From Bacteroidia bacterium (GTDB lineage: Bacteria; Bacteroidota; Bacteroidia; J057): a DNA stretch of 64,000 nt. The translations under genes and the position numbers were made by a program. Shown piece after piece: positions 1 through 64,000 of the stretch. The stretch covers positions 310,001 to 374,000 of the forward strand of contig JAWPMV010000005.1 in the NCBI GenBank assembly GCA_033391075.1. The letters run 5' to 3'. The number at the start of each line of letters is the position of its first letter. The first letter of the stretch is position 1. Below the pieces are notes generated by a model. The model ran no database searches. It was not told the origin of the DNA and saw only the letters and a program-made list of their open reading frames with translations.

Positions 1-2
1 GC

Positions 3-767
3 AGCTCCTCCTCGGATAACCATCTTACCGTCCAGAATATCAATGGCTCTATCAGTATTGAAGGCTATAGCGGAAGTAGTATCCAGGTAAGTGCGACCAA
101 AACTATCAAAGGAGAGAACGGAGATGCCCTCAATAAAGGCAAAGAAGACGTTCAGCTACGATTCGCTGAAAAAGGGAATAAAGTTTTCGTTTATCTTGAA
201 ACTCCTATGAATCAGTATGATGTCGAAAAGGGAAAATACAAGGATTGGGACGATAAGAATCGCAAGTATAAGCGACCGGACTATCAGTACCTGCTTGATA
301 TTACGATCAGGGTACCTCGTTCTAGCAGTTTGAAAGTAAATACCATGAATGATGGTGACATATTGATCAAGGATGTGCAAGCCAAAGATTTGCATGTAGG
401 CAACCTCAATGGTGCCATCAATATGGAAAATGTAGCTGGTAAGACCTATGTCAATGCTTTAAACAAAGACATCAACATTAGCTATGCCAGCAATCCCACA
501 GAAGAGTCCGTATTTAAATCCCTAAATGGAGACATCAACATTCAACTTGCCTCCAGCCTGAATGCAGATGTTAGCTTCAAAAGCTTGAATGGGGATTTCT
601 ATACCAATATGGAAGCTACGGTGGTTCCACAGAAGATGTCTCAGACTCGAGACAGCAGTGGAAAAACGAAATATAAAATTAGCAAAAACGAGTCCTTTAG
701 ATTGGGTTCTGGCGGAGTAAAATATCGCTTCGATTTGCTAAATGGAGACGTAATGCTTAAAAAGTAA
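3..767 (+). CDS. DUF4097-family beta-repeat protein (5' end outside window)
   Basis: The frame is open to the left edge, so the true start lies outside the window; the first in-frame ATG at 207 is internal. The protein has short repeated strands of the type xxNGxIxI (for example around 45-60, 400-420 and 530-545), which is the pattern of DUF4097/YvlB putative adhesin-like beta-helix proteins. No transmembrane segment is seen in the visible part. The next gene starts 4 nt after the stop and has the same repeat pattern, so the two form an operon of tandem paralogues. Family assignment is by repeat pattern; the function of DUF4097 proteins is not established. Confidence 0.75.
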   Translation, partial: SSSSDNHLTVQNINGSISIEGYSGSSIQVSATKTIKGENGDALNKGKEDVQLRFAEKGNKVFVYLETPMNQYDVEKGKYKDWDDKNRKYKRPDYQYLLDITIRVPRSSSLKVNTMNDGDILIKDVQAKDLHVGNLNGAINMENVAGKTYVNALNKDINISYASNPTEESVFKSLNGDINIQLASSLNADVSFKSLNGDFYTNMEATVVPQKMSQTRDSSGKTKYKISKNESFRLGSGGVKYRFDLLNGDVMLKK

Positions 768-771
768 TAGA

Positions 772-1593
772 ATGAAAGATCTAGATAAAAACGTAAAGAG
801 ATTACTACTCGTACTGGCAGTTTTGTTCTTCTGCAATCCCGGTTTCGGCCAGAATATAGATGGGGAGACTTTTAGCCTCGAGCTCAGCAATCCCAACAGT
901 CCAGGCAAATTGGAATTCCAAAATACAAATGGCGGGATTTCCATAGTCGGACACGATAAAGCCACCATAGAAATTTTTGCTAAGAGAAGGGAAAAAAGAA
1001 AAGCTCCCAAGACACGGGAAGGCATGAAAAGCATTAGCAATAATAATCTTGAGTATTCGGTTGAAGAGATAAAAAACACGGTGCTTATCAGAACCTGGAA
1101 TAGTGGAACCGTCGATTTCGAGATTAAAGTGCCCAGAAAGTTTTCCCTTAATATTAAAACTGTCAATAGGGGAAATATTTATGTCGAGAAGGTAAGTGGA
1201 GAGTTTGAAGTCAGCAATGTAAATGGATCCATTACGATGAAGGATGTATCCGGCTCAGTTATCGCGGATGCATTGAATAAAGATATAATCGTCAACTTCA
1301 TCTCCATCAATAACAGTCCTATGGCTTTCTCAAACTTTAATGGAGATATAGAGGTAAGTTTTCCCGGAAGTTTACAAGCTGAAGTGAAGGCAAAATCTCA
1401 AACGGGCGAAATTTACACTGACTTTGACATGAAAATAAAAGCAGCCGATCCTACCATCAGCAAAAAAGAGGCGAATGGTGCCTATAAGGTGACTCGGGAC
1501 GAATGGGTCAGGGGAAGCATAAATGGAGGAGGAGCTGAGATTGTGTTTCAAACCCACAATGGCGATATCCTCATTCGCAATAAAGATAAATAG
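772..1593 (+). CDS. DUF4097-family exported protein
   Basis: A 273-aa protein with an N-terminal signal peptide (basic residues, then a hydrophobic run from about 12 to 22, ending near GFGQ). The mature part is built of short strands with NGxI and NGDI motifs, spaced like those of the upstream gene; both end with a GDxxxK-type strand. This is the DUF4097 beta-helix pattern. It lies 4 nt downstream of its paralogue and is probably co-transcribed with it. It is likely an exported envelope protein. No catalytic motif is visible. Confidence 0.8.
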   Translation: MKDLDKNVKRLLLVLAVLFFCNPGFGQNIDGETFSLELSNPNSPGKLEFQNTNGGISIVGHDKATIEIFAKRREKRKAPKTREGMKSISNNNLEYSVEEIKNTVLIRTWNSGTVDFEIKVPRKFSLNIKTVNRGNIYVEKVSGEFEVSNVNGSITMKDVSGSVIADALNKDIIVNFISINNSPMAFSNFNGDIEVSFPGSLQAEVKAKSQTGEIYTDFDMKIKAADPTISKKEANGAYKVTRDEWVRGSINGGGAEIVFQTHNGDILIRNKDK

Positions 1594-1605
1594 TATGCTC
1601 ATAGC

Positions 1606-1649
1606 GGCAGAGCGTGTTCATCCAGTTTTCACTCTCTGCCCTTTTCTCT
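1606..1649 (+). terminator. possible weak terminator after the DUF4097 pair
   Basis: A 7-bp stem GGCAGAG/CTCTGCC (1606-1612 and 1634-1640) with a 21-nt loop is followed by a T-rich tract. The loop is long, so this is only a candidate. Confidence 0.35.
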
Positions 1650-1771
1650 TTCCTTAGTTCTCATTCCCTTCCATCCATTTTGTATTTCAAGCATCAAGAA
1701 TCAGCATTTCCAAAATGCCTGAATCGAATTCCTATCTCTAATCCTAAAGCTTCAATTATCAAAAAATAAGT

Positions 1772-3109
1772 ATGAAAAATATAGCCTTTCTTTTTTTGCT
1801 CCTCCCCTATTTCTCCTTAAGTATTTTTAGTCAAGATGCTCAGGAAATAAAGGACGAAGAACGTTTCACTTCCGTCTATCCTCAGGAAAAATACCTGGCT
1901 GATCTGGATGAATTTGCAAAGAGCTTGACCGAGACTCATCCACAAGCTTATGAATTTATGAGCAAAGAAGATTTCTGGAAATCTGTTTCGGAAAAGAAAA
2001 ATTCTATCAGCTCTAAAACGACCCTAAGCGAATTCATTTGGATGTGCAGTGAGCTCATTGCGAATCTGGGATGTAGTCATAGCAATTTGGGCTTTTTCAA
2101 TCAGGAATTTCATTTACTGCCTGATTCGTTGAGATTTCCCATTGATAGTCGTTTTATAGGGGAAAGTTGTTTCATCACAGATCCTCTGGTAAATGCAGAT
2201 AGAGTAAGTATAGGAGAGGAAATCATTTCGATAAATGGACTCAGTATAGCAGAGATCAAGGCCGGAATTTTCAAACATATTTCTTCAGATGGATACAATC
2301 CTCAAAGAAAAAAGGGCATGCTCAATGTAGAATTTAACTCCTACCTCTCTTATTTTCTGGGATTTCCAGCTTCATACAGCATTGTACTTAAAGGCAAAAA
2401 AGCGCCTATCCAGCTTAGAGCCTTGAAGAAATACAATTTCAATCCCAGGAATGCCTATGATTCGGGTTGTAAGGACAGATTATGTGCAGAAATTTCAGAA
2501 AAAGAGAATACCGCTCAACTGACAATCCGCAGTTTTTATTTTGGAGATAAAGTACAAGCCTATTACAGTTTCATTGACAGTGTATTTGAGGTTATGAATA
2601 CAAAGCAAATCCAGCATTTGATTGTCGATGTACGAGGCAATGGAGGTGGCCCTAGCTTTACCGCTTCCCATTTACTCAAGTATTTGGCAGAAAAACCTTT
2701 CACCTATTTCAGCAAAGAAACGCGCTATGAAGAGGCATTCAACTTACCTATGGAGCCTTATGAAAATGCTTATAAAGGGAAGATCTATGTCTTAATGGAT
2801 GAAGGCTGTGGATCCACCACCGGACATTTTCTCTCCCTGCTTGAAGATCAGCAAATCGGAACATTGGTAGGGACAGAATCGGGAAGTACATTTAGCTGCA
2901 ATGATAATAGCCAAAATTTCAAGCTTACTCATACGGGTATATCATATAGAGTGGCCAGGAACACTTTTACAACAACTGCACAGGGTTTAGCCAAAAACAG
3001 AGGCATTTTGCCGGATCATCCGGTTGAGCAAACACTCAAAGATTTTCTAAACAATCGGGATACAGCTCTTGAATTCACCCAGGCATTGATAAAAGAAGGC
3101 AGGGATTAG
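1772..3109 (+). CDS. secreted S41-family (C-terminal processing-like) peptidase
   Basis: A 445-aa protein with a signal peptide ending near FSQ21. The C-terminal half has the S41 signature: VDVRGNGGG around residues 285-293 and GCGSTTGH around 345-352, where the Ser is the expected nucleophile, followed by LVGTESG. The Lys normally found in CtpA-type enzymes after the GxxTxG loop is not obvious here (the loop reads GTESGSTFS), so the base may differ or be lost. The N-terminal region is typical of S41 proteins in Bacteroidota. It is likely a periplasmic or surface protease. It is monocistronic, with 178 nt upstream and a new transcription unit after it. Confidence 0.8.
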   Translation: MKNIAFLFLLLPYFSLSIFSQDAQEIKDEERFTSVYPQEKYLADLDEFAKSLTETHPQAYEFMSKEDFWKSVSEKKNSISSKTTLSEFIWMCSELIANLGCSHSNLGFFNQEFHLLPDSLRFPIDSRFIGESCFITDPLVNADRVSIGEEIISINGLSIAEIKAGIFKHISSDGYNPQRKKGMLNVEFNSYLSYFLGFPASYSIVLKGKKAPIQLRALKKYNFNPRNAYDSGCKDRLCAEISEKENTAQLTIRSFYFGDKVQAYYSFIDSVFEVMNTKQIQHLIVDVRGNGGGPSFTASHLLKYLAEKPFTYFSKETRYEEAFNLPMEPYENAYKGKIYVLMDEGCGSTTGHFLSLLEDQQIGTLVGTESGSTFSCNDNSQNFKLTHTGISYRVARNTFTTTAQGLAKNRGILPDHPVEQTLKDFLNNRDTALEFTQALIKEGRD

Positions 3110-3283
3110 TAAAAAAGGTCAGGAATAAGAGGCTTGGGAGTCCCCCTGTTTTTTAGGATATCTGGTGCAAACGGAAAACTTACTTTTCCCTTCTTTGCAT
3201 TCCCATCTATGTGGATAAAAATTCGATTTATTTTGCGGAAAGCATATGTATATTCGGCATCAAATACATGTCGTCTAAAAATC

Positions 3284-3856
3284 ATGAGAGTCTTTTCACT
3301 TAGCCTAATCTTTTTCCTTTCCTCATTCTGTCTTTCCGCTCAAAATTCAGATAACAATCTCCCCCTAAGATTCCTTTTCGAAGGAGCCCTTGAATTTGGT
3401 GGAGAACCCGTTGCAGAGGTTCTATTTACCAATGGAGATACACAGTCCGTAAATGCCGGACAAGGAGGCTCAATCAGAGTCGGTGGAGAATTTAGCGTCC
3501 CGAAACTCGAGCAATTGCGCTTTCGTGCATCTGCCGGAATCAAATACGTAACTACCGCTGCTGATAATGTTAACATTCGTTTGACACGAATCCCCATTCA
3601 TCTCACCGCAAACTGGATGATCACAGATGATATTCGTTTGGGGGTCGGTCTGGTCAGTCACCAAAATATCAACTTTAAAGCAGATGGCATTGGAGATGAT
3701 CTCCGCTTTAATGCGGCCAATGGACCCATTTTTGAAATTGCCTGGAAGGGAGTTGGGATAAACTTTACGTTGATGGAATACAGGGATAATATGGGTGAAA
3801 CTTATTCTGCTAATGCGATAGGAGTTACTTTTTCCGGAGTTTTGCCAAAAAGATAG
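3284..3856 (+). CDS. secreted outer-membrane-type beta protein, unknown
   Basis: I place the start at the ATG at 3284 because a clean signal peptide (MRVFSLSLIFFLSS..., cleavage near LSAQ) begins there; the in-frame ATG 150 nt upstream adds residues that look untranslated. The 190-aa product has alternating hydrophobic and polar strands (FRASAGIKYVTT, IRLGVGLVSHQNI, GINFTLMEYR) and ends in strands consistent with a small outer-membrane barrel. I do not recognise a named family. No neighbour clarifies the function. Confidence 0.6.
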   Translation: MRVFSLSLIFFLSSFCLSAQNSDNNLPLRFLFEGALEFGGEPVAEVLFTNGDTQSVNAGQGGSIRVGGEFSVPKLEQLRFRASAGIKYVTTAADNVNIRLTRIPIHLTANWMITDDIRLGVGLVSHQNINFKADGIGDDLRFNAANGPIFEIAWKGVGINFTLMEYRDNMGETYSANAIGVTFSGVLPKR

Positions 3857-3929
3857 AAAATCAATTTACTGCTGTTTGGGATATCCGGTGATTAGTACTA
3901 ATTTATCTGTACACACAATTTTTTTCGCC

Positions 3930-4571
3930 ATGCCCTATTTAAATGACTGGTCGGAATACGCCGGATACCAGAACCACATCAAAGGATTAAAACTCAAACA
4001 TTTCGCTCCTAATGAACTTCTGGGTTCGATAGGGAAAGTGAGAAATGGGATCACCAATGAAGGGCCACCTCCTGCGGTTTGGGGCAATATCGTTCCCACT
4101 GTAATTATCCTGGATCAATTGAGAGCAGAAATGGGAGCACCAATTCGCATCAATTCCTGCTATCGTTTCCCTGCTTACAATTCGGTAGTACCAGGCAGTT
4201 CGAAAAAAAGCATGCACATTACCTTTAGAGCCTTAGATTTTCAGGTAAGAACCAGCACACCTAAAGATAGCCTCATCAAGGCCACCAATATTCTGAAATC
4301 ATGGAGAGCTGATAAAAACAAATGGTTTGAAAGTCCTGTACCGATCAATTTCCATAGAGTTCTGGACAATGAAAAATTTGAAAAACCTCTTCAGACAAAA
4401 TCTGAAAATGGGAAGCACTATTTCCGTTTCTCAGGAGGAATAGGCCTGTATAATACCTTTACCCATTTTGATACAAGAGGCTATGATGCAGATTGGGATA
4501 AGCGAACGAAATCCCGCAGTCTCGCAGAGCCTGTATTCGATTGGGATGAAGTAATCGAGTACGGAGAGTAA
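3930..4571 (+). CDS. M15A-like (Peptidase_M15_3) zinc peptidase
   Basis: It has the M15A layout: a short peptidoglycan-binding-like start, then NSCYRFPAYN (the SGYRSPxYN motif), then SMHITFRALDF with the His and Asp that bind zinc, and late HFDTRG with the third His. It has no clear signal peptide, as in many phage-like M15A enzymes. The ATG at 3930 (MPYLNDW...) is preferred; an upstream in-frame ATG at 3876 would add 18 residues of low-complexity leader. The likely role is cleavage of peptidoglycan cross-links or stems. The glutamate position is not certain, so activity is inferred. Confidence 0.7.
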   Translation: MPYLNDWSEYAGYQNHIKGLKLKHFAPNELLGSIGKVRNGITNEGPPPAVWGNIVPTVIILDQLRAEMGAPIRINSCYRFPAYNSVVPGSSKKSMHITFRALDFQVRTSTPKDSLIKATNILKSWRADKNKWFESPVPINFHRVLDNEKFEKPLQTKSENGKHYFRFSGGIGLYNTFTHFDTRGYDADWDKRTKSRSLAEPVFDWDEVIEYGE

Positions 4572-4652
4572 ATAAATTTTAACGTTCATAGAAGGATTTC
4601 TTTTCCTTTCCGCGTCAATAGGATTCATACCACGATCTAAACCTATTGACTT

Positions 4653-6926
4653 ATGAACAAATCTTTCCTGTTCTGCCTATTTCTACTCACTCCATTTTTA
4701 AGTTTCAGCCAGTCTTTTTATGATGAAGCTGTCATTCAGAGCATAGAAATTACCTTTGCGCAAAGCAATTGGGATGCACTCCTTGATGCCGAAAAAGCGG
4801 GGAATGATGGCTATATCATGGCACTATCTGTCTCTATCAATGGGACGGTATTTGATAGTGTAGGAGTAAAGTATAAAGGCAACAGTACGTATAATGCCAA
4901 TCAAACTAAAAATCCTTTTCATATCGAATTGGATACCTATAAGGAACAAGACTACCAGGGCTATAAGGATATAAAACTTAGCAATGGAGATAAAGATCCT
5001 TCTTTCATCCGCGAAGCCCTTTCCTATAAAATCCTGCGAAATTACATGGACGCTCCCCTGGCCAATTTCAGCCATGTCTATGTAAATTCTAGCTACCTCG
5101 GGCTCTACACCAATGTAGAAGCCATTACAAAAACCTTTGTCAGTGATCGCTTTGGCTCAAAATCAAATGCTTTTTTCAAATGTAATCCTCCTGCAGGAGC
5201 AGGCCCTGGTACCAGTACTTACCCAAATCTTGTCTATCTGGGAACAGATAGTAGCCAGTATTATAGTCGCTATGAATTGAAATCTGAGGGAGGATGGAAC
5301 GAACTCATCGACTTTTGTGACACCCTGCAAAATGAGATTGCGAGCATCGAAAATATCCTGGACGTTGACAGAGCTCTTTGGATGCTGGCTTTCGATAATG
5401 TACTGGTAAATCTGGACAGTTATATAGGCAGCTTTGCCCAGAATTATTATCTCTATCGCGATGATTATGGGAGATTTTTGCCAGTGGTTTGGGATCTTAA
5501 CGAATCCTTTGGCAGATTTTCTATGACGGGTACAGGAAGTTTAAATACCACCCTGGCTAAACAGCAGATGAGCCACCTCCTGAATCAAAGCAGTTCCTCT
5601 TTTCCTTTAGTCAGCAAACTCCTCAGCGTACCCAAATACAAAAAGATTTATCTCGCCCATTTTAAGACTTTATTACTGGAAAATTTTGGGAGCAATGGGC
5701 CCTATATTCAAGCTGCCCAAAGCCTTCGAACAACGATAGATGCGGCGGTGCAGGCAGATCCTAATAAGTTTTTCACCTATGCCGATTTTATCAATAACCT
5801 TAATTCAGATATCACAAGCGGAGGTGGTGGCCCGGGGGGAAGAGCCTCTACGCCTGGAATTACCAATTTGATGAATGCTAGGTATAGCTATCTAACAGCT
5901 CTTTCAGATTTTACCGCTACTGAACCTTCCATTTCAAATATCAGCCTTTCTAGCCCAAATCCTCTGCTGAATGAAATCCTAAGTGTCACTGCTGAAGTGA
6001 TAAATGAAGAATCAGTCTTCCTCAGATACAGGACTGCTATTCAAGGTCCCTTTACAGAAGTCCAAATGTTTGATGATGGCCTTCACAATGATGGCTCGGC
6101 AAATGACAATATCTATGGAGCGGAATTGACCATAAATAGCACCCAAACCAGCTATTATATTTATGCAGAAAATAGCAGCATAGCGAAATTCTCTCCAACC
6201 AATGCAGAACATGAATTCTATACGATCTTCGCCAGTTCAGAAACCGTAGGTGATCTTGTGATCAATGAGTTTATGGCCTCCAATGACAATGCGGTTGCGG
6301 ATCAGGATGGAGAATATGATGACTGGATCGAGCTCTATAATAAAGGGACGGAAGCTCTTGATATTGGAAACTATCACCTGAGCGATGATGGCGATGAACT
6401 GGATAAATTCACATTTCCTTCCGGAACAATCATTCAAGCCAATGAATACATAACGGTTTGGGCAGATGAAGATAGCAGCCAGGCGGGTTATCATGCCGAT
6501 TTTAAAATTTCCGCAGGAGGAGAAGGACTTTATTTAAGTGATGGAGCTTTGGGCATCCTGGATTCTCTCATATTTTCTGATCAGGAAACAGATGTTTCCT
6601 TTGGGCGCTATCCCAATGGAACAGGAGCCTTCCAAACTATGCCTCACAGTTTTGGATCGGAGAATATGCTGACTACCGGCATTTTCAGCTTTGAAGAAGG
6701 AGAGGAATCCTTACGGCTTTATCCAAATCCTGCGAGTTCATCCTTCACGCTGGAATTGGGAGAAACGGCTTTTGAGGAAAGCGAAATCAAAGTCTTTGAT
6801 GTAAATGCCCAACTCATTTATAAGGGTACTATGCTACAATCTACTCAGATAAATAGTAGCAATTGGACTGCGGGCATATATGTCGTCATAGTAGGAACAT
6901 ACAGCAAGAAGTTGATCAAATACTAA
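4653..6926 (+). CDS. CotH-kinase / lamin-tail-domain protein with T9SS C-terminal signal
   Basis: A 757-aa exported protein. Residues 1-19 are a signal peptide ending SFSQS. About 25-330 is a CotH kinase-type domain (KYKGNST near 73, VVWDLNESFGRF near 278). A Gly-rich linker SGGGGPGG follows near 390, then an Ig-like strand region. A lamin-tail domain spans about 533-665 (VINEFMASND, DDWIELYN, LSDDGDELDKFTFP). From about 688 there is a type IX sorting domain starting LYPNPASSSF and ending in a Lys-rich strand. CotH proteins phosphorylate partner proteins in spores; what this one modifies is unknown. It is likely surface-attached or released by T9SS. Confidence 0.85.
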   Translation: MNKSFLFCLFLLTPFLSFSQSFYDEAVIQSIEITFAQSNWDALLDAEKAGNDGYIMALSVSINGTVFDSVGVKYKGNSTYNANQTKNPFHIELDTYKEQDYQGYKDIKLSNGDKDPSFIREALSYKILRNYMDAPLANFSHVYVNSSYLGLYTNVEAITKTFVSDRFGSKSNAFFKCNPPAGAGPGTSTYPNLVYLGTDSSQYYSRYELKSEGGWNELIDFCDTLQNEIASIENILDVDRALWMLAFDNVLVNLDSYIGSFAQNYYLYRDDYGRFLPVVWDLNESFGRFSMTGTGSLNTTLAKQQMSHLLNQSSSSFPLVSKLLSVPKYKKIYLAHFKTLLLENFGSNGPYIQAAQSLRTTIDAAVQADPNKFFTYADFINNLNSDITSGGGGPGGRASTPGITNLMNARYSYLTALSDFTATEPSISNISLSSPNPLLNEILSVTAEVINEESVFLRYRTAIQGPFTEVQMFDDGLHNDGSANDNIYGAELTINSTQTSYYIYAENSSIAKFSPTNAEHEFYTIFASSETVGDLVINEFMASNDNAVADQDGEYDDWIELYNKGTEALDIGNYHLSDDGDELDKFTFPSGTIIQANEYITVWADEDSSQAGYHADFKISAGGEGLYLSDGALGILDSLIFSDQETDVSFGRYPNGTGAFQTMPHSFGSENMLTTGIFSFEEGEESLRLYPNPASSSFTLELGETAFEESEIKVFDVNAQLIYKGTMLQSTQINSSNWTAGIYVVIVGTYSKKLIKY

Positions 6927-6956
6927 GTATAAAGACTTACTTATTCAAGCTTAATG

Positions 6957-6993
6957 AGCCTGGGTTTCAAATAGGAAATCCCGGGCTTTTTTC
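6957..6993 (+). terminator. Rho-independent terminator after CotH gene
   Basis: An imperfect stem, AGCCTGGGTTTC pairing with GAAATCCCGGGCT, with a 6-nt loop is followed by six T. It closes the CotH transcription unit. Confidence 0.75.
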
Positions 6994-7122
6994 TATTTGC
7001 CCAAGTCGATAAAAGGTGGACTTTGTGAGGTTCTCCCTAAAAACTATTTATTTGTAGATCAGTTATGCAATGTATCCGTGCCGAGTAACACTACGTTTAG
7101 CACGCAGGAAATCTGATCTAGT

Positions 7123-8178
7123 ATGTACACTCAAAAGACCTACAAAGCCTTCGACCTTGCCATGTGGACAAGGTTCGACACTCTAAAATTCATCTTCATC
7201 GGTACTTTTTGGGTATCGTTTTATTATTTCATGGACATAGCCTGGGTGAAGATTCCCTGGACTCCCCTGGCACTTATCGGTACAGCCGTAGCCTTCGTGA
7301 TCGGTTTTCAAAACAACTCTGCTTATGGCAGAATCTGGGAAGCTCGAAAGATCTGGGGAGGCATCGTAAATACTTCTCGTACACTCGGGATGTTCCTTCA
7401 GGATATGATCACAAATGCCCATTCAGATATAAAATTATCTGAAGCAGAACTCAAACATGAGATAAAAACCTTAACCTATAGGCATATCGCCTGGATGACA
7501 GCCTTGCGGCATTCTATGCGTCAGAAAAAAACCTGGGAGACCAATGCTGACGAAAGAACCAATCAGGAATGGCGAGTGTTGCCTCCCGAAAGAATAACAG
7601 CCTTGAAGGATGATCTGGCTCCTTACATTTCTGATGAGGATATGGATTACGTCCTCTCCAAGAACAATAAGCAGACGGCCCTCCTCTATTTACAATCGCA
7701 TCATTTGAGGAAATTAAAAGAAGAGGGTGTTATTTGGGAATTTGCCTTTCTTCAATTGGAAGGAGTTCTGGAAGAACTTTTTACCCTACAAGGTAAATCC
7801 GAGCGAATCAAAAATTTCCCCTATCCTCGTCAATTCGCTACCCTCAATCACTTTTTTATGTGGTTATTTGTCTTGTTGCTTCCTTTGGCACTCATCCCAC
7901 AATTTGCAGAGATTGCCGAAGGATTTATGGACAAGATGCCTATTCTCAGTGATCTGTTTATCTGGGCTTCTATTCCCTTCTATGTAGCCGTAGCATGGAT
8001 CTTTCATACTATGGAGCGGATCGGACGTACGGGAGAAAATCCTTTTGAAGGAACCTCCAATGATGTACCCATTTCAACCATAGCCCGAGGAATTGAAATA
8101 GACTTGCGTCAGAATCTTGGGGAAACCAAAGAAGAGATACCTACTCAATTTCCTGTGCATTACGATGTGCAGTTTTAA
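7123..8178 (+). CDS. bestrophin-family anion channel
   Basis: A 351-aa membrane protein of the bacterial bestrophin (RFP-TM, UPF0187) family. Hydrophobic segments lie near 25-45, 50-75, 245-265 and 280-300. The conserved run VAFVIGFQNNSAYGRIWEAR near 55-75 and the C-terminal PFEGTSNDVP motif, the usual basis of the channel belt, are both present. The length is typical. It is expected to form a pentameric anion channel in the inner membrane. It is flanked by terminators on both sides, so it is monocistronic. Confidence 0.88.
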   Translation: MYTQKTYKAFDLAMWTRFDTLKFIFIGTFWVSFYYFMDIAWVKIPWTPLALIGTAVAFVIGFQNNSAYGRIWEARKIWGGIVNTSRTLGMFLQDMITNAHSDIKLSEAELKHEIKTLTYRHIAWMTALRHSMRQKKTWETNADERTNQEWRVLPPERITALKDDLAPYISDEDMDYVLSKNNKQTALLYLQSHHLRKLKEEGVIWEFAFLQLEGVLEELFTLQGKSERIKNFPYPRQFATLNHFFMWLFVLLLPLALIPQFAEIAEGFMDKMPILSDLFIWASIPFYVAVAWIFHTMERIGRTGENPFEGTSNDVPISTIARGIEIDLRQNLGETKEEIPTQFPVHYDVQF

Positions 8179-8185
8179 GCAAAAA

Positions 8186-8215
8186 AAGGGAAGCTTTTGA
8201 GGCTTCCCTTTTTAT
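8186..8215. terminator. bidirectional terminator
   Basis: A perfect 9-bp stem AAGGGAAGC/GCTTCCCTT with a 7-nt loop, A-rich on the left and T-rich on the right. It lies between two convergent genes (bestrophin and DoxX-like) and can serve both. Confidence 0.85.
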
Positions 8216-8234
8216 ATTTCCTGGAGTTTGGGAA

Positions 8235-8600
8235 TCAGACTTCTGTCGCTGATTTTTTCTCGTAAACATAAGAAATGATCAATAAGACAAGGGCCAGTAA
8301 TGCACCCGCAAATTCTCCATCTTTAGCTACAATATGGCCCGATCCTGCCAGAATAAAATCAAAAAAGAAGCCTGCATACGCCCACTCCTTCAAGGTTTCC
8401 GACTTTTTCGTCCAAATAGCAATCAGTCCTAAAATTTTGGCGATGGCTAGAGGGTAAATGATGAAGGTTGGATACCCCAATCGGCTAAAGGTTTCGCTTA
8501 CCATTTCATGATTAAAAAAATACATACTCGCCGAGAACAGCATCATAAGCGTCAACAGTCCGGTGGATATGCGGTAGATTAATACGTTTCGATTTTTCAT
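8235..8600 (-). CDS. DoxX-like small membrane protein
   Basis: A 121-aa protein with four predicted membrane segments (near 9-27, 44-62, 73-90 and 96-112). The order and motifs (SASMYFF, PLAIAKILGLIAIW, GxHIVAKDGE) fit the DoxX_2-like family. It is divergent from an HxlR regulator 97 nt away, a pairing common in Bacteroidota in which HxlR controls the membrane protein or a linked oxidoreductase. The biochemical role is unknown. Confidence 0.75.
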   Translation of the reverse strand: MKNRNVLIYRISTGLLTLMMLFSASMYFFNHEMVSETFSRLGYPTFIIYPLAIAKILGLIAIWTKKSETLKEWAYAGFFFDFILAGSGHIVAKDGEFAGALLALVLLIISYVYEKKSATEV

Positions 8601-8648
8601 TTCTAAATCCTATTGTGATTATTTCTTGCTAATGTAGAGCATAAGCTT

Positions 8649-8656
8649 TACTTTTG
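8649..8656 (+). promoter_or_regulatory. candidate -7 box (TACTTTTG) for the HxlR gene
   Basis: It matches the Bacteroidota -7 consensus TAnnTTTG exactly. An imperfect -33 element (CTTG at 8625-8628) sits 20 nt upstream. The start codon is 42 nt downstream. Confidence 0.5.
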
Positions 8657-8678
8657 AAAGCAGATATACAAAAGATAG

Positions 8679-8688
8679 TAGTATACTA
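8679..8688. promoter_or_regulatory. candidate HxlR operator, palindrome TAGTATACTA
   Basis: A perfect 10-bp palindrome in the divergent DoxX-like/HxlR intergenic region, 9 nt before the HxlR start and downstream of its -7 box. The second HxlR locus (22447-22462) also carries TAGTA/TACTA half-sites, which supports autoregulation by this family. Confidence 0.5.
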
Positions 8689-8697
8689 GAGTATAGC

Positions 8698-9078
8698 ATG
8701 GAAAATGAAAAAAAAGAAGTATGGGATAAGACAGAATGCAATGACTTTCTCCTACCCATACGCGATTCCCTTGCAATATTTAGTGGGAAATGGAAAATCC
8801 CCATTATCTCTGCCTTATTATATGTAGGGGAAAGCGGCTTTAAAGAATTGGAGCGCATGGTCATGGATATCACTCCCAAGATGCTTTCCAAAGAGCTCAA
8901 AGAATTGGAGACTAATCTGATGGTGGAAAGAATAGTTTTAGACACTCGCCCTGTAAAGGTGAAGTATAGAATCACAGAATACGGCAAGTCAAGCGAGCTC
9001 GTCATTGAAGCTTTGCTTCAATGGGGAAGGAAGCATCGCGAAAAGATTATGTCTGAAGAAGTAAAGAGTCCCGTTTAA
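8698..9078 (+). CDS. HxlR-family transcriptional regulator
   Basis: A 126-aa winged helix protein. It has the HxlR order: an N-terminal Cys (ECND, C15), then FSGKWKIPIISALL, FKELERMV, ITPKMLSKELKELE (recognition helix) and VKVKYRITEYG (wing). It is divergent from the DoxX-like gene, which is the likely target. The single Cys could sense redox or electrophiles, as in some HxlR members, but that is inference. Its stop overlaps the stop of the convergent LytTR regulator gene by 4 nt. Confidence 0.88.
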   Translation: MENEKKEVWDKTECNDFLLPIRDSLAIFSGKWKIPIISALLYVGESGFKELERMVMDITPKMLSKELKELETNLMVERIVLDTRPVKVKYRITEYGKSSELVIEALLQWGRKHREKIMSEEVKSPV

Positions 9079-9794
9079 CGCTTCCAAAGTTTCTTCTCCA
9101 CTACCCTTTCCAATAATTCATCTCGGTAGTTTCGGCTAAGGGGAATCGGAATAGCATTGATGATCAGCTCATGGCTTTCTACGGATTCTATCTTGGAGGT
9201 CGCAATGATGTAGGATTTGTGAACCCGCATAAAAGCCTGGCCTTCCAACTTTTGTAAAATGTCCTTTAAGGTCAGCAAAGTCATGTATTTACCTTTGAGG
9301 GTGTGAATGCTCACATAATTTTGCATGCCCTGGATAAATAGGATATCCTCGAAAAAAATCTTCTCGTATTTCTGATTGCACTTCACAAAAAAGTGATCAT
9401 CTTTTGTTTTTGCAGGAGGATCCTGCTCCTGCTGAAGATATTTGAACTGAGCCTTTGCTTTGCTCGCTGCCTGAAGGAATCGATCAAAAGTGATAGGCTT
9501 GAGCAAATAATCGAGCACATTGAGGCGAAATCCTTCCAAAGCATAGCTCGGATAGGCTGTTGTCAGGATCACCATAGGCGGATTAGAACTAATCTTCAGG
9601 AAATCGATCCCACTCATTTTTGGCATTTGGATATCCAGAAAGATCAGGTCCACTTGCTCACGGTCCATAAGTTCCATGAGTTCGAGGGGATGTTCGCAAA
9701 CGCCTCGCAAATCCAGGAAATCCACTTCCCGAACATAATTGGCAAGTCCTTCTCTGGCAAGGGGTTCATCATCAACGATTACGGATCTTATCAT
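9075..9794 (-). CDS. LytTR-family response regulator
   Basis: A 239-aa protein with an N-terminal receiver domain (DDEP near residue 8, phosphoacceptor in LIFLDIQMP near 55, Lys near 105) and a C-terminal LytTR DNA-binding domain (about 135-235, with IQGMQNYVSIHT and MRVHKSYIIA). It lies 11 nt downstream of the histidine kinase gene on the same strand, so the two form a kinase-then-regulator operon. Targets are not evident from the window. Confidence 0.92.
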   Translation of the reverse strand: MIRSVIVDDEPLAREGLANYVREVDFLDLRGVCEHPLELMELMDREQVDLIFLDIQMPKMSGIDFLKISSNPPMVILTTAYPSYALEGFRLNVLDYLLKPITFDRFLQAASKAKAQFKYLQQEQDPPAKTKDDHFFVKCNQKYEKIFFEDILFIQGMQNYVSIHTLKGKYMTLLTLKDILQKLEGQAFMRVHKSYIIATSKIESVESHELIINAIPIPLSRNYRDELLERVVEKKLWKR

Positions 9795-9805
9795 GATTGC
9801 TCGAT

Positions 9806-10951
9806 TTATTGAATTGCAGGTAATGGCTGCAGAAATACTTCTTCGGATTTTAGTTCTTCAAGTTCAAGTTCCAGTCGGATTTCATATCTATCTCCTGATT
9901 CATGAATTTCTAATTCATATTTGCCTGGATAGACCAGTTCAAGGCGTCTCTTCACATTTTGCAAGCCAATGCCTCCAACCGCAGCCCTTTCCTCCTCTCC
10001 TTCCTCTTTGCTATTTTTTACCACAAATTCCAGCTTTCCCCTTTCGTCCACAAATAAACAAATAGAGACCCAATTCAATTCTTCCGCGGATTTAGATACA
10101 TGCTTAAACGCATTTTCCACAAAGGCAATGAGAACAAAAGAAGAAATCCCAAAGGCATTTTCAGGAGAATAGTTGAGCTCCAGTTTTAGTTGAAAGTCTT
10201 TATTCTTTCGCAGTTTTTCCAGGGCCACAAAATTCCTCAAATAACTGATCTCTCTGCTTAGGTGAATGAGGGGAACATTGCATTCATACAATTGGTAGCG
10301 GAGAAGATCAGAAAACTGAGCCAGAGCATTGGAGGCTTCTTTTGGGTTTTTATTGATCAAAAAGAAGATGCTATTGATGGTATTGAAGAGAAAGTGAGGA
10401 TTAAATTGATTTCGGAGAAAGTCGAGTTCTACTTCCAGTTTCTCCTTTTCCAGTATTTGCTGACTTTTTCGGGATTGCAACCAACTTTTACCCAGCTTGA
10501 TGCAGATTCCCAACATCAGACTTGCCGCACAGGAGGGAAAGGTATGGGTGGTGATAAAGTAGAAAAAATTAGGCCGTGCTGTGGGCTCATAGCAGAAAAA
10601 GTCCAGACTTTCCCCTGAAACGAAAGCAGCCATATAATAAGCAGAAACCAGAATTTGGCTGCATACAATCATCGTCAGAAAAAGGGATAGCAAAAACAGA
10701 ATGGGTTTTCCTCTTTCCAAGAAACGAGGCCAAAGCACATAAATACAAAAGAGTACCCCCAGACTGGTTATTAGCACATAGGAGATATAAACCATCCAGC
10801 GAGGAGAATGGAAAAGCATCTCAATACATTCTTCGAAGGTAAATTGTGTGAGCCCCCAGGTAAAATGGTAGACAGCCCAAAAGAGAAAGTGGTAGAGTTT
10901 ATACTTGACAAACCAGCTCTGGTTCCAGTCTATGTTCTGTGCGTTATTCAT
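9806..10951 (-). CDS. LytS-type membrane histidine kinase (His_kinase family)
   Basis: A 381-aa protein. The N-terminal half has about four membrane helices (near 20-40, 55-75, 85-110 and 130-155), then a coiled linker. The kinase core starts with FLRNQFNPHFLFNTINSI near 180-197, where the His is the phospho-accepting residue, and ends with the ATP-lid motif GIGLQNVKRRLE near 330. This is the PF06580 type that works with LytTR regulators. It is co-transcribed with the regulator at 9075-9794. The signal sensed is unknown. Confidence 0.9.
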   Translation of the reverse strand: MNNAQNIDWNQSWFVKYKLYHFLFWAVYHFTWGLTQFTFEECIEMLFHSPRWMVYISYVLITSLGVLFCIYVLWPRFLERGKPILFLLSLFLTMIVCSQILVSAYYMAAFVSGESLDFFCYEPTARPNFFYFITTHTFPSCAASLMLGICIKLGKSWLQSRKSQQILEKEKLEVELDFLRNQFNPHFLFNTINSIFFLINKNPKEASNALAQFSDLLRYQLYECNVPLIHLSREISYLRNFVALEKLRKNKDFQLKLELNYSPENAFGISSFVLIAFVENAFKHVSKSAEELNWVSICLFVDERGKLEFVVKNSKEEGEEERAAVGGIGLQNVKRRLELVYPGKYELEIHESGDRYEIRLELELEELKSEEVFLQPLPAIQ

Positions 10952-11248
10952 ATCCGGGATATTATCAAGATAGAGGGAAGTCAGGGGGAAAGGGTTGTCT
11001 CCTTTTCTGATTTAGACAAAAAAAATCTTCCCGGCCAGGATTCCCAATAAAATTGATAGCAGGTAGGAGAAAGTTGATGAAAGGAAGCTTTCAAGGGATA
11101 TCGGCTCTTTTTCAATAAAAAGGAAGCTATCTATCCAAATCCGCACTCCTTTAAGCCTCTTGTCAACTCCCTGGCTAAAGTCGTCAATGAAATTTCTCCT
11201 CTCTGAATCAAAGCTTCAATTTCGGAACAGTAGAAAAAATACATTGAC

Positions 11249-12079
11249 ATGCAATCACAAAAAGAAATTAGCTTACAATCAGCTTCTTTGGAAGCAAAAG
11301 CCCGAAAAGCCCTCGATCGTTCGGCAAGCGTATGGTTCCTCATCGCCCTCGCAGGACAATGGTTCTTCGCCCTCTATATCCTGGGGTTTTATGGGAGAAC
11401 CAGCGTAAACGGAAACTATGAATCCTGGAATGAACACCTTTTTAAGGGAATCATAGAGAATGACTTTCTGGGCAATCTCTTCCTCTTCATGCATCTCATC
11501 CTGGCTTTTATGATAACGCTTGGGGGTCCCTTGCAGTTCTTCCCAAAATTTCGCAAAAAGTATCGCGCCTTTCATAGATGGAATGGTAAAATATATATTC
11601 TTATCGCACTCCTGATCAGCCTGGATGGCTTATACCTTATTTTATCGAGAGGGGTGATCGGAGGAATAGGAATGATGGGTGGAAATATGCTGAATGCCTC
11701 TCTCATCATGACATTTTCTGTTATGGCTTTCCTGACTGCCCGAAAGAAGCAATTTGCTGACCATAGAAAATGGGCCATCCGAACTTTCCTGATGGTTAGC
11801 GGAGTCTGGTTTTTCCGGGTAGGTTTTGCCTTTTGGATTTTTATCAATCAAGGTGCGCCCGGACATACAGAAAACTTTGACGGCCCTTTTGACTTTTTCC
11901 TGGCTTATGGACATTCACTTGTTCCACTAGCCATTGCAGAATTATTTTTCCTCGCAGAAAGAAGCAAGCAAGTGCAGGCAAAATTTAGCATGACAGCACT
12001 TATGATTCTCTTGAGCCTGATAACTGCCTTGGGAATATTTATGGCAACACAAATCTTCTGGATTCCTGAAATGGGTTGA
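11249..12079 (+). CDS. DUF2306 membrane protein
   Basis: A 276-aa integral membrane protein with about seven hydrophobic segments. The signature GPLQFFPKFRKKYRAFHRWNG (split around residues 92-112) and RKKQFADHRKWAIR near 165-178 are typical of DUF2306. Conserved His residues (HRWNGK, DHRKW, GHSLVP) suggest haem or metal binding; that is inference. The start ATG is the first Met of a cytosolic leader of about 25 residues. A terminator follows directly. Confidence 0.82.
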   Translation: MQSQKEISLQSASLEAKARKALDRSASVWFLIALAGQWFFALYILGFYGRTSVNGNYESWNEHLFKGIIENDFLGNLFLFMHLILAFMITLGGPLQFFPKFRKKYRAFHRWNGKIYILIALLISLDGLYLILSRGVIGGIGMMGGNMLNASLIMTFSVMAFLTARKKQFADHRKWAIRTFLMVSGVWFFRVGFAFWIFINQGAPGHTENFDGPFDFFLAYGHSLVPLAIAELFFLAERSKQVQAKFSMTALMILLSLITALGIFMATQIFWIPEMG

Positions 12080-12084
12080 GAAAT

Positions 12085-12116
12085 AGGGACTGATAATAAT
12101 CAGTCCCTCCAATTTT
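12085..12116 (+). terminator. terminator after DUF2306 gene
   Basis: A perfect 10-bp stem AGGGACTGAT/ATCAGTCCCT with the 4-nt loop AATA is followed by a short T-containing tract. Confidence 0.8.
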
Positions 12117-12258
12117 GCTTTACCGAATACAACAATCGGTCAATACAAGCACAAGGATCATCATTTGCGGCAATTTGGCCTTTGATAAATCTATATACCT
12201 GCCAAAATTCTCGATTTGATGCCTTGTTGTGGCAGGAGAGTCTGCCTAATTTGAGTTT

Positions 12259-13689
12259 ATGCGAACAATAAAACTCCTATCAAGCCTCCTGCTTGCGTTT
12301 AGCTGCTACGCGGTCTCGGCAAGTGGACTCACCATAGAAAATGTTAGATCAGTCAATCGAGACGATGTCTTGTCCAGCCCCATGAGTGTCATTTTCGACA
12401 TTCGCTGGGACAATGCCTGGAACAATGCCAAAAATCACGATGCTGTCTGGGTCTTCCTGAAATACAATACGCCCTATAACAATCATGTGAAAATTTTACC
12501 GACGGGGCATCAATTATTAAAAAATAGATCTCCTCAATCCGGAAATCCTACCCTGGAGGTAGCTGATGACGGGATGGGCTTTTTTATCATTCCTCCCACG
12601 GCTTGCAGAGGGAGTTTGAACTACAAACTTCAGGTTTTATTAGATACAACAGGTCGGAACATTGGCTTTCGTCAACTCAACGATTTGAAAGTACATGGAA
12701 TAGAGATGGTTTATATTCCGCAAGGGCCCTTTACACTCGGCAGTCCGGATGAAGCAGCTATTACACGGGCCAGTTTATACAAAAGCGATGCGAATGGTGA
12801 AGCTGATGGGCTTTACCAAATTACTTCTGAAGCAGAGATTCAAGTCGGTCCTCAAAAAGGGAATCTCTACTACTGGTCTGAAACCGATCTCTACAATGGG
12901 GATCAAAAGGGGCCTATACCCGCAGAATTTCCCAAGGGCTTTGAGGCTTTTTACATCATGAAATACGAATTGAATCAAGGGCAATATGCTGCCTTCCTCA
13001 ATAGTCTGCCTAGCGGATGGACTTTTGATCGTTCGCCCATCGGTGGAAAGGACTACTATACAAATAGAGGGAGCATAAGATTGAAGGAAGGAAAATATGT
13101 AGCTGAAAGCCCGAATCGTCCGATGAATTATGTGAGTTTTAGCGATGGCCTGGCCTTCACCGATTGGGCGGCTTTGCGTCCTATCACCGAATTGGAATAT
13201 ACCAAAGCCAGTCGGGGTCCTCGCAAACCCATAGAGGCAGAATTTGTCTGGGGAACAAATACCTATGCAGATCTGGAAAGATATGTTTCCCCGGATTTGG
13301 AACTGGGATGGGCAAATGGAGTAGATGAATCTCAATTACATGACAATAATCTTCCTGTATATGGAGCCAGTTACTATTGGGTGATGGATTTGAGTGGAAG
13401 TGTATGGGAAAAGGTTATCACGCTTGGGAATCCCATAGGTAGAGCCTTTACAGGTACTCATGGAGATGGCAAACTCAACTTTGGAGAAGCCACCAATGAG
13501 GATTGGCCCAAAAGCGATAATGAAGTCGGGGGCTTTGGATATAGAGGAGGAGGCTATTACCAGATCGGAACCAGTTATTCTGATTTCAATCCCCACTCCC
13601 CTATTGGGTATCGCTATTATGGGGCCTGGTCCGGTGGGCCCAGAAGTATTGCCTATGGATATCGGGCGGGAAGAAGCGCGGATCGGTAG
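12259..13689 (+). CDS. exported SUMF1/FGE-sulfatase-domain protein
   Basis: A 476-aa protein with a signal peptide (cleavage near VSASG). An Ig-like N-terminal region (about 22-145) is followed by a SUMF1-type domain: MVYIPQGPFTLGSPDE near 154, MKYELNQGQYAAFLN near 235, PMNYVSFSDGLAFTDW near 290, RPITELEYTKASRG near 310, MDLSGSVWEKV near 378 and YGYRAGRS at the end. The mature C-terminal core has no cysteine, so the copper-binding Cys pair of true formylglycine-generating enzymes is missing. It is probably a non-catalytic, ligand-binding relative. Such proteins are often linked to gliding or T9SS in Bacteroidota; here that is only inference. Confidence 0.75.
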   Translation: MRTIKLLSSLLLAFSCYAVSASGLTIENVRSVNRDDVLSSPMSVIFDIRWDNAWNNAKNHDAVWVFLKYNTPYNNHVKILPTGHQLLKNRSPQSGNPTLEVADDGMGFFIIPPTACRGSLNYKLQVLLDTTGRNIGFRQLNDLKVHGIEMVYIPQGPFTLGSPDEAAITRASLYKSDANGEADGLYQITSEAEIQVGPQKGNLYYWSETDLYNGDQKGPIPAEFPKGFEAFYIMKYELNQGQYAAFLNSLPSGWTFDRSPIGGKDYYTNRGSIRLKEGKYVAESPNRPMNYVSFSDGLAFTDWAALRPITELEYTKASRGPRKPIEAEFVWGTNTYADLERYVSPDLELGWANGVDESQLHDNNLPVYGASYYWVMDLSGSVWEKVITLGNPIGRAFTGTHGDGKLNFGEATNEDWPKSDNEVGGFGYRGGGYYQIGTSYSDFNPHSPIGYRYYGAWSGGPRSIAYGYRAGRSADR

Positions 13690-13859
13690 AAGGCTGAATG
13701 CCTTATAGTTCTGTAGTTTTATAGCGGGAGGGGATTTCTGCTTTTCCTCTTCCCTGGCTGGATTTTCTCCAACTATGTTTCTGTTTAAAAAATTCAAATT
13801 TCCGGGAATTATGAAAGTTCCGATCAAAGCTGCTAAATTGCTTTCATAATGCCTATCCT

Positions 13860-16652
13860 ATGAACTTATCTAACGTCTGGCTGACAAGAGCCATCATTTC
13901 AGGCCTATGTCTGTATTTTTTCAGCCTGAATCTCTCCGCACAATCACCCAATCTTTGTAGTACGGGGGATTGTCCCAAAGAATTATTAGATATAGTTATA
14001 GAAGGAAGTACAAGTCCTGATCCAGCTAAGTTTACCCAGAGAGCTGCCACTTTCAAAGCGGCCTACCAAAAGTTTGAAGCGCTCAGGAAAAGCTATGATC
14101 AAAATCCCGTCTGGCAGAAAAAATATGCTGATTGGACCCTGGGAGGCGAAAATTGTATGCGCCACTATCAGCTGGAAGCTCGTTTTGCCCATGAATATTC
14201 TCAGAATCACGAATTCAAGAAGTTTATCGACCAGGAAGTAAGCGATAGCAGAGCCTTTAAGAAAAAGGGCTTTGAAGCAAGTCGAAGGGCCATTTACCTG
14301 GAAGGGCAAATGAAAAAACAATGCAACAAACAGCTAGACAATCTCAATCAGCAAGGAGGGCCACAGACAGCTGATTTATCTAAGGTATATCAAAAAATTG
14401 GAGAAGCGCTGGACTATTTTGACAAGGATGGCAAACTCAAAATGCTCTCAGATGCAGAAGAGAAGAAGAAAGGCATCGAAGAACAACTTAAGAATTTGCC
14501 TTTGGGGTCCAATCTTCAAAATACCCTCTCCGGCTTGCTTCCGGGATTTAATAAGGGAAAATCTCTTTTAGGAAATTTTAAGAAAAAACAAGGAGAACTT
14601 ACTTCTCTTTTGGGAAATTTGTTGCCAAAACCTGGGAACCTGCTTTCCAAGTTGGGTGATTTAAAAAAGCTGCAAGGGAATATGAGTTCAGCTTTGGGCA
14701 ATCTGGCCGATCCCAATTTGCTAGACAAACTGAAAAATCTACAAAGTGCAACAGATCTTTTGAGCAATAATCTCTCAAAATTGCCCATTAAGCCCGATGA
14801 ACTCAAAAATTTGTTGGAGGCGCTGGGGAAAAAAGGAGATTTGGCGAAAAGCTTGCTGGATAAACAAAATGCACTCCCTGATCAATTGAAGAAACAGCTC
14901 AATGATCTCCTGAATCAGAAAAAGGCGATTGAAGACCTCCTGAACAAACCGGGTGAAAATCTGGACGAGCTCAAAAAGCAGGCAAACAATCTCAGCAATG
15001 CCGCCCGAAATTTATCAAAGAAGGCCACGGATACCGATCAGGCAAAAAATGATCTGCTAGGTTCTTTGACTGATTTGCTCAAAGATCAAACAGGACTGGG
15101 GGATAAATTAAATGAGTTGGAGAAAAAACTGGAGGAGTTTGAGCAGAAAGCCCAGCAATTGCAAAATGACAGCCAAAGCCTCCAGGCAGAAGTTGATAAA
15201 CTCAGTCCCATCCGGGAAAAGATTTCGCAGCTTAAAGATCAATTGAATAAGCTCGACAAAGATGAATCCTGGAAAAAAGAAATGGACGATTGCGAAATTG
15301 GACTCAATGCTTTAATCCAACAAATCGATCCCCTCAAAAAAGCCCAAAATGGATTCAAACAAAAAGTCAAGGGTCTCTTATCCGGGCCCAATAATCTCCT
15401 GGGAAAGCTATCCGGCTTGAAGAACCTGCAAGATAAGATCAAAGCCAAGGCTAATACGCTTAAAAATAAAATTCCCTACCTCGATAAAGTCAATCAATTG
15501 ATAGCCATTCGAGAAGCCATCAAAGGAGAAGGAAATAAAGCCAAGAATAAGAAGGATAAACTGGGAGCGCGATTGGGAGTAGTGGATAAATTGATAGCCG
15601 GCCTGGAAGACAAACTCAAAGGAAAGAGCACAAATCTCGCAGGACTTCAGCAAGAATTAGAGAAACTGATACAAGATAAAAAAGGCCTGATCGGCAATCT
15701 AAACCAGCCCCTTGATAAGGTAGATGAGATTGATCAACTGGTAAACGCTTATTTGAATAAGTACGGCCTATTCGATCAAAAAGAGAAATGTCCCAATAAT
15801 GAGGAAGAGAAAAAGGGAATCACTGATCTTGAGAATGAGCAGGCAGACCTTAAACAGCAGATAGAGGACCTACAAAAAGAGTTGGATACCCTGGGAAAAG
15901 ATGCCAATAAATTGGGTGAAAAGAACCAGGAACTTTCGGATCAGATTGATGCAGAGGAAAAACAGGACCTGCTTCTCAAAGAAGAAGAAAAAGCCATACA
16001 AGAAGAATTTGGCAATGAGGTGAAATTGGAAGCTGTCAGTGTAGAAGAATGGGCAGAAAGTTTTGAGGTAAAAAGGCCATATTGGGATGCAGTTTTCCAC
16101 CCGGATGATGAAGTTGTAGAAGGATTTAAAGGGAAATACTTTGCCATAAAGCTGAAGGATGCCGAGAAAAACGTGAAGCTCCTTTTCAAAGCCGGGCAAT
16201 ACTATATGGATAAAACCGAGTTTAGAGAAACTTATGGATCAACTATTGTCGCTTTCGTAACGGAAGCTTTGCACTATATGAAAAAAGGAGATGCTGATCA
16301 GGTCAAATTATTTGTACAGGGAAGTGCAGATATTGTTGGCCAGAATACCTTTAGGGGAAAGCTGGATGAGCGTTATATGTACACAGAAGTTCAGGTTTTG
16401 CCTTCAAAAGCAGATAAGGAGACATTTTCTCCTAATTCCACCAAAAAGGAAATTCCCCAAAGCAGTTTCAACAATACCCATTTACCAGATTTGAGGGGAA
16501 GGTATCTAAAGGAAATGATTTCAGTCTATTCCAGGAAGCTAAAACCCATCCAATTAGAGGGTGCGGTTAAGGATATTGCTTCAGAGGGCGAACGAAATGC
16601 AATTATCTACCTTTTTTTCCCGGAAACTCTGCTGGAAAAATACGAGGATTAA
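13860..16652 (+). CDS. large secreted coiled-coil protein with OmpA-like C-terminal region
   Basis: A 930-aa protein with a signal peptide (cleavage near LSAQ). Residues about 170-720 are very rich in Leu, Lys, Asn and Gln, with recurring LLGNL, LNKLDK and LKDQLN heptads, so a long coiled coil is expected. The last 180 residues are compact: LFVQGSADIVG near 820 followed by LRGRYLKEMISVYSRK near 880 resembles the IEGHTD...RA arrangement of OmpA-type peptidoglycan-binding domains, but the match is weak. It may bridge outer membrane and cell wall. A DUF6090-like gene follows 41 nt later and could be co-transcribed. Confidence 0.6.
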   Translation: MNLSNVWLTRAIISGLCLYFFSLNLSAQSPNLCSTGDCPKELLDIVIEGSTSPDPAKFTQRAATFKAAYQKFEALRKSYDQNPVWQKKYADWTLGGENCMRHYQLEARFAHEYSQNHEFKKFIDQEVSDSRAFKKKGFEASRRAIYLEGQMKKQCNKQLDNLNQQGGPQTADLSKVYQKIGEALDYFDKDGKLKMLSDAEEKKKGIEEQLKNLPLGSNLQNTLSGLLPGFNKGKSLLGNFKKKQGELTSLLGNLLPKPGNLLSKLGDLKKLQGNMSSALGNLADPNLLDKLKNLQSATDLLSNNLSKLPIKPDELKNLLEALGKKGDLAKSLLDKQNALPDQLKKQLNDLLNQKKAIEDLLNKPGENLDELKKQANNLSNAARNLSKKATDTDQAKNDLLGSLTDLLKDQTGLGDKLNELEKKLEEFEQKAQQLQNDSQSLQAEVDKLSPIREKISQLKDQLNKLDKDESWKKEMDDCEIGLNALIQQIDPLKKAQNGFKQKVKGLLSGPNNLLGKLSGLKNLQDKIKAKANTLKNKIPYLDKVNQLIAIREAIKGEGNKAKNKKDKLGARLGVVDKLIAGLEDKLKGKSTNLAGLQQELEKLIQDKKGLIGNLNQPLDKVDEIDQLVNAYLNKYGLFDQKEKCPNNEEEKKGITDLENEQADLKQQIEDLQKELDTLGKDANKLGEKNQELSDQIDAEEKQDLLLKEEEKAIQEEFGNEVKLEAVSVEEWAESFEVKRPYWDAVFHPDDEVVEGFKGKYFAIKLKDAEKNVKLLFKAGQYYMDKTEFRETYGSTIVAFVTEALHYMKKGDADQVKLFVQGSADIVGQNTFRGKLDERYMYTEVQVLPSKADKETFSPNSTKKEIPQSSFNNTHLPDLRGRYLKEMISVYSRKLKPIQLEGAVKDIASEGERNAIIYLFFPETLLEKYED

Positions 16653-16693
16653 GGCCAGATGAATATTATATTTAGTATTCATCCCCTTTCTCC

Positions 16694-17356
16694 ATGACGC
16701 AACACATGAAAAATATTAACTGGCCTGACCAGATCCTGAATTTCCTCGGGGTTATCCTTGGAGTCCTTCTAGCCTTTTATATCAGTTCGGTAGCCGAAGA
16801 CAAAAAAGAGGAAAAGGAACTCGATAATATTCTGGTATCCTTTCGAACTGAACTTGAGAATGACCTGGGTGAGTATTCGAAAGGTCAAATTCCCTTTCAT
16901 ACCCAGCAGGCAGAGTCTATGGCTAAGTTGCTGGAAAGTTTACAGACCTATAATGAAGATAGTGTAGAGGAACAAATATCTGTAGTCTTTGAAGCCAATA
17001 ACTACAGCCCTCAGAATACTACTTATCTTTCTGTAGTTTCTTCCGGAAAAATGGGACTCATAGAAGACCTTGAGCTTCGGAAAAACCTCAGTCGGTATTA
17101 TGATGTACTTTCTTCCGAATCCATAGAAAGAGGAAAAAATCAAATAGATTTCTTCATGAATCAAATCATCCCCTGGATGATCAATCATACCGACCTCATG
17201 GATGTAGAATCAAAGGATATCGCCCGAGACAAAGCCTTTGCCAATAGCATCCTCATTTACCAAAGTCTCATTCAAAACAAAATAATCCAATACCAGGAAA
17301 TTGCCCATTCTGCAGAGGCCCTCATTCAGCAAATCGAAGCATATCAAAATCCATAA
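16694..17356 (+). CDS. DUF6090-like membrane-anchored protein
   Basis: A 220-aa protein with one N-terminal membrane segment (ILNFLGVILGVLLAFYI, about 16-32) followed by a charged helical domain. The arrangement (membrane helix, then a EDKKEEKELDNIL-type run) is that of DUF6090-type proteins, common and often multicopy in Bacteroidota. The function is unknown. A second in-frame Met at residue 5 is an alternative start. A degraded relative lies at 26094-26258. Confidence 0.6.
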   Translation: MTQHMKNINWPDQILNFLGVILGVLLAFYISSVAEDKKEEKELDNILVSFRTELENDLGEYSKGQIPFHTQQAESMAKLLESLQTYNEDSVEEQISVVFEANNYSPQNTTYLSVVSSGKMGLIEDLELRKNLSRYYDVLSSESIERGKNQIDFFMNQIIPWMINHTDLMDVESKDIARDKAFANSILIYQSLIQNKIIQYQEIAHSAEALIQQIEAYQNP

Positions 17357-17482
17357 TCCTTTGGTATGCAGGAATTAACTATATCTATGCCTAAACGTAC
17401 ACGAGGATAAAGAAAAATATTTGGAGAAGGTCTTTCTCTGTATTGCATTTCTTTGATCTATACACTTAAGCTTCATAATTAC

Positions 17483-18130
17483 ATGGACAAACTCAAAAAT
17501 CAGGAAAGCAGAAGGGCTTTCTTTCAGAAATCTACTTTATTGGCCGGTGGACTACTCGGCAGTCAAATGATCAGCCTGGCAGACACAAGGGAAGTTCCTG
17601 CTGAAGAAGGCATTTATATCATAGGTCCAAAAAAAGGCTACTCTCCTCAAATTGGCACCTTGCTTTCTACCATGGTCATGATGCGGACCTGGATTGTCCA
17701 GGGGGTTCAGAACCTGACACAGGAACAGCTCGATTTTCAGATAGACGAAGAATCCAATTCCATCGGCGCGATGTTGATGCATCTGGCTGCTACCGAGCGC
17801 TACTACCAACTCAATACCTTTGAAGGTATGTCCTGGGGAAGTTGGGACAAAGAGATCAAAAAAGAATGGGATCCAGCCATGAATTTAGGTGCAGGTGCGC
17901 GGAATAAAATCAAAGGCCAGGACATCCGTTTTTACCTGGACAAATTGAAGGAAGTTAGGGACATCACCAAAGCAGAATTTGCCAAAAGAGACGATGATTG
18001 GCTGATGCAATCGGAGCCTTTCTTTGAAAATAAACCTACCAATAATTACTGCAAATGGTTCCATGTTTGCGAGCATGAATCCAATCACAATGGCCAGATA
18101 AAGTTTATCAAAAAGCGCATGCCGAAATAA
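17483..18130 (+). CDS. exported DinB-family protein with Tat-like signal
   Basis: A 215-aa protein. The ATG at 17483 is chosen over the upstream one because it places SRRAFFQKS and a following hydrophobic stretch (LLAGGLLGSQMI) at a normal distance, a twin-arginine-type signal. The mature part is a four-helix DinB bundle with the usual His residues, in MLMHLAATE near 95 and CEHESNHNGQ near 195-204, which would bind a metal. DinB-like proteins include thiol transferases; the substrate here is unknown. A strong terminator follows. Confidence 0.8.
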   Translation: MDKLKNQESRRAFFQKSTLLAGGLLGSQMISLADTREVPAEEGIYIIGPKKGYSPQIGTLLSTMVMMRTWIVQGVQNLTQEQLDFQIDEESNSIGAMLMHLAATERYYQLNTFEGMSWGSWDKEIKKEWDPAMNLGAGARNKIKGQDIRFYLDKLKEVRDITKAEFAKRDDDWLMQSEPFFENKPTNNYCKWFHVCEHESNHNGQIKFIKKRMPK

Positions 18131-18137
18131 GAAATCC

Positions 18138-18176
18138 ATCCCCCGAAAATTTGAAATTCCGGGGGATATTTTTTTT
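18138..18176 (+). terminator. terminator after the DinB gene
   Basis: Stem ATCCCCCG/CGGGGGAT (18138-18145 and 18160-18167) with a 14-nt loop, followed by eight T. Confidence 0.85.
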
Positions 18177-18228
18177 ACTCCTTATTTCTTCTTTCTTGTG
18201 TTTGCTTGTTTTCCCAATTCATCAAACT

Positions 18229-19146
18229 ATGAAGTCTATTTTTGCATTTTATGCTTCCCTCCTCTTCCTGATTTCTCCAAAATTGTATGCTCAAGAGCTT
18301 TTAGCTGTTTCTCCTTCACCTCCAGATACGATATCTTTTCGTCTGACCTCCTACAACAATATTGTATTGGAAGCGGTCCTCAATGAGCTAGATAGCCTCG
18401 ATCTTATGTTTCATACGGCTGCCAATGATATGACCTTGATTGAAGCGGTCAGGGATCGACTAAAAAGTGTCACATATGGCAATCCGGATAGTGTGAATAG
18501 CTGGGGCGGAAAAGGGACTAGCAGAAGAAGTTCAGGAAACGATTTGAAAATAGGCAATCAAAACTGGGAAGATGTATTGATTTGGGAGAATAAACATTCC
18601 GGCCAGGAAACGGATGGGAAGATCGGACTGGATTTTTTCAAAGGACAAATTCTGGAAATCAATTATGAGCAGAACTATCTGGTGGTTCATCCGGAAATGC
18701 CGGAATTGGATAAAGGCTTTGAAGAATTAGCGCTAGAGATCAATTCGGGAATGAGGTTTTTGAAAGGGAGCATGCAATTGGGGGAAGAAAGCTTTGGGAA
18801 TTCTTTTCTGATCCATTCCGGCTATGCGGGTTCCCTCCTACTCGATGATGCCTTCGCTCAGAAAAACAAATTGGATAGCCGTCTGGAGATCATCGATGAG
18901 AAAATCCTCAAAGACTCCTATGGCAATGAGCTCAAGACCCTCAAGGCACTCATGCCTGCTTTTGAAATGGGGAGCATTCATTTTGATCAGGTCCCGGTCG
19001 GTTTTTTCTCCGGAGCATTGGGCAGGCAGAAAATCAGCGTCATGGGAGGGGATTTACTCAAGCGCTTCAATTGGATATTTGACCTCAAAGAAGAGCGACT
19101 TTTTGTAAAACCCAATGCGAATATAAAATTGGCGTATCGGGAGTGA
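18229..19146 (+). CDS. exported retropepsin-like protein with His in place of both catalytic Asp
   Basis: The start at 18229 gives a signal peptide (MKSIFAFYASLLFLIS..., cleavage near LYAQ); an upstream in-frame ATG overlaps the terminator of the previous gene. The 305-aa product has the two-lobe layout of clan AA aspartic proteases: a first lobe ending in LMFHTAAND near 61, the loop GKIGLDFFKGQILEINY near 130-146, and a second lobe with FLIHSGYAGSLLL near 193. Both DTG/DSG positions read HTA and HSG, so classical aspartic protease catalysis is not possible. Related Bacteroidota proteins may share this; I could not check. Confidence 0.65.
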   Translation: MKSIFAFYASLLFLISPKLYAQELLAVSPSPPDTISFRLTSYNNIVLEAVLNELDSLDLMFHTAANDMTLIEAVRDRLKSVTYGNPDSVNSWGGKGTSRRSSGNDLKIGNQNWEDVLIWENKHSGQETDGKIGLDFFKGQILEINYEQNYLVVHPEMPELDKGFEELALEINSGMRFLKGSMQLGEESFGNSFLIHSGYAGSLLLDDAFAQKNKLDSRLEIIDEKILKDSYGNELKTLKALMPAFEMGSIHFDQVPVGFFSGALGRQKISVMGGDLLKRFNWIFDLKEERLFVKPNANIKLAYRE

Positions 19147-19201
19147 TCCTTGCTTTTTTGTCTGGTCGGTTTTGGCGATATTGAAAGGAAGCAGAGACAC
19201 C

Positions 19202-19315
19202 ATGCCTGGCTTTCAAAAAATTATCTTTTTTTGTGTAATCGGCAGCTTTGTGAGTTTCGGCTTAGCGGGAGAAATCGGCTCTGAGAGCCTGGGAGAAGAG
19301 GATAATAAGAGATAA
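19202..19315 (+). CDS. possible 37-aa leader peptide
   Basis: A small ORF inside leader A with a hydrophobic centre (IIFFCVIGSFVSFGLAG) and an acidic end (ESLGEEDNKR). In leader B the same reading frame is broken by an indel, although the tail GEIGPESLGEEDNKS is still readable. This suggests either a decaying peptide gene or conservation of the DNA rather than of the peptide. Expression is not shown. Confidence 0.25.
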   Translation: MPGFQKIIFFCVIGSFVSFGLAGEIGSESLGEEDNKR

Positions 19316-19343
19316 ACGAAATAACTTCGTTTATGCTAATGTT
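19202..19343 (+). repeat. leader A: attI-like platform before cassette array 1
   Basis: About 140 nt that recur at 54587-54726, directly before the second cassette cluster. The two are most alike over the last 80 nt (GGAGAAATCGG...CCTGAGAGCCTGGGAG, split by one difference) and both end in ...ATG immediately at the GTT crossover of the first cassette. It contains a perfect 9-bp inverted repeat ATAAACGAA/TTCGTTTAT (19312-19320 and 19326-19334). Its position matches that of an integron attI site, but no integrase is adjacent. Confidence 0.55.
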
Positions 19344-20247
19344 GGGTGCAATAAAAAAATGTCAACTCTTAAATATTTTGATACAAAAAACTGAGTATAA
19401 AAATATATGTTGGTGGTGTGGATCAAAGGCTGATTCCCGAGAACATACACATAAGAAAACAGATTTTAAAAGAGTTTTCGGGAATCCACCATATCCAGAA
19501 GTAGATCAACCAATAAAAGCTTTAACTAAAGGAGGTTATCGAAATATTCAAGGTCCAAATTCAAAGGAAATTAAATTTAAGCCTGTTTTATGTAAAAAAT
19601 GTAACAACGAAAGAAGTCAATCATTAGACTTAGCATATGACAAATTCATCAATTGGGTTGAAACTAATACAAACCAGATAATTGAAAATGAGACCATTGA
19701 CTTCAAATTAATATTTGGAAACGATTATCTAGAGGATAAGTTGAACGTTTTGAGATATTATACTAAGCACTTTTGTTGTAGGCTTGCTGAAAATTCTATT
19801 TCTATCTCAAGAGAAATAATAAATTTTTTAAACGGATATGGGAATCTCCAATACTTAATCATAAAGTTTGAAATAAGGTATGATATACTAGCTATGGCAT
19901 TAAGACATCATGAGAGAGGAAATTCTTATCCTTCCCTTTATAAAGCTTCATTGAAATATTTTTATAAAGAAGAAGTTGAGGATGAAATTGATTTTGTCTA
20001 TACATTCTATAATTATAGATGGTTCCGGATTCATTTCCAGTATTCGGAAAGAATCACTAGCACTGATCCAAATTTTGATTGGTATGACGAATACAATGAA
20101 GCAGATATAATTGACGTTCCAACTTTTTACATAATTCCCCCTGAAAAATATCAAGATTGTACAGATAATGAATTGTACGAATTAATCGAGCAGTATAAAA
20201 AGAGGGAATTAGCTGAAGATCAAAATAATTTTTGGTTAGGAATATGA
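19339..20247 (+). CDS. HNH-like zinc-binding protein, cassette 1
   Basis: About 302 aa. The N-terminal part has CWWCGSKADSREHTHKK and later CKKCNNERSQ, a CxxC...H...CxxCN arrangement typical of HNH-type nuclease folds. The rest is a helical domain I do not recognise. The likely start ATG (19339) straddles the crossover: its G is the first base of the GTT core, so the codon is supplied by the leader. A TTG at 19342 or 19378 is an alternative start. Nucleolytic activity is inferred from the zinc pattern only. Confidence 0.6.
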   Translation: MLGAIKKCQLLNILIQKTEYKNICWWCGSKADSREHTHKKTDFKRVFGNPPYPEVDQPIKALTKGGYRNIQGPNSKEIKFKPVLCKKCNNERSQSLDLAYDKFINWVETNTNQIIENETIDFKLIFGNDYLEDKLNVLRYYTKHFCCRLAENSISISREIINFLNGYGNLQYLIIKFEIRYDILAMALRHHERGNSYPSLYKASLKYFYKEEVEDEIDFVYTFYNYRWFRIHFQYSERITSTDPNFDWYDEYNEADIIDVPTFYIIPPEKYQDCTDNELYELIEQYKKRELAEDQNNFWLGI

Positions 20248-20252
20248 AAAAT

Positions 20253-20322
20253 GCACACAACACAAGCTAAGCTCCATACTCCGCTAATGCTACGTACGAA
20301 AGCTTAGCCGCTCGTTATCGGC
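20253..20322 (+). other. attC-like site 1
   Basis: R'' GCACACAAC (20253-20261), L'' GCTAAGCT (20266-20273), L' AGCTTAGC (20301-20308, perfect complement of L''), R' GTTATCGGC (20314-20322). R'' matches the reverse complement of the R' that opened cassette 1 at 8 of 9 positions. Confidence 0.8.
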
Positions 20323-20337
20323 AATTAAAAATAAAAA

Positions 20338-21276
20338 ATGATGAAAAAAGCAACAAACAGGCATTTTGGAGGATCAACAAATGCTTTAGGCTTCACATTC
20401 GTATTTATCCTACTTCCAATACTAGCCTTTACACAAGCAGAGCAAAAGCAATTGAGCCTGGCAGAAAGAGTACAAAATCTTAAGTTGGATAGTACAGAGA
20501 TTGGAGAACTTGCTTATTATTCTGAGGGATATTTAGATCGAGCTGAACTGATAAGTATGGAAATCGAAAGGGCCAGGAAATTCTACTTAGATAGCCTTGG
20601 AATAGAAGTAGAGGTAAAAATCGCCTTGCTCGATACCAATGATTACAATACACTATCTCTTCGCATTCCATATGGACTGCCTTTCGTAAATAACGGGCTC
20701 ATATTCTTACCAGCTGATACATCGACTGGGGCAGTAAAAGATATGTATGCTCCATTTTCAGGTTCTATTTCGGAAGAAGCCAAATCAATTTTAAATAGCC
20801 TTGCAATGGACTATGCCGCAGCATTGAATCGTATGGTTGATCTAATCGGATTACATGAAATAGGCCATGTTCAAAATGATGCTATGGGAATCAATGGCAG
20901 ACAGAAGTGGTTTGATGAATTTATGGCATCCTATTTTGGGTACGCCTATATGCAAAATAACGATACTTCCTTAGCAGGCATTTGGGATGTTTTTACACAT
21001 GCCGGGTTTGAAGGTTATACGCCTACTCATGTTTCGCTAGATGTTTTTAATAAGTTATATTTTGGAGTGGGGTTCGAAAATTATGGATGGTTTCAAAATG
21101 CTTTTCAAGAACGAATAAGAGAGGTATATGCTGCTAAGGGATTAAATTTTATTCGACTTGTAAAAGAAAAACTATCCGATTCATCCTTCCAACCTGCAAC
21201 AGCGCAAGAATTATTAGAAAAGCTGGAGGAAATCGAGCCAGGATTCATAAAATGGGCTGACTCACTAGGAAATTAA
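20338..21276 (+). CDS. secreted zincin-like metallopeptidase, cassette 2
   Basis: A 312-aa protein with an N-terminal hydrophobic signal or anchor (about 18-31, ending AFTQA). It carries HEIGH at residues 173-177 and WFDEFMASYF with Glu194, fitting a gluzincin pattern (HExxH plus a downstream Glu). The first Met is doubled, so the ATG at 20341 is equally likely as start. The named family is not clear. The gene fills its cassette, with the closing attC-like site 12 nt after the stop. Confidence 0.65.
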   Translation: MMKKATNRHFGGSTNALGFTFVFILLPILAFTQAEQKQLSLAERVQNLKLDSTEIGELAYYSEGYLDRAELISMEIERARKFYLDSLGIEVEVKIALLDTNDYNTLSLRIPYGLPFVNNGLIFLPADTSTGAVKDMYAPFSGSISEEAKSILNSLAMDYAAALNRMVDLIGLHEIGHVQNDAMGINGRQKWFDEFMASYFGYAYMQNNDTSLAGIWDVFTHAGFEGYTPTHVSLDVFNKLYFGVGFENYGWFQNAFQERIREVYAAKGLNFIRLVKEKLSDSSFQPATAQELLEKLEEIEPGFIKWADSLGN

Positions 21277-21287
21277 AAGAGAGAAAA

Positions 21288-21316
21288 TCCGATAACATAA
21301 GCTAGTCGTTCCTTTC
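21288..21316 (+). other. attC-like site 2, shortened
   Basis: R'' TCCGATAAC (21288-21296) is complementary to the R' at 20314-20322 at 8 of 9 positions. R' is GTTCCTTTC (21308-21316). Only 11 nt separate the boxes, so the central stem-loop seems deleted. Confidence 0.5.
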
Positions 21317-21323
21317 AATAAAA

Positions 21324-21968
21324 ATGGATAAAATTGATGAGATAAAAGAAAAACTTAAAGAGCTAAAAACTCTTGATTCCAAGTATGAAATATTTGGAGC
21401 CTCTCATCATAAATATGCCTTTAACGAACCAATGACTCTTGATCAACTCGATGAGTTCGAAACAAAATATCAAGTTAAATTACCAACAGATTATAAGCGC
21501 TTCCTAAATAAAATTGGTAATGGAGGTGCTGGGCCATATTATGGTATTCATCCGCTCTCAAGGAATTTGGGGAAATTTAATCCTGAAAATAAGTTTGAGA
21601 ATCTAAAATTAGCGTTTCCTCACTATAGAAAATGGAACTGGAGTAAAAAAATTCTTGATCGGTTTGAAAAACTCAAAGGTGATGAGGACGAGGAAATCGC
21701 GGAGTTTTTTGATACAATATTTTGGCAACAATATGGAAAAGAGGAACTTACCTCAGGAAGCTTATATATATCTGAATATGGTTGTGCTTTAAGATACTTG
21801 TTGATAGTCACAGGTGATGATATAGGGAAAATATGGTTTGACCAAAGGGCTGATCATGATGGAATTAATCCTGTTGTGGATAACAATGGAAAAAAACTAG
21901 ATTTCTATAGTTGGTACCTAGAATGGCTTGATAAATCAATAAATGAAATAAAGAAACAAGGAAGCTAA
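21324..21968 (+). CDS. SMI1/KNR4 (SUKH) family protein, cassette 3
   Basis: A 214-aa cytosolic protein. The motif LDQLDEFETKYQVKLPTDYKRFLNKIGNGG near 35-65 is the core of the SMI1/KNR4 fold, and a Gly-rich GAGPYYGIHPL follows. Many SUKH proteins are immunity proteins against nuclease-type toxins, and they are frequent integron cassette cargo. No toxin partner is seen next to it. The stop codon lies within about 3 nt of the next attC-like R'' box. Confidence 0.82.
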   Translation: MDKIDEIKEKLKELKTLDSKYEIFGASHHKYAFNEPMTLDQLDEFETKYQVKLPTDYKRFLNKIGNGGAGPYYGIHPLSRNLGKFNPENKFENLKLAFPHYRKWNWSKKILDRFEKLKGDEDEEIAEFFDTIFWQQYGKEELTSGSLYISEYGCALRYLLIVTGDDIGKIWFDQRADHDGINPVVDNNGKKLDFYSWYLEWLDKSINEIKKQGS

Positions 21969-22029
21969 CAAAACCTAAACTCCATACTCCGCTGAGGCCG
22001 CGTACAGCGTTTAGCTAGCCCTTATCAGC
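21963..22029 (+). other. attC-like site 3
   Basis: R'' GCTAACA, L'' CTAAAC (21975-21980), L' GTTTAG (22009-22014), R' TTATCAGC preceded by C instead of G. The loop shares the CTCCATACTCCGCT block with site 1, so these sites belong to one related group. Confidence 0.6.
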
Positions 22030-22050
22030 AACTTGAAAAATCGCACAAAA

Positions 22051-22386
22051 TTAAAAGCGTTTCTTTACATTAGCCAAAGCGCCCCACTCAGCAACAAGCT
22101 GAATTAAAGGGATTAATGTTTTACCAAAATCAGTCAAAGAATACTCAACTTTCAGTGGGGGTTTTGAATAAAAGACTTTTCTTTTAATTATTCCATCTTC
22201 TGTTAATGATTTCAACTGTAAACTTAGCGTACGCTCGGTAACTGTTGGCATTTTCTTTCTTAGCTCATTGTATCGTAAGGTTTCGTCCAACAAATAATAT
22301 ATGATAGCTGCTTTCCACTTCCCACCAATAACGCCCATTGTTAAACTAGAACAACAAGGATATTCTTTTCCATTAAAATTGTACAT
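22051..22386 (-). CDS. HxlR-family transcriptional regulator, cassette 4
   Basis: A 111-aa winged-helix protein. It has the HxlR order: a N-terminal CCSS (Cys11-12), MGVIGGKWKAAIIYYLL, YNELRKKMPTVTERTLSLQLKSL (recognition helix) and LKVEYSLTDFG (wing). It is divergent from a DinB gene 163 nt away, with two inverted-repeat operator candidates between them. It is one of the few cassette genes on the minus strand. Control of the DinB gene is a reasonable inference. Confidence 0.88.
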   Translation of the reverse strand: MYNFNGKEYPCCSSLTMGVIGGKWKAAIIYYLLDETLRYNELRKKMPTVTERTLSLQLKSLTEDGIIKRKVFYSKPPLKVEYSLTDFGKTLIPLIQLVAEWGALANVKKRF

Positions 22387-22427
22387 ACTTCTATAATTAG
22401 TCCAACTATACTTATTGACCGTTATTG

Positions 22428-22435
22428 CAAATATA
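22428..22435 (-). promoter_or_regulatory. candidate -7 box TATATTTG for the HxlR gene
   Basis: Read on the minus strand it matches TAnnTTTG exactly. It lies 42 nt upstream of the start codon and adjacent to the inverted repeats at 22447-22474. Confidence 0.5.
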
Positions 22436-22446
22436 GCCTACTTTAA

Positions 22447-22474
22447 ATAGTATTGCTACTATACTATTTATAGT
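22447..22474. promoter_or_regulatory. candidate HxlR operators
   Basis: Two overlapping inverted repeats: ATAGTA-TTGC-TACTAT (22447-22462) and ACTATA-CTATT-TATAGT (22458-22474). The TAGTA/TACTA half-sites are the same as in the palindrome at the first HxlR locus (8679-8688). Confidence 0.5.
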
Positions 22475-22549
22475 GATTTATATCATGGATAATAGTTCAA
22501 TATTTCATATTGATTTCCAACACTATTTTAAAAGAAAAAACAAGGTAAA

Positions 22550-23008
22550 ATGAGAGAAACAGCAAGCAAATTAGACGGACTTTTGAACATAATAAAGGAG
22601 TACATTGCTAAATCCTCTGATTCAGAACTAAGCTTTAAAGCGAATTCTGAAAAATGGTCGAAGAAAGAAATTATTGGCCATTTGATTGATTCGGGAATCA
22701 ACAATACAAAGCGTTTTACAGCAGTTCTAATTGAAAAAGAGCCGTATAGGATTAGGCCAATGAAACAAGTTGAACTAGTGAAAGTAAATGATTATCAAAA
22801 TTCTGAAATAGAAGAACTTTTAGCTTTACTATTGTCTATCAATATTCGAATAAAAAAGCTGATGCTTCTGCAAAACACACAAACACTAGCTACAAAAATT
22901 GAATTATATACTAAAGGAAATATGTCTGATTTGAGATACTTGATGGAAGATTATGTTGCACACTTTGAACAACACCTAAATCAATTATTGAAGCCAATAT
23001 CCGCATAA
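22550..23008 (+). CDS. DinB-family protein, cassette 4
   Basis: A 152-aa four-helix protein of the DinB_2 type: WSKKEIIGHLIDSGINN near 37-53, and DYVAHFEQHLNQL near 133-146, with the His residues that would bind the metal. There is no signal peptide, unlike the DinB protein at 17483. It is divergent from the HxlR regulator in the same cassette. The function is unknown; a thiol-transferase or damage-response role is only family-level inference. Confidence 0.8.
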   Translation: MRETASKLDGLLNIIKEYIAKSSDSELSFKANSEKWSKKEIIGHLIDSGINNTKRFTAVLIEKEPYRIRPMKQVELVKVNDYQNSEIEELLALLLSINIRIKKLMLLQNTQTLATKIELYTKGNMSDLRYLMEDYVAHFEQHLNQLLKPISA

Positions 23009-23148
23009 TACAGAAGTTTATGTGAGTATACTTGCAAATTGAAGGATTTAAAGAGCAGCTGCTAAGAATGTATATGAAATCATGGCTTCCATCCGGTCGC
23101 CAGGATTCATAAACTAAATGTTATGTTTGCAATTGATAATTAAAAACG

Positions 23149-23196
23149 ACGACTAACAAAGCACAGCTGTCCGAGGCATATCTAGTCGTTCTAGCC
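23149..23196 (+). other. attC-like site 4
   Basis: Inverted repeat ACGACTA/TAGTCGT (23149-23155 and 23183-23189) followed by R' GTTCTAGCC (23188-23196). The R'' box is unclear. A further inverted pair AGTTTATG/CATAAACT (23015-23022 and 23108-23115), followed by GTTATGTTT, may be the remains of a second site just upstream. Confidence 0.5.
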
Positions 23197-23211
23197 CATT
23201 AAAATGAAAAA

Positions 23212-23940
23212 ATGAGAACACTCGGTTTAATAGGGGGAACATCATGGCATTCAACAATTGAGTATTATAGATACATTAATCAAAAAGTAAATGATTATTT
23301 TGAAGATAACACCAATCCTCCTTTAATAGTGTATACTTTAAATCAATCTTTAATACATCAATTACAAAGAGAAAACAATTGGGAAGGGATAGCTGAGTTA
23401 CTCATTGAAGCCGCAAGAAGTCTTGAAAAAGCTGGTGTAGATATGCTAATGTTTTGTGCTAACACACCTCACAAAGTTTATCATCTTGTCGAACAAGCAA
23501 TTGATACTCCAATACTACACATAGCAGATGCAACTGCTGAATCTCTTAAATCAAAAAATATTAAAAAGGCTTGTTTTTTGGGAACTAAATATTCTATGGT
23601 TGAGAACTTTATTACAAAAAGAATAACAACAAATAATATTGAGGTAATTACTCCAAACAAGGATAATATCATACATGAATTACATCGAATAATTCAAGAA
23701 GAATTGACATATGGAAATATCATCCCTCAATCTAAAGATTATGTAATTAGCATTATTCAATCATTTGTCAAGATTGGCGCAGAAGGTGTCATATTAGGAT
23801 GTACAGAATTTCCATTAATGATAAAAGAAACTGATTTGCAAATCCCGATTTTCAATACAACAGAGATACATGCAAATGCAGGAGCAAATTTTATTTTAAA
23901 AGATTTAAAAAAAATAAAAACAGGCTACAACAAAGCATAA
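23212..23940 (+). CDS. aspartate/glutamate racemase family protein, cassette 5
   Basis: A 242-aa protein with the family order: GLIGGTSWHSTIEYYR at the start, catalytic Cys82 in MFCANT, and the second Cys196 in LGCTEFPLM. Both catalytic cysteines are present, so it can be an active amino-acid racemase; the substrate cannot be read from sequence. The R'' box of its closing attC-like site (23923-23931) lies inside the last codons, so cassette end and coding end overlap. Confidence 0.85.
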   Translation: MRTLGLIGGTSWHSTIEYYRYINQKVNDYFEDNTNPPLIVYTLNQSLIHQLQRENNWEGIAELLIEAARSLEKAGVDMLMFCANTPHKVYHLVEQAIDTPILHIADATAESLKSKNIKKACFLGTKYSMVENFITKRITTNNIEVITPNKDNIIHELHRIIQEELTYGNIIPQSKDYVISIIQSFVKIGAEGVILGCTEFPLMIKETDLQIPIFNTTEIHANAGANFILKDLKKIKTGYNKA

Positions 23941-23995
23941 AACGGCAATTGTTAACAAAAGCTGGCAACTGCGTTTAGGCGAGGACGTTATCTCT
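23923..23995 (+). other. attC-like site 5
   Basis: R'' GGCTACAAC (23923-23931) pairs with R' GTTCTAGCC at 23188 (8 of 9). L'' GCATAAAACG and L' CGTTTAGGC form an imperfect stem. R' is GTTATCTCT (23987-23995). Confidence 0.75.
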
Positions 23996-24006
23996 TAAGT
24001 TAAAAT

Positions 24007-25176
24007 ATGAAAGACAAAATATTCATATTGAATGAGACTGGCTCTCTCTCTGAGCTAACCGAATCAGGTTATGATAGTGAGGAATTGTTGCAATCTCTTC
24101 TTGAAAAATACCCTTCATTATTAGCTGGAGGTCAAATAGATGAAATTCAGCCCCGAAGGTGGATACTGATCTCCAGGGAGATTGGGATACCTGATGATTC
24201 TGAAAAAGGGAATAGATGGGCAGTAGACCATTTATTCATAGATCAAGAAGGAATCCCAACCCTGGTAGAAGTAAAAAGAAGTTCGGATACAAGAATCAGG
24301 CGAGAAGTTATAGGTCAAATCATGGATTATGCTGCAAATGCTGTTTCATATTGGTCAGTAGAAAAGCTAATGTCCATTTATGAAAAATCATGTGAAGAAA
24401 ATCAGGAAGATTCAAGCGACAATATTAATGAACTGGTTGAGGGAACACTCGATTATGAAGAATATTGGGAATTAGTTTCTACAAATTTGAAAGCAGGGAA
24501 GATTAGAATGATAATTGTTGCCGATAATATTCCCAAAGAATTAAAGAATATAATTGAGTTTCTGAATTCGCAAATGTCTCCAGCAGAAATACTTGGGTTA
24601 GAAATCAAGCAGTACCGGAATGAGACAATGAAAACATTAGTACCAAAAGTCTTGGGTAAATCTGTGAAATCTGATGCTTCAAAAAGAATCAGAAGTTCAG
24701 TTTCAACAGAGATTTCGGAAGATGAATATTGGAGGGTCTTTCAGGTCCACTCAGGAAAAGCATTGCTCCAAATTGGCCAAAGAATCATAGACGGGATTAA
24801 AGACTACAAAGACTATTATTGGTTTGGAGGTAGTGGTATAGTAAGTGGATATGGCCACTCGATGGTTCCTGTAAAGAAAGCTAATTTCCCAAATAGTAAT
24901 CGAATCAATATTTACCCTATTGCCCTTTGGACAAATGGTTCAGTAGAAATTAGCTTGCAATACTTCAAAGGGCGCGGGCATTTCGATCTAGAGGAGAATC
25001 AGAAAGAATTGATTGACAGGCTAAATGAAATTGAGGGAGTTGATATTGGATATGAAAAGATCTTCAAAAGACCGAGTATTAATCTTGGGCTATTTTCAGA
25101 GCCAAATGTACTTGCAAAATTCATCGAGTTGATAAGATGGGTTTTTGAAAAAAGTATGGAAAAAAAAGAGAGATAA
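24007..25176 (+). CDS. PD-(D/E)XK nuclease-like protein, cassette 6
   Basis: A 389-aa protein. The PD-(D/E)XK core is readable: Asp74 in WAVDHLFID, Glu88-x-Lys90 in LVEVKRS, and Gln104 in VIGQIMDYA, followed by the DYAAN segment common to NucS/DUF91-type nucleases. The C-terminal half is unassigned. It has all core catalytic residues and so may cut DNA. Its role could be defence or repair. The stop codon sits inside the R'' box of the closing attC-like site, as is common for cassette genes. Confidence 0.75.
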   Translation: MKDKIFILNETGSLSELTESGYDSEELLQSLLEKYPSLLAGGQIDEIQPRRWILISREIGIPDDSEKGNRWAVDHLFIDQEGIPTLVEVKRSSDTRIRREVIGQIMDYAANAVSYWSVEKLMSIYEKSCEENQEDSSDNINELVEGTLDYEEYWELVSTNLKAGKIRMIIVADNIPKELKNIIEFLNSQMSPAEILGLEIKQYRNETMKTLVPKVLGKSVKSDASKRIRSSVSTEISEDEYWRVFQVHSGKALLQIGQRIIDGIKDYKDYYWFGGSGIVSGYGHSMVPVKKANFPNSNRINIYPIALWTNGSVEISLQYFKGRGHFDLEENQKELIDRLNEIEGVDIGYEKIFKRPSINLGLFSEPNVLAKFIELIRWVFEKSMEKKER

Positions 25177-25240
25177 CATTGACTACGTGCTATGCCTTGC
25201 TATCGTGTCTGCACCAGCGCGTAGTCATATCGTTAGCATA
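25169..25240 (+). other. attC-like site 6
   Basis: R'' AGAGATAAC (25169-25177) is the exact reverse complement of R' GTTATCTCT at 23987. L'' GACTACG (25181-25187) and L' CGTAGTC (25220-25226) are perfect complements. R' is GTTAGCATA (25232-25240). It is the cleanest site in the array. Confidence 0.85.
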
Positions 25241-25246
25241 CATAAA

Positions 25247-25651
25247 ATGAATCAGAAAGAAAAAGAGTTCCTAGATGACTATGAAGCATTGTTTCGTTCA
25301 AATCGGAACGCACTCCCTGAATCTTCAAGTCATAAAAATCCTAAAATGGAATATCACGTGTTGGCGGATGGAGTTTTTTGGGATGATGAAGGATTAAGGG
25401 AATTAGAATGGGAACTTTCTAATGCTTTTAGGTTCGTGATAAATTTTAGGACCAAGCTAATAACCAACTCCAATGAGCCAAATGAGTTCTACCAACAAAT
25501 ATATAAACTAGCACAAAGGTATTTCCCAAACTGGATTGGATTCAAGAAAGAACGATGCAGTCATAATGAGGAGCTAGCCGAAAGGATTGAAAGAATCAGA
25601 AAGGTCTCAGGTTGGAAGGTTGACAAAACATTTAAAGAACTTGAGGATTGA
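25247..25651 (+). CDS. hypothetical protein, cassette 7
   Basis: A 134-aa protein starting MNQKEKEFLDDYEALF. The longer frame from 25145 runs through the attC-like site and is not plausible. It is mostly helical and charged, with no signal peptide and no motif I recognise. It starts 7 nt after the R' box and ends 4 nt before the next R'' box. Confidence 0.6.
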   Translation: MNQKEKEFLDDYEALFRSNRNALPESSSHKNPKMEYHVLADGVFWDDEGLRELEWELSNAFRFVINFRTKLITNSNEPNEFYQQIYKLAQRYFPNWIGFKKERCSHNEELAERIERIRKVSGWKVDKTFKELED

Positions 25652-25655
25652 AAAC

Positions 25656-25725
25656 GAATGCTAACAAAACCTAATCTACATACTTCGCTAAGGCTGGGTG
25701 CAGAGTTTAGCTGATCGCTGTGAGT
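25656..25725 (+). other. attC-like site 7
   Basis: R'' GAATGCTAAC (25656-25665) pairs with R' GTTAGCATA at 25232 (8 of 9 over the shared box). L'' CCTAATCT and L' AGTTTAGC form an imperfect stem. R' is GCTGTGAGT (25717-25725), a C for T change in GTT. Confidence 0.75.
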
Positions 25726-25737
25726 AATAAAAAAATA

Positions 25738-26043
25738 ATGGGAAAAATTGTCTGTAAAAGCCACGGGACTCAAGTCCTAAGTTTTGTGTCTAAGTTCCAT
25801 CAAAAAAAAATAGCAGGAGCTGAACCCAGTCACGAAAGTGAAATAAGATATGTAGAGGTAGACAATAAAGAAGAAAATATCCAGGGGACATTTTTAGTAG
25901 ATCCCAATATCTTAACGCAATTAGATAGACATGAAAAAGTATCGAAATTGAAACTGGATTCCTCGGAATTCAATAAGATATTTAGCGATTTACAAGCTGT
26001 TTGCTCTACTTGCTTGCAAGAGTACTTAGCAAGAAAAATATAA
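25738..26043 (+). CDS. small Cys-rich hypothetical protein, cassette 8
   Basis: A 101-aa protein. The ATG at 25738 is chosen because the upstream GTG lies in the R' box. It has an early Cys-x-x-His (CKSH) and a late Cys-x-x-Cys (CSTC), which together could bind one zinc. I do not recognise a family. Its cassette closes with R'' ACTCACAAC 1 nt after the stop. Confidence 0.5.
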   Translation: MGKIVCKSHGTQVLSFVSKFHQKKIAGAEPSHESEIRYVEVDNKEENIQGTFLVDPNILTQLDRHEKVSKLKLDSSEFNKIFSDLQAVCSTCLQEYLARKI

Positions 26044-26044
26044 T

Positions 26045-26093
26045 ACTCACAACAAAACCTATGCTCAAATTCTTTTGACGCATCCGAAAAAAA
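26045..26093 (+). other. attC-like site 8, truncated
   Basis: R'' ACTCACAAC (26045-26053) matches the R' of cassette 8 at 8 of 9 positions. No matching L' or R' follows; instead the sequence runs into a DUF6090 fragment. The array appears broken here. Confidence 0.5.
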
Positions 26094-26258
26094 ATGTTCT
26101 TTGAAAATAAGACCGGTAAATATCTCCTCTATGCCCTGGGGGAAATCTCCCTGATTATCATAGGTGTCATGATTGCCTTAACGGTTTCAGAGTGGAATAA
26201 TAACCATACAGACGGAGCCTACGAAAGAGAGATGTTGACCCTAATAAAACGGACATAG
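26094..26258 (+). pseudogene. DUF6090 N-terminal remnant (54 aa)
   Basis: It encodes only the start of a DUF6090 protein: FENKTGKYLLYALGEISLII with a membrane helix to about residue 32, then SEWNN. The family is normally about 220-250 aa. A stop follows at codon 55, and a one-base shift just before it would restore TDIEDEYLE for a few codons before another stop. It is likely a degraded fragment. Confidence 0.6.
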
Positions 26259-26309
26259 AAGATGAATATCTGGAATGAAGGAAAAAAACGAATCACCCAC
26301 AAAGCCTAA

Positions 26310-26657
26310 AAATCAGTTCTCAAATATGCTGGTGCAACATTGCCAAAGCGCGATGCTGTTGATTCACAAATTATCGAAGAAGCTCGCAATAGTAAAGCAA
26401 GCTATGAAGGGATATACAAAACCAAGAAAGAAGTTACTGACGATTCAAAAATTACTGGCATCATTGATACACAAAGAGACGTGGCTGGCTGGCCGGAGTT
26501 GAAAAGTATGCCACCGCCAAAGGATACCGATCATGACGGAATGCCGGATAAATGGGAAAAGAAAAATGGGCTTAATCCAAAAAATGAGGATGATAAAAAC
26601 AATGTCGGGGAAGACGGATACACTATGTTGGAAAAATATTTAAATAGCATAATATAA
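26310..26657 (+). pseudogene. pectate-lyase C-terminal remnant
   Basis: An open frame without an upstream start: a stop sits at 26307-26309 and the first codons read VLKYAGATLPKRDAVD. The end has DTDHDGMPDKWEKKNGLNP and DGYTMLEKYLNS, the characteristic tail of secreted pectate lyases in Bacteroidota. The catalytic beta-helix is absent. It lies just after the DUF6090 remnant and between cassette sites, so this whole 0.6-kb piece looks like non-cassette DNA left by a deletion or insertion. Confidence 0.6.
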
Positions 26658-26663
26658 TACACG

Positions 26664-26746
26664 ACAGCATAACATCAGCTTCCGCTAATTTCGCTCGAAG
26701 CCAACACCTAAACCCAAAAAACTACCGATAGCTTGTCGTTGGGTGT
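26664..26746 (+). other. attC-like site 9
   Basis: R'' ACAGCATAAC and R' GTTGGGTGT (26738-26746) with ACACCTAAACCC about 25 nt before R', which can also pair with it. The R' box finds a partner (CCACCTAAC) at 28909, where the cyclase cassette ends. Confidence 0.5.
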
Positions 26747-26799
26747 CATAATCTTACAGAAAAAAATTCTTTGGCTGTGTAAAATAAAATGAATGAATT

Positions 26800-28755
26800 A
26801 TGTCCTACACCAGAAAACTTGCCTCAATAATGTTTACAGATATTGTTGGTTATACCAAGTTAATGCAAACCAGCGAATCAGCAGCGATCAAACTCAGGAA
26901 TCGACATAGAGAAGTGTTTGATTCCTTTCATGAATCTTATCGGGGTAGGATAATCCAATATTATGGAGATGGCACATTAAGTATTTTTGAGAGTGCAGTA
27001 GATGCTGTTCGTTGTGCTATTGAAATTCAGCGGAAGTTGCGAAAAGAGCCAGAAGTTCCGCTCAGGATCGGCATTCATCTCGGAGATATTTTGCTCAGCG
27101 ATACGGATATTATTGGAAATAGCGTAAACTTAGCTGCTAGGGTAGAATCCTTGGGGGTTGCCGGAGCCGTTTTGGTTTCCAATAAAGTAATGGAAGAAAT
27201 CAAAAACCAAGACGACATTCCCTGTCAGCTTATGGGAAACTATCATTTTAAAAATGATTCACATCCCCGAAATATCTATGCTATATCTGCATCCGGATTG
27301 CTCCTTCCTTCAACGGATCAGCTTTCAGGTAAACTGGAAGCCTCATCACAAAAGAAGGAGATTGAATCTTTAGCGGTCTTGCCATTTGACAATTTCACTG
27401 GAGAAAAGGATCAGGACTATTTAGTAGGAGGTATACATGATAACCTTATTACCGCATTATCTCAAATCAGTTCATTGCGCGTCATTTCCAAAACCTCGAC
27501 ACTACGCTATAAAAATTCGAATAAATCCATCCCAGATATTGCAAAAGAACTAAATGTGGATGCAATTGTAGAAGCCTCGGTTTCAAAAATCAAAGACAAA
27601 ATACAACTCAATGTTCAGTTGATCCGGGCTTTCCCAGAGGAAAATCATATATGGGCAGACATTTTTGATCGGTCTTTAGATAGTATTTATTCTCTATTGA
27701 ATGAAATTACCAAAACCATCTCAGAGAAGATCAATTTGGTACTTACGCCTAAAGAAGCAGAAAGTTTGTCTCACTCTCCCAAGGTAGATCCACAAGCATA
27801 CCAGACTTATCTGAGGGGCATGTTTCACTGGGAAAAACTATCAGCTAAAGACTTTGAGATTGCTAAAGAATATTTTGAAAAGGCGATTGCTATAGACCCC
27901 TCCTTTGCGCCCCCTTATGCTGCAATCGCTCATACTCTGATCGGGCAAGTGCAGATGGGCCTGATCGCTCCTCCTGAAGCTATGCCCAAAATCTATCAAT
28001 ACAACATGAAGGCTTTGAGGCTTAATTTCAACTTTTCCGAATCCCATTATATGAATGCCATTTTGAGTTATGTGGTAGAATGGGATTGGGAAAAAAGTGA
28101 AGCTGAGTTCATCAAATCTTTGGATGGAAATCCTAACCATTCACTTTCTCATGCTTATTATGGTCATTTACTTATGATTTTGAACCGCTTTGAGGAAGCG
28201 ATCAGTGAGGTGAATATTTCTCTGAAATTAGACCCCAATAATCCATTGGTTCAATCATTGGCAGGGGTGGTATTTTTTCATTCTGGTGACACCCAACGGG
28301 CATTTAGCTTAGTCAATAAATCTCATCAGATTGATCCCAATAACATCCTGAATTATAGGTTCCTTGAAAGCTGTTATGTAGAGTTCGAAGAGTATGACAA
28401 TGCCTTCGAAATGCAGAAAAAAATCAATTATTCGGATCCGCAGGCTTGCCAGGCATTGGATGAAGGGTATGCAAATAAAGACTATTCCCAAGCGATGCTT
28501 GCGCTCGCTCAATCCAGAGAAGAACTTAGCAAAAAGCAATTTGTACAACCCGTGTGGGTAGCCTTGGCTTACCTTAAAGCAGGCTTAAATGAGAAAGTTA
28601 TTCAATGGCTTGAGCAAGCGTTTCAAATGCATGATCAGGATCTGCCATATGTATTTATTGCTAAGGAGTTTGCTCCTTTTATGCAAGATCAACGCTTTAT
28701 TCAAATCGCAAAAAAAATGAATCTGCCTATTGGAAATATTTCACTCAAAAAATAA
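26800..28755 (+). CDS. class III adenylate/guanylate cyclase with TolB-like and TPR domains, cassette 9
   Basis: A 651-aa cytosolic protein. Residues 5-165 are a class III cyclase domain with metal-binding Asp14 (FTDIVGYT) and Asp57 (YYGDGT) and the NxxxR pair in GNSVNLAARVES. About 185-325 is a TolB-like N-terminal domain (AVLPFDNF, GGIHDNLITAL, RVISKTS). About 330-640 holds tetratricopeptide repeats. This three-part layout is common in Bacteroidota and Proteobacteria. It probably makes a cyclic nucleotide in response to a protein partner. It is large for a cassette gene and has about 50 nt of its own upstream sequence. Confidence 0.85.
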   Translation: MSYTRKLASIMFTDIVGYTKLMQTSESAAIKLRNRHREVFDSFHESYRGRIIQYYGDGTLSIFESAVDAVRCAIEIQRKLRKEPEVPLRIGIHLGDILLSDTDIIGNSVNLAARVESLGVAGAVLVSNKVMEEIKNQDDIPCQLMGNYHFKNDSHPRNIYAISASGLLLPSTDQLSGKLEASSQKKEIESLAVLPFDNFTGEKDQDYLVGGIHDNLITALSQISSLRVISKTSTLRYKNSNKSIPDIAKELNVDAIVEASVSKIKDKIQLNVQLIRAFPEENHIWADIFDRSLDSIYSLLNEITKTISEKINLVLTPKEAESLSHSPKVDPQAYQTYLRGMFHWEKLSAKDFEIAKEYFEKAIAIDPSFAPPYAAIAHTLIGQVQMGLIAPPEAMPKIYQYNMKALRLNFNFSESHYMNAILSYVVEWDWEKSEAEFIKSLDGNPNHSLSHAYYGHLLMILNRFEEAISEVNISLKLDPNNPLVQSLAGVVFFHSGDTQRAFSLVNKSHQIDPNNILNYRFLESCYVEFEEYDNAFEMQKKINYSDPQACQALDEGYANKDYSQAMLALAQSREELSKKQFVQPVWVALAYLKAGLNEKVIQWLEQAFQMHDQDLPYVFIAKEFAPFMQDQRFIQIAKKMNLPIGNISLKK

Positions 28756-28781
28756 GGAACGCCCTACATTAATAAGATTAA

Positions 28782-28916
28782 CCGATAAAATATGAAGAGC
28801 ATTCTTATATAAGTATTGGAAGCTTTAATTCTAATGATTATAAAGAACTAATAGGTGAGTATATTTCACCAAAAGTTGTAAACAAATTAGAAATCAAAAA
28901 AGAATACGCCACCTAA
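28782..28916 (+). pseudogene. 3' remnant of an older cassette gene
   Basis: A 44-codon open frame with no start (it begins right after a stop), readable as KYEEHSYISIGSFN and ending KKEYAT. The stop codon lies inside the R'' box of attC-like site 10, where cassette genes normally end. The cyclase gene may have replaced the 5' part of this gene. Confidence 0.35.
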
Positions 28917-28981
28917 CAATGTGTATGAAGTTCATTGCGAGCAAAAGCTCACAACGCCATATACACGGGCCCCTTGTCGGT
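28909..28981 (+). other. attC-like site 10
   Basis: R'' CCACCTAAC (28909-28917), L'' GTGTAT (28921-28926), central GAGC/GCTC hairpin, L' ATACAC (28961-28966), R' CTTGTCGGT (28973-28981) with C in place of G. Confidence 0.75.
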
Positions 28982-28998
28982 CATAAAAAATAAAGAAG

Positions 28999-29493
28999 AT
29001 GAAAGAAATATTACTAGTCTTTATCCTAACAATATCATTGATTTCTTGTACGGAGAATAAGAAAAACGAGCCAGAGGTGTTTGACAAACAAGCTGAGTCA
29101 GCAAAAATTCTGAAATCGATTGAAAATTGGAATTCTGGATGGGAAACAAAAAATGTTGAACTGGCGATAAAGGATTATTCGGAAAAGACAGATTGGACAA
29201 ATGCCTTCGGTGCTAGAGTTCAATCAAAAGAAGAATTACAAGAACTTCTGGAAGAAATATTCGCTATGGATTTTGTTATGGAAGGAAAAGATAGTTACAA
29301 AAACGAAGCTGTTGAATTTCTTAGTAATGAAATTGCGCTGCTACGCTCAATAAATATAAGAACGGGACAAAAATGGAGTGATGGAAGCTTAATGGAAGAC
29401 AGACACATACATCACCTAAGAGTATTTCAAAAAATAGGAAACGAATGGCAAATAATAAGCCATATGATTAATCAAGCTAATGAAAAAGATTAA
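28999..29493 (+). CDS. SnoaL/DUF4440-like lipoprotein, cassette 10
   Basis: A 164-aa protein with a lipoprotein signal (lipobox LISC, Cys17). The mature part fits an NTF2-like fold of the DUF4440/SnoaL type: ENWNSGWETKNVELAIKDY, later DRHIHHLRVFQKIGNEWQIISH. It is likely anchored in the periplasm or outer membrane. The ligand is unknown; no catalytic claim can be made. Confidence 0.7.
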   Translation: MKEILLVFILTISLISCTENKKNEPEVFDKQAESAKILKSIENWNSGWETKNVELAIKDYSEKTDWTNAFGARVQSKEELQELLEEIFAMDFVMEGKDSYKNEAVEFLSNEIALLRSINIRTGQKWSDGSLMEDRHIHHLRVFQKIGNEWQIISHMINQANEKD

Positions 29494-29500
29494 AAAACAA

Positions 29501-29550
29501 ACCGACAACAATCCGTATTGTGCTCATAGCTGAGGTTTGGCGTTATCGCT
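29501..29550 (+). other. attC-like site 11
   Basis: R'' ACCGACAAC (29501-29509) pairs with R' CTTGTCGGT at 28973 (8 of 9). R' is GTTATCGCT (29542-29550). It is short, with a weak central stem. Confidence 0.7.
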
Positions 29551-29567
29551 TAAGAGAATAAAAACAT

Positions 29568-29807
29568 ATGTTATTGCTTTCGACTGTTCATACTTTACTC
29601 AACTTGGTAGGATACGAGATGTCTGCAATGTATAGGCTGAAAACAGGTTTATTCTGGATGGGATTTGCATTGATGATAATCCATATCTTTAATAGAATAA
29701 GAGGGACAGATAAAAAGGGTATTAAAAAAGCAATGATATCCATTATTGTTACCATTGGGATTATTCTTTCAATATCATGGGCGGAGTATCTTGTTAACGC
29801 TTACTAA
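29568..29807 (+). CDS. small membrane protein, cassette 11
   Basis: A 79-aa protein with two to three hydrophobic segments (about 2-16, 28-42 and 56-72) and a basic loop RIRGTDKKGIKKA between the last two. No family is recognised. It fills a 0.34-kb cassette. Confidence 0.5.
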   Translation: MLLLSTVHTLLNLVGYEMSAMYRLKTGLFWMGFALMIIHIFNRIRGTDKKGIKKAMISIIVTIGIILSISWAEYLVNAY

Positions 29808-29819
29808 TGAGAAATTTAA

Positions 29820-29891
29820 ACCGATAACATCAGCTACACCCCAGCCGGCAGCTAAAGCAGTCGTCCGAAGTCTAGCTACCCTTTAGCGGAG
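29820..29891 (+). other. attC-like site 12 (first copy of 58-bp repeat)
   Basis: R'' ACCGATAAC pairs with R' GTTATCGCT at 29542 (8 of 9). R' is CTTTAGCGGAG. Positions 29821-29878 are identical to 31847-31904. Confidence 0.7.
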
Positions 29892-29967
29892 GGAAAAATA
29901 TAAGCCCCTATTTTTTTACGTCTAAAATTGGAGTTGATAAACAGAAATTTCCTCCTATTACATTTAA

Positions 29968-30507
29968 CTATAGAAGAAGATTAGAGATTTCACTCCAACC
30001 ATTTACTCTTTCATGTTTATGTCCATTTTCATTAAAATTATGTGGTTGTGTAAATAAAATGGTTCTTCCTTCAAAAACATCTAGATTCTTAAAATGATCA
30101 TCGATCATTATATCTCCTTGAATAACTCTTTTTGATCCACATAAAACGATTTGTTGCCATGAAATGAAAGGAAAATGTTCTTCAAGCCAGTAATATTTTT
30201 CGCCGAGACTATTTGGGAATTGGGTAGCTGAAGACACAATAAATATTTCAAACTTTTTGCCCAACTTTTCTAATACCTCGACTGCTCCTGGTATTACCGG
30301 GGAATTTCTAAAAAAACCTTTCATCAGAAGGTGTTTTCGACTATTTGGAAATGCTTCCACTTCTGATATTCCCCAAGTATCCTGTAGATCAATCTTGTTT
30401 CCTGTCTCTTGCAACTCTTCCTTTATATACTGAGAATAAATATCAGCCAATACACCGTCCATATCTACAATTAGTCTTTTTTTAGTCTTCATCATTGATT
30501 CATTCAA
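29968..30507 (-). CDS. 5'(3')-deoxyribonucleotidase-type HAD phosphatase, cassette 12
   Basis: A 179-aa HAD-superfamily protein. Motif I is DMDGVLAD (Asp15 and Asp17), motif II is in IVSSAT, and MIDDHFKNLDVF is motif IV. The size and the late IDDHFKN motif fit the NT5C deoxyribonucleotidase-like group. The start may be the internal Met6. It is on the minus strand within a three-gene cassette. The substrate is inferred only. Confidence 0.78.
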   Translation of the reverse strand: MNESMMKTKKRLIVDMDGVLADIYSQYIKEELQETGNKIDLQDTWGISEVEAFPNSRKHLLMKGFFRNSPVIPGAVEVLEKLGKKFEIFIVSSATQFPNSLGEKYYWLEEHFPFISWQQIVLCGSKRVIQGDIMIDDHFKNLDVFEGRTILFTQPHNFNENGHKHERVNGWSEISNLLL

Positions 30508-30549
30508 TTGTGAAAATTTTTTATGTAAAATGTCAAATAAATAATTGCC

Positions 30550-30822
30550 TCATACTTCATTTTGACGGGATGGTTCCTTTAACTTGAAAATGAGAATTGT
30601 CAAAGTGAGCACCAGCGTTATCGAATTGCATATAATTAGAGGGAAAAGCTCATAAAGTAAGCCATAGACTAACCAGCTGGAAATACCTATTACCATAACC
30701 ACATACATGGGCAATGAAATGGCCTTCGTATCACGAGTTCTCACGATCATTATCACCTGTGGCAAAAAACTCGAGGTGGTTAAAAATGCAGCAATGTTTC
30801 CTATCCAAAACCCAAAATCCAT
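30550..30822 (-). CDS. SemiSWEET-family sugar transporter, cassette 12
   Basis: A 90-aa three-helix membrane protein with the TSSFLPQV (PQ) motif in helix 1, KAISLPMY before helix 2, and SWLVYG. This is the bacterial SemiSWEET/MtN3 half-transporter, which works as a homodimer to carry sugars. It is transcribed away from the AraC gene 133 nt away, so it may be regulated by it. Confidence 0.85.
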   Translation of the reverse strand: MDFGFWIGNIAAFLTTSSFLPQVIMIVRTRDTKAISLPMYVVMVIGISSWLVYGLLYELFPLIICNSITLVLTLTILIFKLKEPSRQNEV

Positions 30823-30955
30823 ATTAAGCTTTAATTATTAGTTAAACATATCAACCAAACTTATGGGCTGCATTCATCTTTGGCATCCACTTTATTGATG
30901 AAATTCTCCTCTTTTTTAGCGTATTTGTACTGAGTTAGTTAAAAAAGTATATCAC

Positions 30956-31804
30956 TTGAGAATTGAGGCAGAAAATATTGTTAAAAATATTGGTAGCTCC
31001 CTATCCGTTGGGAAATACGGAATTTCGGATTTAGCCAAAATTAGGGGATTGCATTGGCATCCTGAATTTGAATTGATCTATATATCAGGCGGTTCTGGGA
31101 AAAGGTTTATCAACGGACATGTAAGTCATTACGAGCAAGGGGACTTAGTTTTCCTTGGGCCAAACATTCCACATGCTGGCTTCAAAGATTGTGTTCTACA
31201 AGGCTATTTTCAAGTTGTAGTTCAATTTGGAAATCTATTTGGCGGAGAATTTCTTGAGAATGTTGAGCTATCTCCATTGAGACGATTGTTGAAAAATGCG
31301 AAAGGAGGTATCGTGTTTTCTGATAAGGTAAAAAAGGAATTAGCTGAACCATTTAAGAATTTAATCTCCCTTTCGAACTTTGAGCGTTTTTTTTCATTTC
31401 TACATATCTTGAAAGTGCTCTCGAAAGATGAGTATACCAGTTTGAATTACAACCAGACTCATATTATTAAAGAACCCAGGGAGCGGATTCGGTTTGAAAA
31501 AATCCTTAGCTATATAAAAACCCATCACAATGGACGACCTCAACTAGATGAGCTTGCTCAGCTAGTTAATATGCATCCATCTTCTTTATGTAGATTCTTA
31601 AAACTGAATTCATCGAAAACGTTTATTGAGCTAGTTAATGACTTTAGAATTCAAAAATCGTGTACATTACTAATAGAAAGCGATTTAACAATAACACAAA
31701 TTGCCTTTGAGTCGGGCTTTCGTACCCTTTCTTTTTATAACAAAAAATTCAATGAACTCATGAAAATGAGTCCAAGTCAATATAGAAAGTTATACCATGT
31801 TTGA
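30956..31804 (+). CDS. AraC-family transcriptional regulator, cassette 12
   Basis: A 282-aa protein with an N-terminal cupin sensor (GLHWHPEFELIYI near 29, FLGPNIPHAG near 71) and a C-terminal double helix-turn-helix (LDELAQLVNMHPSSLCRFLK and ITQIAFESGFRTLSFYNKKF). The frame has no ATG near its N-terminus; the TTG at 30956 is the likely start. It is divergent from the SemiSWEET gene and may control it in response to a sugar. Confidence 0.85.
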   Translation: MRIEAENIVKNIGSSLSVGKYGISDLAKIRGLHWHPEFELIYISGGSGKRFINGHVSHYEQGDLVFLGPNIPHAGFKDCVLQGYFQVVVQFGNLFGGEFLENVELSPLRRLLKNAKGGIVFSDKVKKELAEPFKNLISLSNFERFFSFLHILKVLSKDEYTSLNYNQTHIIKEPRERIRFEKILSYIKTHHNGRPQLDELAQLVNMHPSSLCRFLKLNSSKTFIELVNDFRIQKSCTLLIESDLTITQIAFESGFRTLSFYNKKFNELMKMSPSQYRKLYHV

Positions 31805-31844
31805 ATGGAAACTTTCTTAGCTAAAATTAAATTAAGGTGAAATC

Positions 31845-31916
31845 CTCCGATAACATCAGCTACACCCCAGCCGGCAGCTAAAGCAGTCGTCCGAAGTCTA
31901 GCTAACCCTCAGCAGC
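31845..31916 (+). other. attC-like site 13 (second copy of 58-bp repeat)
   Basis: R'' CTCCGATAAC pairs with TTTAGCGGAG at 29882 (8 of 10). R' is CTCAGCAGC (31908-31916), far from GTT. The middle is identical to site 12 over 58 bp. Confidence 0.65.
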
Positions 31917-31931
31917 AATAAAAAAAGAACC

Positions 31932-33332
31932 ATGAAAAGGTATTATCTATTATTAATCTTATGCTCCTTTTCTTTAACCTTATTCGGACAGCCTGGAGAA
32001 CATCAGGAAATTGATAACCTATTTGTGGAATGGGAAAACGATCAATCTCCCGGTGCTGCAATAGGAATAATTAAAGAAGGGAAATTGATCTATTCCAAGG
32101 CTTATGGAATAGCTAACCTTGATTATGGAATTCCAATTACTAATGATTCGAAATTTTACATTGCTTCTACTTCCAAACAATTCACAGCAGCATGTATAGC
32201 TTTATTATCTATTGAAGGGAAAATTGGATTAGACGATAATATCAGAGAGTACCTTCCTGAAATACCTGATTATGGAAAAGAAATAACAATCAGGCACTTA
32301 GTCCATCATACAAGTGGTTTGAGGGATTATTTAGTTTTGATGTACCTGGCAGGAGAATCATTTGAGGACTACTTTTCAATTAGGGATGGGATCAAAAAAC
32401 TGGAGAAGCAAAAAGCCTTAAATTTCTCTCCCGGAGAAAAGTATCAATATTCAAATTCTGGCTACATCCTATTGGCTGAGATTGTAAACCGAACGAGTGG
32501 TATGACAATAAGGCAATATGCTGAAAAGAATATTTTTCAGGTACTCGGAATGACGAATACATTTTTTAACGATGATCATAAAGAAATCACGAAGAATCGG
32601 GTAATCAGCTACCAATCTCAAGCTGATGGCACTTACAAGAGATTTCTACAAAATTTTGATGCGCTTGGCGATGGCAATCTATTAACTACAGTTAATGACT
32701 TGTTTTTATGGGATCAGAATTTTTATAACAAAACCCTTGGTGGAAAGGAACTCGAAGATATCATGCTCACACCGGGAGTTTTAAATAATGGAGACACGCT
32801 TGACTATGCATTTGGCTTGATCCATGGAGAATATAAAGGATTAAAAACCATCTCTCATAGTGGCGGTATGCTGGGCTTTAGCACGCAATTTGTTCGCTTT
32901 CCGAAACTAGGTTTTTCAGTAATTGTTCTTGCAAATCGACTCGATGCAAACGCAAGTCATAAGGCTTTTCAAATAGCAGATATTCTTCTCGAAGATAAAT
33001 TTGTAGACCAATCAGAAAAGAAAGAAACTAAGGGAAACATTCCCAATACAAAAAACACCAAAAAGAATATAGACCATTCTAAGCTCAAACTGGAGGATTA
33101 TATTGGGAGATTTTATTCTGAAGAACTAGACACCAGTTACCTGTTAATTCTAGAGGAAGAAAAATTAAAACTACAAATTGCAGATTATCCTGCTCGAGAA
33201 TTGACAATTCATGGTGTTGATTCTTTTACTATTGATTTAGGATTAATTCGTTTCATTAGGTCAAAGGGAGTAATAACAGCTTTTGAACTTGATGCTATCG
33301 GAGAAACAAATTTGAAATTTGAAAAGGAATAA
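31932..33332 (+). CDS. secreted beta-lactamase-family serine hydrolase, cassette 13
   Basis: A 466-aa protein with a signal peptide (cleavage near LFGQ). The serine hydrolase fold is clear: SxxK at 79-82 (STSKQF), YSNSGY (YxN) near 170, and HSGGMLG near 310. A C-terminal domain (about 370-466) with YIGRFYSEELDTSY is typical of class C-like proteins of unknown substrate. It is likely periplasmic and could be an esterase, D-aminopeptidase or beta-lactamase relative. Confidence 0.82.
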   Translation: MKRYYLLLILCSFSLTLFGQPGEHQEIDNLFVEWENDQSPGAAIGIIKEGKLIYSKAYGIANLDYGIPITNDSKFYIASTSKQFTAACIALLSIEGKIGLDDNIREYLPEIPDYGKEITIRHLVHHTSGLRDYLVLMYLAGESFEDYFSIRDGIKKLEKQKALNFSPGEKYQYSNSGYILLAEIVNRTSGMTIRQYAEKNIFQVLGMTNTFFNDDHKEITKNRVISYQSQADGTYKRFLQNFDALGDGNLLTTVNDLFLWDQNFYNKTLGGKELEDIMLTPGVLNNGDTLDYAFGLIHGEYKGLKTISHSGGMLGFSTQFVRFPKLGFSVIVLANRLDANASHKAFQIADILLEDKFVDQSEKKETKGNIPNTKNTKKNIDHSKLKLEDYIGRFYSEELDTSYLLILEEEKLKLQIADYPARELTIHGVDSFTIDLGLIRFIRSKGVITAFELDAIGETNLKFEKE

Positions 33333-33333
33333 T

Positions 33334-33380
33334 CGCTGCTAATAGAGTAAAGGCCTACAGGCTGCATGGCCGTTAATATC
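33334..33380 (+). other. attC-like site 14, last of array 1
   Basis: R'' CGCTGCTAAT pairs with the CTCAGCAGC box at 31908 (7 of 9). A short AGGCC/GGCC stem and R' GTTAATATC (33372-33380) follow. I find no convincing closing site beyond it. Confidence 0.5.
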
Positions 33381-33410
33381 TGAATACAGAATTTTAACTG
33401 ACAAATTGCT

Positions 33411-34073
33411 ATGAAAGTAATCCTAACAGGCTCTACCGGAATGGTAGGTAAAGGTGTTTTATTAGAATGTCTGGATGATAATAGGCTAGATCAAGTGCTT
33501 TTGATCAATCGGTCTCCGATAAATATTAATCACCCTAAAATAAAGGAGATTCTACACAATGACTTCACTGATTTCAGCTCAATACAGCATGAATTTCAAG
33601 GCTTTGATGCCTGTTATCATTGCATGGGAGTGTCTTCTGTAGGAATAAGTGAGGAGGCTTATTATAAGTTAACATATACAATTACGGAAGCTTTGGTGGA
33701 TACAGTTTACAAAGCCAATCCTGAAATGATTTTTATGTATGTTTCAGGGGAAGGAACGGATAGCACGGAGAAAAGCAGCAGCAGGTGGGCTCGGATAAAA
33801 GGCAAAACTGAAAACATGATTTTCAACAAAGCTTTTAAGGATGCCTATGCTTTTCGACCAGGAGCAATTCTACCTGAACGTGGAGTTAAATCAAAAACTA
33901 AACTATACAACGCAATATATGTCCTCACCCGCCCCATCTTTCCCCTATTGAAGAAAATGAAATCGGTTACCTCTACCATAAACATTGGTAAAGCCATGCT
34001 TCATTTAATTGATCATCCCCAAGACTTGAAACATCTTGAAGGAAAAGATATTAATCGGCTGGCGAATAATTAG
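33411..34073 (+). CDS. NAD(P)-binding epimerase-like protein
   Basis: A 220-aa Rossmann-fold protein with GSTGMVGKG at residues 7-15 and SGEGTD near 118. It lacks the YxxxK pair of extended SDR enzymes in the usual spot (SSSRWARIKGKTE), as in the small atypical SDR relatives. The substrate is unknown. It is the first gene after the last recognised attC-like site. The next gene starts 9 nt after its stop. Confidence 0.75.
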   Translation: MKVILTGSTGMVGKGVLLECLDDNRLDQVLLINRSPININHPKIKEILHNDFTDFSSIQHEFQGFDACYHCMGVSSVGISEEAYYKLTYTITEALVDTVYKANPEMIFMYVSGEGTDSTEKSSSRWARIKGKTENMIFNKAFKDAYAFRPGAILPERGVKSKTKLYNAIYVLTRPIFPLLKKMKSVTSTINIGKAMLHLIDHPQDLKHLEGKDINRLANN

Positions 34074-34082
34074 ATAGAAATC

Positions 34083-34679
34083 ATGAAACTGATAATTCTA
34101 CTCCTTACTCTTATCTCCATTTCTGAAATAGCCTATGGCCAGAAGGATACTTTTGATATAAATCAAAGGGCATCATATATGTGCACTAGACCTTTAATAT
34201 TAGATTCTACCAAAACCAGTTTAACATCCAGGAAAGTATTCTTCCTTTTTGACCTTGAAAACAGTTCTACGAATTTAAGGTCTCAGGGAATTCAGCGAGT
34301 AGATTATCCTGCTGCTTATATTATGGCTTATCTTGTTAATACTTCAGATTCAACTTTTATAGCAGAAAGGCAAGATAGAAGTTTGATTATGATTCAAGAA
34401 GCCCTTGATGAAAAAAAGAATTGGGAACCCATTGAATATTGGTCCCCAAGTAGTTGCGGACTTAGTTACCAGAACCCTTTATTATTAGAATCTGGAAAAT
34501 ATGTAATGGTACCCATTAAGAAATATTCTGGAAGTTTTAGGACAAGGATTAGGTTGAAATTTAAATATGGGGATGAAGTCTTATACTCTGATTCATTCGA
34601 AGGCTCAGTTAATAAAGCTCAATTCAAGAAAATAACTGATGAATTCAATTTACCCGTGAGCTATTTGAATAAAAAGTAA
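34083..34679 (+). CDS. secreted hypothetical protein
   Basis: A 198-aa protein with a signal peptide (cleavage near AYGQ19). The mature domain is beta-rich (SYMCTRPLILDS, RKVFFLFDLEN, RTRIRLKFKYG) with two Cys. I do not recognise the family. It starts 9 nt after the epimerase gene, so co-transcription is likely. Confidence 0.55.
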   Translation: MKLIILLLTLISISEIAYGQKDTFDINQRASYMCTRPLILDSTKTSLTSRKVFFLFDLENSSTNLRSQGIQRVDYPAAYIMAYLVNTSDSTFIAERQDRSLIMIQEALDEKKNWEPIEYWSPSSCGLSYQNPLLLESGKYVMVPIKKYSGSFRTRIRLKFKYGDEVLYSDSFEGSVNKAQFKKITDEFNLPVSYLNKK

Positions 34680-34970
34680 AACTTCTCATGACAGCTGCCT
34701 ACTCGACCATCCACACTAGCAAGAGATTATTCCCTTGGCTCTCGATTAGCATCCAACAATAGGCCCAATCTACTTATATTGAAAGCACTTTATTACAACA
34801 TTAATGATGCAGCCAATCATTTCATCAAAAATTAGAATGCTCCGATATTCATACTGTTAAAGAAGTGAGTCAAATTTATTCCTTCCATTACGCTTTGCTG
34901 TCCAACAAGAAAGTTTGGAACTTGGCGTTTCTTCAAAAAAAAAGATCGAAAATAAAAATATAGCACAAAA

Positions 34971-35780
34971 ATGAAAAACACCTTTATCTCCATGGGTTTA
35001 CTGCTAATGTCCTTCCTATGCTTATCCTGTAGCAAGAATATAGTAAAGGATTTCAGATTCGAAGAGACAGCATATTATCATCTTCATCAACTCAATGATT
35101 TTGAAGCTAAGGTGAAAATGTTAATTCAGGATAAAAATACTTATGATCAGTATTTTAAACATCCTCCCAGCCTTGTAAGCCATGATTTACCCAATAGAAC
35201 CAACAACCCTAATTATTGGTCTAGAAAAGATGATCTTTTAGGATCTGGAATCCTTAAGATTAATTTTGGGATAATAAGTAGTCCAGAATATGATTCAGAC
35301 ACGATTATTCATCAAATGACATCCATTGCGTTTGAGAAAATGGATTTTGAGGTAGGAGATTACTGGCTTCCTGTAGGCATCCAAGATGAGGTAACTCTCC
35401 CATTAGACATTAGCCAAACCTCCCATATCAATTGGAAATCCAAACTAGAAGAGAACAGGGACTTAGTCACGAATTTGAACCTATCAAATAATATAAATTT
35501 TGTTCCTAATAAGCCCTTAAGTAATTATCATTTAAATACCCTGCACGGAATTTATCACTCAAGTTTTGCCTTGAGTATTCCCCTTGCAAGCTTAACAATC
35601 AAATCGAAAGACGGCACTATTTCATTCTACAGAAACCTTAACTCCTTTGGGGACCAAATAGAGGAATTTGACTTGGAAAAAGCATCTATCAAAAAAAGAG
35701 ACCTTAATAATTACGGTCGTAAAAACCAGAGATATAATAACTTGGAATATTTTGTCTATTGGGAATGGGAGGAAATATAG
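34971..35780 (+). CDS. hypothetical lipoprotein
   Basis: A 269-aa protein with a lipobox LSCS (Cys20). No family is recognised; the middle is mixed with many aromatic residues. The preceding 291 nt show no gene or strong hairpin. Confidence 0.55.
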   Translation: MKNTFISMGLLLMSFLCLSCSKNIVKDFRFEETAYYHLHQLNDFEAKVKMLIQDKNTYDQYFKHPPSLVSHDLPNRTNNPNYWSRKDDLLGSGILKINFGIISSPEYDSDTIIHQMTSIAFEKMDFEVGDYWLPVGIQDEVTLPLDISQTSHINWKSKLEENRDLVTNLNLSNNINFVPNKPLSNYHLNTLHGIYHSSFALSIPLASLTIKSKDGTISFYRNLNSFGDQIEEFDLEKASIKKRDLNNYGRKNQRYNNLEYFVYWEWEEI

Positions 35781-35811
35781 CTGATCGGTAAAAAAATACT
35801 ATGACACAAGT

Positions 35812-35847
35812 CTTCGGCTAAAGTTTTTGACCATCGCATAGCCGAAG
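35812..35847. repeat. inverted repeat, 9-bp perfect stem
   Basis: CTTCGGCTA/TAGCCGAAG with an 18-nt loop, between a lipoprotein gene and a DUF4375 gene. It has no T-run, so it is not a standard terminator, and no GTT box beside it, so it is not called attC. Confidence 0.4.
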
Positions 35848-35905
35848 TCTTAAGTATATTGATGATTCACAATTAGATTTTGTAGCAAAAAAATGCCAAC
35901 TAAAT

Positions 35906-36424
35906 ATGGGGCAGAATAAAAAATATGAATATGTGGAACTTAAAAGCATAGAAGAGCTTCCTTCCAAATATTGGGATATCAATGTTAAGGATTATATCAC
36001 AACGATTGCCTTTGAGGAGGTTAAAGACGAATCAGATATAGCAAAACAGGAAGAATCAATCACCACTTTTATAAAGGGATTGCCTCAAAAAATCCGATTA
36101 ATCTTTACAGTATATGACTTAGATACAGAAGTTCATAATGGAACATATGAACAATACTTCAGCAACTTCAGTGGAAATTACAAAGATGTAATCCTAAGCG
36201 ATTTAGAATACCTTGGAGCTGAAGAAATAGCAATAATAACCGATAAAGCTATTAAAGGATATCAGAGTTTTGAATCAAAAGGGTTTCCTGAAGACGAATA
36301 TGAAGATTTTATTCGATCAGTTACAGATGAATTTTATAAAGCTTATGAAGGAGAATCCCTTCATGAATTGTCCGTAGAGTTTATTCGAGAAAATATTGAA
36401 TATTTTAAACATTTAGATCTATAA
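35906..36424 (+). CDS. DUF4375/DMP19-like protein
   Basis: A 172-aa cytosolic protein. The segment VHNGTYEQYFSNFSGNYKD followed by LEYLGAEEIAII fits the DUF4375 (DMP19 C-terminal) domain. Members often occur as immunity-type or orphan proteins. The function is unknown. Confidence 0.65.
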   Translation: MGQNKKYEYVELKSIEELPSKYWDINVKDYITTIAFEEVKDESDIAKQEESITTFIKGLPQKIRLIFTVYDLDTEVHNGTYEQYFSNFSGNYKDVILSDLEYLGAEEIAIITDKAIKGYQSFESKGFPEDEYEDFIRSVTDEFYKAYEGESLHELSVEFIRENIEYFKHLDL

Positions 36425-36817
36425 AGAACTCCTAGCCAAACCTATCTACCAAGCCATCCCCCACTCTATTCCTGCCGATCAGATGATTGATCCTTGCACC
36501 CCTTAACATGGAGCTTTTTTCACCTGCCTAAAAGCCTATAATAGCTATTCAAAGAAGACCTCAAAATCCATTTCTTTGAACTAATCGTCCTTATAGCTGG
36601 ATTACTCCTCCCCTATATTTGCATATATAAACGAAAGAAATTATGCAATAATAAAATTCAGAAAAGCATCTTTGCGAAGAATGCTGTGGGTGTTTTTTAT
36701 ATCCCACTTACCATGGCAAAGATTATGCTCCTGACATGCCCATTTCAGCTGTATCAAGCAGGGCATGATAGAAGCTATCCTCAAAAAAACGACTCAATAC
36801 AATTCAAATAATTCATC
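36425..36817. other. 393-nt gap with one startless open stretch
   Basis: No convincing gene. From 36548 to 36811 (+) there is an open frame of 87 codons without an upstream start, with a hydrophobic segment (LIVLIAGLLLPYICIY). It could be the tail of a decayed membrane protein. Nothing else is seen. Confidence 0.3.
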
Positions 36818-37237
36818 ATGAAAAAGATAGTATTCACTTTAACATTAATTCCGATTTTTATGATTCAATCACAAGCTCAGACCAGCGACCTACAACTCAT
36901 TGAAAAAACGATCAATCATTATTTCGATGGCATGATCAATCACAATGCTAGTTCTATTGAAAAAGCCTTTCATCCAGGCGCTAGCATGAAATGGATGGCG
37001 GAGAAATACATGGATGTTAATGCTGTTGAAGCATTGAGTGATTATGTAAATTCCAATGATCCTGTCAAAACCAAGACCCGTATTACTAGCATTAATATCG
37101 TGGGTGATGCTGCCAATGCTCAATTAGAGTTGGAGTATGAAAGCTTTTATTTTATTGATTTCATGCACCTAATGAAAATTGAAGGAGAATGGAAAATTGT
37201 TAGCAAAACCTACACGACCGTACAAAAGGACTTTTAA
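36818..37237 (+). CDS. secreted putative lumazine-binding / NTF2-like protein
   Basis: A 139-aa protein with a signal peptide (cleavage near SQAQ). The order IEKTINHYFDGMINHNASSIEKAFHPGA, IVGDAANAQLELEY and FMHLMKIEGEWKIVSKTY is that of the Lumazine_bd_2/SnoaL-like NTF2 fold. The ligand is unknown. Confidence 0.75.
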   Translation: MKKIVFTLTLIPIFMIQSQAQTSDLQLIEKTINHYFDGMINHNASSIEKAFHPGASMKWMAEKYMDVNAVEALSDYVNSNDPVKTKTRITSINIVGDAANAQLELEYESFYFIDFMHLMKIEGEWKIVSKTYTTVQKDF

Positions 37238-37569
37238 ATTTCAATGCCTAAGAGTCGACAAGTGGTGTTCTCCAGGAATCTTATTGAATAATTTATAGAT
37301 TCATTGAATTTTCTTCCCGATTCCTTCCTTGGCAAATAAGGACTTATTAGGCTCGAAACCCCAGGAATTACTGCCCATCTTTGTTCAGTCGAAAAAAATC
37401 AATTTGCATGTATTTTTACCTTTCAGACTGGATGAATTAGCATAATTCTGCATTTTCGATCCACGCTAAATGTCCTTTTAATAGAAAAATAAAGTATGTT
37501 CGACAGAAATTTATCCCTGGCTGTCAAGAGCAAGGTATAGGTAGACAGAAAAACCTGAAATAAGAATAA
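37238..37569. other. 332-nt gap, nothing recognised
   Basis: AT-rich and non-coding on both strands as far as I can see. A promoter for the EamA gene must lie here, but no clear TAnnTTTG box is visible. Confidence 0.4.
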
Positions 37570-38430
37570 ATGAAAGCTATTATATATCTCCTGGTAGCAG
37601 CTGTTTTCTGGGGAATCAATTTTCATTTCGCTAAAATCATGCTGAGTGAAGTTAGGTTCATAGAAGCTGCTGCCTGGAGGTATATTTTTGGTGTCCTTCC
37701 TTTATTTTTTCTTGCCTATAAACAATTGCCTTCCTGGACCGCCATTCGAGAAAATTTAAAAGGCATCCTTTTGATAGGGATAGTCTGTTTGTTTGGATTT
37801 AATATCTTCTTTTTTATTGGCTTAAAATATAGCTCCGCCATTAATGGTTCTTTAATTATTAGCACGGCTCCCATGTTAACGATCCTTTTCTCCAGCAGTA
37901 TGCTAAAAACACCTCTGGAAAGAAAACACATCATCGGTACAGTCATTTCTCTTTTCGGCGTTCTTTACCTTATTCTAAAAGGAAATCTACTCCATTTTAC
38001 CCAACTGAATTTTAGTATTAGTGATATATTACTGTTAGTAGCAAGTACCCTTTTTGCCTTACAAAATGTATGGATAAAAAAATATGGAGCTGCTATCTCT
38101 AACATCAATTTTACCCTGCTGACCAATTTTCTCTGTTTGCTTAGTTTTTTGATAGTCTTACCTTTTGTAGGAATGGAAGAGGTAAGTACTTATTCTATTT
38201 CTTTTTGGTTTTCCGCTATAGGTATTGGATTCTTTGGAACGGCAGTAGCTTATTATTTTTGGAATGAAGGAATTAAGATATCCAGTGCCAATCAAGCAGG
38301 GATTATGCTAAATGTAGTGCCTCTGTCTACAGCTATTTTTTCCATTATCTTAGGGGAGGAATTATTTATGTACCACCTGATAAGTGGCTTGCTTATCCTT
38401 GTTGGGGTAATCGTGATAAGACGACAGTAA
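37570..38430 (+). CDS. EamA/DMT-family transporter
   Basis: A 286-aa membrane protein with ten hydrophobic segments arranged as two five-helix EamA repeats. Features: FWGINFHFAKIML at the start, AWRYIFGVLPLFFLAY, SSAINGSLIISTAPMLTILFS, and GTAVAYYFWNEGIKISSANQAG in the second half. It probably exports a metabolite; the substrate cannot be read. Confidence 0.88.
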   Translation: MKAIIYLLVAAVFWGINFHFAKIMLSEVRFIEAAAWRYIFGVLPLFFLAYKQLPSWTAIRENLKGILLIGIVCLFGFNIFFFIGLKYSSAINGSLIISTAPMLTILFSSSMLKTPLERKHIIGTVISLFGVLYLILKGNLLHFTQLNFSISDILLLVASTLFALQNVWIKKYGAAISNINFTLLTNFLCLLSFLIVLPFVGMEEVSTYSISFWFSAIGIGFFGTAVAYYFWNEGIKISSANQAGIMLNVVPLSTAIFSIILGEELFMYHLISGLLILVGVIVIRRQ

Positions 38431-38542
38431 GTTCGTCCTTCCTGAAACATTTCCTGCAGAAGCTGGAAATCCTTTCATTTCACCAACATCAGCCAGCAAA
38501 TTCCTGGAAGTAAAAGAGAACTATCCAAACGAAAATACTATC

Positions 38543-39790
38543 ATGAACCTTAAACCAAGCTATGAGCTGCCTTCCCTTCAGGAAATGAACTGGCGAAAGA
38601 AGAAGCTTCTCTCCATGATGAAAGAGGCAGGTCTGGATGCCTTTGTTATCACTGACCCGGACAATGTGTTTTGGTTAACGAACTTCGCGAATTATGTACA
38701 TGAACGCCCGTTTATTTTAATCTTGTCAAAGGAAGGCAAACTCCGCTTTCTTGTCCCAAAATTGGAAGTTTTACATGTAAAACGTCGTGCTATAGGAGAG
38801 CTTGAATTGCCCACCTATGAAGAATTCCCTTTTCCAAAAGCCCAGAGTTGGGATACTGTTTTTAAGCAAGAGACTGAGCATTTTTCCAGGATTGGAGTAG
38901 AAGCTATTGCGCCACAATTTGTGATTGAGAAGCTGGGAGAGAGAATCTATGCCTGTGAATTTCTGGAAGAAGCTCGATATGTAAAATCCGAATTCGAAGT
39001 CAGCCGCATCCTCTATTCCTCCAGAGTTGTGACTCAGGCCATGAATAAACTATTGAAAATAGCTAAGCCCGGAATGTCTGCCATCAAAAGTAGTTCCAGG
39101 ATTTCAAAACTTATTTCTCTCCAGATGCTAGCTGACAATCCTCAGGCAAATGTTCTGGCTACCAAGATTGGAGTTATCGTCCAGTCTCCCAATGTGTCCG
39201 ACGATCCCCACAATTTTACCAATCTCTTTGATATGGATATGCAATATGGAGGTCCACATGTCGCTGTGATCAATAGTATTTTGAATGGCTATGGGACTGA
39301 AGTAGAGCGTACTTTCTTTCTGGGCGAAGTTCCCAAAGATGCAGAACGCCCTTATCAAGTAATGATGGAAGCTCGTCAATTAGCCTTAGAATTATGCAAA
39401 CCTGGAGCTGATATGCATGAGGTAGATGTGAAGGTCAAGGAACATTTCACCCAAAAAGGCTATGGTAATAATGTGATACATCGCAGCGGACACAGTATTG
39501 GCGTAACAGGGCATGAAGGACCTTTCTTAGCCGAGGGATTTCATTATGAAATGAAAGAAAATATGTTTTTTACCGTAGAACCAGGTATTTATATAGAAGG
39601 TATTGGAGGATTTCGACATTCAGATACAATTGTGATTACAGCTGAGGGGAATAAAAGTCTGACACCGGTGAAAGATAGCCTAAAAGACATGACCCTTTCT
39701 GCCTATAAACTAAACCTTTCGCTATCTGCTAAAAACAAACAAAAGTTAATGGTTCTGGCCAATCGCTATTTCGGGCTGAATGTCCACTAG
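38543..39790 (+). CDS. M24-family (creatinase/aminopeptidase P fold) protein with altered metal ligands
   Basis: A 415-aa cytosolic protein. The N-terminal creatinase domain (DAFVITDPDNVFWLTNF near 30-45) and the C-terminal pita-bread domain are both present. Compared with aminopeptidase P the five ligands read Asn (VINS near 243), Glu (GTEVERT near 251), His (SGHSIG near 316), Glu (TVEPG near 345) and Ser (FRHSDT near 359), so three of five differ. It may be metal-free like creatinase, or bind a different ion. I therefore do not call it a prolidase. Confidence 0.78.
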   Translation: MNLKPSYELPSLQEMNWRKKKLLSMMKEAGLDAFVITDPDNVFWLTNFANYVHERPFILILSKEGKLRFLVPKLEVLHVKRRAIGELELPTYEEFPFPKAQSWDTVFKQETEHFSRIGVEAIAPQFVIEKLGERIYACEFLEEARYVKSEFEVSRILYSSRVVTQAMNKLLKIAKPGMSAIKSSSRISKLISLQMLADNPQANVLATKIGVIVQSPNVSDDPHNFTNLFDMDMQYGGPHVAVINSILNGYGTEVERTFFLGEVPKDAERPYQVMMEARQLALELCKPGADMHEVDVKVKEHFTQKGYGNNVIHRSGHSIGVTGHEGPFLAEGFHYEMKENMFFTVEPGIYIEGIGGFRHSDTIVITAEGNKSLTPVKDSLKDMTLSAYKLNLSLSAKNKQKLMVLANRYFGLNVH

Positions 39791-39864
39791 ATTTATGGAT
39801 GCCCGCATTTTAAGGATAAGAAGCTGTTGACTGAAAAACTCATTTATATAGAGGAAAACAGACC

Positions 39865-40350
39865 ATGAGAATATACTGGATAGAGGAACTCAATCAAGGG
39901 ATGATCGGAATCATGGCTCGGCCCAGAGGAAATGACTGGCTTGAAATAGAAATTCAGAAGCTGTCTCTGGAAAAGATAGATTGGGTGATATCCTTATTAG
40001 AGAAGCCGGAAATAAGTGAACTGGAGCTTGAGCAGGAGGGCGAACTTTGCAAAAAATATGGCATGAGTTTCTTAAACTTTCCTATAAAAGATCGCTCGAT
40101 TCCTCAAGACAATCATGCATTCATATCATTGATAGAGTCTATCTGTCATTCATTGGAACAAGGAAACAAAATAGTGGTGCATTGTAGAATGGGAATAGGA
40201 AGGGCCTCTTTGGTAGCAGCAGGGGTCATGCTAAAGACTGGAGTTCAGCCAAGCCAAATTTTTGAACGGATAAGCAGCTACAGAAAATTGGAAGTCCCGG
40301 ATACTAAAGAACAAGTGGATTGGTTCAGCGAAATAGCGGAAGATCTTTAG
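39865..40350 (+). CDS. dual-specificity-type protein phosphatase
   Basis: A 161-aa protein. The P-loop VVHCRMGIGRAS (Cys109, Arg115) is the HCxxGxxR motif of DSP/PTP enzymes, and the general acid is probably in the IKDRSIP loop near 74. There is no membrane segment. It lies 74 nt after the M24 gene. The substrate is unknown. Confidence 0.85.
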   Translation: MRIYWIEELNQGMIGIMARPRGNDWLEIEIQKLSLEKIDWVISLLEKPEISELELEQEGELCKKYGMSFLNFPIKDRSIPQDNHAFISLIESICHSLEQGNKIVVHCRMGIGRASLVAAGVMLKTGVQPSQIFERISSYRKLEVPDTKEQVDWFSEIAEDL

Positions 40351-40446
40351 TATAGGCTATATCCCCGTCCGCATATAAATGCGAAGAATAAATTTCCCTT
40401 CAAATTTGTACTTTACCATCAGTACGCTCAATCCTTATCATGCATT

Positions 40447-40899
40447 ATGGAGATCCACAGACTACAATTTTCAATAGATGTTAAGGCAGAGAAAAGCAGG
40501 ATTTGGAATGCCCTCTGGGAAGATAGCGCCTATCGTGCCTGGGCTGGAGTATTTTCGGAAGGTGCTTATGCAGTTTCAGATAATTGGAAAGTAGGCAGCA
40601 CGGTGATGTTTCTGGGCCCAGATCAAAGTGGGATATACAGCATCATTGAAAATCACATCCCGAATAAACACATTCAATTTAAACATATCGGGAACGTGCT
40701 AAAGGGAGAACATCAAGCCCCGGATGAGGAAAGCAAAAAATGGTCAGGAGCCACCGAAAGTTATTCCTTGATTGAAGGAGAAGAGAGCATTAAGCTTCTT
40801 GTCGAAATAGATATCATGGAAGAGCATTTGGACTTTATGGAAACTCGCTTTCCCAAAGCCCTGGAAAAAATCAAGAATCGAGCACTTGAGCAGCTATAA
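40447..40899 (+). CDS. SRPBCC (AHSA1-like) protein
   Basis: A 150-aa protein with the order typical of START/AHSA1 folds: a first strand (RLQFSIDVKAEKSRIWNALW), a Gly-Ser strand (WKVGSTVMFLGPD), then LVEIDIME and a long C-terminal helix. It would bind a hydrophobic ligand or chaperone client. No neighbour indicates which. Confidence 0.75.
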   Translation: MEIHRLQFSIDVKAEKSRIWNALWEDSAYRAWAGVFSEGAYAVSDNWKVGSTVMFLGPDQSGIYSIIENHIPNKHIQFKHIGNVLKGEHQAPDEESKKWSGATESYSLIEGEESIKLLVEIDIMEEHLDFMETRFPKALEKIKNRALEQL

Positions 40900-41014
40900 A
40901 ATGCATCCCCCCTACTTGATCCTGATGGTCTGACTATTAGCGGTTAATCCGCATAAGGTATAGTTCTTGGGGGTTCGCAACTTCTGGTGTATTTTAGCTG
41001 CCAAAAGCTGAAAA

Positions 41015-42100
41015 ATGAAAAAAGTAATCACCCCTTCCCTATCAGGAATCTCTCTTCTGGCTTTTCTGTTGTTTTTTGCGAGCTGTTCCAAAACGAGCAG
41101 CGAGTCTAATAAAGAAGAAGCTCCTGACACCCTTTATGCAAGCGATGTTATTCCATTTTTCGATCATTGGAATTTGATTTTGGGGGATGGCTCGAATGCT
41201 GGTCAGGCAATCAATTTTGAGCAGAAAGATTTCTTTTATACCGAAACGGAAGGAGAAACGGATTGGGTGGTGTATAAAGCTCCCAATGCAGGAGATACTC
41301 ATGGAACCTCAAACAATACAAGAACTGAATTGGCTCAACTGAAAAAATGGTCTCCCCTAACAGATGCCAAATTGAGTGCGACCCTCAAAGTCATGAATGT
41401 ATCCAGTTCTGGCGATGCTCGGGTTGCAGCTTCCTACTCAGTCGTCATAGGCCAGATCCACAGTGCCGATGGACATGAGAACGAACCCCTTAAAATATTT
41501 TACAAGAAATTCCCGGGCCATAGCAAAGGTTCGGTTTTCTGGCATTACGAAATCAATACCGCCGGGGATGATAATTCCAAAAGATGGGACTTCTCTTCGG
41601 CTGTCTGGGGCCATGATTTTTCTGTGGTAGGTACAGAAGAGGATAGCTATCCGGAAGAACCTGAAGATGGCATTGAATTAGGAGAAGAATTGAGCTATGA
41701 AATCGAGGTCAAAGAAGGTATCATGTACCTCACATTTAGCAGCGATGGGCATGAAAGCAAACGCTTTACGAAAAACCTGATCGAATCAGAATATACGAGC
41801 CCTGAGGACATTCCCGAGCAAACCCAGGCCCTATTTGTTCCCATTGGCCAGGATGGAGTAGAGCGAGCAAATGCTTATGCAGATGAGGGCCTTTTCTTTA
41901 AGCTTGGATCTTACAATCAAACCAATGGAAAATCTCCTGAAGTGAACAGGAATTGGTGTTCCGGAGCCGATACCTTTGACGGAAATATCAACAAGCAATA
42001 TGAAACGGGAAACTATGCGGAAGTTTGGGTTAAAAAAGCCAGCATTTATGTAAGTGAAAATGCTATCTCAAACGAAGGCTATTTCCTTAAAAATGACTAG
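41015..42100 (+). CDS. PL7 alginate lyase lipoprotein
   Basis: A 361-aa protein with a lipobox FASC (Cys24). The PL7 catalytic motifs are present: NTRTELAQL (R-T-E-L) near 102, VVIGQIHS (QIH) near 147, and FFKLGSYNQ (YFKxGxYNQ) near 295. It would depolymerise alginate by beta-elimination at the cell surface. It stands without a polysaccharide-utilization locus around it (no SusC/D in view). Confidence 0.88.
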   Translation: MKKVITPSLSGISLLAFLLFFASCSKTSSESNKEEAPDTLYASDVIPFFDHWNLILGDGSNAGQAINFEQKDFFYTETEGETDWVVYKAPNAGDTHGTSNNTRTELAQLKKWSPLTDAKLSATLKVMNVSSSGDARVAASYSVVIGQIHSADGHENEPLKIFYKKFPGHSKGSVFWHYEINTAGDDNSKRWDFSSAVWGHDFSVVGTEEDSYPEEPEDGIELGEELSYEIEVKEGIMYLTFSSDGHESKRFTKNLIESEYTSPEDIPEQTQALFVPIGQDGVERANAYADEGLFFKLGSYNQTNGKSPEVNRNWCSGADTFDGNINKQYETGNYAEVWVKKASIYVSENAISNEGYFLKND

Positions 42101-42159
42101 GTCCCTATTGTTTTCTCTTTTACTCCTAAACCTACTCAAGGCTCTAAAACACAAGATTA

Positions 42160-42684
42160 ATGATCATTGCGATTACAGGTGCATCGGGAGTAGGAAAAAC
42201 GAGCATCCTGGAAGACGTATCAAAGCAATTATCAGCGGATAGCCGGATAAAGGTATTCCATTTTGACGATATGGGCTTGCCCAATTGGGAGGAACTGGAG
42301 GATATCCAAAAGTGGCAGGAAGAGGCAACGATCGACTGGATAAATAAGCTTGTAAAAACTGCCAGAGAAGAAAAACTGCATATTCTCTTTGAAGGCTCTA
42401 CCGATATGAAACATTTCATCAAGGGCTTTCACCAAAATAGCTACACAGATTACAAAATACTCTTGTTTGATTGTAGTCAGGAGGTTATGAAAAGTCGCTT
42501 AATAAAACGAGGGCATGCAGAACTATATCAAGCTGATATGATTGGATGGTTGAAGTACCTGAGGAAAGAAGCGATTTCAAAGGATATCCAAATCCTAAAA
42601 ACGGATGAGTCCTCGATAAGAGATATTGGGCAGAAGATCATAGAAATACTGAACGAATGTAAAGATGACAGAACAGGACGATAA
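42160..42684 (+). CDS. P-loop NTPase / kinase-like protein
   Basis: A 174-aa protein with a Walker A motif GASGVGKTS at residues 7-15 and a kinase-like lid region (RLIKRGHAELYQ). It resembles small-molecule kinases. Its last 20 nt overlap the DUF3667 gene, so translation coupling is likely. Confidence 0.75.
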   Translation: MIIAITGASGVGKTSILEDVSKQLSADSRIKVFHFDDMGLPNWEELEDIQKWQEEATIDWINKLVKTAREEKLHILFEGSTDMKHFIKGFHQNSYTDYKILLFDCSQEVMKSRLIKRGHAELYQADMIGWLKYLRKEAISKDIQILKTDESSIRDIGQKIIEILNECKDDRTGR

Positions 42685-43399
42685 TATCGCTTGTAAACGA
42701 TGCGGCAGTAAGATGAGCGGGGAATTTTGTTCCGACTGTGGGAATGCCAGAACATTAAGAAGAATAGATGGCGCATACCTTCTATCTGAAATTGCCAGTG
42801 TTTTTAATTTCGATAAAGGCATTCTACTCAGCATACGGGAATTGCTCTTAAGACCCGGAAAGAACATTCAAACATTTATTCTGGAAGACAGAGCCCGTCT
42901 GGTCAAACCCATTGTTTTCATCATTGTATGTTCCTTAACCTATACCCTCTTTCAACAATTATTGGGCTTTGAGGATGGGTATATCAATTATTCATTCGAT
43001 GGAGATGACACCAGCTCTCTAATATTTGAGTGGATATCAAAAAACTATGGCTATGCCAATATTCTGATCTCCATCTTTATCGCTTTTTGGATCAAGGTCT
43101 TATTCCGAAAGGATAACTACAATTTTTTTGAAATCCTGATTCTCCTCTGCTTTTTAATTGGAATGAGCATGTTGATCTTTTCCTTTTTTGGAATACTAGC
43201 TAGCCTAACGGGTCTAAGTTTGATAGACAAAGGCTCTTTAATTGGACTGCTGTACATTGCATGGGGGATCGGACAGTTTTTCAGTGGAAATAAAATTAAA
43301 AACAGCCTGAAAGGCCTTTTGACTTATATACTGGGTTTACTGACTTTTACGCTCAGCTTGATAATACTGGGGAAGCTGGTCGATGGGATAATTGCATAA
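42665..43399 (+). CDS. DUF3667 membrane protein
   Basis: A 244-aa protein. The N-terminal zinc ribbon has Cys10, Cys13, Cys22 and Cys25 (CKRCG, CSDCG), followed by FNFDKGILLSIRELLLRPG and five hydrophobic segments. This is the DUF3667 layout. The function is unknown. Confidence 0.85.
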   Translation: MTEQDDNIACKRCGSKMSGEFCSDCGNARTLRRIDGAYLLSEIASVFNFDKGILLSIRELLLRPGKNIQTFILEDRARLVKPIVFIIVCSLTYTLFQQLLGFEDGYINYSFDGDDTSSLIFEWISKNYGYANILISIFIAFWIKVLFRKDNYNFFEILILLCFLIGMSMLIFSFFGILASLTGLSLIDKGSLIGLLYIAWGIGQFFSGNKIKNSLKGLLTYILGLLTFTLSLIILGKLVDGIIA

Positions 43400-43688
43400 G
43401 CCTTTCCCCCAACAGCTATCAGTAATCTAAAAAGTCCGTAGGCTTATTATACTACTCAAAAAGCTCCTCCTCCTCTGCATTTCTTCTTTTCTCCTCCATT
43501 TGCATGGAAAAATTAGCCTAAGCAAAGAAGAGACAAAGACAATTTTTAACACAGTTTTTATCCCTATTACCCTTAATTGAAATAAATCCTTGTAAATTCC
43601 TGCTTAATATGGAATCTTAAAGAAAGTTTAGTCCTTTAAGTAGCACGCCTCAAAGTGCCATCCCAAAACTAGTATTAATACACAACTC

Positions 43689-44186
43689 ATGAAAAATCTA
43701 CTTATTCTATTCGTCCTATCTTTTCTAGGCATCCAGCTTTCCGCCCAAACATTCGAACTCCCCAAAAAATACAAACTCGAATCTAAAAGTGATTATGGTA
43801 AATATGAACAAGAGGTGATTAATGCCGTTGACTGGCTCATCAATACGCCTATCAATTTGGATAAAGAAAAACGTACGGAAGTAAACGCTTTTTTACTAAA
43901 ATGGCTGACTGGAAGCCCTTCTGTTTCAATCGGAATTGATCCCAATATTGTCACATTTACAGATTGTGGAGATTGCCTTATGATCTTTATGGGAGGATGG
44001 GCAAAATATGTCCTGGAGACAAAAGACAATACGGATAAAGTAAAAGCAAACCTGGCAGGACTGGAAAGCGTCATTACTTTTTATCAAAAACAAAAAGCAG
44101 AACTAGGAGATAATAAAGCGGTCGAAAAGTATATCAAGCTAAAAGGGAAAGACAAGCTCCATAAATTTGTGGAGTCGAAAATATAG
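43689..44186 (+). CDS. secreted hypothetical protein
   Basis: A 165-aa protein with a signal peptide (cleavage near LSAQ). The mature domain is helical, with a Cys pair (CGDC, Cys98 and Cys101) that could form a disulfide. I do not recognise a family. The preceding 289 nt contain no gene. Confidence 0.6.
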   Translation: MKNLLILFVLSFLGIQLSAQTFELPKKYKLESKSDYGKYEQEVINAVDWLINTPINLDKEKRTEVNAFLLKWLTGSPSVSIGIDPNIVTFTDCGDCLMIFMGGWAKYVLETKDNTDKVKANLAGLESVITFYQKQKAELGDNKAVEKYIKLKGKDKLHKFVESKI

Positions 44187-44280
44187 GAGGAAGCATGGGG
44201 GAAAATATGTATCCTATTATCCGGCTGTATTGGTTCGACTTTGCATTCTCGGTTCTAGTATTTTCCTTCTTAACTCATGT

Positions 44281-44985
44281 CTAGAGTTTGGGCTTATTGA
44301 TCCGCATCATCAAGGCTTTTTTATAGGTTTGTCCGATGGGTACCAAATGTTCCCCAATGGAAATTCTATTGCCTTCTATGGTTTTTATCTTTTTGAGGGG
44401 AACGATAAAAGATTTGTGAACCCGCAAAAAATCCTCTCTTGGAAATAAAGCTTCCAAAGAGGAGATTTTCTCATGACTCACAATCATTTCTTCTCGCAGA
44501 TAAATCTTGCAATAATTCCCATAAGCTTCGACAAATAAGACATCCTCAAAACTCAGCTGATGAATTTTCTTATCACCTTTGAGGAAGAAATGAGTATCAT
44601 TTTTTGGGGAAGCCTCTCTCTCCAGTTTAGGCATACTCTCCCCTATCGTCTTATGTATAGCTTTTAAAAAACGGGGAAGGGAAAAGGGCTTTAATAAATA
44701 ATCCGAAATGTTTAATTCATACCCTTCCAGGGCAAATTCTTTATGTGCTGAGGTTACGATGGTTAAAGGAGGATGCTGCATTGATTTCAAAAAATCAAAA
44801 CCGGATAGTTTTGGCATATTGATGTCCAGAAAAATCAGATCTACCGGCTTTTGACTTAGTAATTCCATTGCCTCAAATGCATTATAACAATTGCCCACTT
44901 TTTGCAAATAGGGCAAATCCTGGCAATAGCCTTCTATGATGCGATGGGCAATGGGTTCGTCGTCTATGATACAATATCTGGTCAC
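44281..44985 (-). CDS. LytTR-family response regulator
   Basis: A 234-aa protein: receiver domain with DDEP at the start and phosphoacceptor in LIFLDINMPKLSG near 55, and a C-terminal LytTR domain (VEAYGNYCKIYL, LRVHKSFIVPL). Its start overlaps the stop of the kinase gene by 4 nt, so the two are coupled. Confidence 0.92.
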   Translation of the reverse strand: MTRYCIIDDEPIAHRIIEGYCQDLPYLQKVGNCYNAFEAMELLSQKPVDLIFLDINMPKLSGFDFLKSMQHPPLTIVTSAHKEFALEGYELNISDYLLKPFSLPRFLKAIHKTIGESMPKLEREASPKNDTHFFLKGDKKIHQLSFEDVLFVEAYGNYCKIYLREEMIVSHEKISSLEALFPREDFLRVHKSFIVPLKKIKTIEGNRISIGEHLVPIGQTYKKALMMRINKPKL

Positions 44986-46091
44986 GATAAATTGATTTTT
45001 AGGTCTACGCGATAAAGCGGAGCTTCATTTTCAATATTCAATTGATAGCGTTTGGGATATAGGTGTTCCAATCGTTTCTGCAGATTTTCAAGCCCGATTC
45101 CTGCAGGCTTTTTCTCTGTATCTCCTTCAAAATTATTCTCTATTACAAAACTGATCTCTTTGTCCCTCGCACTTAGCTTGATTCGCACAAAAGCATCTTC
45201 CGTCATTCCTTCTACTCCATGCTTAAAAGCATTCTCAAGTAGATTGATAAATAGCAAAGGGGCAATCAAATAGTCTTCCACTATCTCTTGTTTGAATTCA
45301 ATATTCACCCTTTTTTGATAGCGAATTTTGTGCAGATCAATGTAATTTTCTAGATAATTCACCTCATCAGCCAGAGAAACAAACTCTTCTCTTCCATCAT
45401 AAATGGTGTAGCGCATCATTTCGGATAATTTCAACACTACCTGTGGGGCTTGCTCCGACTTTTCGACCACCAGACCATACAGATTATTCAGGGTATTGAA
45501 AAAGAAGTGTGGGTTGATCTGGCTTTTCAGTAAGGCTAATTCAGCTTGCCCCTTTTCTGCCTGCAGATTTTTAAACCAGCGCCACTGCTCATATCCCCAC
45601 AAAGCCGCAAATACAGGGATAGGAATCAACATGAAATTGAGGAAATTCTGGTGGTGCTCCTCTACATAATTGGGCATCATCCGGAAGATGAAGAAATAGG
45701 ATAAGACGATTCCATATACCGATAGAATAGCTATTCTATACTTTTTGAAAAACTGAGGCAGGATAAGTGATGCAATCCCTAACCAAAAAAGGATGATCAG
45801 GGGAATGGTGACGGGATTGAAAGGTTCCAATACAGAGTCTAGCAAACCGCCTATCAGCAGGAAAGAAAAGATCCCCAGGACTTTGTAAACCGAAAACTTT
45901 TGGATCAAAAAAGAAATGCTGAACCAACAAAGGATCAGGGCGAGGATATTTATGAAAAGGAAAACAGCTGGAGATACATAGCTCGGCTCAAAAAGTATAA
46001 ATCTAGTCCTACTCAGCATAAGAACCAGGCCTAAGGAGATTCCTCCTCCAATCAACATAGCCTTATAGTACTTTTGAAAAAAGGCATTCAT
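44982..46091 (-). CDS. LytS-type membrane histidine kinase (His_kinase family)
   Basis: A 369-aa protein with about five hydrophobic segments in the first 165 residues, then LLKSQINPHFFFNTLNNLY near 185-203 (phospho-accepting His) and GIGLENLQKRLEHLYP at the end. It partners the LytTR regulator at 44281-44985. The signal is unknown. It is divergent from the M28 peptidase gene 230 nt away. Confidence 0.9.
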   Translation of the reverse strand: MNAFFQKYYKAMLIGGGISLGLVLMLSRTRFILFEPSYVSPAVFLFINILALILCWFSISFLIQKFSVYKVLGIFSFLLIGGLLDSVLEPFNPVTIPLIILFWLGIASLILPQFFKKYRIAILSVYGIVLSYFFIFRMMPNYVEEHHQNFLNFMLIPIPVFAALWGYEQWRWFKNLQAEKGQAELALLKSQINPHFFFNTLNNLYGLVVEKSEQAPQVVLKLSEMMRYTIYDGREEFVSLADEVNYLENYIDLHKIRYQKRVNIEFKQEIVEDYLIAPLLFINLLENAFKHGVEGMTEDAFVRIKLSARDKEISFVIENNFEGDTEKKPAGIGLENLQKRLEHLYPKRYQLNIENEAPLYRVDLKINLS

Positions 46092-46321
46092 CCTTCAAAA
46101 ATACGCTTCCTCTTCTCTATCCACAATCTTTTTGACAAAGCAGGGAGTTTTGATGTCAAACAGCTTCAATCCTTTACCGAAGCCCTTTTGAGGCTCTTTG
46201 CTGCTTGTCTATTCCCTTTTCACTTTCATACATCAAAAAAATTATATCTACTTTCAATAAAGCTCCAGCTTTGATCCAAATCAATTACGCTTATTTGGTA
46301 TTAACTTGAATACCTATAGAA

Positions 46322-48652
46322 ATGAAGAACCCAATGAATGCCTCCAAAACTAGTATCTCCTGGATTTCAATCGTTTTAATCGCCCTATTTGCCTTTTGGG
46401 GCTTAAGTGGACAAAAACCTTCAGAAAACTTTCTGGATTCTGATGATCCTGATGATTTCTCCTTAGAAAATGTACAGGAACATCTGGAGGTCATTGCAGA
46501 AGACATTCATTTTGTCGGAACGCCCTATCACAGGGAAGTTCAGGCTTATTTGATGGAGGAATTACGATCTCTGGGACTCAATCCTCAGCTTCAACAGGAT
46601 CATGTTTTTCGGCTAAACGAGAGGATCACTACGGGAACGCAGATAGAAAATATTGTTGCAGAAATAAAAGGGAGTGGGACGGGTAAAGCACTCATGTTGA
46701 TGGCCCATTATGATTCCGGACTTCCCAATTCTTATGGAGCCAGTGATGACGGATCAGGATTAGCCACTATCCTGGAAGCTGTACGGGTTTTCCTGGCGAA
46801 AAATGAGCAGCCCAAAAACGATATCATTATCCTTTTTTCAGATGCTGAGGAAATAGGCCTGATGGGAGCGCGGGCTTTTATCGAAAAGAATCCCTTGGCA
46901 GAAAAAGTAGGCCTGGTCCTGAATTTTGAAGCCAGAGGAAGTGGGGGCCCCAGTTATATGCTGATGGAGACCAATGGTAAAAATGGAAAGTTACTGGAGG
47001 AATTCATGAAGGCAAATCCTGCTTATCCAAGCTGCAATTCTTTGGCCTATAGTGTCTATAAATTGCTCCCCAATGATACAGACCTTACCCCATTGCGAGA
47101 AATTGCCAATATCAGTGGATTCAATTTCGCCTATTTAGATGATCACTTTGATTATCATACGGCTCAGGATACACCCGAACGCCTGGATCCTTCTACTTTG
47201 GTGCATCAGGCAGATTATCTGATGTCAAGCCTCAATTATTTTGCTTTTTCAGACTTAGATAATTTTGAACATACGGATGACAAGATTTTTGTAAATCTGC
47301 CCTTTATAAAACTCCTGCAATACCCATTTTCCTGGAACATCCCTCTCCTGCTCCTCGCATTTTTACTGACGATAGGCCTGATTTATTTTGGGGTCAAAAA
47401 GGAAAAGATCAACCTCAAACATGGGCTCAAGGGCTTAATTCCCTTCTTGCTAAGTCTTCTCATCAATTGTCTCCTTACTTTCGGACTATGGCAGTTGATT
47501 TTGTTGATCCATCCCACTTATAAGGACATCTTATCCGGCTATACCTATAATGGCTATTATTATCAGGCAGCCTTCATGGCGCTTAATTGCTGGCTTTCCT
47601 TTGTGATTTATAAAAAGTGGATGGCTAACTATCAGGCGGAAGATCTCCTTATTGGCCCCCTCATTATGTGGCTGATCCTCAATTTGGCCATATTAGTAGG
47701 TCTACCAGGAGGGGCATTTCTTATCCTACCCCTATTCTTCGCCCTTGGCATCCTGGCGATAGGAGTTTTTAGCGACTTATCATCAAAGGTAAAGCAGATT
47801 ATTTATAGCCTCCTTTCTCTCCCTTTGTTATATATACTTGTCCCTCTTATTAAATTACTGCCAGTTGCGCTAGGATTAACAATGATGGCTTTGGGTAGCT
47901 TTTTCCTCATTGCCCTATTCGGATTATTAACTCCTATTTTCTCTCTGGGCAATCAGCTAAAGTATCTGAAATATGGATTTGGGGGAATAGCGCTCCTCCT
48001 CTTCATCATCGCCAGTTCGATGAGTGGATTCAATGAGGATAGGAGAAAACCCAATAGCATAAGCTTCTTTTATAATGCTGACAATGAACTCTCTTATTGG
48101 GGCAGCCTAAATGAAAAGTCCGATCCGTTTTTAGCACAGTTTTTTGGAGAGGAAGCCCAGCAAGGAAACCTGCCAGAAGAACTGGGCTTTAGACTCCCTT
48201 ATATCAATACATTCGAAAAAACGGAGAATCGGGACATAAAAACGGCACAAATTACCTTACACCAGGACAGCCTTCGCGATGGGAATCGCTTTGTCGAATT
48301 CAGCCTATCGCCCCAAAGAGCCCTTAACGCTATGGCCCTCATTGCGAAAGATAGTATTGAAATCAAGGAGATGCGAATAAATGGAAGCCTGGTCTCATCC
48401 GCTGATTATGAGGGTTCAGCATTTAGTCGGAAAAAAGGTCAATACCTGATGAACTATTGCATGCCCAATTCAGAAAAGGAGCTTCGCATAAGCATCCTCA
48501 TGGAAAATGTACCCCTCTCTTTCTATTTGCGAGAGTTATCCTATGATTTACTCGAAAATGAAGCCTTTGATATTGAAGCCAGAGCCGATTATATGATGCC
48601 GATGCAATTTATTGGAGATGGATTGTTCTCGATAAAGACCTTTGAGATTTAG
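46322..48652 (+). CDS. M28-family membrane metallopeptidase
   Basis: A 776-aa protein. An N-terminal membrane segment (about 13-28) is followed by an M28 zinc aminopeptidase domain: His129 (MAHYDSG), Asp142 (GASDDGSG), Glu176-177 (SDAEEIG), Glu203 (FEARG) and His279 (DYHTAQDT). About eight further hydrophobic segments (roughly 340-570) and a soluble C-terminal domain follow. This is the ERMP1-like layout. It would trim peptides at the outer face of the inner membrane. All five metal ligands are present. Confidence 0.88.
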   Translation: MKNPMNASKTSISWISIVLIALFAFWGLSGQKPSENFLDSDDPDDFSLENVQEHLEVIAEDIHFVGTPYHREVQAYLMEELRSLGLNPQLQQDHVFRLNERITTGTQIENIVAEIKGSGTGKALMLMAHYDSGLPNSYGASDDGSGLATILEAVRVFLAKNEQPKNDIIILFSDAEEIGLMGARAFIEKNPLAEKVGLVLNFEARGSGGPSYMLMETNGKNGKLLEEFMKANPAYPSCNSLAYSVYKLLPNDTDLTPLREIANISGFNFAYLDDHFDYHTAQDTPERLDPSTLVHQADYLMSSLNYFAFSDLDNFEHTDDKIFVNLPFIKLLQYPFSWNIPLLLLAFLLTIGLIYFGVKKEKINLKHGLKGLIPFLLSLLINCLLTFGLWQLILLIHPTYKDILSGYTYNGYYYQAAFMALNCWLSFVIYKKWMANYQAEDLLIGPLIMWLILNLAILVGLPGGAFLILPLFFALGILAIGVFSDLSSKVKQIIYSLLSLPLLYILVPLIKLLPVALGLTMMALGSFFLIALFGLLTPIFSLGNQLKYLKYGFGGIALLLFIIASSMSGFNEDRRKPNSISFFYNADNELSYWGSLNEKSDPFLAQFFGEEAQQGNLPEELGFRLPYINTFEKTENRDIKTAQITLHQDSLRDGNRFVEFSLSPQRALNAMALIAKDSIEIKEMRINGSLVSSADYEGSAFSRKKGQYLMNYCMPNSEKELRISILMENVPLSFYLRELSYDLLENEAFDIEARADYMMPMQFIGDGLFSIKTFEI

Positions 48653-48697
48653 GGTCCGGGGGATTGCTTCTTTTTTCCTTGCAAAATGGAGTGCGAC

Positions 48698-48723
48698 ACA
48701 ACTATAACTATAATTATAGTTGT
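48698..48723. promoter_or_regulatory. BlaI-type operator
   Basis: ACAACTATAA-CTATAA-TTATAGTTGT, perfect 10-bp arms, with an inner perfect 16-bp palindrome at 48706-48721. It lies 31 nt before the BlaI gene. Such AT-rich dyads are the usual targets of MecI/BlaI repressors, so autoregulation is likely. Confidence 0.7.
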
Positions 48724-48754
48724 ATAATTATAAAGATAGTTGTAGTATTGTTGC

Positions 48755-49138
48755 ATGCAAAAGCTGACCAAAGCAGAAGAACAAGTCATGCGCGTCCTTT
48801 GGAGGCTTGAAAAAGCCTACCTCAAAGATGTGGTTGATGACTTTCCCGCACCCAAGCCAGCCTACACCACCATTTCAACTGTGATGCGGGTCCTGGTTAA
48901 AAAAGAATTCATCGGATACAAAAGCTATGGCAAGGTCAATGAATATTATCCCCTACTTTCCAAGGAGAAGTATTTCGGTATTCAACTCAAAGGCATGATT
49001 AAGAATTTCTTTGATGGGTCAAACCGAAAGTTCACCTCCTTCTTTACAGAAAATCAGGACCTGGACCTTAAGGAACTGGAGGAGATGAAGCAATTGTTGG
49101 AACACAAAATTGATGAACTAAAGAAGAAAAATGAGTGA
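48755..49138 (+). CDS. BlaI/MecI-family transcriptional repressor
   Basis: A 127-aa winged-helix protein: LTKAEEQVMRVLWRLEKAYLKDV at the start, YTTISTVMRVLVKKEFIGYKSYG in the recognition helix and wing, and a C-terminal dimerisation helix. The motif set is that of BlaI. It overlaps the M56 gene by 8 nt, the usual BlaI-BlaR pair. Confidence 0.9.
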   Translation: MQKLTKAEEQVMRVLWRLEKAYLKDVVDDFPAPKPAYTTISTVMRVLVKKEFIGYKSYGKVNEYYPLLSKEKYFGIQLKGMIKNFFDGSNRKFTSFFTENQDLDLKELEEMKQLLEHKIDELKKKNE

Positions 49139-50384
49139 GTTGCTGATATATCTCGGGAAGGTCAGCCTCATCAGTAGTCTGCTTTGCCTGACTTATTACT
49201 TCTTCCACCGGAAACTGAGCTTCCATGTGCTCAATCGCATCCTTTTGCTTGCAATCATTCCCTTTTCTCTTCTCCTTCCCTTTATCCAGCTGGACATAGA
49301 ACAGACTGCCGAACTAAGGATATTGCAAGTCTCCTCTGGCGAGGAAATAAAGGTTCTGGATAGTAAGGGAGCAGAAATTCAATTACCCACTCCTGGCTAT
49401 GGTATAGGTTTTTACCTGGAATTGATATACTATCTGGGATTGCTAATAAGTATAGGGAGAATTTTGCTGGCAGGGGTAAATATCTTTCGACAAATCAAAA
49501 CCGCAACTCCCAGAAAATGGGAAAAATACCGCCTCATAAGAGTAAGTACCCATTCGGTCTATTCCTTCTATGCATGGATCTTCCTTCCCCAAAATTTTGA
49601 TCTGCATAAAAACAAAGACATTCTGAAACATGAGGCTGCTCACTTAGAACTCAAACACAGCTATGACCTATTGATTACTGAGTTCTTCCTGGCCTTTTGT
49701 TGGTTCAATCCTTTTGCCTACCTCTTCCGTCAGATGTTGAAATCCCTGCATGAGTTTCAGGCGGATGAAGCGGTACTTTCCACCAACATCAAAAAATCTG
49801 CCTATTTGGGTGTTTTACTCAGTAATAGCCTGGAGTCTTTTGAAGGGAGATTAAGCAGCAGTTTTCAGACGTATAGCATGAAAGCCCGGATTGAAATGAT
49901 CAGCAAACGAAAAGACAGCTTGATTCATAGCAGCAGATACCTTTTTCTCCTGCCCCTTATCCTTCTCCTACTCCTCGCTTTTGCCAAAAATCAAAAATCG
50001 AAGTCCTTTCTTTTCCCCATACAAAGCGGTCTATATCAGAAAATAGTTGCTCCTTTTGGGGCTCGGCTCAAAGATCCATTTACCCATACATACAGGCAGC
50101 ATCAGGGAATAGATATCCTGGCAGCATTTCAAACTCCTATTAGAGCCAGCGCTTCGGGCACAGTAATTCGAGCAGATCACGATAAGAGTTGGGGGAATAT
50201 CGTCATCATGGATCATGGTGATGGCTACGAGAGTCGATATGCCCATATGTCCGATATAAAAGTGGAAGTAGGAGAAGAAATACAGACAGGTGAAATCATC
50301 GGACATCTAGGCTCAAGTGGTCTCTCTCCGAATCCTCATTTGCACTATGAAGTAAGAAAAGAAGGTCGGGGAATACATCCCTGA
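49131..50384 (+). CDS. M56 (BlaR1-like) sensor protease fused to M23 peptidase
   Basis: A 417-aa membrane protein. The first 265 residues are a BlaR1-type M56 domain with about four membrane helices and HEAAH at 167-171 (zinc-binding HExxH) followed by FQADEAVLS. A further membrane helix near 270-285 leads to an M23 (LytM) domain with HQGID near 323 and HLHYEV near 402. The sensor part of BlaR1 is thus replaced by a peptidoglycan endopeptidase fold. It probably cleaves BlaI to relieve repression. M23/M56 fusions are known in Bacteroidota. Confidence 0.85.
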   Translation: MSELLIYLGKVSLISSLLCLTYYFFHRKLSFHVLNRILLLAIIPFSLLLPFIQLDIEQTAELRILQVSSGEEIKVLDSKGAEIQLPTPGYGIGFYLELIYYLGLLISIGRILLAGVNIFRQIKTATPRKWEKYRLIRVSTHSVYSFYAWIFLPQNFDLHKNKDILKHEAAHLELKHSYDLLITEFFLAFCWFNPFAYLFRQMLKSLHEFQADEAVLSTNIKKSAYLGVLLSNSLESFEGRLSSSFQTYSMKARIEMISKRKDSLIHSSRYLFLLPLILLLLLAFAKNQKSKSFLFPIQSGLYQKIVAPFGARLKDPFTHTYRQHQGIDILAAFQTPIRASASGTVIRADHDKSWGNIVIMDHGDGYESRYAHMSDIKVEVGEEIQTGEIIGHLGSSGLSPNPHLHYEVRKEGRGIHP

Positions 50385-50514
50385 AAACAAGAATAAATTC
50401 CTGATCACTAAGGCGTATTAAGAAAAGGATTTTCTAGAAAGCAGCTTGATTCTGTCAAATGCTTTACAGGAAAGCTATGCTATTTTTTCACCCTTAATTC
50501 TCAATTTTTATTCT

Positions 50515-52794
50515 ATGAAAAGCATTACGCTCAGCATTACAATTATCGCAGGGAGTCTTCTATTCTTTGCCTGTAGTTCCGTCAAAGAAGCCAAGGCTCA
50601 ATCTCAGGAAGCAAGCAGCTACCTATCTGATTATACCGCTTCCTTTCTTTCTCATAAAGAAGGAAAATTGGCCCTGATGCATGCAAAACTCATAGATGGG
50701 ACAGGAAGTCCAGCCCAGGAAGATCAGACCGTACTCATCGATCAGGGAAGAATCCTGAAAGTAGGCCCCAGTCAGGAAGTCAGTATTCCTCCCGGCTTCA
50801 AACAGCTGGATCTGAAAAACAAGACCCTTATCCCCGGATTTGTAGGCACCCATAACCATATGCGTATGCATCGGTCTGCTTTACTGTCGAGTTCTCCCCG
50901 CCTCTACCTGGCCTGCGGCGTAACTACGATTCAAACCTGCGGTACAGGCAATGCCCGGGAAGAAATCGCAATCGCCCAATCGATCCGTAAAGGCGAACAA
51001 GCCGGACCAGAGATCATCAATTCTGCGCCTTATTTCACGGGTCCTGCAGGAAAGCCCCATTTCATTCGTTTTACTGATGAAAAGATGGTTCGAGATACGA
51101 TTAGATACTGGGCGGATCAGGGGGTAAAATGGCTAAAAGTCTATCGGCATACCCGGCCCCAGGATTTAGCCGTAATTGTAGATGAGGCACATAAGCTTGG
51201 ACTTAAAGTAGCGGGTCATCTTTGCGCGACCACTTATACTGAAGCCGCAGAAATAGGGATAGATGCCATTGAACATGGGTTTATCGAAAGCTATGATCAT
51301 GCAGAGGGAAGAGAAGCAGGAATTTGTGGAGACAATAGAGATTTTCGGGACCTGGTGGATGTCGAAAGTGAAGAAGTAAAAGCCGTTCAGCAGAAAATGA
51401 TCAGACATGGAGTAGCTTTAAGCAGTACCCTCTCCTTATTTGAAGCCCTGGGACCAAATGCTGAAGCTGATCCCCGTGAATTGGCCGTTTTGTCTGCAGG
51501 CTTTTTGGAAGTTTATCAGAACCGACAAAAAAGAAAAAAAGCACAGGGCAGCGATTGGTGGTTTAAGGAAGCCTGGTTTGAGAAATGCCTGCAATACGAT
51601 ATTCAATATTACAGAATGGGTGGTCTATTGGTCTCTGGCTCTGATCCTGAAGCCCATATATTGCCCGGATTTGGGGACCAAAAAAATTATGAAATATTTA
51701 TAAGGGCAGGTTTGCAAGCAGAGGAAGCTTTACAGATTATGTGTTTGAATGGAGCAAAATTGCTCGAAAGGGAAGACCTGGGAAGTATAGAAGAAGGGAA
51801 GGTCGCAGATATACAGCTAATTGATGGAGATCTGGAGAAAAATCCTCGCCTGATCCGAAAACTTGAGATGGTCATTCGAAAAGGAATGGCTTATGATCCG
51901 GAGAAGCTTCTCAACTCTCTCAAAGGGAGTCTGGGTTCCGAGACCGATGATCAGATGACATATTTGGGTCAGAAAGCGCCCGGAAATCAGCCGGAATTAT
52001 TCGCCCCTCACCTCATCTCCAAAACCGACAGACATGAGTTCGGTTGTTATATCTCCAAAGACGGAAAGGAATTCTTCTTTGCCGTAGATGCAGGCGAAAG
52101 AAATGAAATCTATCATACCCGATGGAAAAATGCTGTTTGGACTCCTGCTGAGAAGCTTTTTCCCGACAGTCTTTACAGCTATAATGACCCTCTCCTAAAT
52201 CATGAGGAAAATCGACTCTATTTCATTTCCAATCGTCCCTTGCCCGGATCAAAAGAAGCGAAAGACATAGATATCTGGTATGTGGAAAGACAAGGGAATT
52301 CCTGGTCAGAAGCTATAAATGTAGGAGCCCCCATCAATAGTCCCCTGAATGAGTACTATATCTCATTTTCGAAAGAAGGTCATATGTACTTTGCCTCCCG
52401 TTCCCCGGAAGCAGATGCCCCTCAATATGCCTATGATATCTATCGTGCTGCCTTCGATGGCTCCCATTATTCCAAAGCCGAAAAACTCCCGGCAGAAATC
52501 AATACCCCTAGATACGAAGCAGATCCATTTATCGCTCCGGATGAATCCTATCTGATCTTTGGCTCGGCCAGAAGAGGAGGCTATGGACAGGGAGATTTGT
52601 ACATAAGTTTTAAGGATAAAAACGGAAATTGGACCCAGGCTCAAAATATGGGAGACAAGATCAATACCGAACTACATGAGCTTTGTCCCATCATCAGCCC
52701 AGACGGTAAATACCTCTTCTTTACCAGCAATCAGGACATCTATTGGGTGAGTACGGAAATCCTAAAAAGCTATAAACAGGGAGAAGAAGAATAA
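50515..52794 (+). CDS. amidohydrolase fused to PD40/TolB-like beta-propeller, lipoprotein
   Basis: The ATG at 50515 starts a lipobox signal (LLFFACSS). The 759-aa product has an amidohydrolase domain (about 45-470) with NHMRMH near 112, AGHL near 232, IEHGF near 253 and GSDPEAH near 375, that is the metal-binding His/Asp set. The last 260 residues have PD40-type blades (YFISNRPLPGS, YFASRSPEAD, YLIFGSARRGG, YLFFTSNQD). Both parts occur separately in many proteins; their fusion is less usual. The substrate is unknown. Confidence 0.8.
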   Translation: MKSITLSITIIAGSLLFFACSSVKEAKAQSQEASSYLSDYTASFLSHKEGKLALMHAKLIDGTGSPAQEDQTVLIDQGRILKVGPSQEVSIPPGFKQLDLKNKTLIPGFVGTHNHMRMHRSALLSSSPRLYLACGVTTIQTCGTGNAREEIAIAQSIRKGEQAGPEIINSAPYFTGPAGKPHFIRFTDEKMVRDTIRYWADQGVKWLKVYRHTRPQDLAVIVDEAHKLGLKVAGHLCATTYTEAAEIGIDAIEHGFIESYDHAEGREAGICGDNRDFRDLVDVESEEVKAVQQKMIRHGVALSSTLSLFEALGPNAEADPRELAVLSAGFLEVYQNRQKRKKAQGSDWWFKEAWFEKCLQYDIQYYRMGGLLVSGSDPEAHILPGFGDQKNYEIFIRAGLQAEEALQIMCLNGAKLLEREDLGSIEEGKVADIQLIDGDLEKNPRLIRKLEMVIRKGMAYDPEKLLNSLKGSLGSETDDQMTYLGQKAPGNQPELFAPHLISKTDRHEFGCYISKDGKEFFFAVDAGERNEIYHTRWKNAVWTPAEKLFPDSLYSYNDPLLNHEENRLYFISNRPLPGSKEAKDIDIWYVERQGNSWSEAINVGAPINSPLNEYYISFSKEGHMYFASRSPEADAPQYAYDIYRAAFDGSHYSKAEKLPAEINTPRYEADPFIAPDESYLIFGSARRGGYGQGDLYISFKDKNGNWTQAQNMGDKINTELHELCPIISPDGKYLFFTSNQDIYWVSTEILKSYKQGEEE

Positions 52795-52969
52795 TTAGGA
52801 CCTGTTCCAAATTTGAAGGTAGTGGTAATCTGATTTATTTATTATTCTCCTCCTAAGGTGGAAAATAAATGCGTGTATTCTGCATTTTATCCATCCTAAG
52901 CTTAAGGTTTTGCGAATTAATCCTTAAACTGAAATTATCTGCTATCCAAATCCGCCTAATAGACAGAAT

Positions 52970-54487
52970 ATGAAAAGCTCGGCATTCCTTTTCCTTTCCC
53001 TACTGCTACTGATAGCAACGAATTGTAGTCAAGTAAAAAAGACTCCACCTAATATTGTCATTATCTATGCGGATGATATGGGCTATGGCGACCTAAATTG
53101 CCAGAACCCACAGTCAAAAATTCCCACTCCAAATCTCGACAAACTGGCTTCAGAAGGCATGCGATTTACCGATGCACATAGCTCGTCGGGCATTTGTTCT
53201 CCGAGTCGCTTTGCTTTACTCACAGGTAGCTATCATTGGCGGAGACAACATGGAATTGTGGGGGCATTTGGCAAACCCTTTTTCAAAGATACAGACATTA
53301 GCCTGGCACAGTTATTAAAAAGCAGGGGTTATTCCACAGCTTGTATAGGTAAATGGCATCTGGGATGGAATTGGGAATTTAAAAATCCTCCCTCGGGCAA
53401 AGTCAAGCAGTGGGGGAAAATGCGGGAATTTTACCTTCCTGAAGACATTGACTGGACAAAAGCCATTAGCGGGGGACCTCTGGATCGCGGTTTTGATTAT
53501 TACTTTGGTGACGGCACCATAAATTTTCCTCCCTACGCATGGGTCGAAAATGATCGACTTATCGAAGCGCCCACAGAAGAAATGGACATTCAGGACATAG
53601 GTTTCGAAACCAAAGAAGGGAACTGGGAATTTCGACCTGGTCCAAAGGTAAAAGATTGGAATCCCTATGATGTTTTACCCAGCCTGATCAAAAAAACAGT
53701 TGAATGGATAAATGAGCAGGATAGTGAAAAGCCCTTCTTCCTTTATTTTGCCCTCCCCTCCCCCCACGCCCCTATCATTCCAAATGACGAATTTGATGGA
53801 AGCTCTCAGGCGGGTGCCTATGGTGATTTTATGGTTCAAACGGATTGGGTTGCTGGTGAACTATTGAAGGCACTCAAGGAGAAAGGATTGGAAGAAAACA
53901 CGATCGTCATATTCAGTGCTGATAATGGACCTGAGGCTTATGCCTGGGCACGCGCTGAGAAATACGGACATTTCAGCATGGGGGATTTTCGAGGCTTAAA
54001 GCGTGATGTTTGGGAAGGAGGGCATCATGTTCCTTTTATTGTTAAGTGGCCGGGGAAAGTAGAAGCGAATGCTATTTCGAATGAGTTAATTTCACAAATT
54101 GATATAATGGCAACGGTCGCGAGTATAGTGGGCATAGAATTACCAGAAGGTGCAGCTCCTGATAGTTATGATTTCAGGAACGTGCTTTTGGGTAAAGATT
54201 ATAGCTCGCCGATTCGAGAAGCTACGATTCACAATACCTATAAATCTATTTGGGGGATTAGAAAAGGAGATTGGCTATATATCAATGATTCGACCGCAGG
54301 ACACAGAAAATTGCCTGCATCCTTCAAGGAACTCAGAGGCTATAAGGATTTTAGTACACAGGGGCTCCTGTTCAATATGCGTGATGATCCCGAACAGCGG
54401 ATCAACCTCTATGAAGAATTTCCCGAGAAAATCTCTTCATTGGACAGCTTGCTTCAGGAATATCGCAAGGCAAGTGCTGAGGACTAG
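52970..54487 (+). CDS. S1-type sulfatase, exported
   Basis: A 505-aa protein with a lipobox (ATNC, Cys19). The sulfatase signature is complete: [16 protein letters not shown] near 24-40, [13 protein letters not shown] near 73-86 with Cys76 as the formylglycine position, GKWHLGW near 126, and DNGPE near 323. It cleaves sulfate esters from a polysaccharide or small molecule. The maturation enzyme is not obvious in the window, because the SUMF1-like protein at 12259 lacks the Cys pair. Confidence 0.88.
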
Positions 54488-54586
54488 GTCTGCAAGGCTT
54501 AAGCCTACATTTATGCTTCCTCGCCCCGGAGGATTGACTTGATATTTGAGGCGAATTTGAGGATATTTATCCTGAACGAAAACGCA

Positions 54587-54726
54587 ATGCCTTCCACCTA
54601 TAATTTCAAGAATTTTCTTATTAACGGTAGCTTTTCGTTTTCGGGTTAGCGGGAGAAATCGGCCCTGAGAGCCTGGGAGAAGAGGATAATAAGAGCTAAA
54701 CGAAATAAATCGTATACACTGATGTT
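54587..54726 (+). repeat. leader B: attI-like platform before cassette array 2
   Basis: Homologous to leader A (19202-19343), best over the last 80 nt, and also ending in GATG|TT at the first cassette crossover (GTTAGAGGC, 54724-54732). The peptide frame of leader A is broken here. The region 54488-54735 contains no gene. Confidence 0.55.
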
Positions 54727-54735
54727 AGAGGCAAG

Positions 54736-56112
54736 GGTAGTGTTTCACCAAGTGTGTCATCGATTAATTGGCTAAACATTTTTTCCGGGAAAAGGCCTTC
54801 AAAAAGACCAGGTCTTTTCCTGGGGAAAATGAGCGTGAGGGTCATAAGTCAAGTTTGAGCCTATCGCCAAAGATAATGGATAATTTAGACAAGGTCTGGT
54901 TCCAGTTGTGGACAGGCCTTGTCCATTTTTTGGTAACATCATTTTGTACCAGGTAGAGTAATTTCATCAAGCCCTCATCAGAGGTAAAGGCCCCTTTGGT
55001 TTTGGTAACCTTCCTTAGCTGACGATTAAATCCTTCGACGATATTTGTGGTATAAATAATCCTACGGATCTCATAGGTATACTGGAAATATTTGCTCAAA
55101 TGTTCCCAGTTCCTTCGCCAGGAATCGATGATGGCTGGATACTTCTTTCCCCAGTTGGCTTCCAGCATATCGAGGTTGCGCTCAGCCAGATCTAGATTGG
55201 AAGCCTGATAGACCGTTTTTAACTCCTTGATAAAGGCTCGGGTATCATTCCAGGCCAAGTACTTCTTCGAGTTACGGATCTGGTGGACGATACACAGTTG
55301 AACCTCGGTCTTAGGGAAGATACTTTCGATGGCCTGGGTAAAGCCCGAGAGATTGTCTATGCAAGCAATGAAGATGTCCTCAACGCCTCTGTTTTGTAGG
55401 TCTGTGAGCACCTGGAGCCAGAATTTTGAGCTTTCTCCGCCTACTTCTCCCAGATAAAGACCCATAACTTCTTTGTAGCCCTCCTGAGTCAAGCCCAGCA
55501 CACAATATACCGCCTTGGTTACCACTCGCCCCTCAACACGCACTTTGTAATGGATCGCATCCATCCAAACGATTGGATAAACCGCTTCCAAAGCCCGACC
55601 TTTCCATTCCTGCAAAAGCGGCAATACTTTGTCTGTAATCCGGCTAATCGCTGCGGTCGATACTTCCAGGCCATACATCTCTTCGAGATAATCACGGATA
55701 TTGCCATAGCTTGAACCTCGTGCATAAAGGGCCAGAATCTGACGGTCTATATCTTCTCCCAGGGTTCTTTTGCGCTTGGGAAGTAGTTTGGGAGAGAAGC
55801 TCCCATCTCGATCTCTGGGCGGAGAGATTTCAACTTCCCCTAAGGAAGTCTTTACTCGCTTTTTTCCCCGGCCATTTTTTCGATTGCCTTTAGGACCTTC
55901 ATCTAGATGAGTTTCCAACTCTCCCACTAGACTCTCTTCTAAAAAGTCTTTCAGTAAGGAAGTCAAGGCTCCCTCTTTGCCTAGAAGGCTACCTCCGGAT
56001 TGTAATTTCTCCCGGGCTTCCTCTTTAAATTTTTCGTAATCAAATTTCTCTTTTGCCATTGTATGTCAAGTTAAGTAGTTTCTAACTTTGACACACTTTG
56101 GGAAACAGTCTC
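54736..56112 (-). mobile_element. IS256-family element, copy 1 (1377 bp)
   Basis: Ends GGTAGTGTTTCACC... and ...GGGAAACAGTCTC form 24-bp imperfect inverted repeats (18 of 24 match). An 8-bp target duplication GAGGCAAG flanks it (54728-54735 and 56113-56120). It is identical in length and, as far as I compared, in sequence to copy 2. It sits 4 nt inside the first cassette of array 2. Confidence 0.92.
54842..56059 (-). CDS. IS256-family transposase (Transposase_mut), copy 1
   Basis: A 405-aa protein with the mutator-type DDE core: Asp167 (VWMDAIHYK), Asp235 (ACIDNLSGF) and Glu342 (NIVEGFNRQLRKVTKTKG). The region IVHQIRNSKKY is also typical. The length is normal, and the protein is identical to copy 2, so it should be active. 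Confidence 0.95.
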   Translation of the reverse strand: MAKEKFDYEKFKEEAREKLQSGGSLLGKEGALTSLLKDFLEESLVGELETHLDEGPKGNRKNGRGKKRVKTSLGEVEISPPRDRDGSFSPKLLPKRKRTLGEDIDRQILALYARGSSYGNIRDYLEEMYGLEVSTAAISRITDKVLPLLQEWKGRALEAVYPIVWMDAIHYKVRVEGRVVTKAVYCVLGLTQEGYKEVMGLYLGEVGGESSKFWLQVLTDLQNRGVEDIFIACIDNLSGFTQAIESIFPKTEVQLCIVHQIRNSKKYLAWNDTRAFIKELKTVYQASNLDLAERNLDMLEANWGKKYPAIIDSWRRNWEHLSKYFQYTYEIRRIIYTTNIVEGFNRQLRKVTKTKGAFTSDEGLMKLLYLVQNDVTKKWTRPVHNWNQTLSKLSIIFGDRLKLDL

Positions 56113-56141
56113 GAGGCAAGCAAGAAAAAAGAAATATAAAA

Positions 56142-57071
56142 ATGATTAAATACATTAAATATTTAACCTTTCTAACTTTCGTTTTGGGAGGAATTAATTA
56201 TTCTTCAAATAAGAGTTTAGTAAAAAATGAAAAACCAAGAATCAAATCAATAAAAAGTTCAAGTCATTCTGCTGATTTAGAAAATAATAACTCCAATAAT
56301 GGTAAAGCATATACTTTAAAAGAATATGACATCAAAGGGAATCTGATAAAGAGTGAGCAATATGACATGAACGGAAATCTTAAATGGAGGTATTTAAACG
56401 AATATGATGATTATGGAAATCAAATCAATTCAAGTTCATACTCATCTTCTTCTCGAATAAATACGGTCACAAAATCAGAATATGTTTATGATAGCAATGG
56501 AAATATTTTAAAGAAATTTCACCAATCTGGTAATGAATATCGTCCAAATAAAAGTGTGTCTGAATCTGAGTATTTTTATAAAAATGGAAATTTAATAAGA
56601 GAGGTTCGTAAGGAAGTATCTCTTGGAAAAGAAGAAACGATTAGCAAAAAGTATAAATACAATGAATTTAATTCCATTGATAGTATTTATATTTTCAGAG
56701 ATGAACATCTTTCAGAAACAACAGCTTTCAACTACAATGATAATGGTTTATTATTAGAAACTTTAAAAGTTACATATCCTAAAGGTGGCAATCCTAAATA
56801 TATAAAAGTGACTAAAAAGTTTGATGGAGCAAATAACACTATATTAGAAATTGCTGAAGACCCTACTGGATATTACTACAAAAAGGAATTCGAGTTTAAT
56901 TCTCTTGGTTTAGAAACTAAATTTAAAGAATACAAAAAAAACGGAGAAATAATAACTGATGATTCATTTGAATATACATTAGATGAATATCAGAATTGGA
57001 TTAAATCGAAAAGATATTCTTTTGGAAAAAGTGATTGGATTAGTAAAAGAGAAATTGAATATCATAAATAA
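56142..57071 (+). CDS. secreted YD-repeat-like protein, cassette A
   Basis: The ATG at 56142 begins a signal peptide-like leader (MIKYIKYLTFLTFVLGG); the longer frame from 56088 starts inside the IS. The 309-aa product has repeated strands of the form YDxNGNxxK (EYDIKGNLIKSEQYDMNGNL, VYDSNGNILKK, FYKNGNLIREV), as in RHS/YD-repeat proteins but without the toxin part. The function is unknown. The IS copy sits between the cassette start and this gene, and may have displaced its promoter. Confidence 0.65.
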   Translation: MIKYIKYLTFLTFVLGGINYSSNKSLVKNEKPRIKSIKSSSHSADLENNNSNNGKAYTLKEYDIKGNLIKSEQYDMNGNLKWRYLNEYDDYGNQINSSSYSSSSRINTVTKSEYVYDSNGNILKKFHQSGNEYRPNKSVSESEYFYKNGNLIREVRKEVSLGKEETISKKYKYNEFNSIDSIYIFRDEHLSETTAFNYNDNGLLLETLKVTYPKGGNPKYIKVTKKFDGANNTILEIAEDPTGYYYKKEFEFNSLGLETKFKEYKKNGEIITDDSFEYTLDEYQNWIKSKRYSFGKSDWISKREIEYHK

Positions 57072-57076
57072 AGCCA

Positions 57077-57148
57077 GCCTCTAACAATCGATAAAAATCC
57101 ATTGCCTCCATTCGTCGGCATCGGTTTTTATCGGGAACGTTGTGGTGC
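57077..57148 (+). other. attC-like site B1
   Basis: R'' GCCTCTAAC (57077-57085) is the exact complement of GTTAGAGGC at 54724. L'' CGATAAAAA (57089-57097) and L' TTTTTATCG (57125-57133) pair perfectly. R' is GTTGTGGTGC (57139-57148). This is the clearest site of array 2. Confidence 0.85.
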
Positions 57149-57175
57149 AATAAAACAATGTGCTAACCTAAAAAA

Positions 57176-57748
57176 ATGAACATTGAAATTAAATCAATTG
57201 GCTGGGATCAATTAGAGGAGTACGCTAAAATTCCCATATCATTTGAAGTTAAATCGATCCTAGAGGTATCCTTCCAAAGTAATGGCATTAATGGAATTGG
57301 TATTGTGGAAACAGAAATTGAATCTCCCTTTCTTAAAGACTATGACGACTCTGAAACCCCTGATGATTGGGCTAAGCAATGGGATATTAAAAATTGGGGG
57401 CTTTTTGTTGCAATAAATAACAAATCAGAAGTAATAGCTGGAATAACAATTGCCCATAAAACCCAAGGTCTTAATATGCTGGAAGGAAGAAATGATTTAG
57501 CTGTTATTTGGGACCTTAGAGTAAAGCCGAAGTATCGAAATAATGGTGTCGGGACATTATTGTTTCAGCAAGCTATTGATTTCTCACAAAGGGAAAAGTG
57601 TAAAACAATTAAAATAGAAACACAAAATAACAATGTAAATGCTTGTCGTTTTTATGCTAAACAAAATTGTTATCTCGGTGGAATTCATGCAAATGCATAC
57701 GAAGAATTTCCATCTGAAATTCAATTTCTTTTCTATAAAAACATTTAG
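57176..57748 (+). CDS. GNAT-family acetyltransferase, cassette B
   Basis: A 190-aa protein. The acetyl-CoA loop is VKPKYRNNGVGTLLF near 120-134, and the C-terminal IKIETQNNNVNACRFYAKQ with YEEFPSE resembles streptothricin acetyltransferase (Sat) proteins, which are classic integron cassette genes. The resemblance is moderate, so a drug substrate is only a possibility. It is followed at 57797 by the interrupted attC-like site. Confidence 0.8.
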   Translation: MNIEIKSIGWDQLEEYAKIPISFEVKSILEVSFQSNGINGIGIVETEIESPFLKDYDDSETPDDWAKQWDIKNWGLFVAINNKSEVIAGITIAHKTQGLNMLEGRNDLAVIWDLRVKPKYRNNGVGTLLFQQAIDFSQREKCKTIKIETQNNNVNACRFYAKQNCYLGGIHANAYEEFPSEIQFLFYKNI

Positions 57749-57828
57749 ATACCAGGATTAACATTAAGAATGATTAAAGGAATAAAGATTAAAACTGCAC
57801 AAAACAGTACCTATCCCCTATTCTCCGC

Positions 57829-59205
57829 GGTAGTGTTTCACCAAGTGTGTCATCGATTAATTGGCTAAACATTTTTTCCGGGAAAAGGCCTTCAAAAAGA
57901 CCAGGTCTTTTCCTGGGGAAAATGAGCGTGAGGGTCATAAGTCAAGTTTGAGCCTATCGCCAAAGATAATGGATAATTTAGACAAGGTCTGGTTCCAGTT
58001 GTGGACAGGCCTTGTCCATTTTTTGGTAACATCATTTTGTACCAGGTAGAGTAATTTCATCAAGCCCTCATCAGAGGTAAAGGCCCCTTTGGTTTTGGTA
58101 ACCTTCCTTAGCTGACGATTAAATCCTTCGACGATATTTGTGGTATAAATAATCCTACGGATCTCATAGGTATACTGGAAATATTTGCTCAAATGTTCCC
58201 AGTTCCTTCGCCAGGAATCGATGATGGCTGGATACTTCTTTCCCCAGTTGGCTTCCAGCATATCGAGGTTGCGCTCAGCCAGATCTAGATTGGAAGCCTG
58301 ATAGACCGTTTTTAACTCCTTGATAAAGGCTCGGGTATCATTCCAGGCCAAGTACTTCTTCGAGTTACGGATCTGGTGGACGATACACAGTTGAACCTCG
58401 GTCTTAGGGAAGATACTTTCGATGGCCTGGGTAAAGCCCGAGAGATTGTCTATGCAAGCAATGAAGATGTCCTCAACGCCTCTGTTTTGTAGGTCTGTGA
58501 GCACCTGGAGCCAGAATTTTGAGCTTTCTCCGCCTACTTCTCCCAGATAAAGACCCATAACTTCTTTGTAGCCCTCCTGAGTCAAGCCCAGCACACAATA
58601 TACCGCCTTGGTTACCACTCGCCCCTCAACACGCACTTTGTAATGGATCGCATCCATCCAAACGATTGGATAAACCGCTTCCAAAGCCCGACCTTTCCAT
58701 TCCTGCAAAAGCGGCAATACTTTGTCTGTAATCCGGCTAATCGCTGCGGTCGATACTTCCAGGCCATACATCTCTTCGAGATAATCACGGATATTGCCAT
58801 AGCTTGAACCTCGTGCATAAAGGGCCAGAATCTGACGGTCTATATCTTCTCCCAGGGTTCTTTTGCGCTTGGGAAGTAGTTTGGGAGAGAAGCTCCCATC
58901 TCGATCTCTGGGCGGAGAGATTTCAACTTCCCCTAAGGAAGTCTTTACTCGCTTTTTTCCCCGGCCATTTTTTCGATTGCCTTTAGGACCTTCATCTAGA
59001 TGAGTTTCCAACTCTCCCACTAGACTCTCTTCTAAAAAGTCTTTCAGTAAGGAAGTCAAGGCTCCCTCTTTGCCTAGAAGGCTACCTCCGGATTGTAATT
59101 TCTCCCGGGCTTCCTCTTTAAATTTTTCGTAATCAAATTTCTCTTTTGCCATTGTATGTCAAGTTAAGTAGTTTCTAACTTTGACACACTTTGGGAAACA
59201 GTCTC
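57829..59205 (-). mobile_element. IS256-family element, copy 2 (1377 bp)
   Basis: Same ends and length as copy 1. The 8-bp target duplication is TTCTCCGC (57821-57828 and 59206-59213). It is inserted within an attC-like site. The identity of the two copies points to recent transposition. Confidence 0.92.
57935..59152 (-). CDS. IS256-family transposase (Transposase_mut), copy 2
   Basis: A 405-aa protein identical to that of copy 1, with the same DDE residues (Asp167, Asp235, Glu342). Confidence 0.95.
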   Translation of the reverse strand: MAKEKFDYEKFKEEAREKLQSGGSLLGKEGALTSLLKDFLEESLVGELETHLDEGPKGNRKNGRGKKRVKTSLGEVEISPPRDRDGSFSPKLLPKRKRTLGEDIDRQILALYARGSSYGNIRDYLEEMYGLEVSTAAISRITDKVLPLLQEWKGRALEAVYPIVWMDAIHYKVRVEGRVVTKAVYCVLGLTQEGYKEVMGLYLGEVGGESSKFWLQVLTDLQNRGVEDIFIACIDNLSGFTQAIESIFPKTEVQLCIVHQIRNSKKYLAWNDTRAFIKELKTVYQASNLDLAERNLDMLEANWGKKYPAIIDSWRRNWEHLSKYFQYTYEIRRIIYTTNIVEGFNRQLRKVTKTKGAFTSDEGLMKLLYLVQNDVTKKWTRPVHNWNQTLSKLSIIFGDRLKLDL

Positions 59206-59344
59206 TTCTCCGCCAAGGCTACGAACTAGGCATAGCCAGCCTTTAGGCATAATGCAATTATTTGTCATTGCCTTCGAAACCCCACAGAAGTTCTAGTGTT
59301 TCAATTTAATTTGTAGTCTTGGCAAATCTGTTTATACCATAAAA

Positions 59345-59372
59345 AAGCCCGACACCATGTATCGGACTTTTC
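59345..59372 (-). terminator. terminator downstream of the SDR/SRPBCC operon
   Basis: Stem AAGTCCGA/TCGGGCTT (minus strand, one G-U pair) with a short loop, followed by a T-run on the minus strand. It lies 45 nt after the SDR stop. Confidence 0.65.
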
Positions 59373-59417
59373 GTTTATGAATCTGGACAGACTCTCTTTT
59401 TCTAAGAGTAAATTATA

Positions 59418-60167
59418 CTACGATCCATATCCAGCAAATTGTTGCTCTACAGCTTTTGGGTTCGAAGCATAAAATTCACCTATCTGTTTTGACATTATGT
59501 CTGGGAACATGTCTTCTACACCATCAATTAAACCTTGAGCTAAATTACTCGCTACGTTTTCCGGAGAGTCCTTTTCAACATCCACACCGGCAGCCATATC
59601 AGTATCGATCGGACCGGGGTAGACCCCCATTACCAGAACATTATCCTTAGCCAGTTCACCACGCATTCCTTGCGTAATACTGTGCACCGCTGCTTTACTA
59701 ACAGAATAAGTCGAAGCCAATGGCATATTTGCCAATCCCGCTACAGATGAAAAATTTACTATAGCTGTTGGGCTTTCTTTCTTCAGCGGTCTAATTAAAG
59801 CATTGGACAAATGCACCAATCCCCAAACATTAACTTTTAGGACATCAGCTAAATTGCTGCTTACGTCATCAGATAATATTTGGCCCCAAGAAGAAATTCC
59901 TGCATTATTCACCAAAATGTCCAAATCTTCGACTTGTGAAGCGGCTTTAGTTATAGAATTGATGTCGGTAACATCCAATTGCAGGGGTACCAACCTATCT
60001 CCATACTCTTGTTTTAGTTTGTCTAACTTGGATACATCTCGAGCACCAGCATAAACCTTTTGCACCCCTCTTTCTAACAGTTCAATGGTAATTGCTTTTC
60101 CAATTCCTCTATTAGATCCACTTATGAAAGCGATTTTCCCTGCAGGGTTTACTTTTACTTCTGTCAT
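59418..60167 (-). CDS. SDR-family oxidoreductase, cassette C
   Basis: A 249-aa classical SDR: cofactor loop SGSNRGIG (16-23), NNAG (87-90), Ser around 141, and Tyr154-x3-Lys158 (YSVSK). No membrane segment. It is downstream of an SRPBCC gene and divergent from TetR at 60844, so the likely module is TetR controlling SRPBCC and SDR. The substrate is unknown. Confidence 0.88.
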   Translation of the reverse strand: MTEVKVNPAGKIAFISGSNRGIGKAITIELLERGVQKVYAGARDVSKLDKLKQEYGDRLVPLQLDVTDINSITKAASQVEDLDILVNNAGISSWGQILSDDVSSNLADVLKVNVWGLVHLSNALIRPLKKESPTAIVNFSSVAGLANMPLASTYSVSKAAVHSITQGMRGELAKDNVLVMGVYPGPIDTDMAAGVDVEKDSPENVASNLAQGLIDGVEDMFPDIMSKQIGEFYASNPKAVEQQFAGYGS

Positions 60168-60229
60168 ATTTATTTGATTTTTTTATTAAAGAATCATAGA
60201 AAGTCGGGCTCTGGATTTGTTTAAGGAGT

Positions 60230-60757
60230 TCAGGCACCCAGAACTACTTTAGCCTTTTCCATGGCTTCGGTTTTCCGAGGATGGGGCTTAGCTGTTTCAA
60301 CATAGTGCTTGAACTCCTCGCTAAGTTCTTTCCACGCCTTGAACATGCCTATTCGAAGCATAGGCCACAACACATAGGCCCAAGACTTAATCTTTGCCCC
60401 ATAAATCCATTTAATTGTCGAACCACCATCACTGTCCTGGACTACTGAGAAGTCGAGAGAATTGTACTTTATGGGAAAAGCTCCTGATACATTGAGTATG
60501 TCAACTCGAACGATGCAAGTTTTGGCTGTCTCGTCATATGCGATAAACCGTTCTGAAGCTTTCATACCTGAACCATCTGGTTTCATTTCTATGATTCGGC
60601 CTGTCGACTTCGCTCCATCAAACAATTTTCCCTCTCCATTAGAATAGGATTTTGAAGCTGCTGCCATCCATTGATCTGCATAATCAAACTGATGGGCAAA
60701 CAATTTCCATACTTCATCAGCCGTGGCCTTGGTCTTCATTCTTATGTTTAATTCCAT
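60230..60757 (-). CDS. SRPBCC family protein, cassette C
   Basis: A 175-aa protein: starts MELNIRMKTKATADEVWKLFAH, the usual first strand and helix of START/polyketide-cyclase-like folds, and contains the strand GGSTIKWIYGAKI and a long helix near 140-160. It is the first gene of the operon with the SDR, 62 nt apart. It probably binds a hydrophobic ligand. Confidence 0.78.
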   Translation of the reverse strand: MELNIRMKTKATADEVWKLFAHQFDYADQWMAAASKSYSNGEGKLFDGAKSTGRIIEMKPDGSGMKASERFIAYDETAKTCIVRVDILNVSGAFPIKYNSLDFSVVQDSDGGSTIKWIYGAKIKSWAYVLWPMLRIGMFKAWKELSEEFKHYVETAKPHPRKTEAMEKAKVVLGA

Positions 60758-60766
60758 TGTATATTC

Positions 60767-60788
60767 ATTTGTAATGATCGGTACAAAT
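60767..60788. promoter_or_regulatory. TetR operator 1
   Basis: ATTTGTA-ATGATCGG-TACAAAT, perfect 7-bp arms with an 8-nt spacer, in the divergent promoter region. Its right half overlaps a minus-strand -7 box TACATTTG (60784-60791) for the SRPBCC/SDR operon. Confidence 0.75.
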
Positions 60789-60798
60789 GTAACAATTT

Positions 60799-60820
60799 AT
60801 TTGTAATACACGGTACAAAT
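60799..60820. promoter_or_regulatory. TetR operator 2
   Basis: ATTTGTA-ATACACGG-TACAAAT, the same 7-bp arms and spacer length as operator 1, centred 32 bp away (about three helical turns). It lies directly upstream of the TetR -7 box. Confidence 0.75.
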
Positions 60821-60831
60821 AATATTTTTTT

Positions 60832-60839
60832 TATCTTTG
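60832..60839 (+). promoter_or_regulatory. -7 box TATCTTTG for the TetR gene
   Basis: An exact TAnnTTTG match ending 4 nt before the start codon, which places the predicted transcription start at or next to the ATG, so the mRNA may be leaderless. Confidence 0.55.
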
Positions 60840-60843
60840 GACT

Positions 60844-61407
60844 ATGCCAAAATTTGAATTGTTCGACAGAAATGAGGTCATGGAAAAAGCCACCAACTTG
60901 TTTTGGGTTAAGGGATATGAGGCCACTTCTATGAATGACTTGACCCAGGAAATTGGTATTGGTAAGGGAAGTCTCTATAACAGTTTTGGTAGCAAAAGGA
61001 AACTTTTTGATGCTTGTTTGTCGATGTATCGCGAGGGCGGTATTCAGGTGATATCACAGGTATTAAATAGTGAAAGCGACCCCATTTTGGGAATTAGAAA
61101 ATTTTTAGATTTTCAAACCGAGAATCTCCTACTCGATCCATATTCTAAAGGATGTTTGCTTGCCAATACAAGTGCAGAAATGGCGCATGACAAAGAAATA
61201 TCGGATTTTCTATTGGAGAATAATCAAATTCTGAAGTCGAAAATAGTTGATTATTTGTCGGGTACTCATCTCTCTGACCAGGCTGAAGCAATAGGAGATG
61301 CTATTCTAATTTACACGACTGGAGTAACGATTATAACCAAATTCATGAAAGATCCAGCACGTCTTAAGGCGTCTAACGAGTTATTTCTTAAGTCTATTCA
61401 AAATTGA
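60844..61407 (+). CDS. TetR/AcrR-family regulator, cassette C
   Basis: A 187-aa protein with the N-terminal TetR helix-turn-helix (TSMNDLTQEIGIGKGSLYNSF, about 26-46) and a helical ligand domain. It is divergent from the SRPBCC-SDR operon, with two identical-arm operators in the 86-nt gap. It most likely represses both directions. Confidence 0.88.
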   Translation: MPKFELFDRNEVMEKATNLFWVKGYEATSMNDLTQEIGIGKGSLYNSFGSKRKLFDACLSMYREGGIQVISQVLNSESDPILGIRKFLDFQTENLLLDPYSKGCLLANTSAEMAHDKEISDFLLENNQILKSKIVDYLSGTHLSDQAEAIGDAILIYTTGVTIITKFMKDPARLKASNELFLKSIQN

Positions 61408-61435
61408 AATGGACTCAAAATTGGAGTGAAAACTA

Positions 61436-61504
61436 TGCATAACAAAATGTAAAAGGAATAGCTTCCTAGTGTCAGTCACTACTCTTATACACAACATTAG
61501 CTGC
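61436..61504 (+). other. attC-like site B3
   Basis: R'' TGCATAAC (61436-61443), a small GGAA/TTCC hairpin at 61455-61466, an AATGT/ACATT pair, and R' ATTAGCTGC (61496-61504), with A in place of G. R' pairs with ACAGCTAAT at 62745 (8 of 9). Confidence 0.5.
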
Positions 61505-61649
61505 AATAAAATTTTAAAAAATGGCAAAATTCTGAGAAGACAGTTCAGATAATTGGAGAATATTTCCCCACGATAGTTGGAACAAAAATCTACATGCGAG
61601 CAGCTTATTTTTTAATTTATCCTTCCTTTTAAACAATGACCAACGCATT

Positions 61650-62690
61650 ATGGATAATCAATCAAGCCCAAAGCAAGAAAAAAAATCAAAAATCAGTCGT
61701 CGTAAATTACTGATAGGATTAGGGATTGGGACTGTCGGCCTGGCCGCTATCGGTGGAAATATGGCCATAAATCGTCTAGGCTTGAAAATGCCTGAGTTTA
61801 TCCGAGGGAAAGAAAAAGTGCCTGATTTAACGGGAAAATCTGTCCTCATTACAGGCAGCTCTTCAGGTTTTGGACGTGCAGGTGCAGAACATTATGCTCG
61901 ATTAGGAGCAAAAGTTTTTGCAAGCATGCGCAATCTGCCACGCCCGGAAGCAGACGAACTACTTAATTTGGCGAGGAGAGAAAAGCTGGATATCACAGTT
62001 ATTGAAATTGACGTAACCAATGACGAACAGGTTAAAGCAGGAGTTGCTAAGGCGCTGGAGCAAACGAAAAATATCGATGTCCTGATCAACAATGCAGCTA
62101 TTGCTGTTGGAGGTCCCATTGAGGCACAAGATATGGAAGCCACTCAATTGATGTTCGATACCAACGTTTTCGGTCCTCAACGGCTCTGTCGTGAAGTACT
62201 ACCCATCATGAGGGCTAATGGTGGCGGTCATGTGTTTAATGTAAGCTCTATGCTGGGTCGGCTAGTCGTACCTGGCTATGGACAATATTCTCCGACTAAA
62301 TTTGCCCTGGAAGCACTCAGTGAGCAAATGTCATACGAAATGCAAGGCACGGGAGTTGGGATGACGATTATCCAACCGGGTGGCTACCCAACCAAAATCT
62401 GGCAAAATCAAGCCAGCTTGACTGCTGCTTTAAAGGAGCGGATGTCCGAAGAGATGGAGCAGGTATATCCGAAGTTAACTGCCCCTATGGGCGAAGTCGC
62501 TGGAGGTGCAAACCTTAAAACAGACCCCATGGATGTACCACGAGCAATAGCTGATGTGTTGGCAAGGCCTCCTAAAGATCGTCCTTTGCGCCGTGCGGTT
62601 CACCCGGTAGCAAGTCCCCAAATGGCAATAAATAAGGTGTCTGCCCAACAACAGGATCTCATTTTCTCTGCCTCAGGTTCAGATGACTGA
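61650..62690 (+). CDS. SDR-family oxidoreductase with Tat-like N-terminus, cassette D
   Basis: A 346-aa protein. Residues 14-36 read ISRRKLLIGLGIGTVGLAAI, a twin-arginine-type leader or anchor. The SDR core starts near 63 with TGSSSGFG (68-75); NNAA near 147; Tyr213-x3-Lys217 (YSPTK). It would act at the outer face of the membrane if Tat-exported. The substrate is unknown. Confidence 0.82.
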   Translation: MDNQSSPKQEKKSKISRRKLLIGLGIGTVGLAAIGGNMAINRLGLKMPEFIRGKEKVPDLTGKSVLITGSSSGFGRAGAEHYARLGAKVFASMRNLPRPEADELLNLARREKLDITVIEIDVTNDEQVKAGVAKALEQTKNIDVLINNAAIAVGGPIEAQDMEATQLMFDTNVFGPQRLCREVLPIMRANGGGHVFNVSSMLGRLVVPGYGQYSPTKFALEALSEQMSYEMQGTGVGMTIIQPGGYPTKIWQNQASLTAALKERMSEEMEQVYPKLTAPMGEVAGGANLKTDPMDVPRAIADVLARPPKDRPLRRAVHPVASPQMAINKVSAQQQDLIFSASGSDD

Positions 62691-62744
62691 TTGGGTACAG
62701 CCAAAGGATACGCTTAGTGAAATTCAAAAAAAAGAAAAGTTACA

Positions 62745-62805
62745 ACAGCTAATATGTCAATAGTGGCTATGCGCCACTACTGCGTTTTGCAAGTCCGTTG
62801 GATGC
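62745..62805 (+). other. attC-like site B4
   Basis: R'' ACAGCTAAT (62745-62753), a central 7-bp hairpin TAGTGGC/GCCACTA (62761-62767 and 62773-62779), and R' GTTGGATGC (62797-62805). The hairpin is perfect with a 5-nt loop. Confidence 0.6.
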
Positions 62806-62917
62806 CAGTATGATGAAACAGTACTGCAAAATTGCCATTCAATTCAATAATTGGTGTTATTTTCAGACCAGTTTTAGGAGTTGAATGTAAAACCCTGAAT
62901 GAAACCCAATCCATGCC

Positions 62918-64000
62918 ATGGAAGAAATAAGAAAATTAAGTACCATTCTTTTTGCTGACATAGCCGGCTATACCGCGATGATGCAAAAAGATGAACGACA
63001 TGCATTGGGAATATTGAACCAATTCAAAGAAATTTTAGAAACATACGTTCCGCAACACAAAGGCATCATTGTACAATACTTTGGCGATGGATGTCTGTTG
63101 AGTTTTGAGAGTGCTACCGATGGTGTAACATGCGCTTCAGCCTTACAATCCAGCCTTGTCCATCAGCAAATACCCGTTCGGATCGGTATGCACCTCGGTG
63201 AGGTTATTTTTAAAAATAATAACGTCTTTGGAGATGGGGTCAATATTGCCTCCCGCATTGAAACCATGGGAGTTGCGGGTTCGATCATTATATCTAAAGC
63301 CATTCGAGATCAAATCAAGAACAATAGTGCTTTTCAGTTAAGCTCATTGGGCGCTTTTCAGTTCAAGAATGTCGATACTCCCATGCAGATCTTTGCCCTG
63401 GCTAATGAGGGCCTTACGGTCCCGAAGAGACAGGAGATGAAGGGGAAATTAAAAGAAGAAGAGGGCAGTCTATTCCAGCAACTCTGGAAGAAAAGAATTC
63501 CACAGATCCTGGCAGTTTATATTTTACTTGCCTGGCTGGGCGTGCAATTGTTTGACTGGGCTTTACATCAATTTGGCATTTCGCCCCATTGGGCACAGAT
63601 ATTCTTCATTAGCATCTTGGGCCTTATTCCTTCCTTATTGGTCTATCTGAATAATCAGGAACGGGTTAGTAAAGGGCAATTAAAATTGGGAGAAAAGATC
63701 CTTTTTCCATCAAATCTAATCCTTGTAGGAGCCGTGCTATTTTTTATATTTCGCACGACGGATTTGGGTGCCACCTCCAAAGATATCACCTTCACAGATC
63801 TAGACGGAGGCGTAGTAACGAAAACCATTATCAAGGAAGAATTTAAAAAGCGGTTTCCGATATTTTCTTTTGAGCCTATGAAGAAAGATAGTGTGAATGA
63901 ATGGATTGGCAATGCGCTGGGGGTTTATATCAATTTCAAATTACGTCAAAACGAATACCTCTCTCCTTACTTCATTCAGCAGCCCTTAGATAAAATCCAT
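62918..64000 (+). CDS. class III adenylate/guanylate cyclase, membrane-linked (3' end outside window)
   Basis: An open frame of 361 codons that runs off the window. Residues 4-160 are a class III cyclase domain with metal-binding Asp14 (FADIAGYT) and Asp57 (YFGDGC) and the NxxxR pair in GDGVNIASRIET. About three hydrophobic segments follow near 190-275. The downstream part is beyond the edge. It resembles the cyclase at 26800 but with membrane helices instead of an immediate TolB-like domain. It is the gene of the last, incomplete cassette of array 2, or the first gene after it. Confidence 0.85.
   Translation, partial: MEEIRKLSTILFADIAGYTAMMQKDERHALGILNQFKEILETYVPQHKGIIVQYFGDGCLLSFESATDGVTCASALQSSLVHQQIPVRIGMHLGEVIFKNNNVFGDGVNIASRIETMGVAGSIIISKAIRDQIKNNSAFQLSSLGAFQFKNVDTPMQIFALANEGLTVPKRQEMKGKLKEEEGSLFQQLWKKRIPQILAVYILLAWLGVQLFDWALHQFGISPHWAQIFFISILGLIPSLLVYLNNQERVSKGQLKLGEKILFPSNLILVGAVLFFIFRTTDLGATSKDITFTDLDGGVVTKTIIKEEFKKRFPIFSFEPMKKDSVNEWIGNALGVYINFKLRQNEYLSPYFIQQPLDKIH

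Follow-up and report, generated by a model that had tools for sequence, protein, structure and literature searches.

The window analysed here is the whole stretch of 64,000 nucleotides, located at C5:310001-374000 of a genome of 9.49 Mb in five contigs (G000), which we searched in full. Two leaders, A and B, lie in the window, and each stands at the head of an array of ORFs with attC-like sites. The features are the following (window positions):

19215-19343, + strand: leader A, a solo attI-like site, with a BLAST-supported start at 19215 and the GTT crossover at 19341-19343
19311-19333, + strand: short inverted repeat of leader A (ATAAACGAA...TTCGTTTAT), read from the fold, just 5' of the crossover in the core of the putative attI
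19341-20314, + strand: cassette 1 of array A, starting with GTTGGGTGCA; ORF at 19333-20247, then an attC-like hairpin that runs to the following G^TT at 20314
20314-31910, + strand: rest of array A, ORFs with attC-like sites between them (e.g. 23147-23198 and 25171-25232); the right end, 31910, was placed by eye
54579-54726, + strand: leader B, the second solo attI-like site, with the GTT crossover at 54724-54726
54724-57139, + strand: cassette 1 of array B, starting with GTTAGAGGC and with an IS256-type element inserted close to the start
54842-56059, - strand: Transposase_mut (IS256-type) gene, inserted in cassette 1 of array B and not part of the integron
57079-57141, + strand: attC-like hairpin closing cassette 1 of array B (bottom-strand fold)
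57139-57827, + strand: cassette 2 of array B, with a GNAT acetyltransferase ORF (57176-57748); a second IS256-type element interrupts its attC
57935-59152, - strand: second Transposase_mut (IS256-type) gene, which interrupts the attC of cassette 2 in array B

The two leaders are homologous, as the initial annotation had proposed for 19202-19343 and 54587-54726, and align at 85% over 112 nt (E 1.4e-28, BLAST). The genes found 3' of the GTT differ between leader A (19341) and leader B (54724). Furthermore, it had been claimed that no integrase lies beside either copy. This agrees with our tblastn search with the integrase found elsewhere in the genome (termed “native” below), which returned nothing at E < 2 upstream of A or B, whether as a gene or as a remnant. 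A recombinase does adjoin a third copy, on contig C1.

Cassettes and attC-like sites of arrays A and B

An integron cassette starts with bases (R') whose reverse complement recurs as R'' at its end. In the cassettes described here, the attC-like arms come after R''. For cassette 1 of array A, the R'' (TGCACACAAC at 20252) pairs with GTTGGGTGCA with 1 mismatch in 10, a pairing that taken alone has a chance rate of 0.18, and no exact match longer than 6 nt was found. As for cassette 1 of array B, an exact 9-nt match is located ~2353 nt further on (57076 onward), beyond the inserted IS. Two bottom-strand attC folds were compared with shuffles: the one in array B stands out clearly (z -2.81, 57075-57145), and that of array A cassette 1 does not (z -0.74, 20250-20320). 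Some attC-like sites of array A appear truncated or decayed, and array B is short and broken by the two Transposase_mut (IS256-type) genes. These two genes have equal length and equal Pfam score.

The cassette region of array A contains genes for a SUKH-type protein (21324-21968), an HxlR regulator on the opposite strand (22051-22386), an Asp/Glu racemase (23212-23940) and an adenylate/guanylate cyclase with TPRs (26800-28755). Two near-identical attC-like sites, at ~29.81 kb and 31.85 kb of the window (CGATAACATCAGCTACACCCCAGCC...), are unlike the other sites of this array. Directly after the last attC-like site begins a gene of the beta-lactamase family PF00144 (31932-33332), which includes many other serine hydrolases too.

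Five leader copies and the native locus

The whole-genome search gave five copies of the leader, with A and B in the window and three more on contig C1. The neighbours of two of these were named from a reading of their ORFs:

C1:807437-807565: “pyrD” copy, 3' of a gene read as dihydroorotate dehydrogenase
C1:2802781-2802894, - strand: “native” copy, downstream of a gene for a 372-aa tyrosine recombinase
C1:5827336-5827377: “pgk” copy, 42 nt only, 3' of a gene read as phosphoglycerate kinase

The native leader lies 152 nt past the stop codon of the 372-aa recombinase ORF (locus L003), and integrase, leader and cassettes are co-oriented at this locus. An exact R'/R'' match is present after four of the five copies, namely B (GTTAGAGGC, 9 nt), pyrD (GTTATGCTC, 9 nt), pgk (GTTAGGTGGC, 10 nt) and native (GTTATAGTCA, 10 nt). 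Counting copy A, with its one mismatch, a cassette with R'/R'' follows all five. The initial annotation had viewed the leader as a possible attI, and this view gains support from the copy adjoining the recombinase and from the further copies heading arrays, both of which were found in this genome and in relatives. Copies lacking a cassette, which it had named as evidence to the contrary, were not found in this genome; in relatives, 4 of 11 extra copies have no cassette signal.

Among the ten pairwise BLAST comparisons of the five copies, nine show homology stopping 3-19 nt beyond the start of the GTT. This bears out the earlier observation that the leaders end at the G^TT crossover and then diverge. 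The exception is A against the pgk copy, with homology reaching 33/37 nt beyond. We attribute the overshoot to the cassette starts being semi-conserved (GTTRGCGGYAA-like). In terms of the leader extents first reported, the right edge at the GTT holds, while the left edges are approximate only: homology 5' of the GTT covers 126 nt for A and the pyrD copy, 145 nt for B and the native copy, and ~200 nt for the longest pair, the pyrD and native copies. Left of 19215, leader A has a weaker alignable stretch to ~19177 (GATATTGA), which matches the final codons of the gene for the native integrase.

We also considered the leader as the attC of a last cassette and rejected this candidate, since by eye its end has no R''/L'' partner and the same site adjoins an integrase. 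Given its copies, the one beside the recombinase and the R'/R'' pairing behind each, we regard an attI as the very probable identity of the leader.

The recombinase and its relatives in Bacteroidota

A search of 149 relatives gave integrase matches at E up to 1e-40 in 80 of them. By hand count, 49 relatives have a match extending into the N-terminal domain (query start no later than residue 40). We then looked for R'/R'' pairs of 9 nt or more, no further than 200 nt from the gene and requiring at least 700 nt of flank, in these loci and in 80 named loci. Downstream of the stop codon, 29 of 54 loci have such a pair and 25 do not, and upstream of the start it was found in 5 of 65. Random windows from the same loci contain it in 101 of 926 cases (10.9%) and 125 of 1096, partly since such windows fall in arrays. 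Other tyrosine recombinases have it in 0/19 cases downstream and 1/14 upstream, and the few IntI-type controls in 2/7 upstream, the usual side for IntI, and 1/10 downstream. Three long variants (L090, L093 and L099) gave 0/2 downstream and 1/3 upstream. These integrases measure 676-720 aa, come from Marinilabiliaceae and another Bacteroidetes, and form a long-branched clade (100/100).

Alignment at the GTT of 28 of the 29 positives (L054 excluded) reveals a T/A-rich core around CGTATATA...AA 5' of the GTT and a cassette start like GTTRGCGGYAA. An inverted repeat of at least 6 is found in 13 of these 28 putative attIs, compared to 17% in shuffles, and the dyads are related to that of leader A. 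Judged by position, the order of integrase, attI-like site and cassettes recurs in Bacteroidota. In several assemblies the integrase lies only ~40-250 nt from a contig end on the attI side (e.g. L022, L030, L042, L043, L045), as if a repeat breaks them.

This recurrence bears on whether the leader could be a mobile or regulatory repeat (a transposon end, a REP-like element or a 5' UTR) that lies 5' of genes by chance. Its multiple copies, small hairpins and sharp left end would fit such an element. Against it, all copies in the genome end at a cassette junction, one is fixed beside a recombinase, and in other Bacteroidota leaders of unrelated sequence hold the same position, so that we consider this explanation very improbable.

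As for the family of the enzyme, the native ORF has matches to Phage_integrase and to a SAM-like core-binding domain. Among the NCBIfam models it scores highest with that of the integron integrase, TIGR02249, at 216.9 bits against a cut-off of 265, with XerA, XerC and XerD behind, and its top Foldseek match is IntI4. With the IntI model NF011946 it scores 135.4 bits, below the cut-off of 435, and no match above that cut-off was found genome-wide. The catalytic residues R227, K252, HxxR 316-319, H342 and Y351 are invariant across 22 aligned proteins.

The spacing from the K to the HxxR is 65 residues in the native protein and 64-70 in all 64 measured loci of L020-L087, compared to 106-107 in 11 IntI-type proteins. 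From its sequence, the recombinase is IntI-like but without the ~42-residue IntI insertion. For this measurement, 12 of 110 loci gave no protein (L036, L056, L060, L078, L091, L108, L109, L110, L117, L119, L122 and L123), and L114 was left out of the IntI set, its spacing of 108 being attributed to a false motif match.

Analysis of a tree of 94 rows (L053, L097 and L098 additionally excluded) groups the 11 IntI rows as a single clade (100/99) with the Bacteroidota rows outside it, although the deep forks outside this clade are weakly resolved. Of the 64 rows that carry the label “HARP_Bact”, 61 group on the far side of a 94/90 fork, along with two Bacteroidota rows that lack this label. The three outside this fork are an archaeon, a Spirochaetota and a Firmicutes MAG. 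The “HARP” label was assigned from the locus number and the length ahead of the K motif rather than from a domain search, and includes the non-Bacteroidota loci L057, L074 and L077; with its rows partly outside the main group, it does not correspond to one clade (five changes). The archaeal L057, from a MAG labelled Candidatus Undinarchaeales, lacks the insertion and is sister to IntI (99/94). It is possibly a pre-insertion relative, or misbinned.

These results also speak to a canonical integron whose ordinary IntI has diverged and lost its additional domain. The TIGR02249 and IntI4 matches point that way. The uniform short spacing and the IntI clade free of Bacteroidota rows point away from it, with the caveat on the deep forks given above, and we hold this origin to be unlikely.

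The recombinase also carries an N-terminal domain of ~78 residues, predicted at pLDDT 92.9. In a Pfam search of 27 such domains (E up to 1), DUF5710 was matched by 7 and HARP (PF07443) by 3, the best at 4.8e-4; at the same threshold the native protein has no PF07443 match. The top structural match is to the N-terminal halves of XPB (Z 7.0, rmsd 2.0 over 62 residues, Foldseek E 0.057), and at Z < 8 the fold may simply be a common arrangement. Foldseek gave nothing at E up to 0.001 for this domain, with no HARP structure among the matches listed. The predicted model is suggestive of a HARP/XPB-DRD-like domain. HARP and XPB domains are tied to forked or distorted DNA, a link that appears in PDB titles such as that of 6p4f (XPB-Bax1-forked DNA). 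Because of this link, the N-terminal domain could help to grip a folded attC and, by analogy, may replace the missing IntI insertion in recognising it.

Solo attI-like sites and the proposed integron system

Leaders of this type appear to diverge fast, given that the attI of genome G002 was matched in G002 alone when searched in 13 genomes of its family; each genome therefore needs its own attI as query. With seven genomes searched in this way, extra attI copies free of integrase were found in four, and cassettes follow in three of those. There are four extra copies in G000, two in G002, six in Rufibacter sp. SYSU D00344 and three short ones in G010. With their own attI as query, Algoriphagus ornithinivorans and Flavobacterium aciduliphilum gave no extra copy. 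An R'/R'' match follows 4/4 extra copies in G000 (A with one mismatch), 2/2 in G002 (10 and 9 nt), 5/6 in Rufibacter (8-10 nt) and 0/3 in G010. The copies without this signal are L135 in Rufibacter and L141-L143 in G010, and those of G010 lie partly at contig ends. The G010 matches are short (34-57 nt), and two of the three share sequence beyond the GTT.

The left ends of the solo copies tend to recur. In G002, one solo is 96-97% and the other, older one 81% identical to the native site, and both start within the last ~14 codons of the integrase, no more than one base apart and with unrelated flanks. In G000, the pyrD solo starts 200 nt 5' of the GTT, at codon 358 of the native gene. Among five Rufibacter solos, 113-116 nt 5' of the GTT are common to 8 of 10 pairs, with one pair at 93 and one at 346. 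Judged from these alignments, the solo copies resemble discrete units, ~115-200 nt long, whose left end recurs. At this end we noted by eye a TTTG-N17-TAGATATTG-like motif, read against the Bacteroidota promoter consensus, which may mark a candidate promoter. We also considered by eye whether the integrase itself might produce the left end by acting at a GTT-like core (in G002, the top-strand GAAAAAC at the boundary), and rejected this, as the shared sequence begins outside the putative cut.

A second integrase gene is present in G000 at C2:170298-171371 (L018:10299-11372), 82% identical to native residues 1-358. The match of this paralogue to the native gene (79% DNA identity) stops within 2 nt of the solo-unit start. 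It is followed by an inverted-repeat element (AGGGTATCACGAA... to ...TTCGTGATACCCT), with no leader.

Arrays A and B have clustered attC-like sites and no integrase nearby, as in the CALIN described in part of PMC9024848, which are attC clusters lacking an integrase and proposed to be degraded integrons. Unlike these, both are headed by an attI-like site, a feature absent from the CALIN definition in that part of the source. The solo leaders could accordingly be relics, with whole integrase-attI-array loci duplicated, the integrase lost and CALIN-like fossils remaining. A partly decayed case of this kind may be seen in Winogradskyella ursingii, where a second attI (L147, G152:C16:511212-511349; 94% identical) is preceded by ~540 nt of integrase homology with no frame > 200 aa, and the two IS elements in copy B and the truncated look of several array A attC sites would also suit decay. 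The solos of this genome have no detectable integrase remnants upstream, though, and random decay is expected to give ragged left ends, whereas both G002 solos stop at the same integrase 3' end point and the Rufibacter solos share their unit. Such a fixed left end is hard to account for by decay alone, and we regard the relic origin as possible but rather doubtful.

We favour the leader as the attI of an integron-type system of Bacteroidota, with the window copies as solo platforms probably served in trans by a distant integrase, and consider this likely. An integrase made at one site would serve the attI next to its gene and also act in trans, adding cassettes at the solo attIs. By inserting and removing cassettes at these distant sites, it would produce several arrays per genome. 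On this reading the window copies are ~150-200 nt of the native platform that lack the integrase, and each stands in front of a separate set of cassettes. The cassettes close with attC-like hairpins and meet at G^TT junctions, and a cassette promoter may lie in the leader.

When compared to known systems, the arrangement shares with IntI integrons of the sedentary chromosomal type a tyrosine recombinase beside the attI, mostly co-oriented ORFs with imperfect inverted repeats between them, the G^TT junction and R'/R'' pairing. In contrast to those, the Bacteroidota recombinase lacks the IntI insertion and has an extra N-terminal domain, it lies upstream of the attI in cassette orientation where the IntI integrase is divergent, and several attI-headed arrays are present per integrase. 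By its defining feature this is not an IntI integron, and as far as sequence tells it would work like one.

The layout with the integrase pointing toward the cassettes is already known. The “atypical” Treponema integrons, as presented in part of PMC3607928, have an integrase that reads toward attI and in the same sense as the cassettes, as here. By their description in the same part, they differ in having one attI per integron, and their proteins were collected as intI homologues.

The extra domain is reported in part of PMC9024848 to distinguish IntI from other integrases and to allow the use of folded single-stranded attC. In the relevant part of PMC8138268 the insertion is called essential for integron function, and members without it are not tied there to cassette arrays; the Bacteroidota proteins may belong to the integron-like tyrosine recombinase subgroup of that work. 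A survey chose its proteins by the additional domain or patch (PMC2426708, in part). For Bacteroidetes, the sections of PMC9024848 on this group mention In0 alone at first and, later on, a single complete integron from Salinibacter ruber. In the CC0, CC BY and CC BY-SA literature we found no description of an insertion-less integrase with its own arrays and dispersed attIs.

Finally, we give about even chances to a broader proposal, that Bacteroidota have an integron lineage of their own. Its recombinase would have arisen apart from IntI, would use folded attC without the additional domain (perhaps through the HARP/XPB-DRD-like domain), would read toward attI and, in some genomes, would serve several attIs copied as 115-200-nt units. 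If true, this insertion-less lineage would be a second solution to the use of folded single-stranded attC and would account for integrons seeming near absent in Bacteroidetes. Dispersed attIs would break the rule of one acceptor per integron and, with one integrase running a multi-site cassette network, would turn single arrays into a genome-wide capture network.
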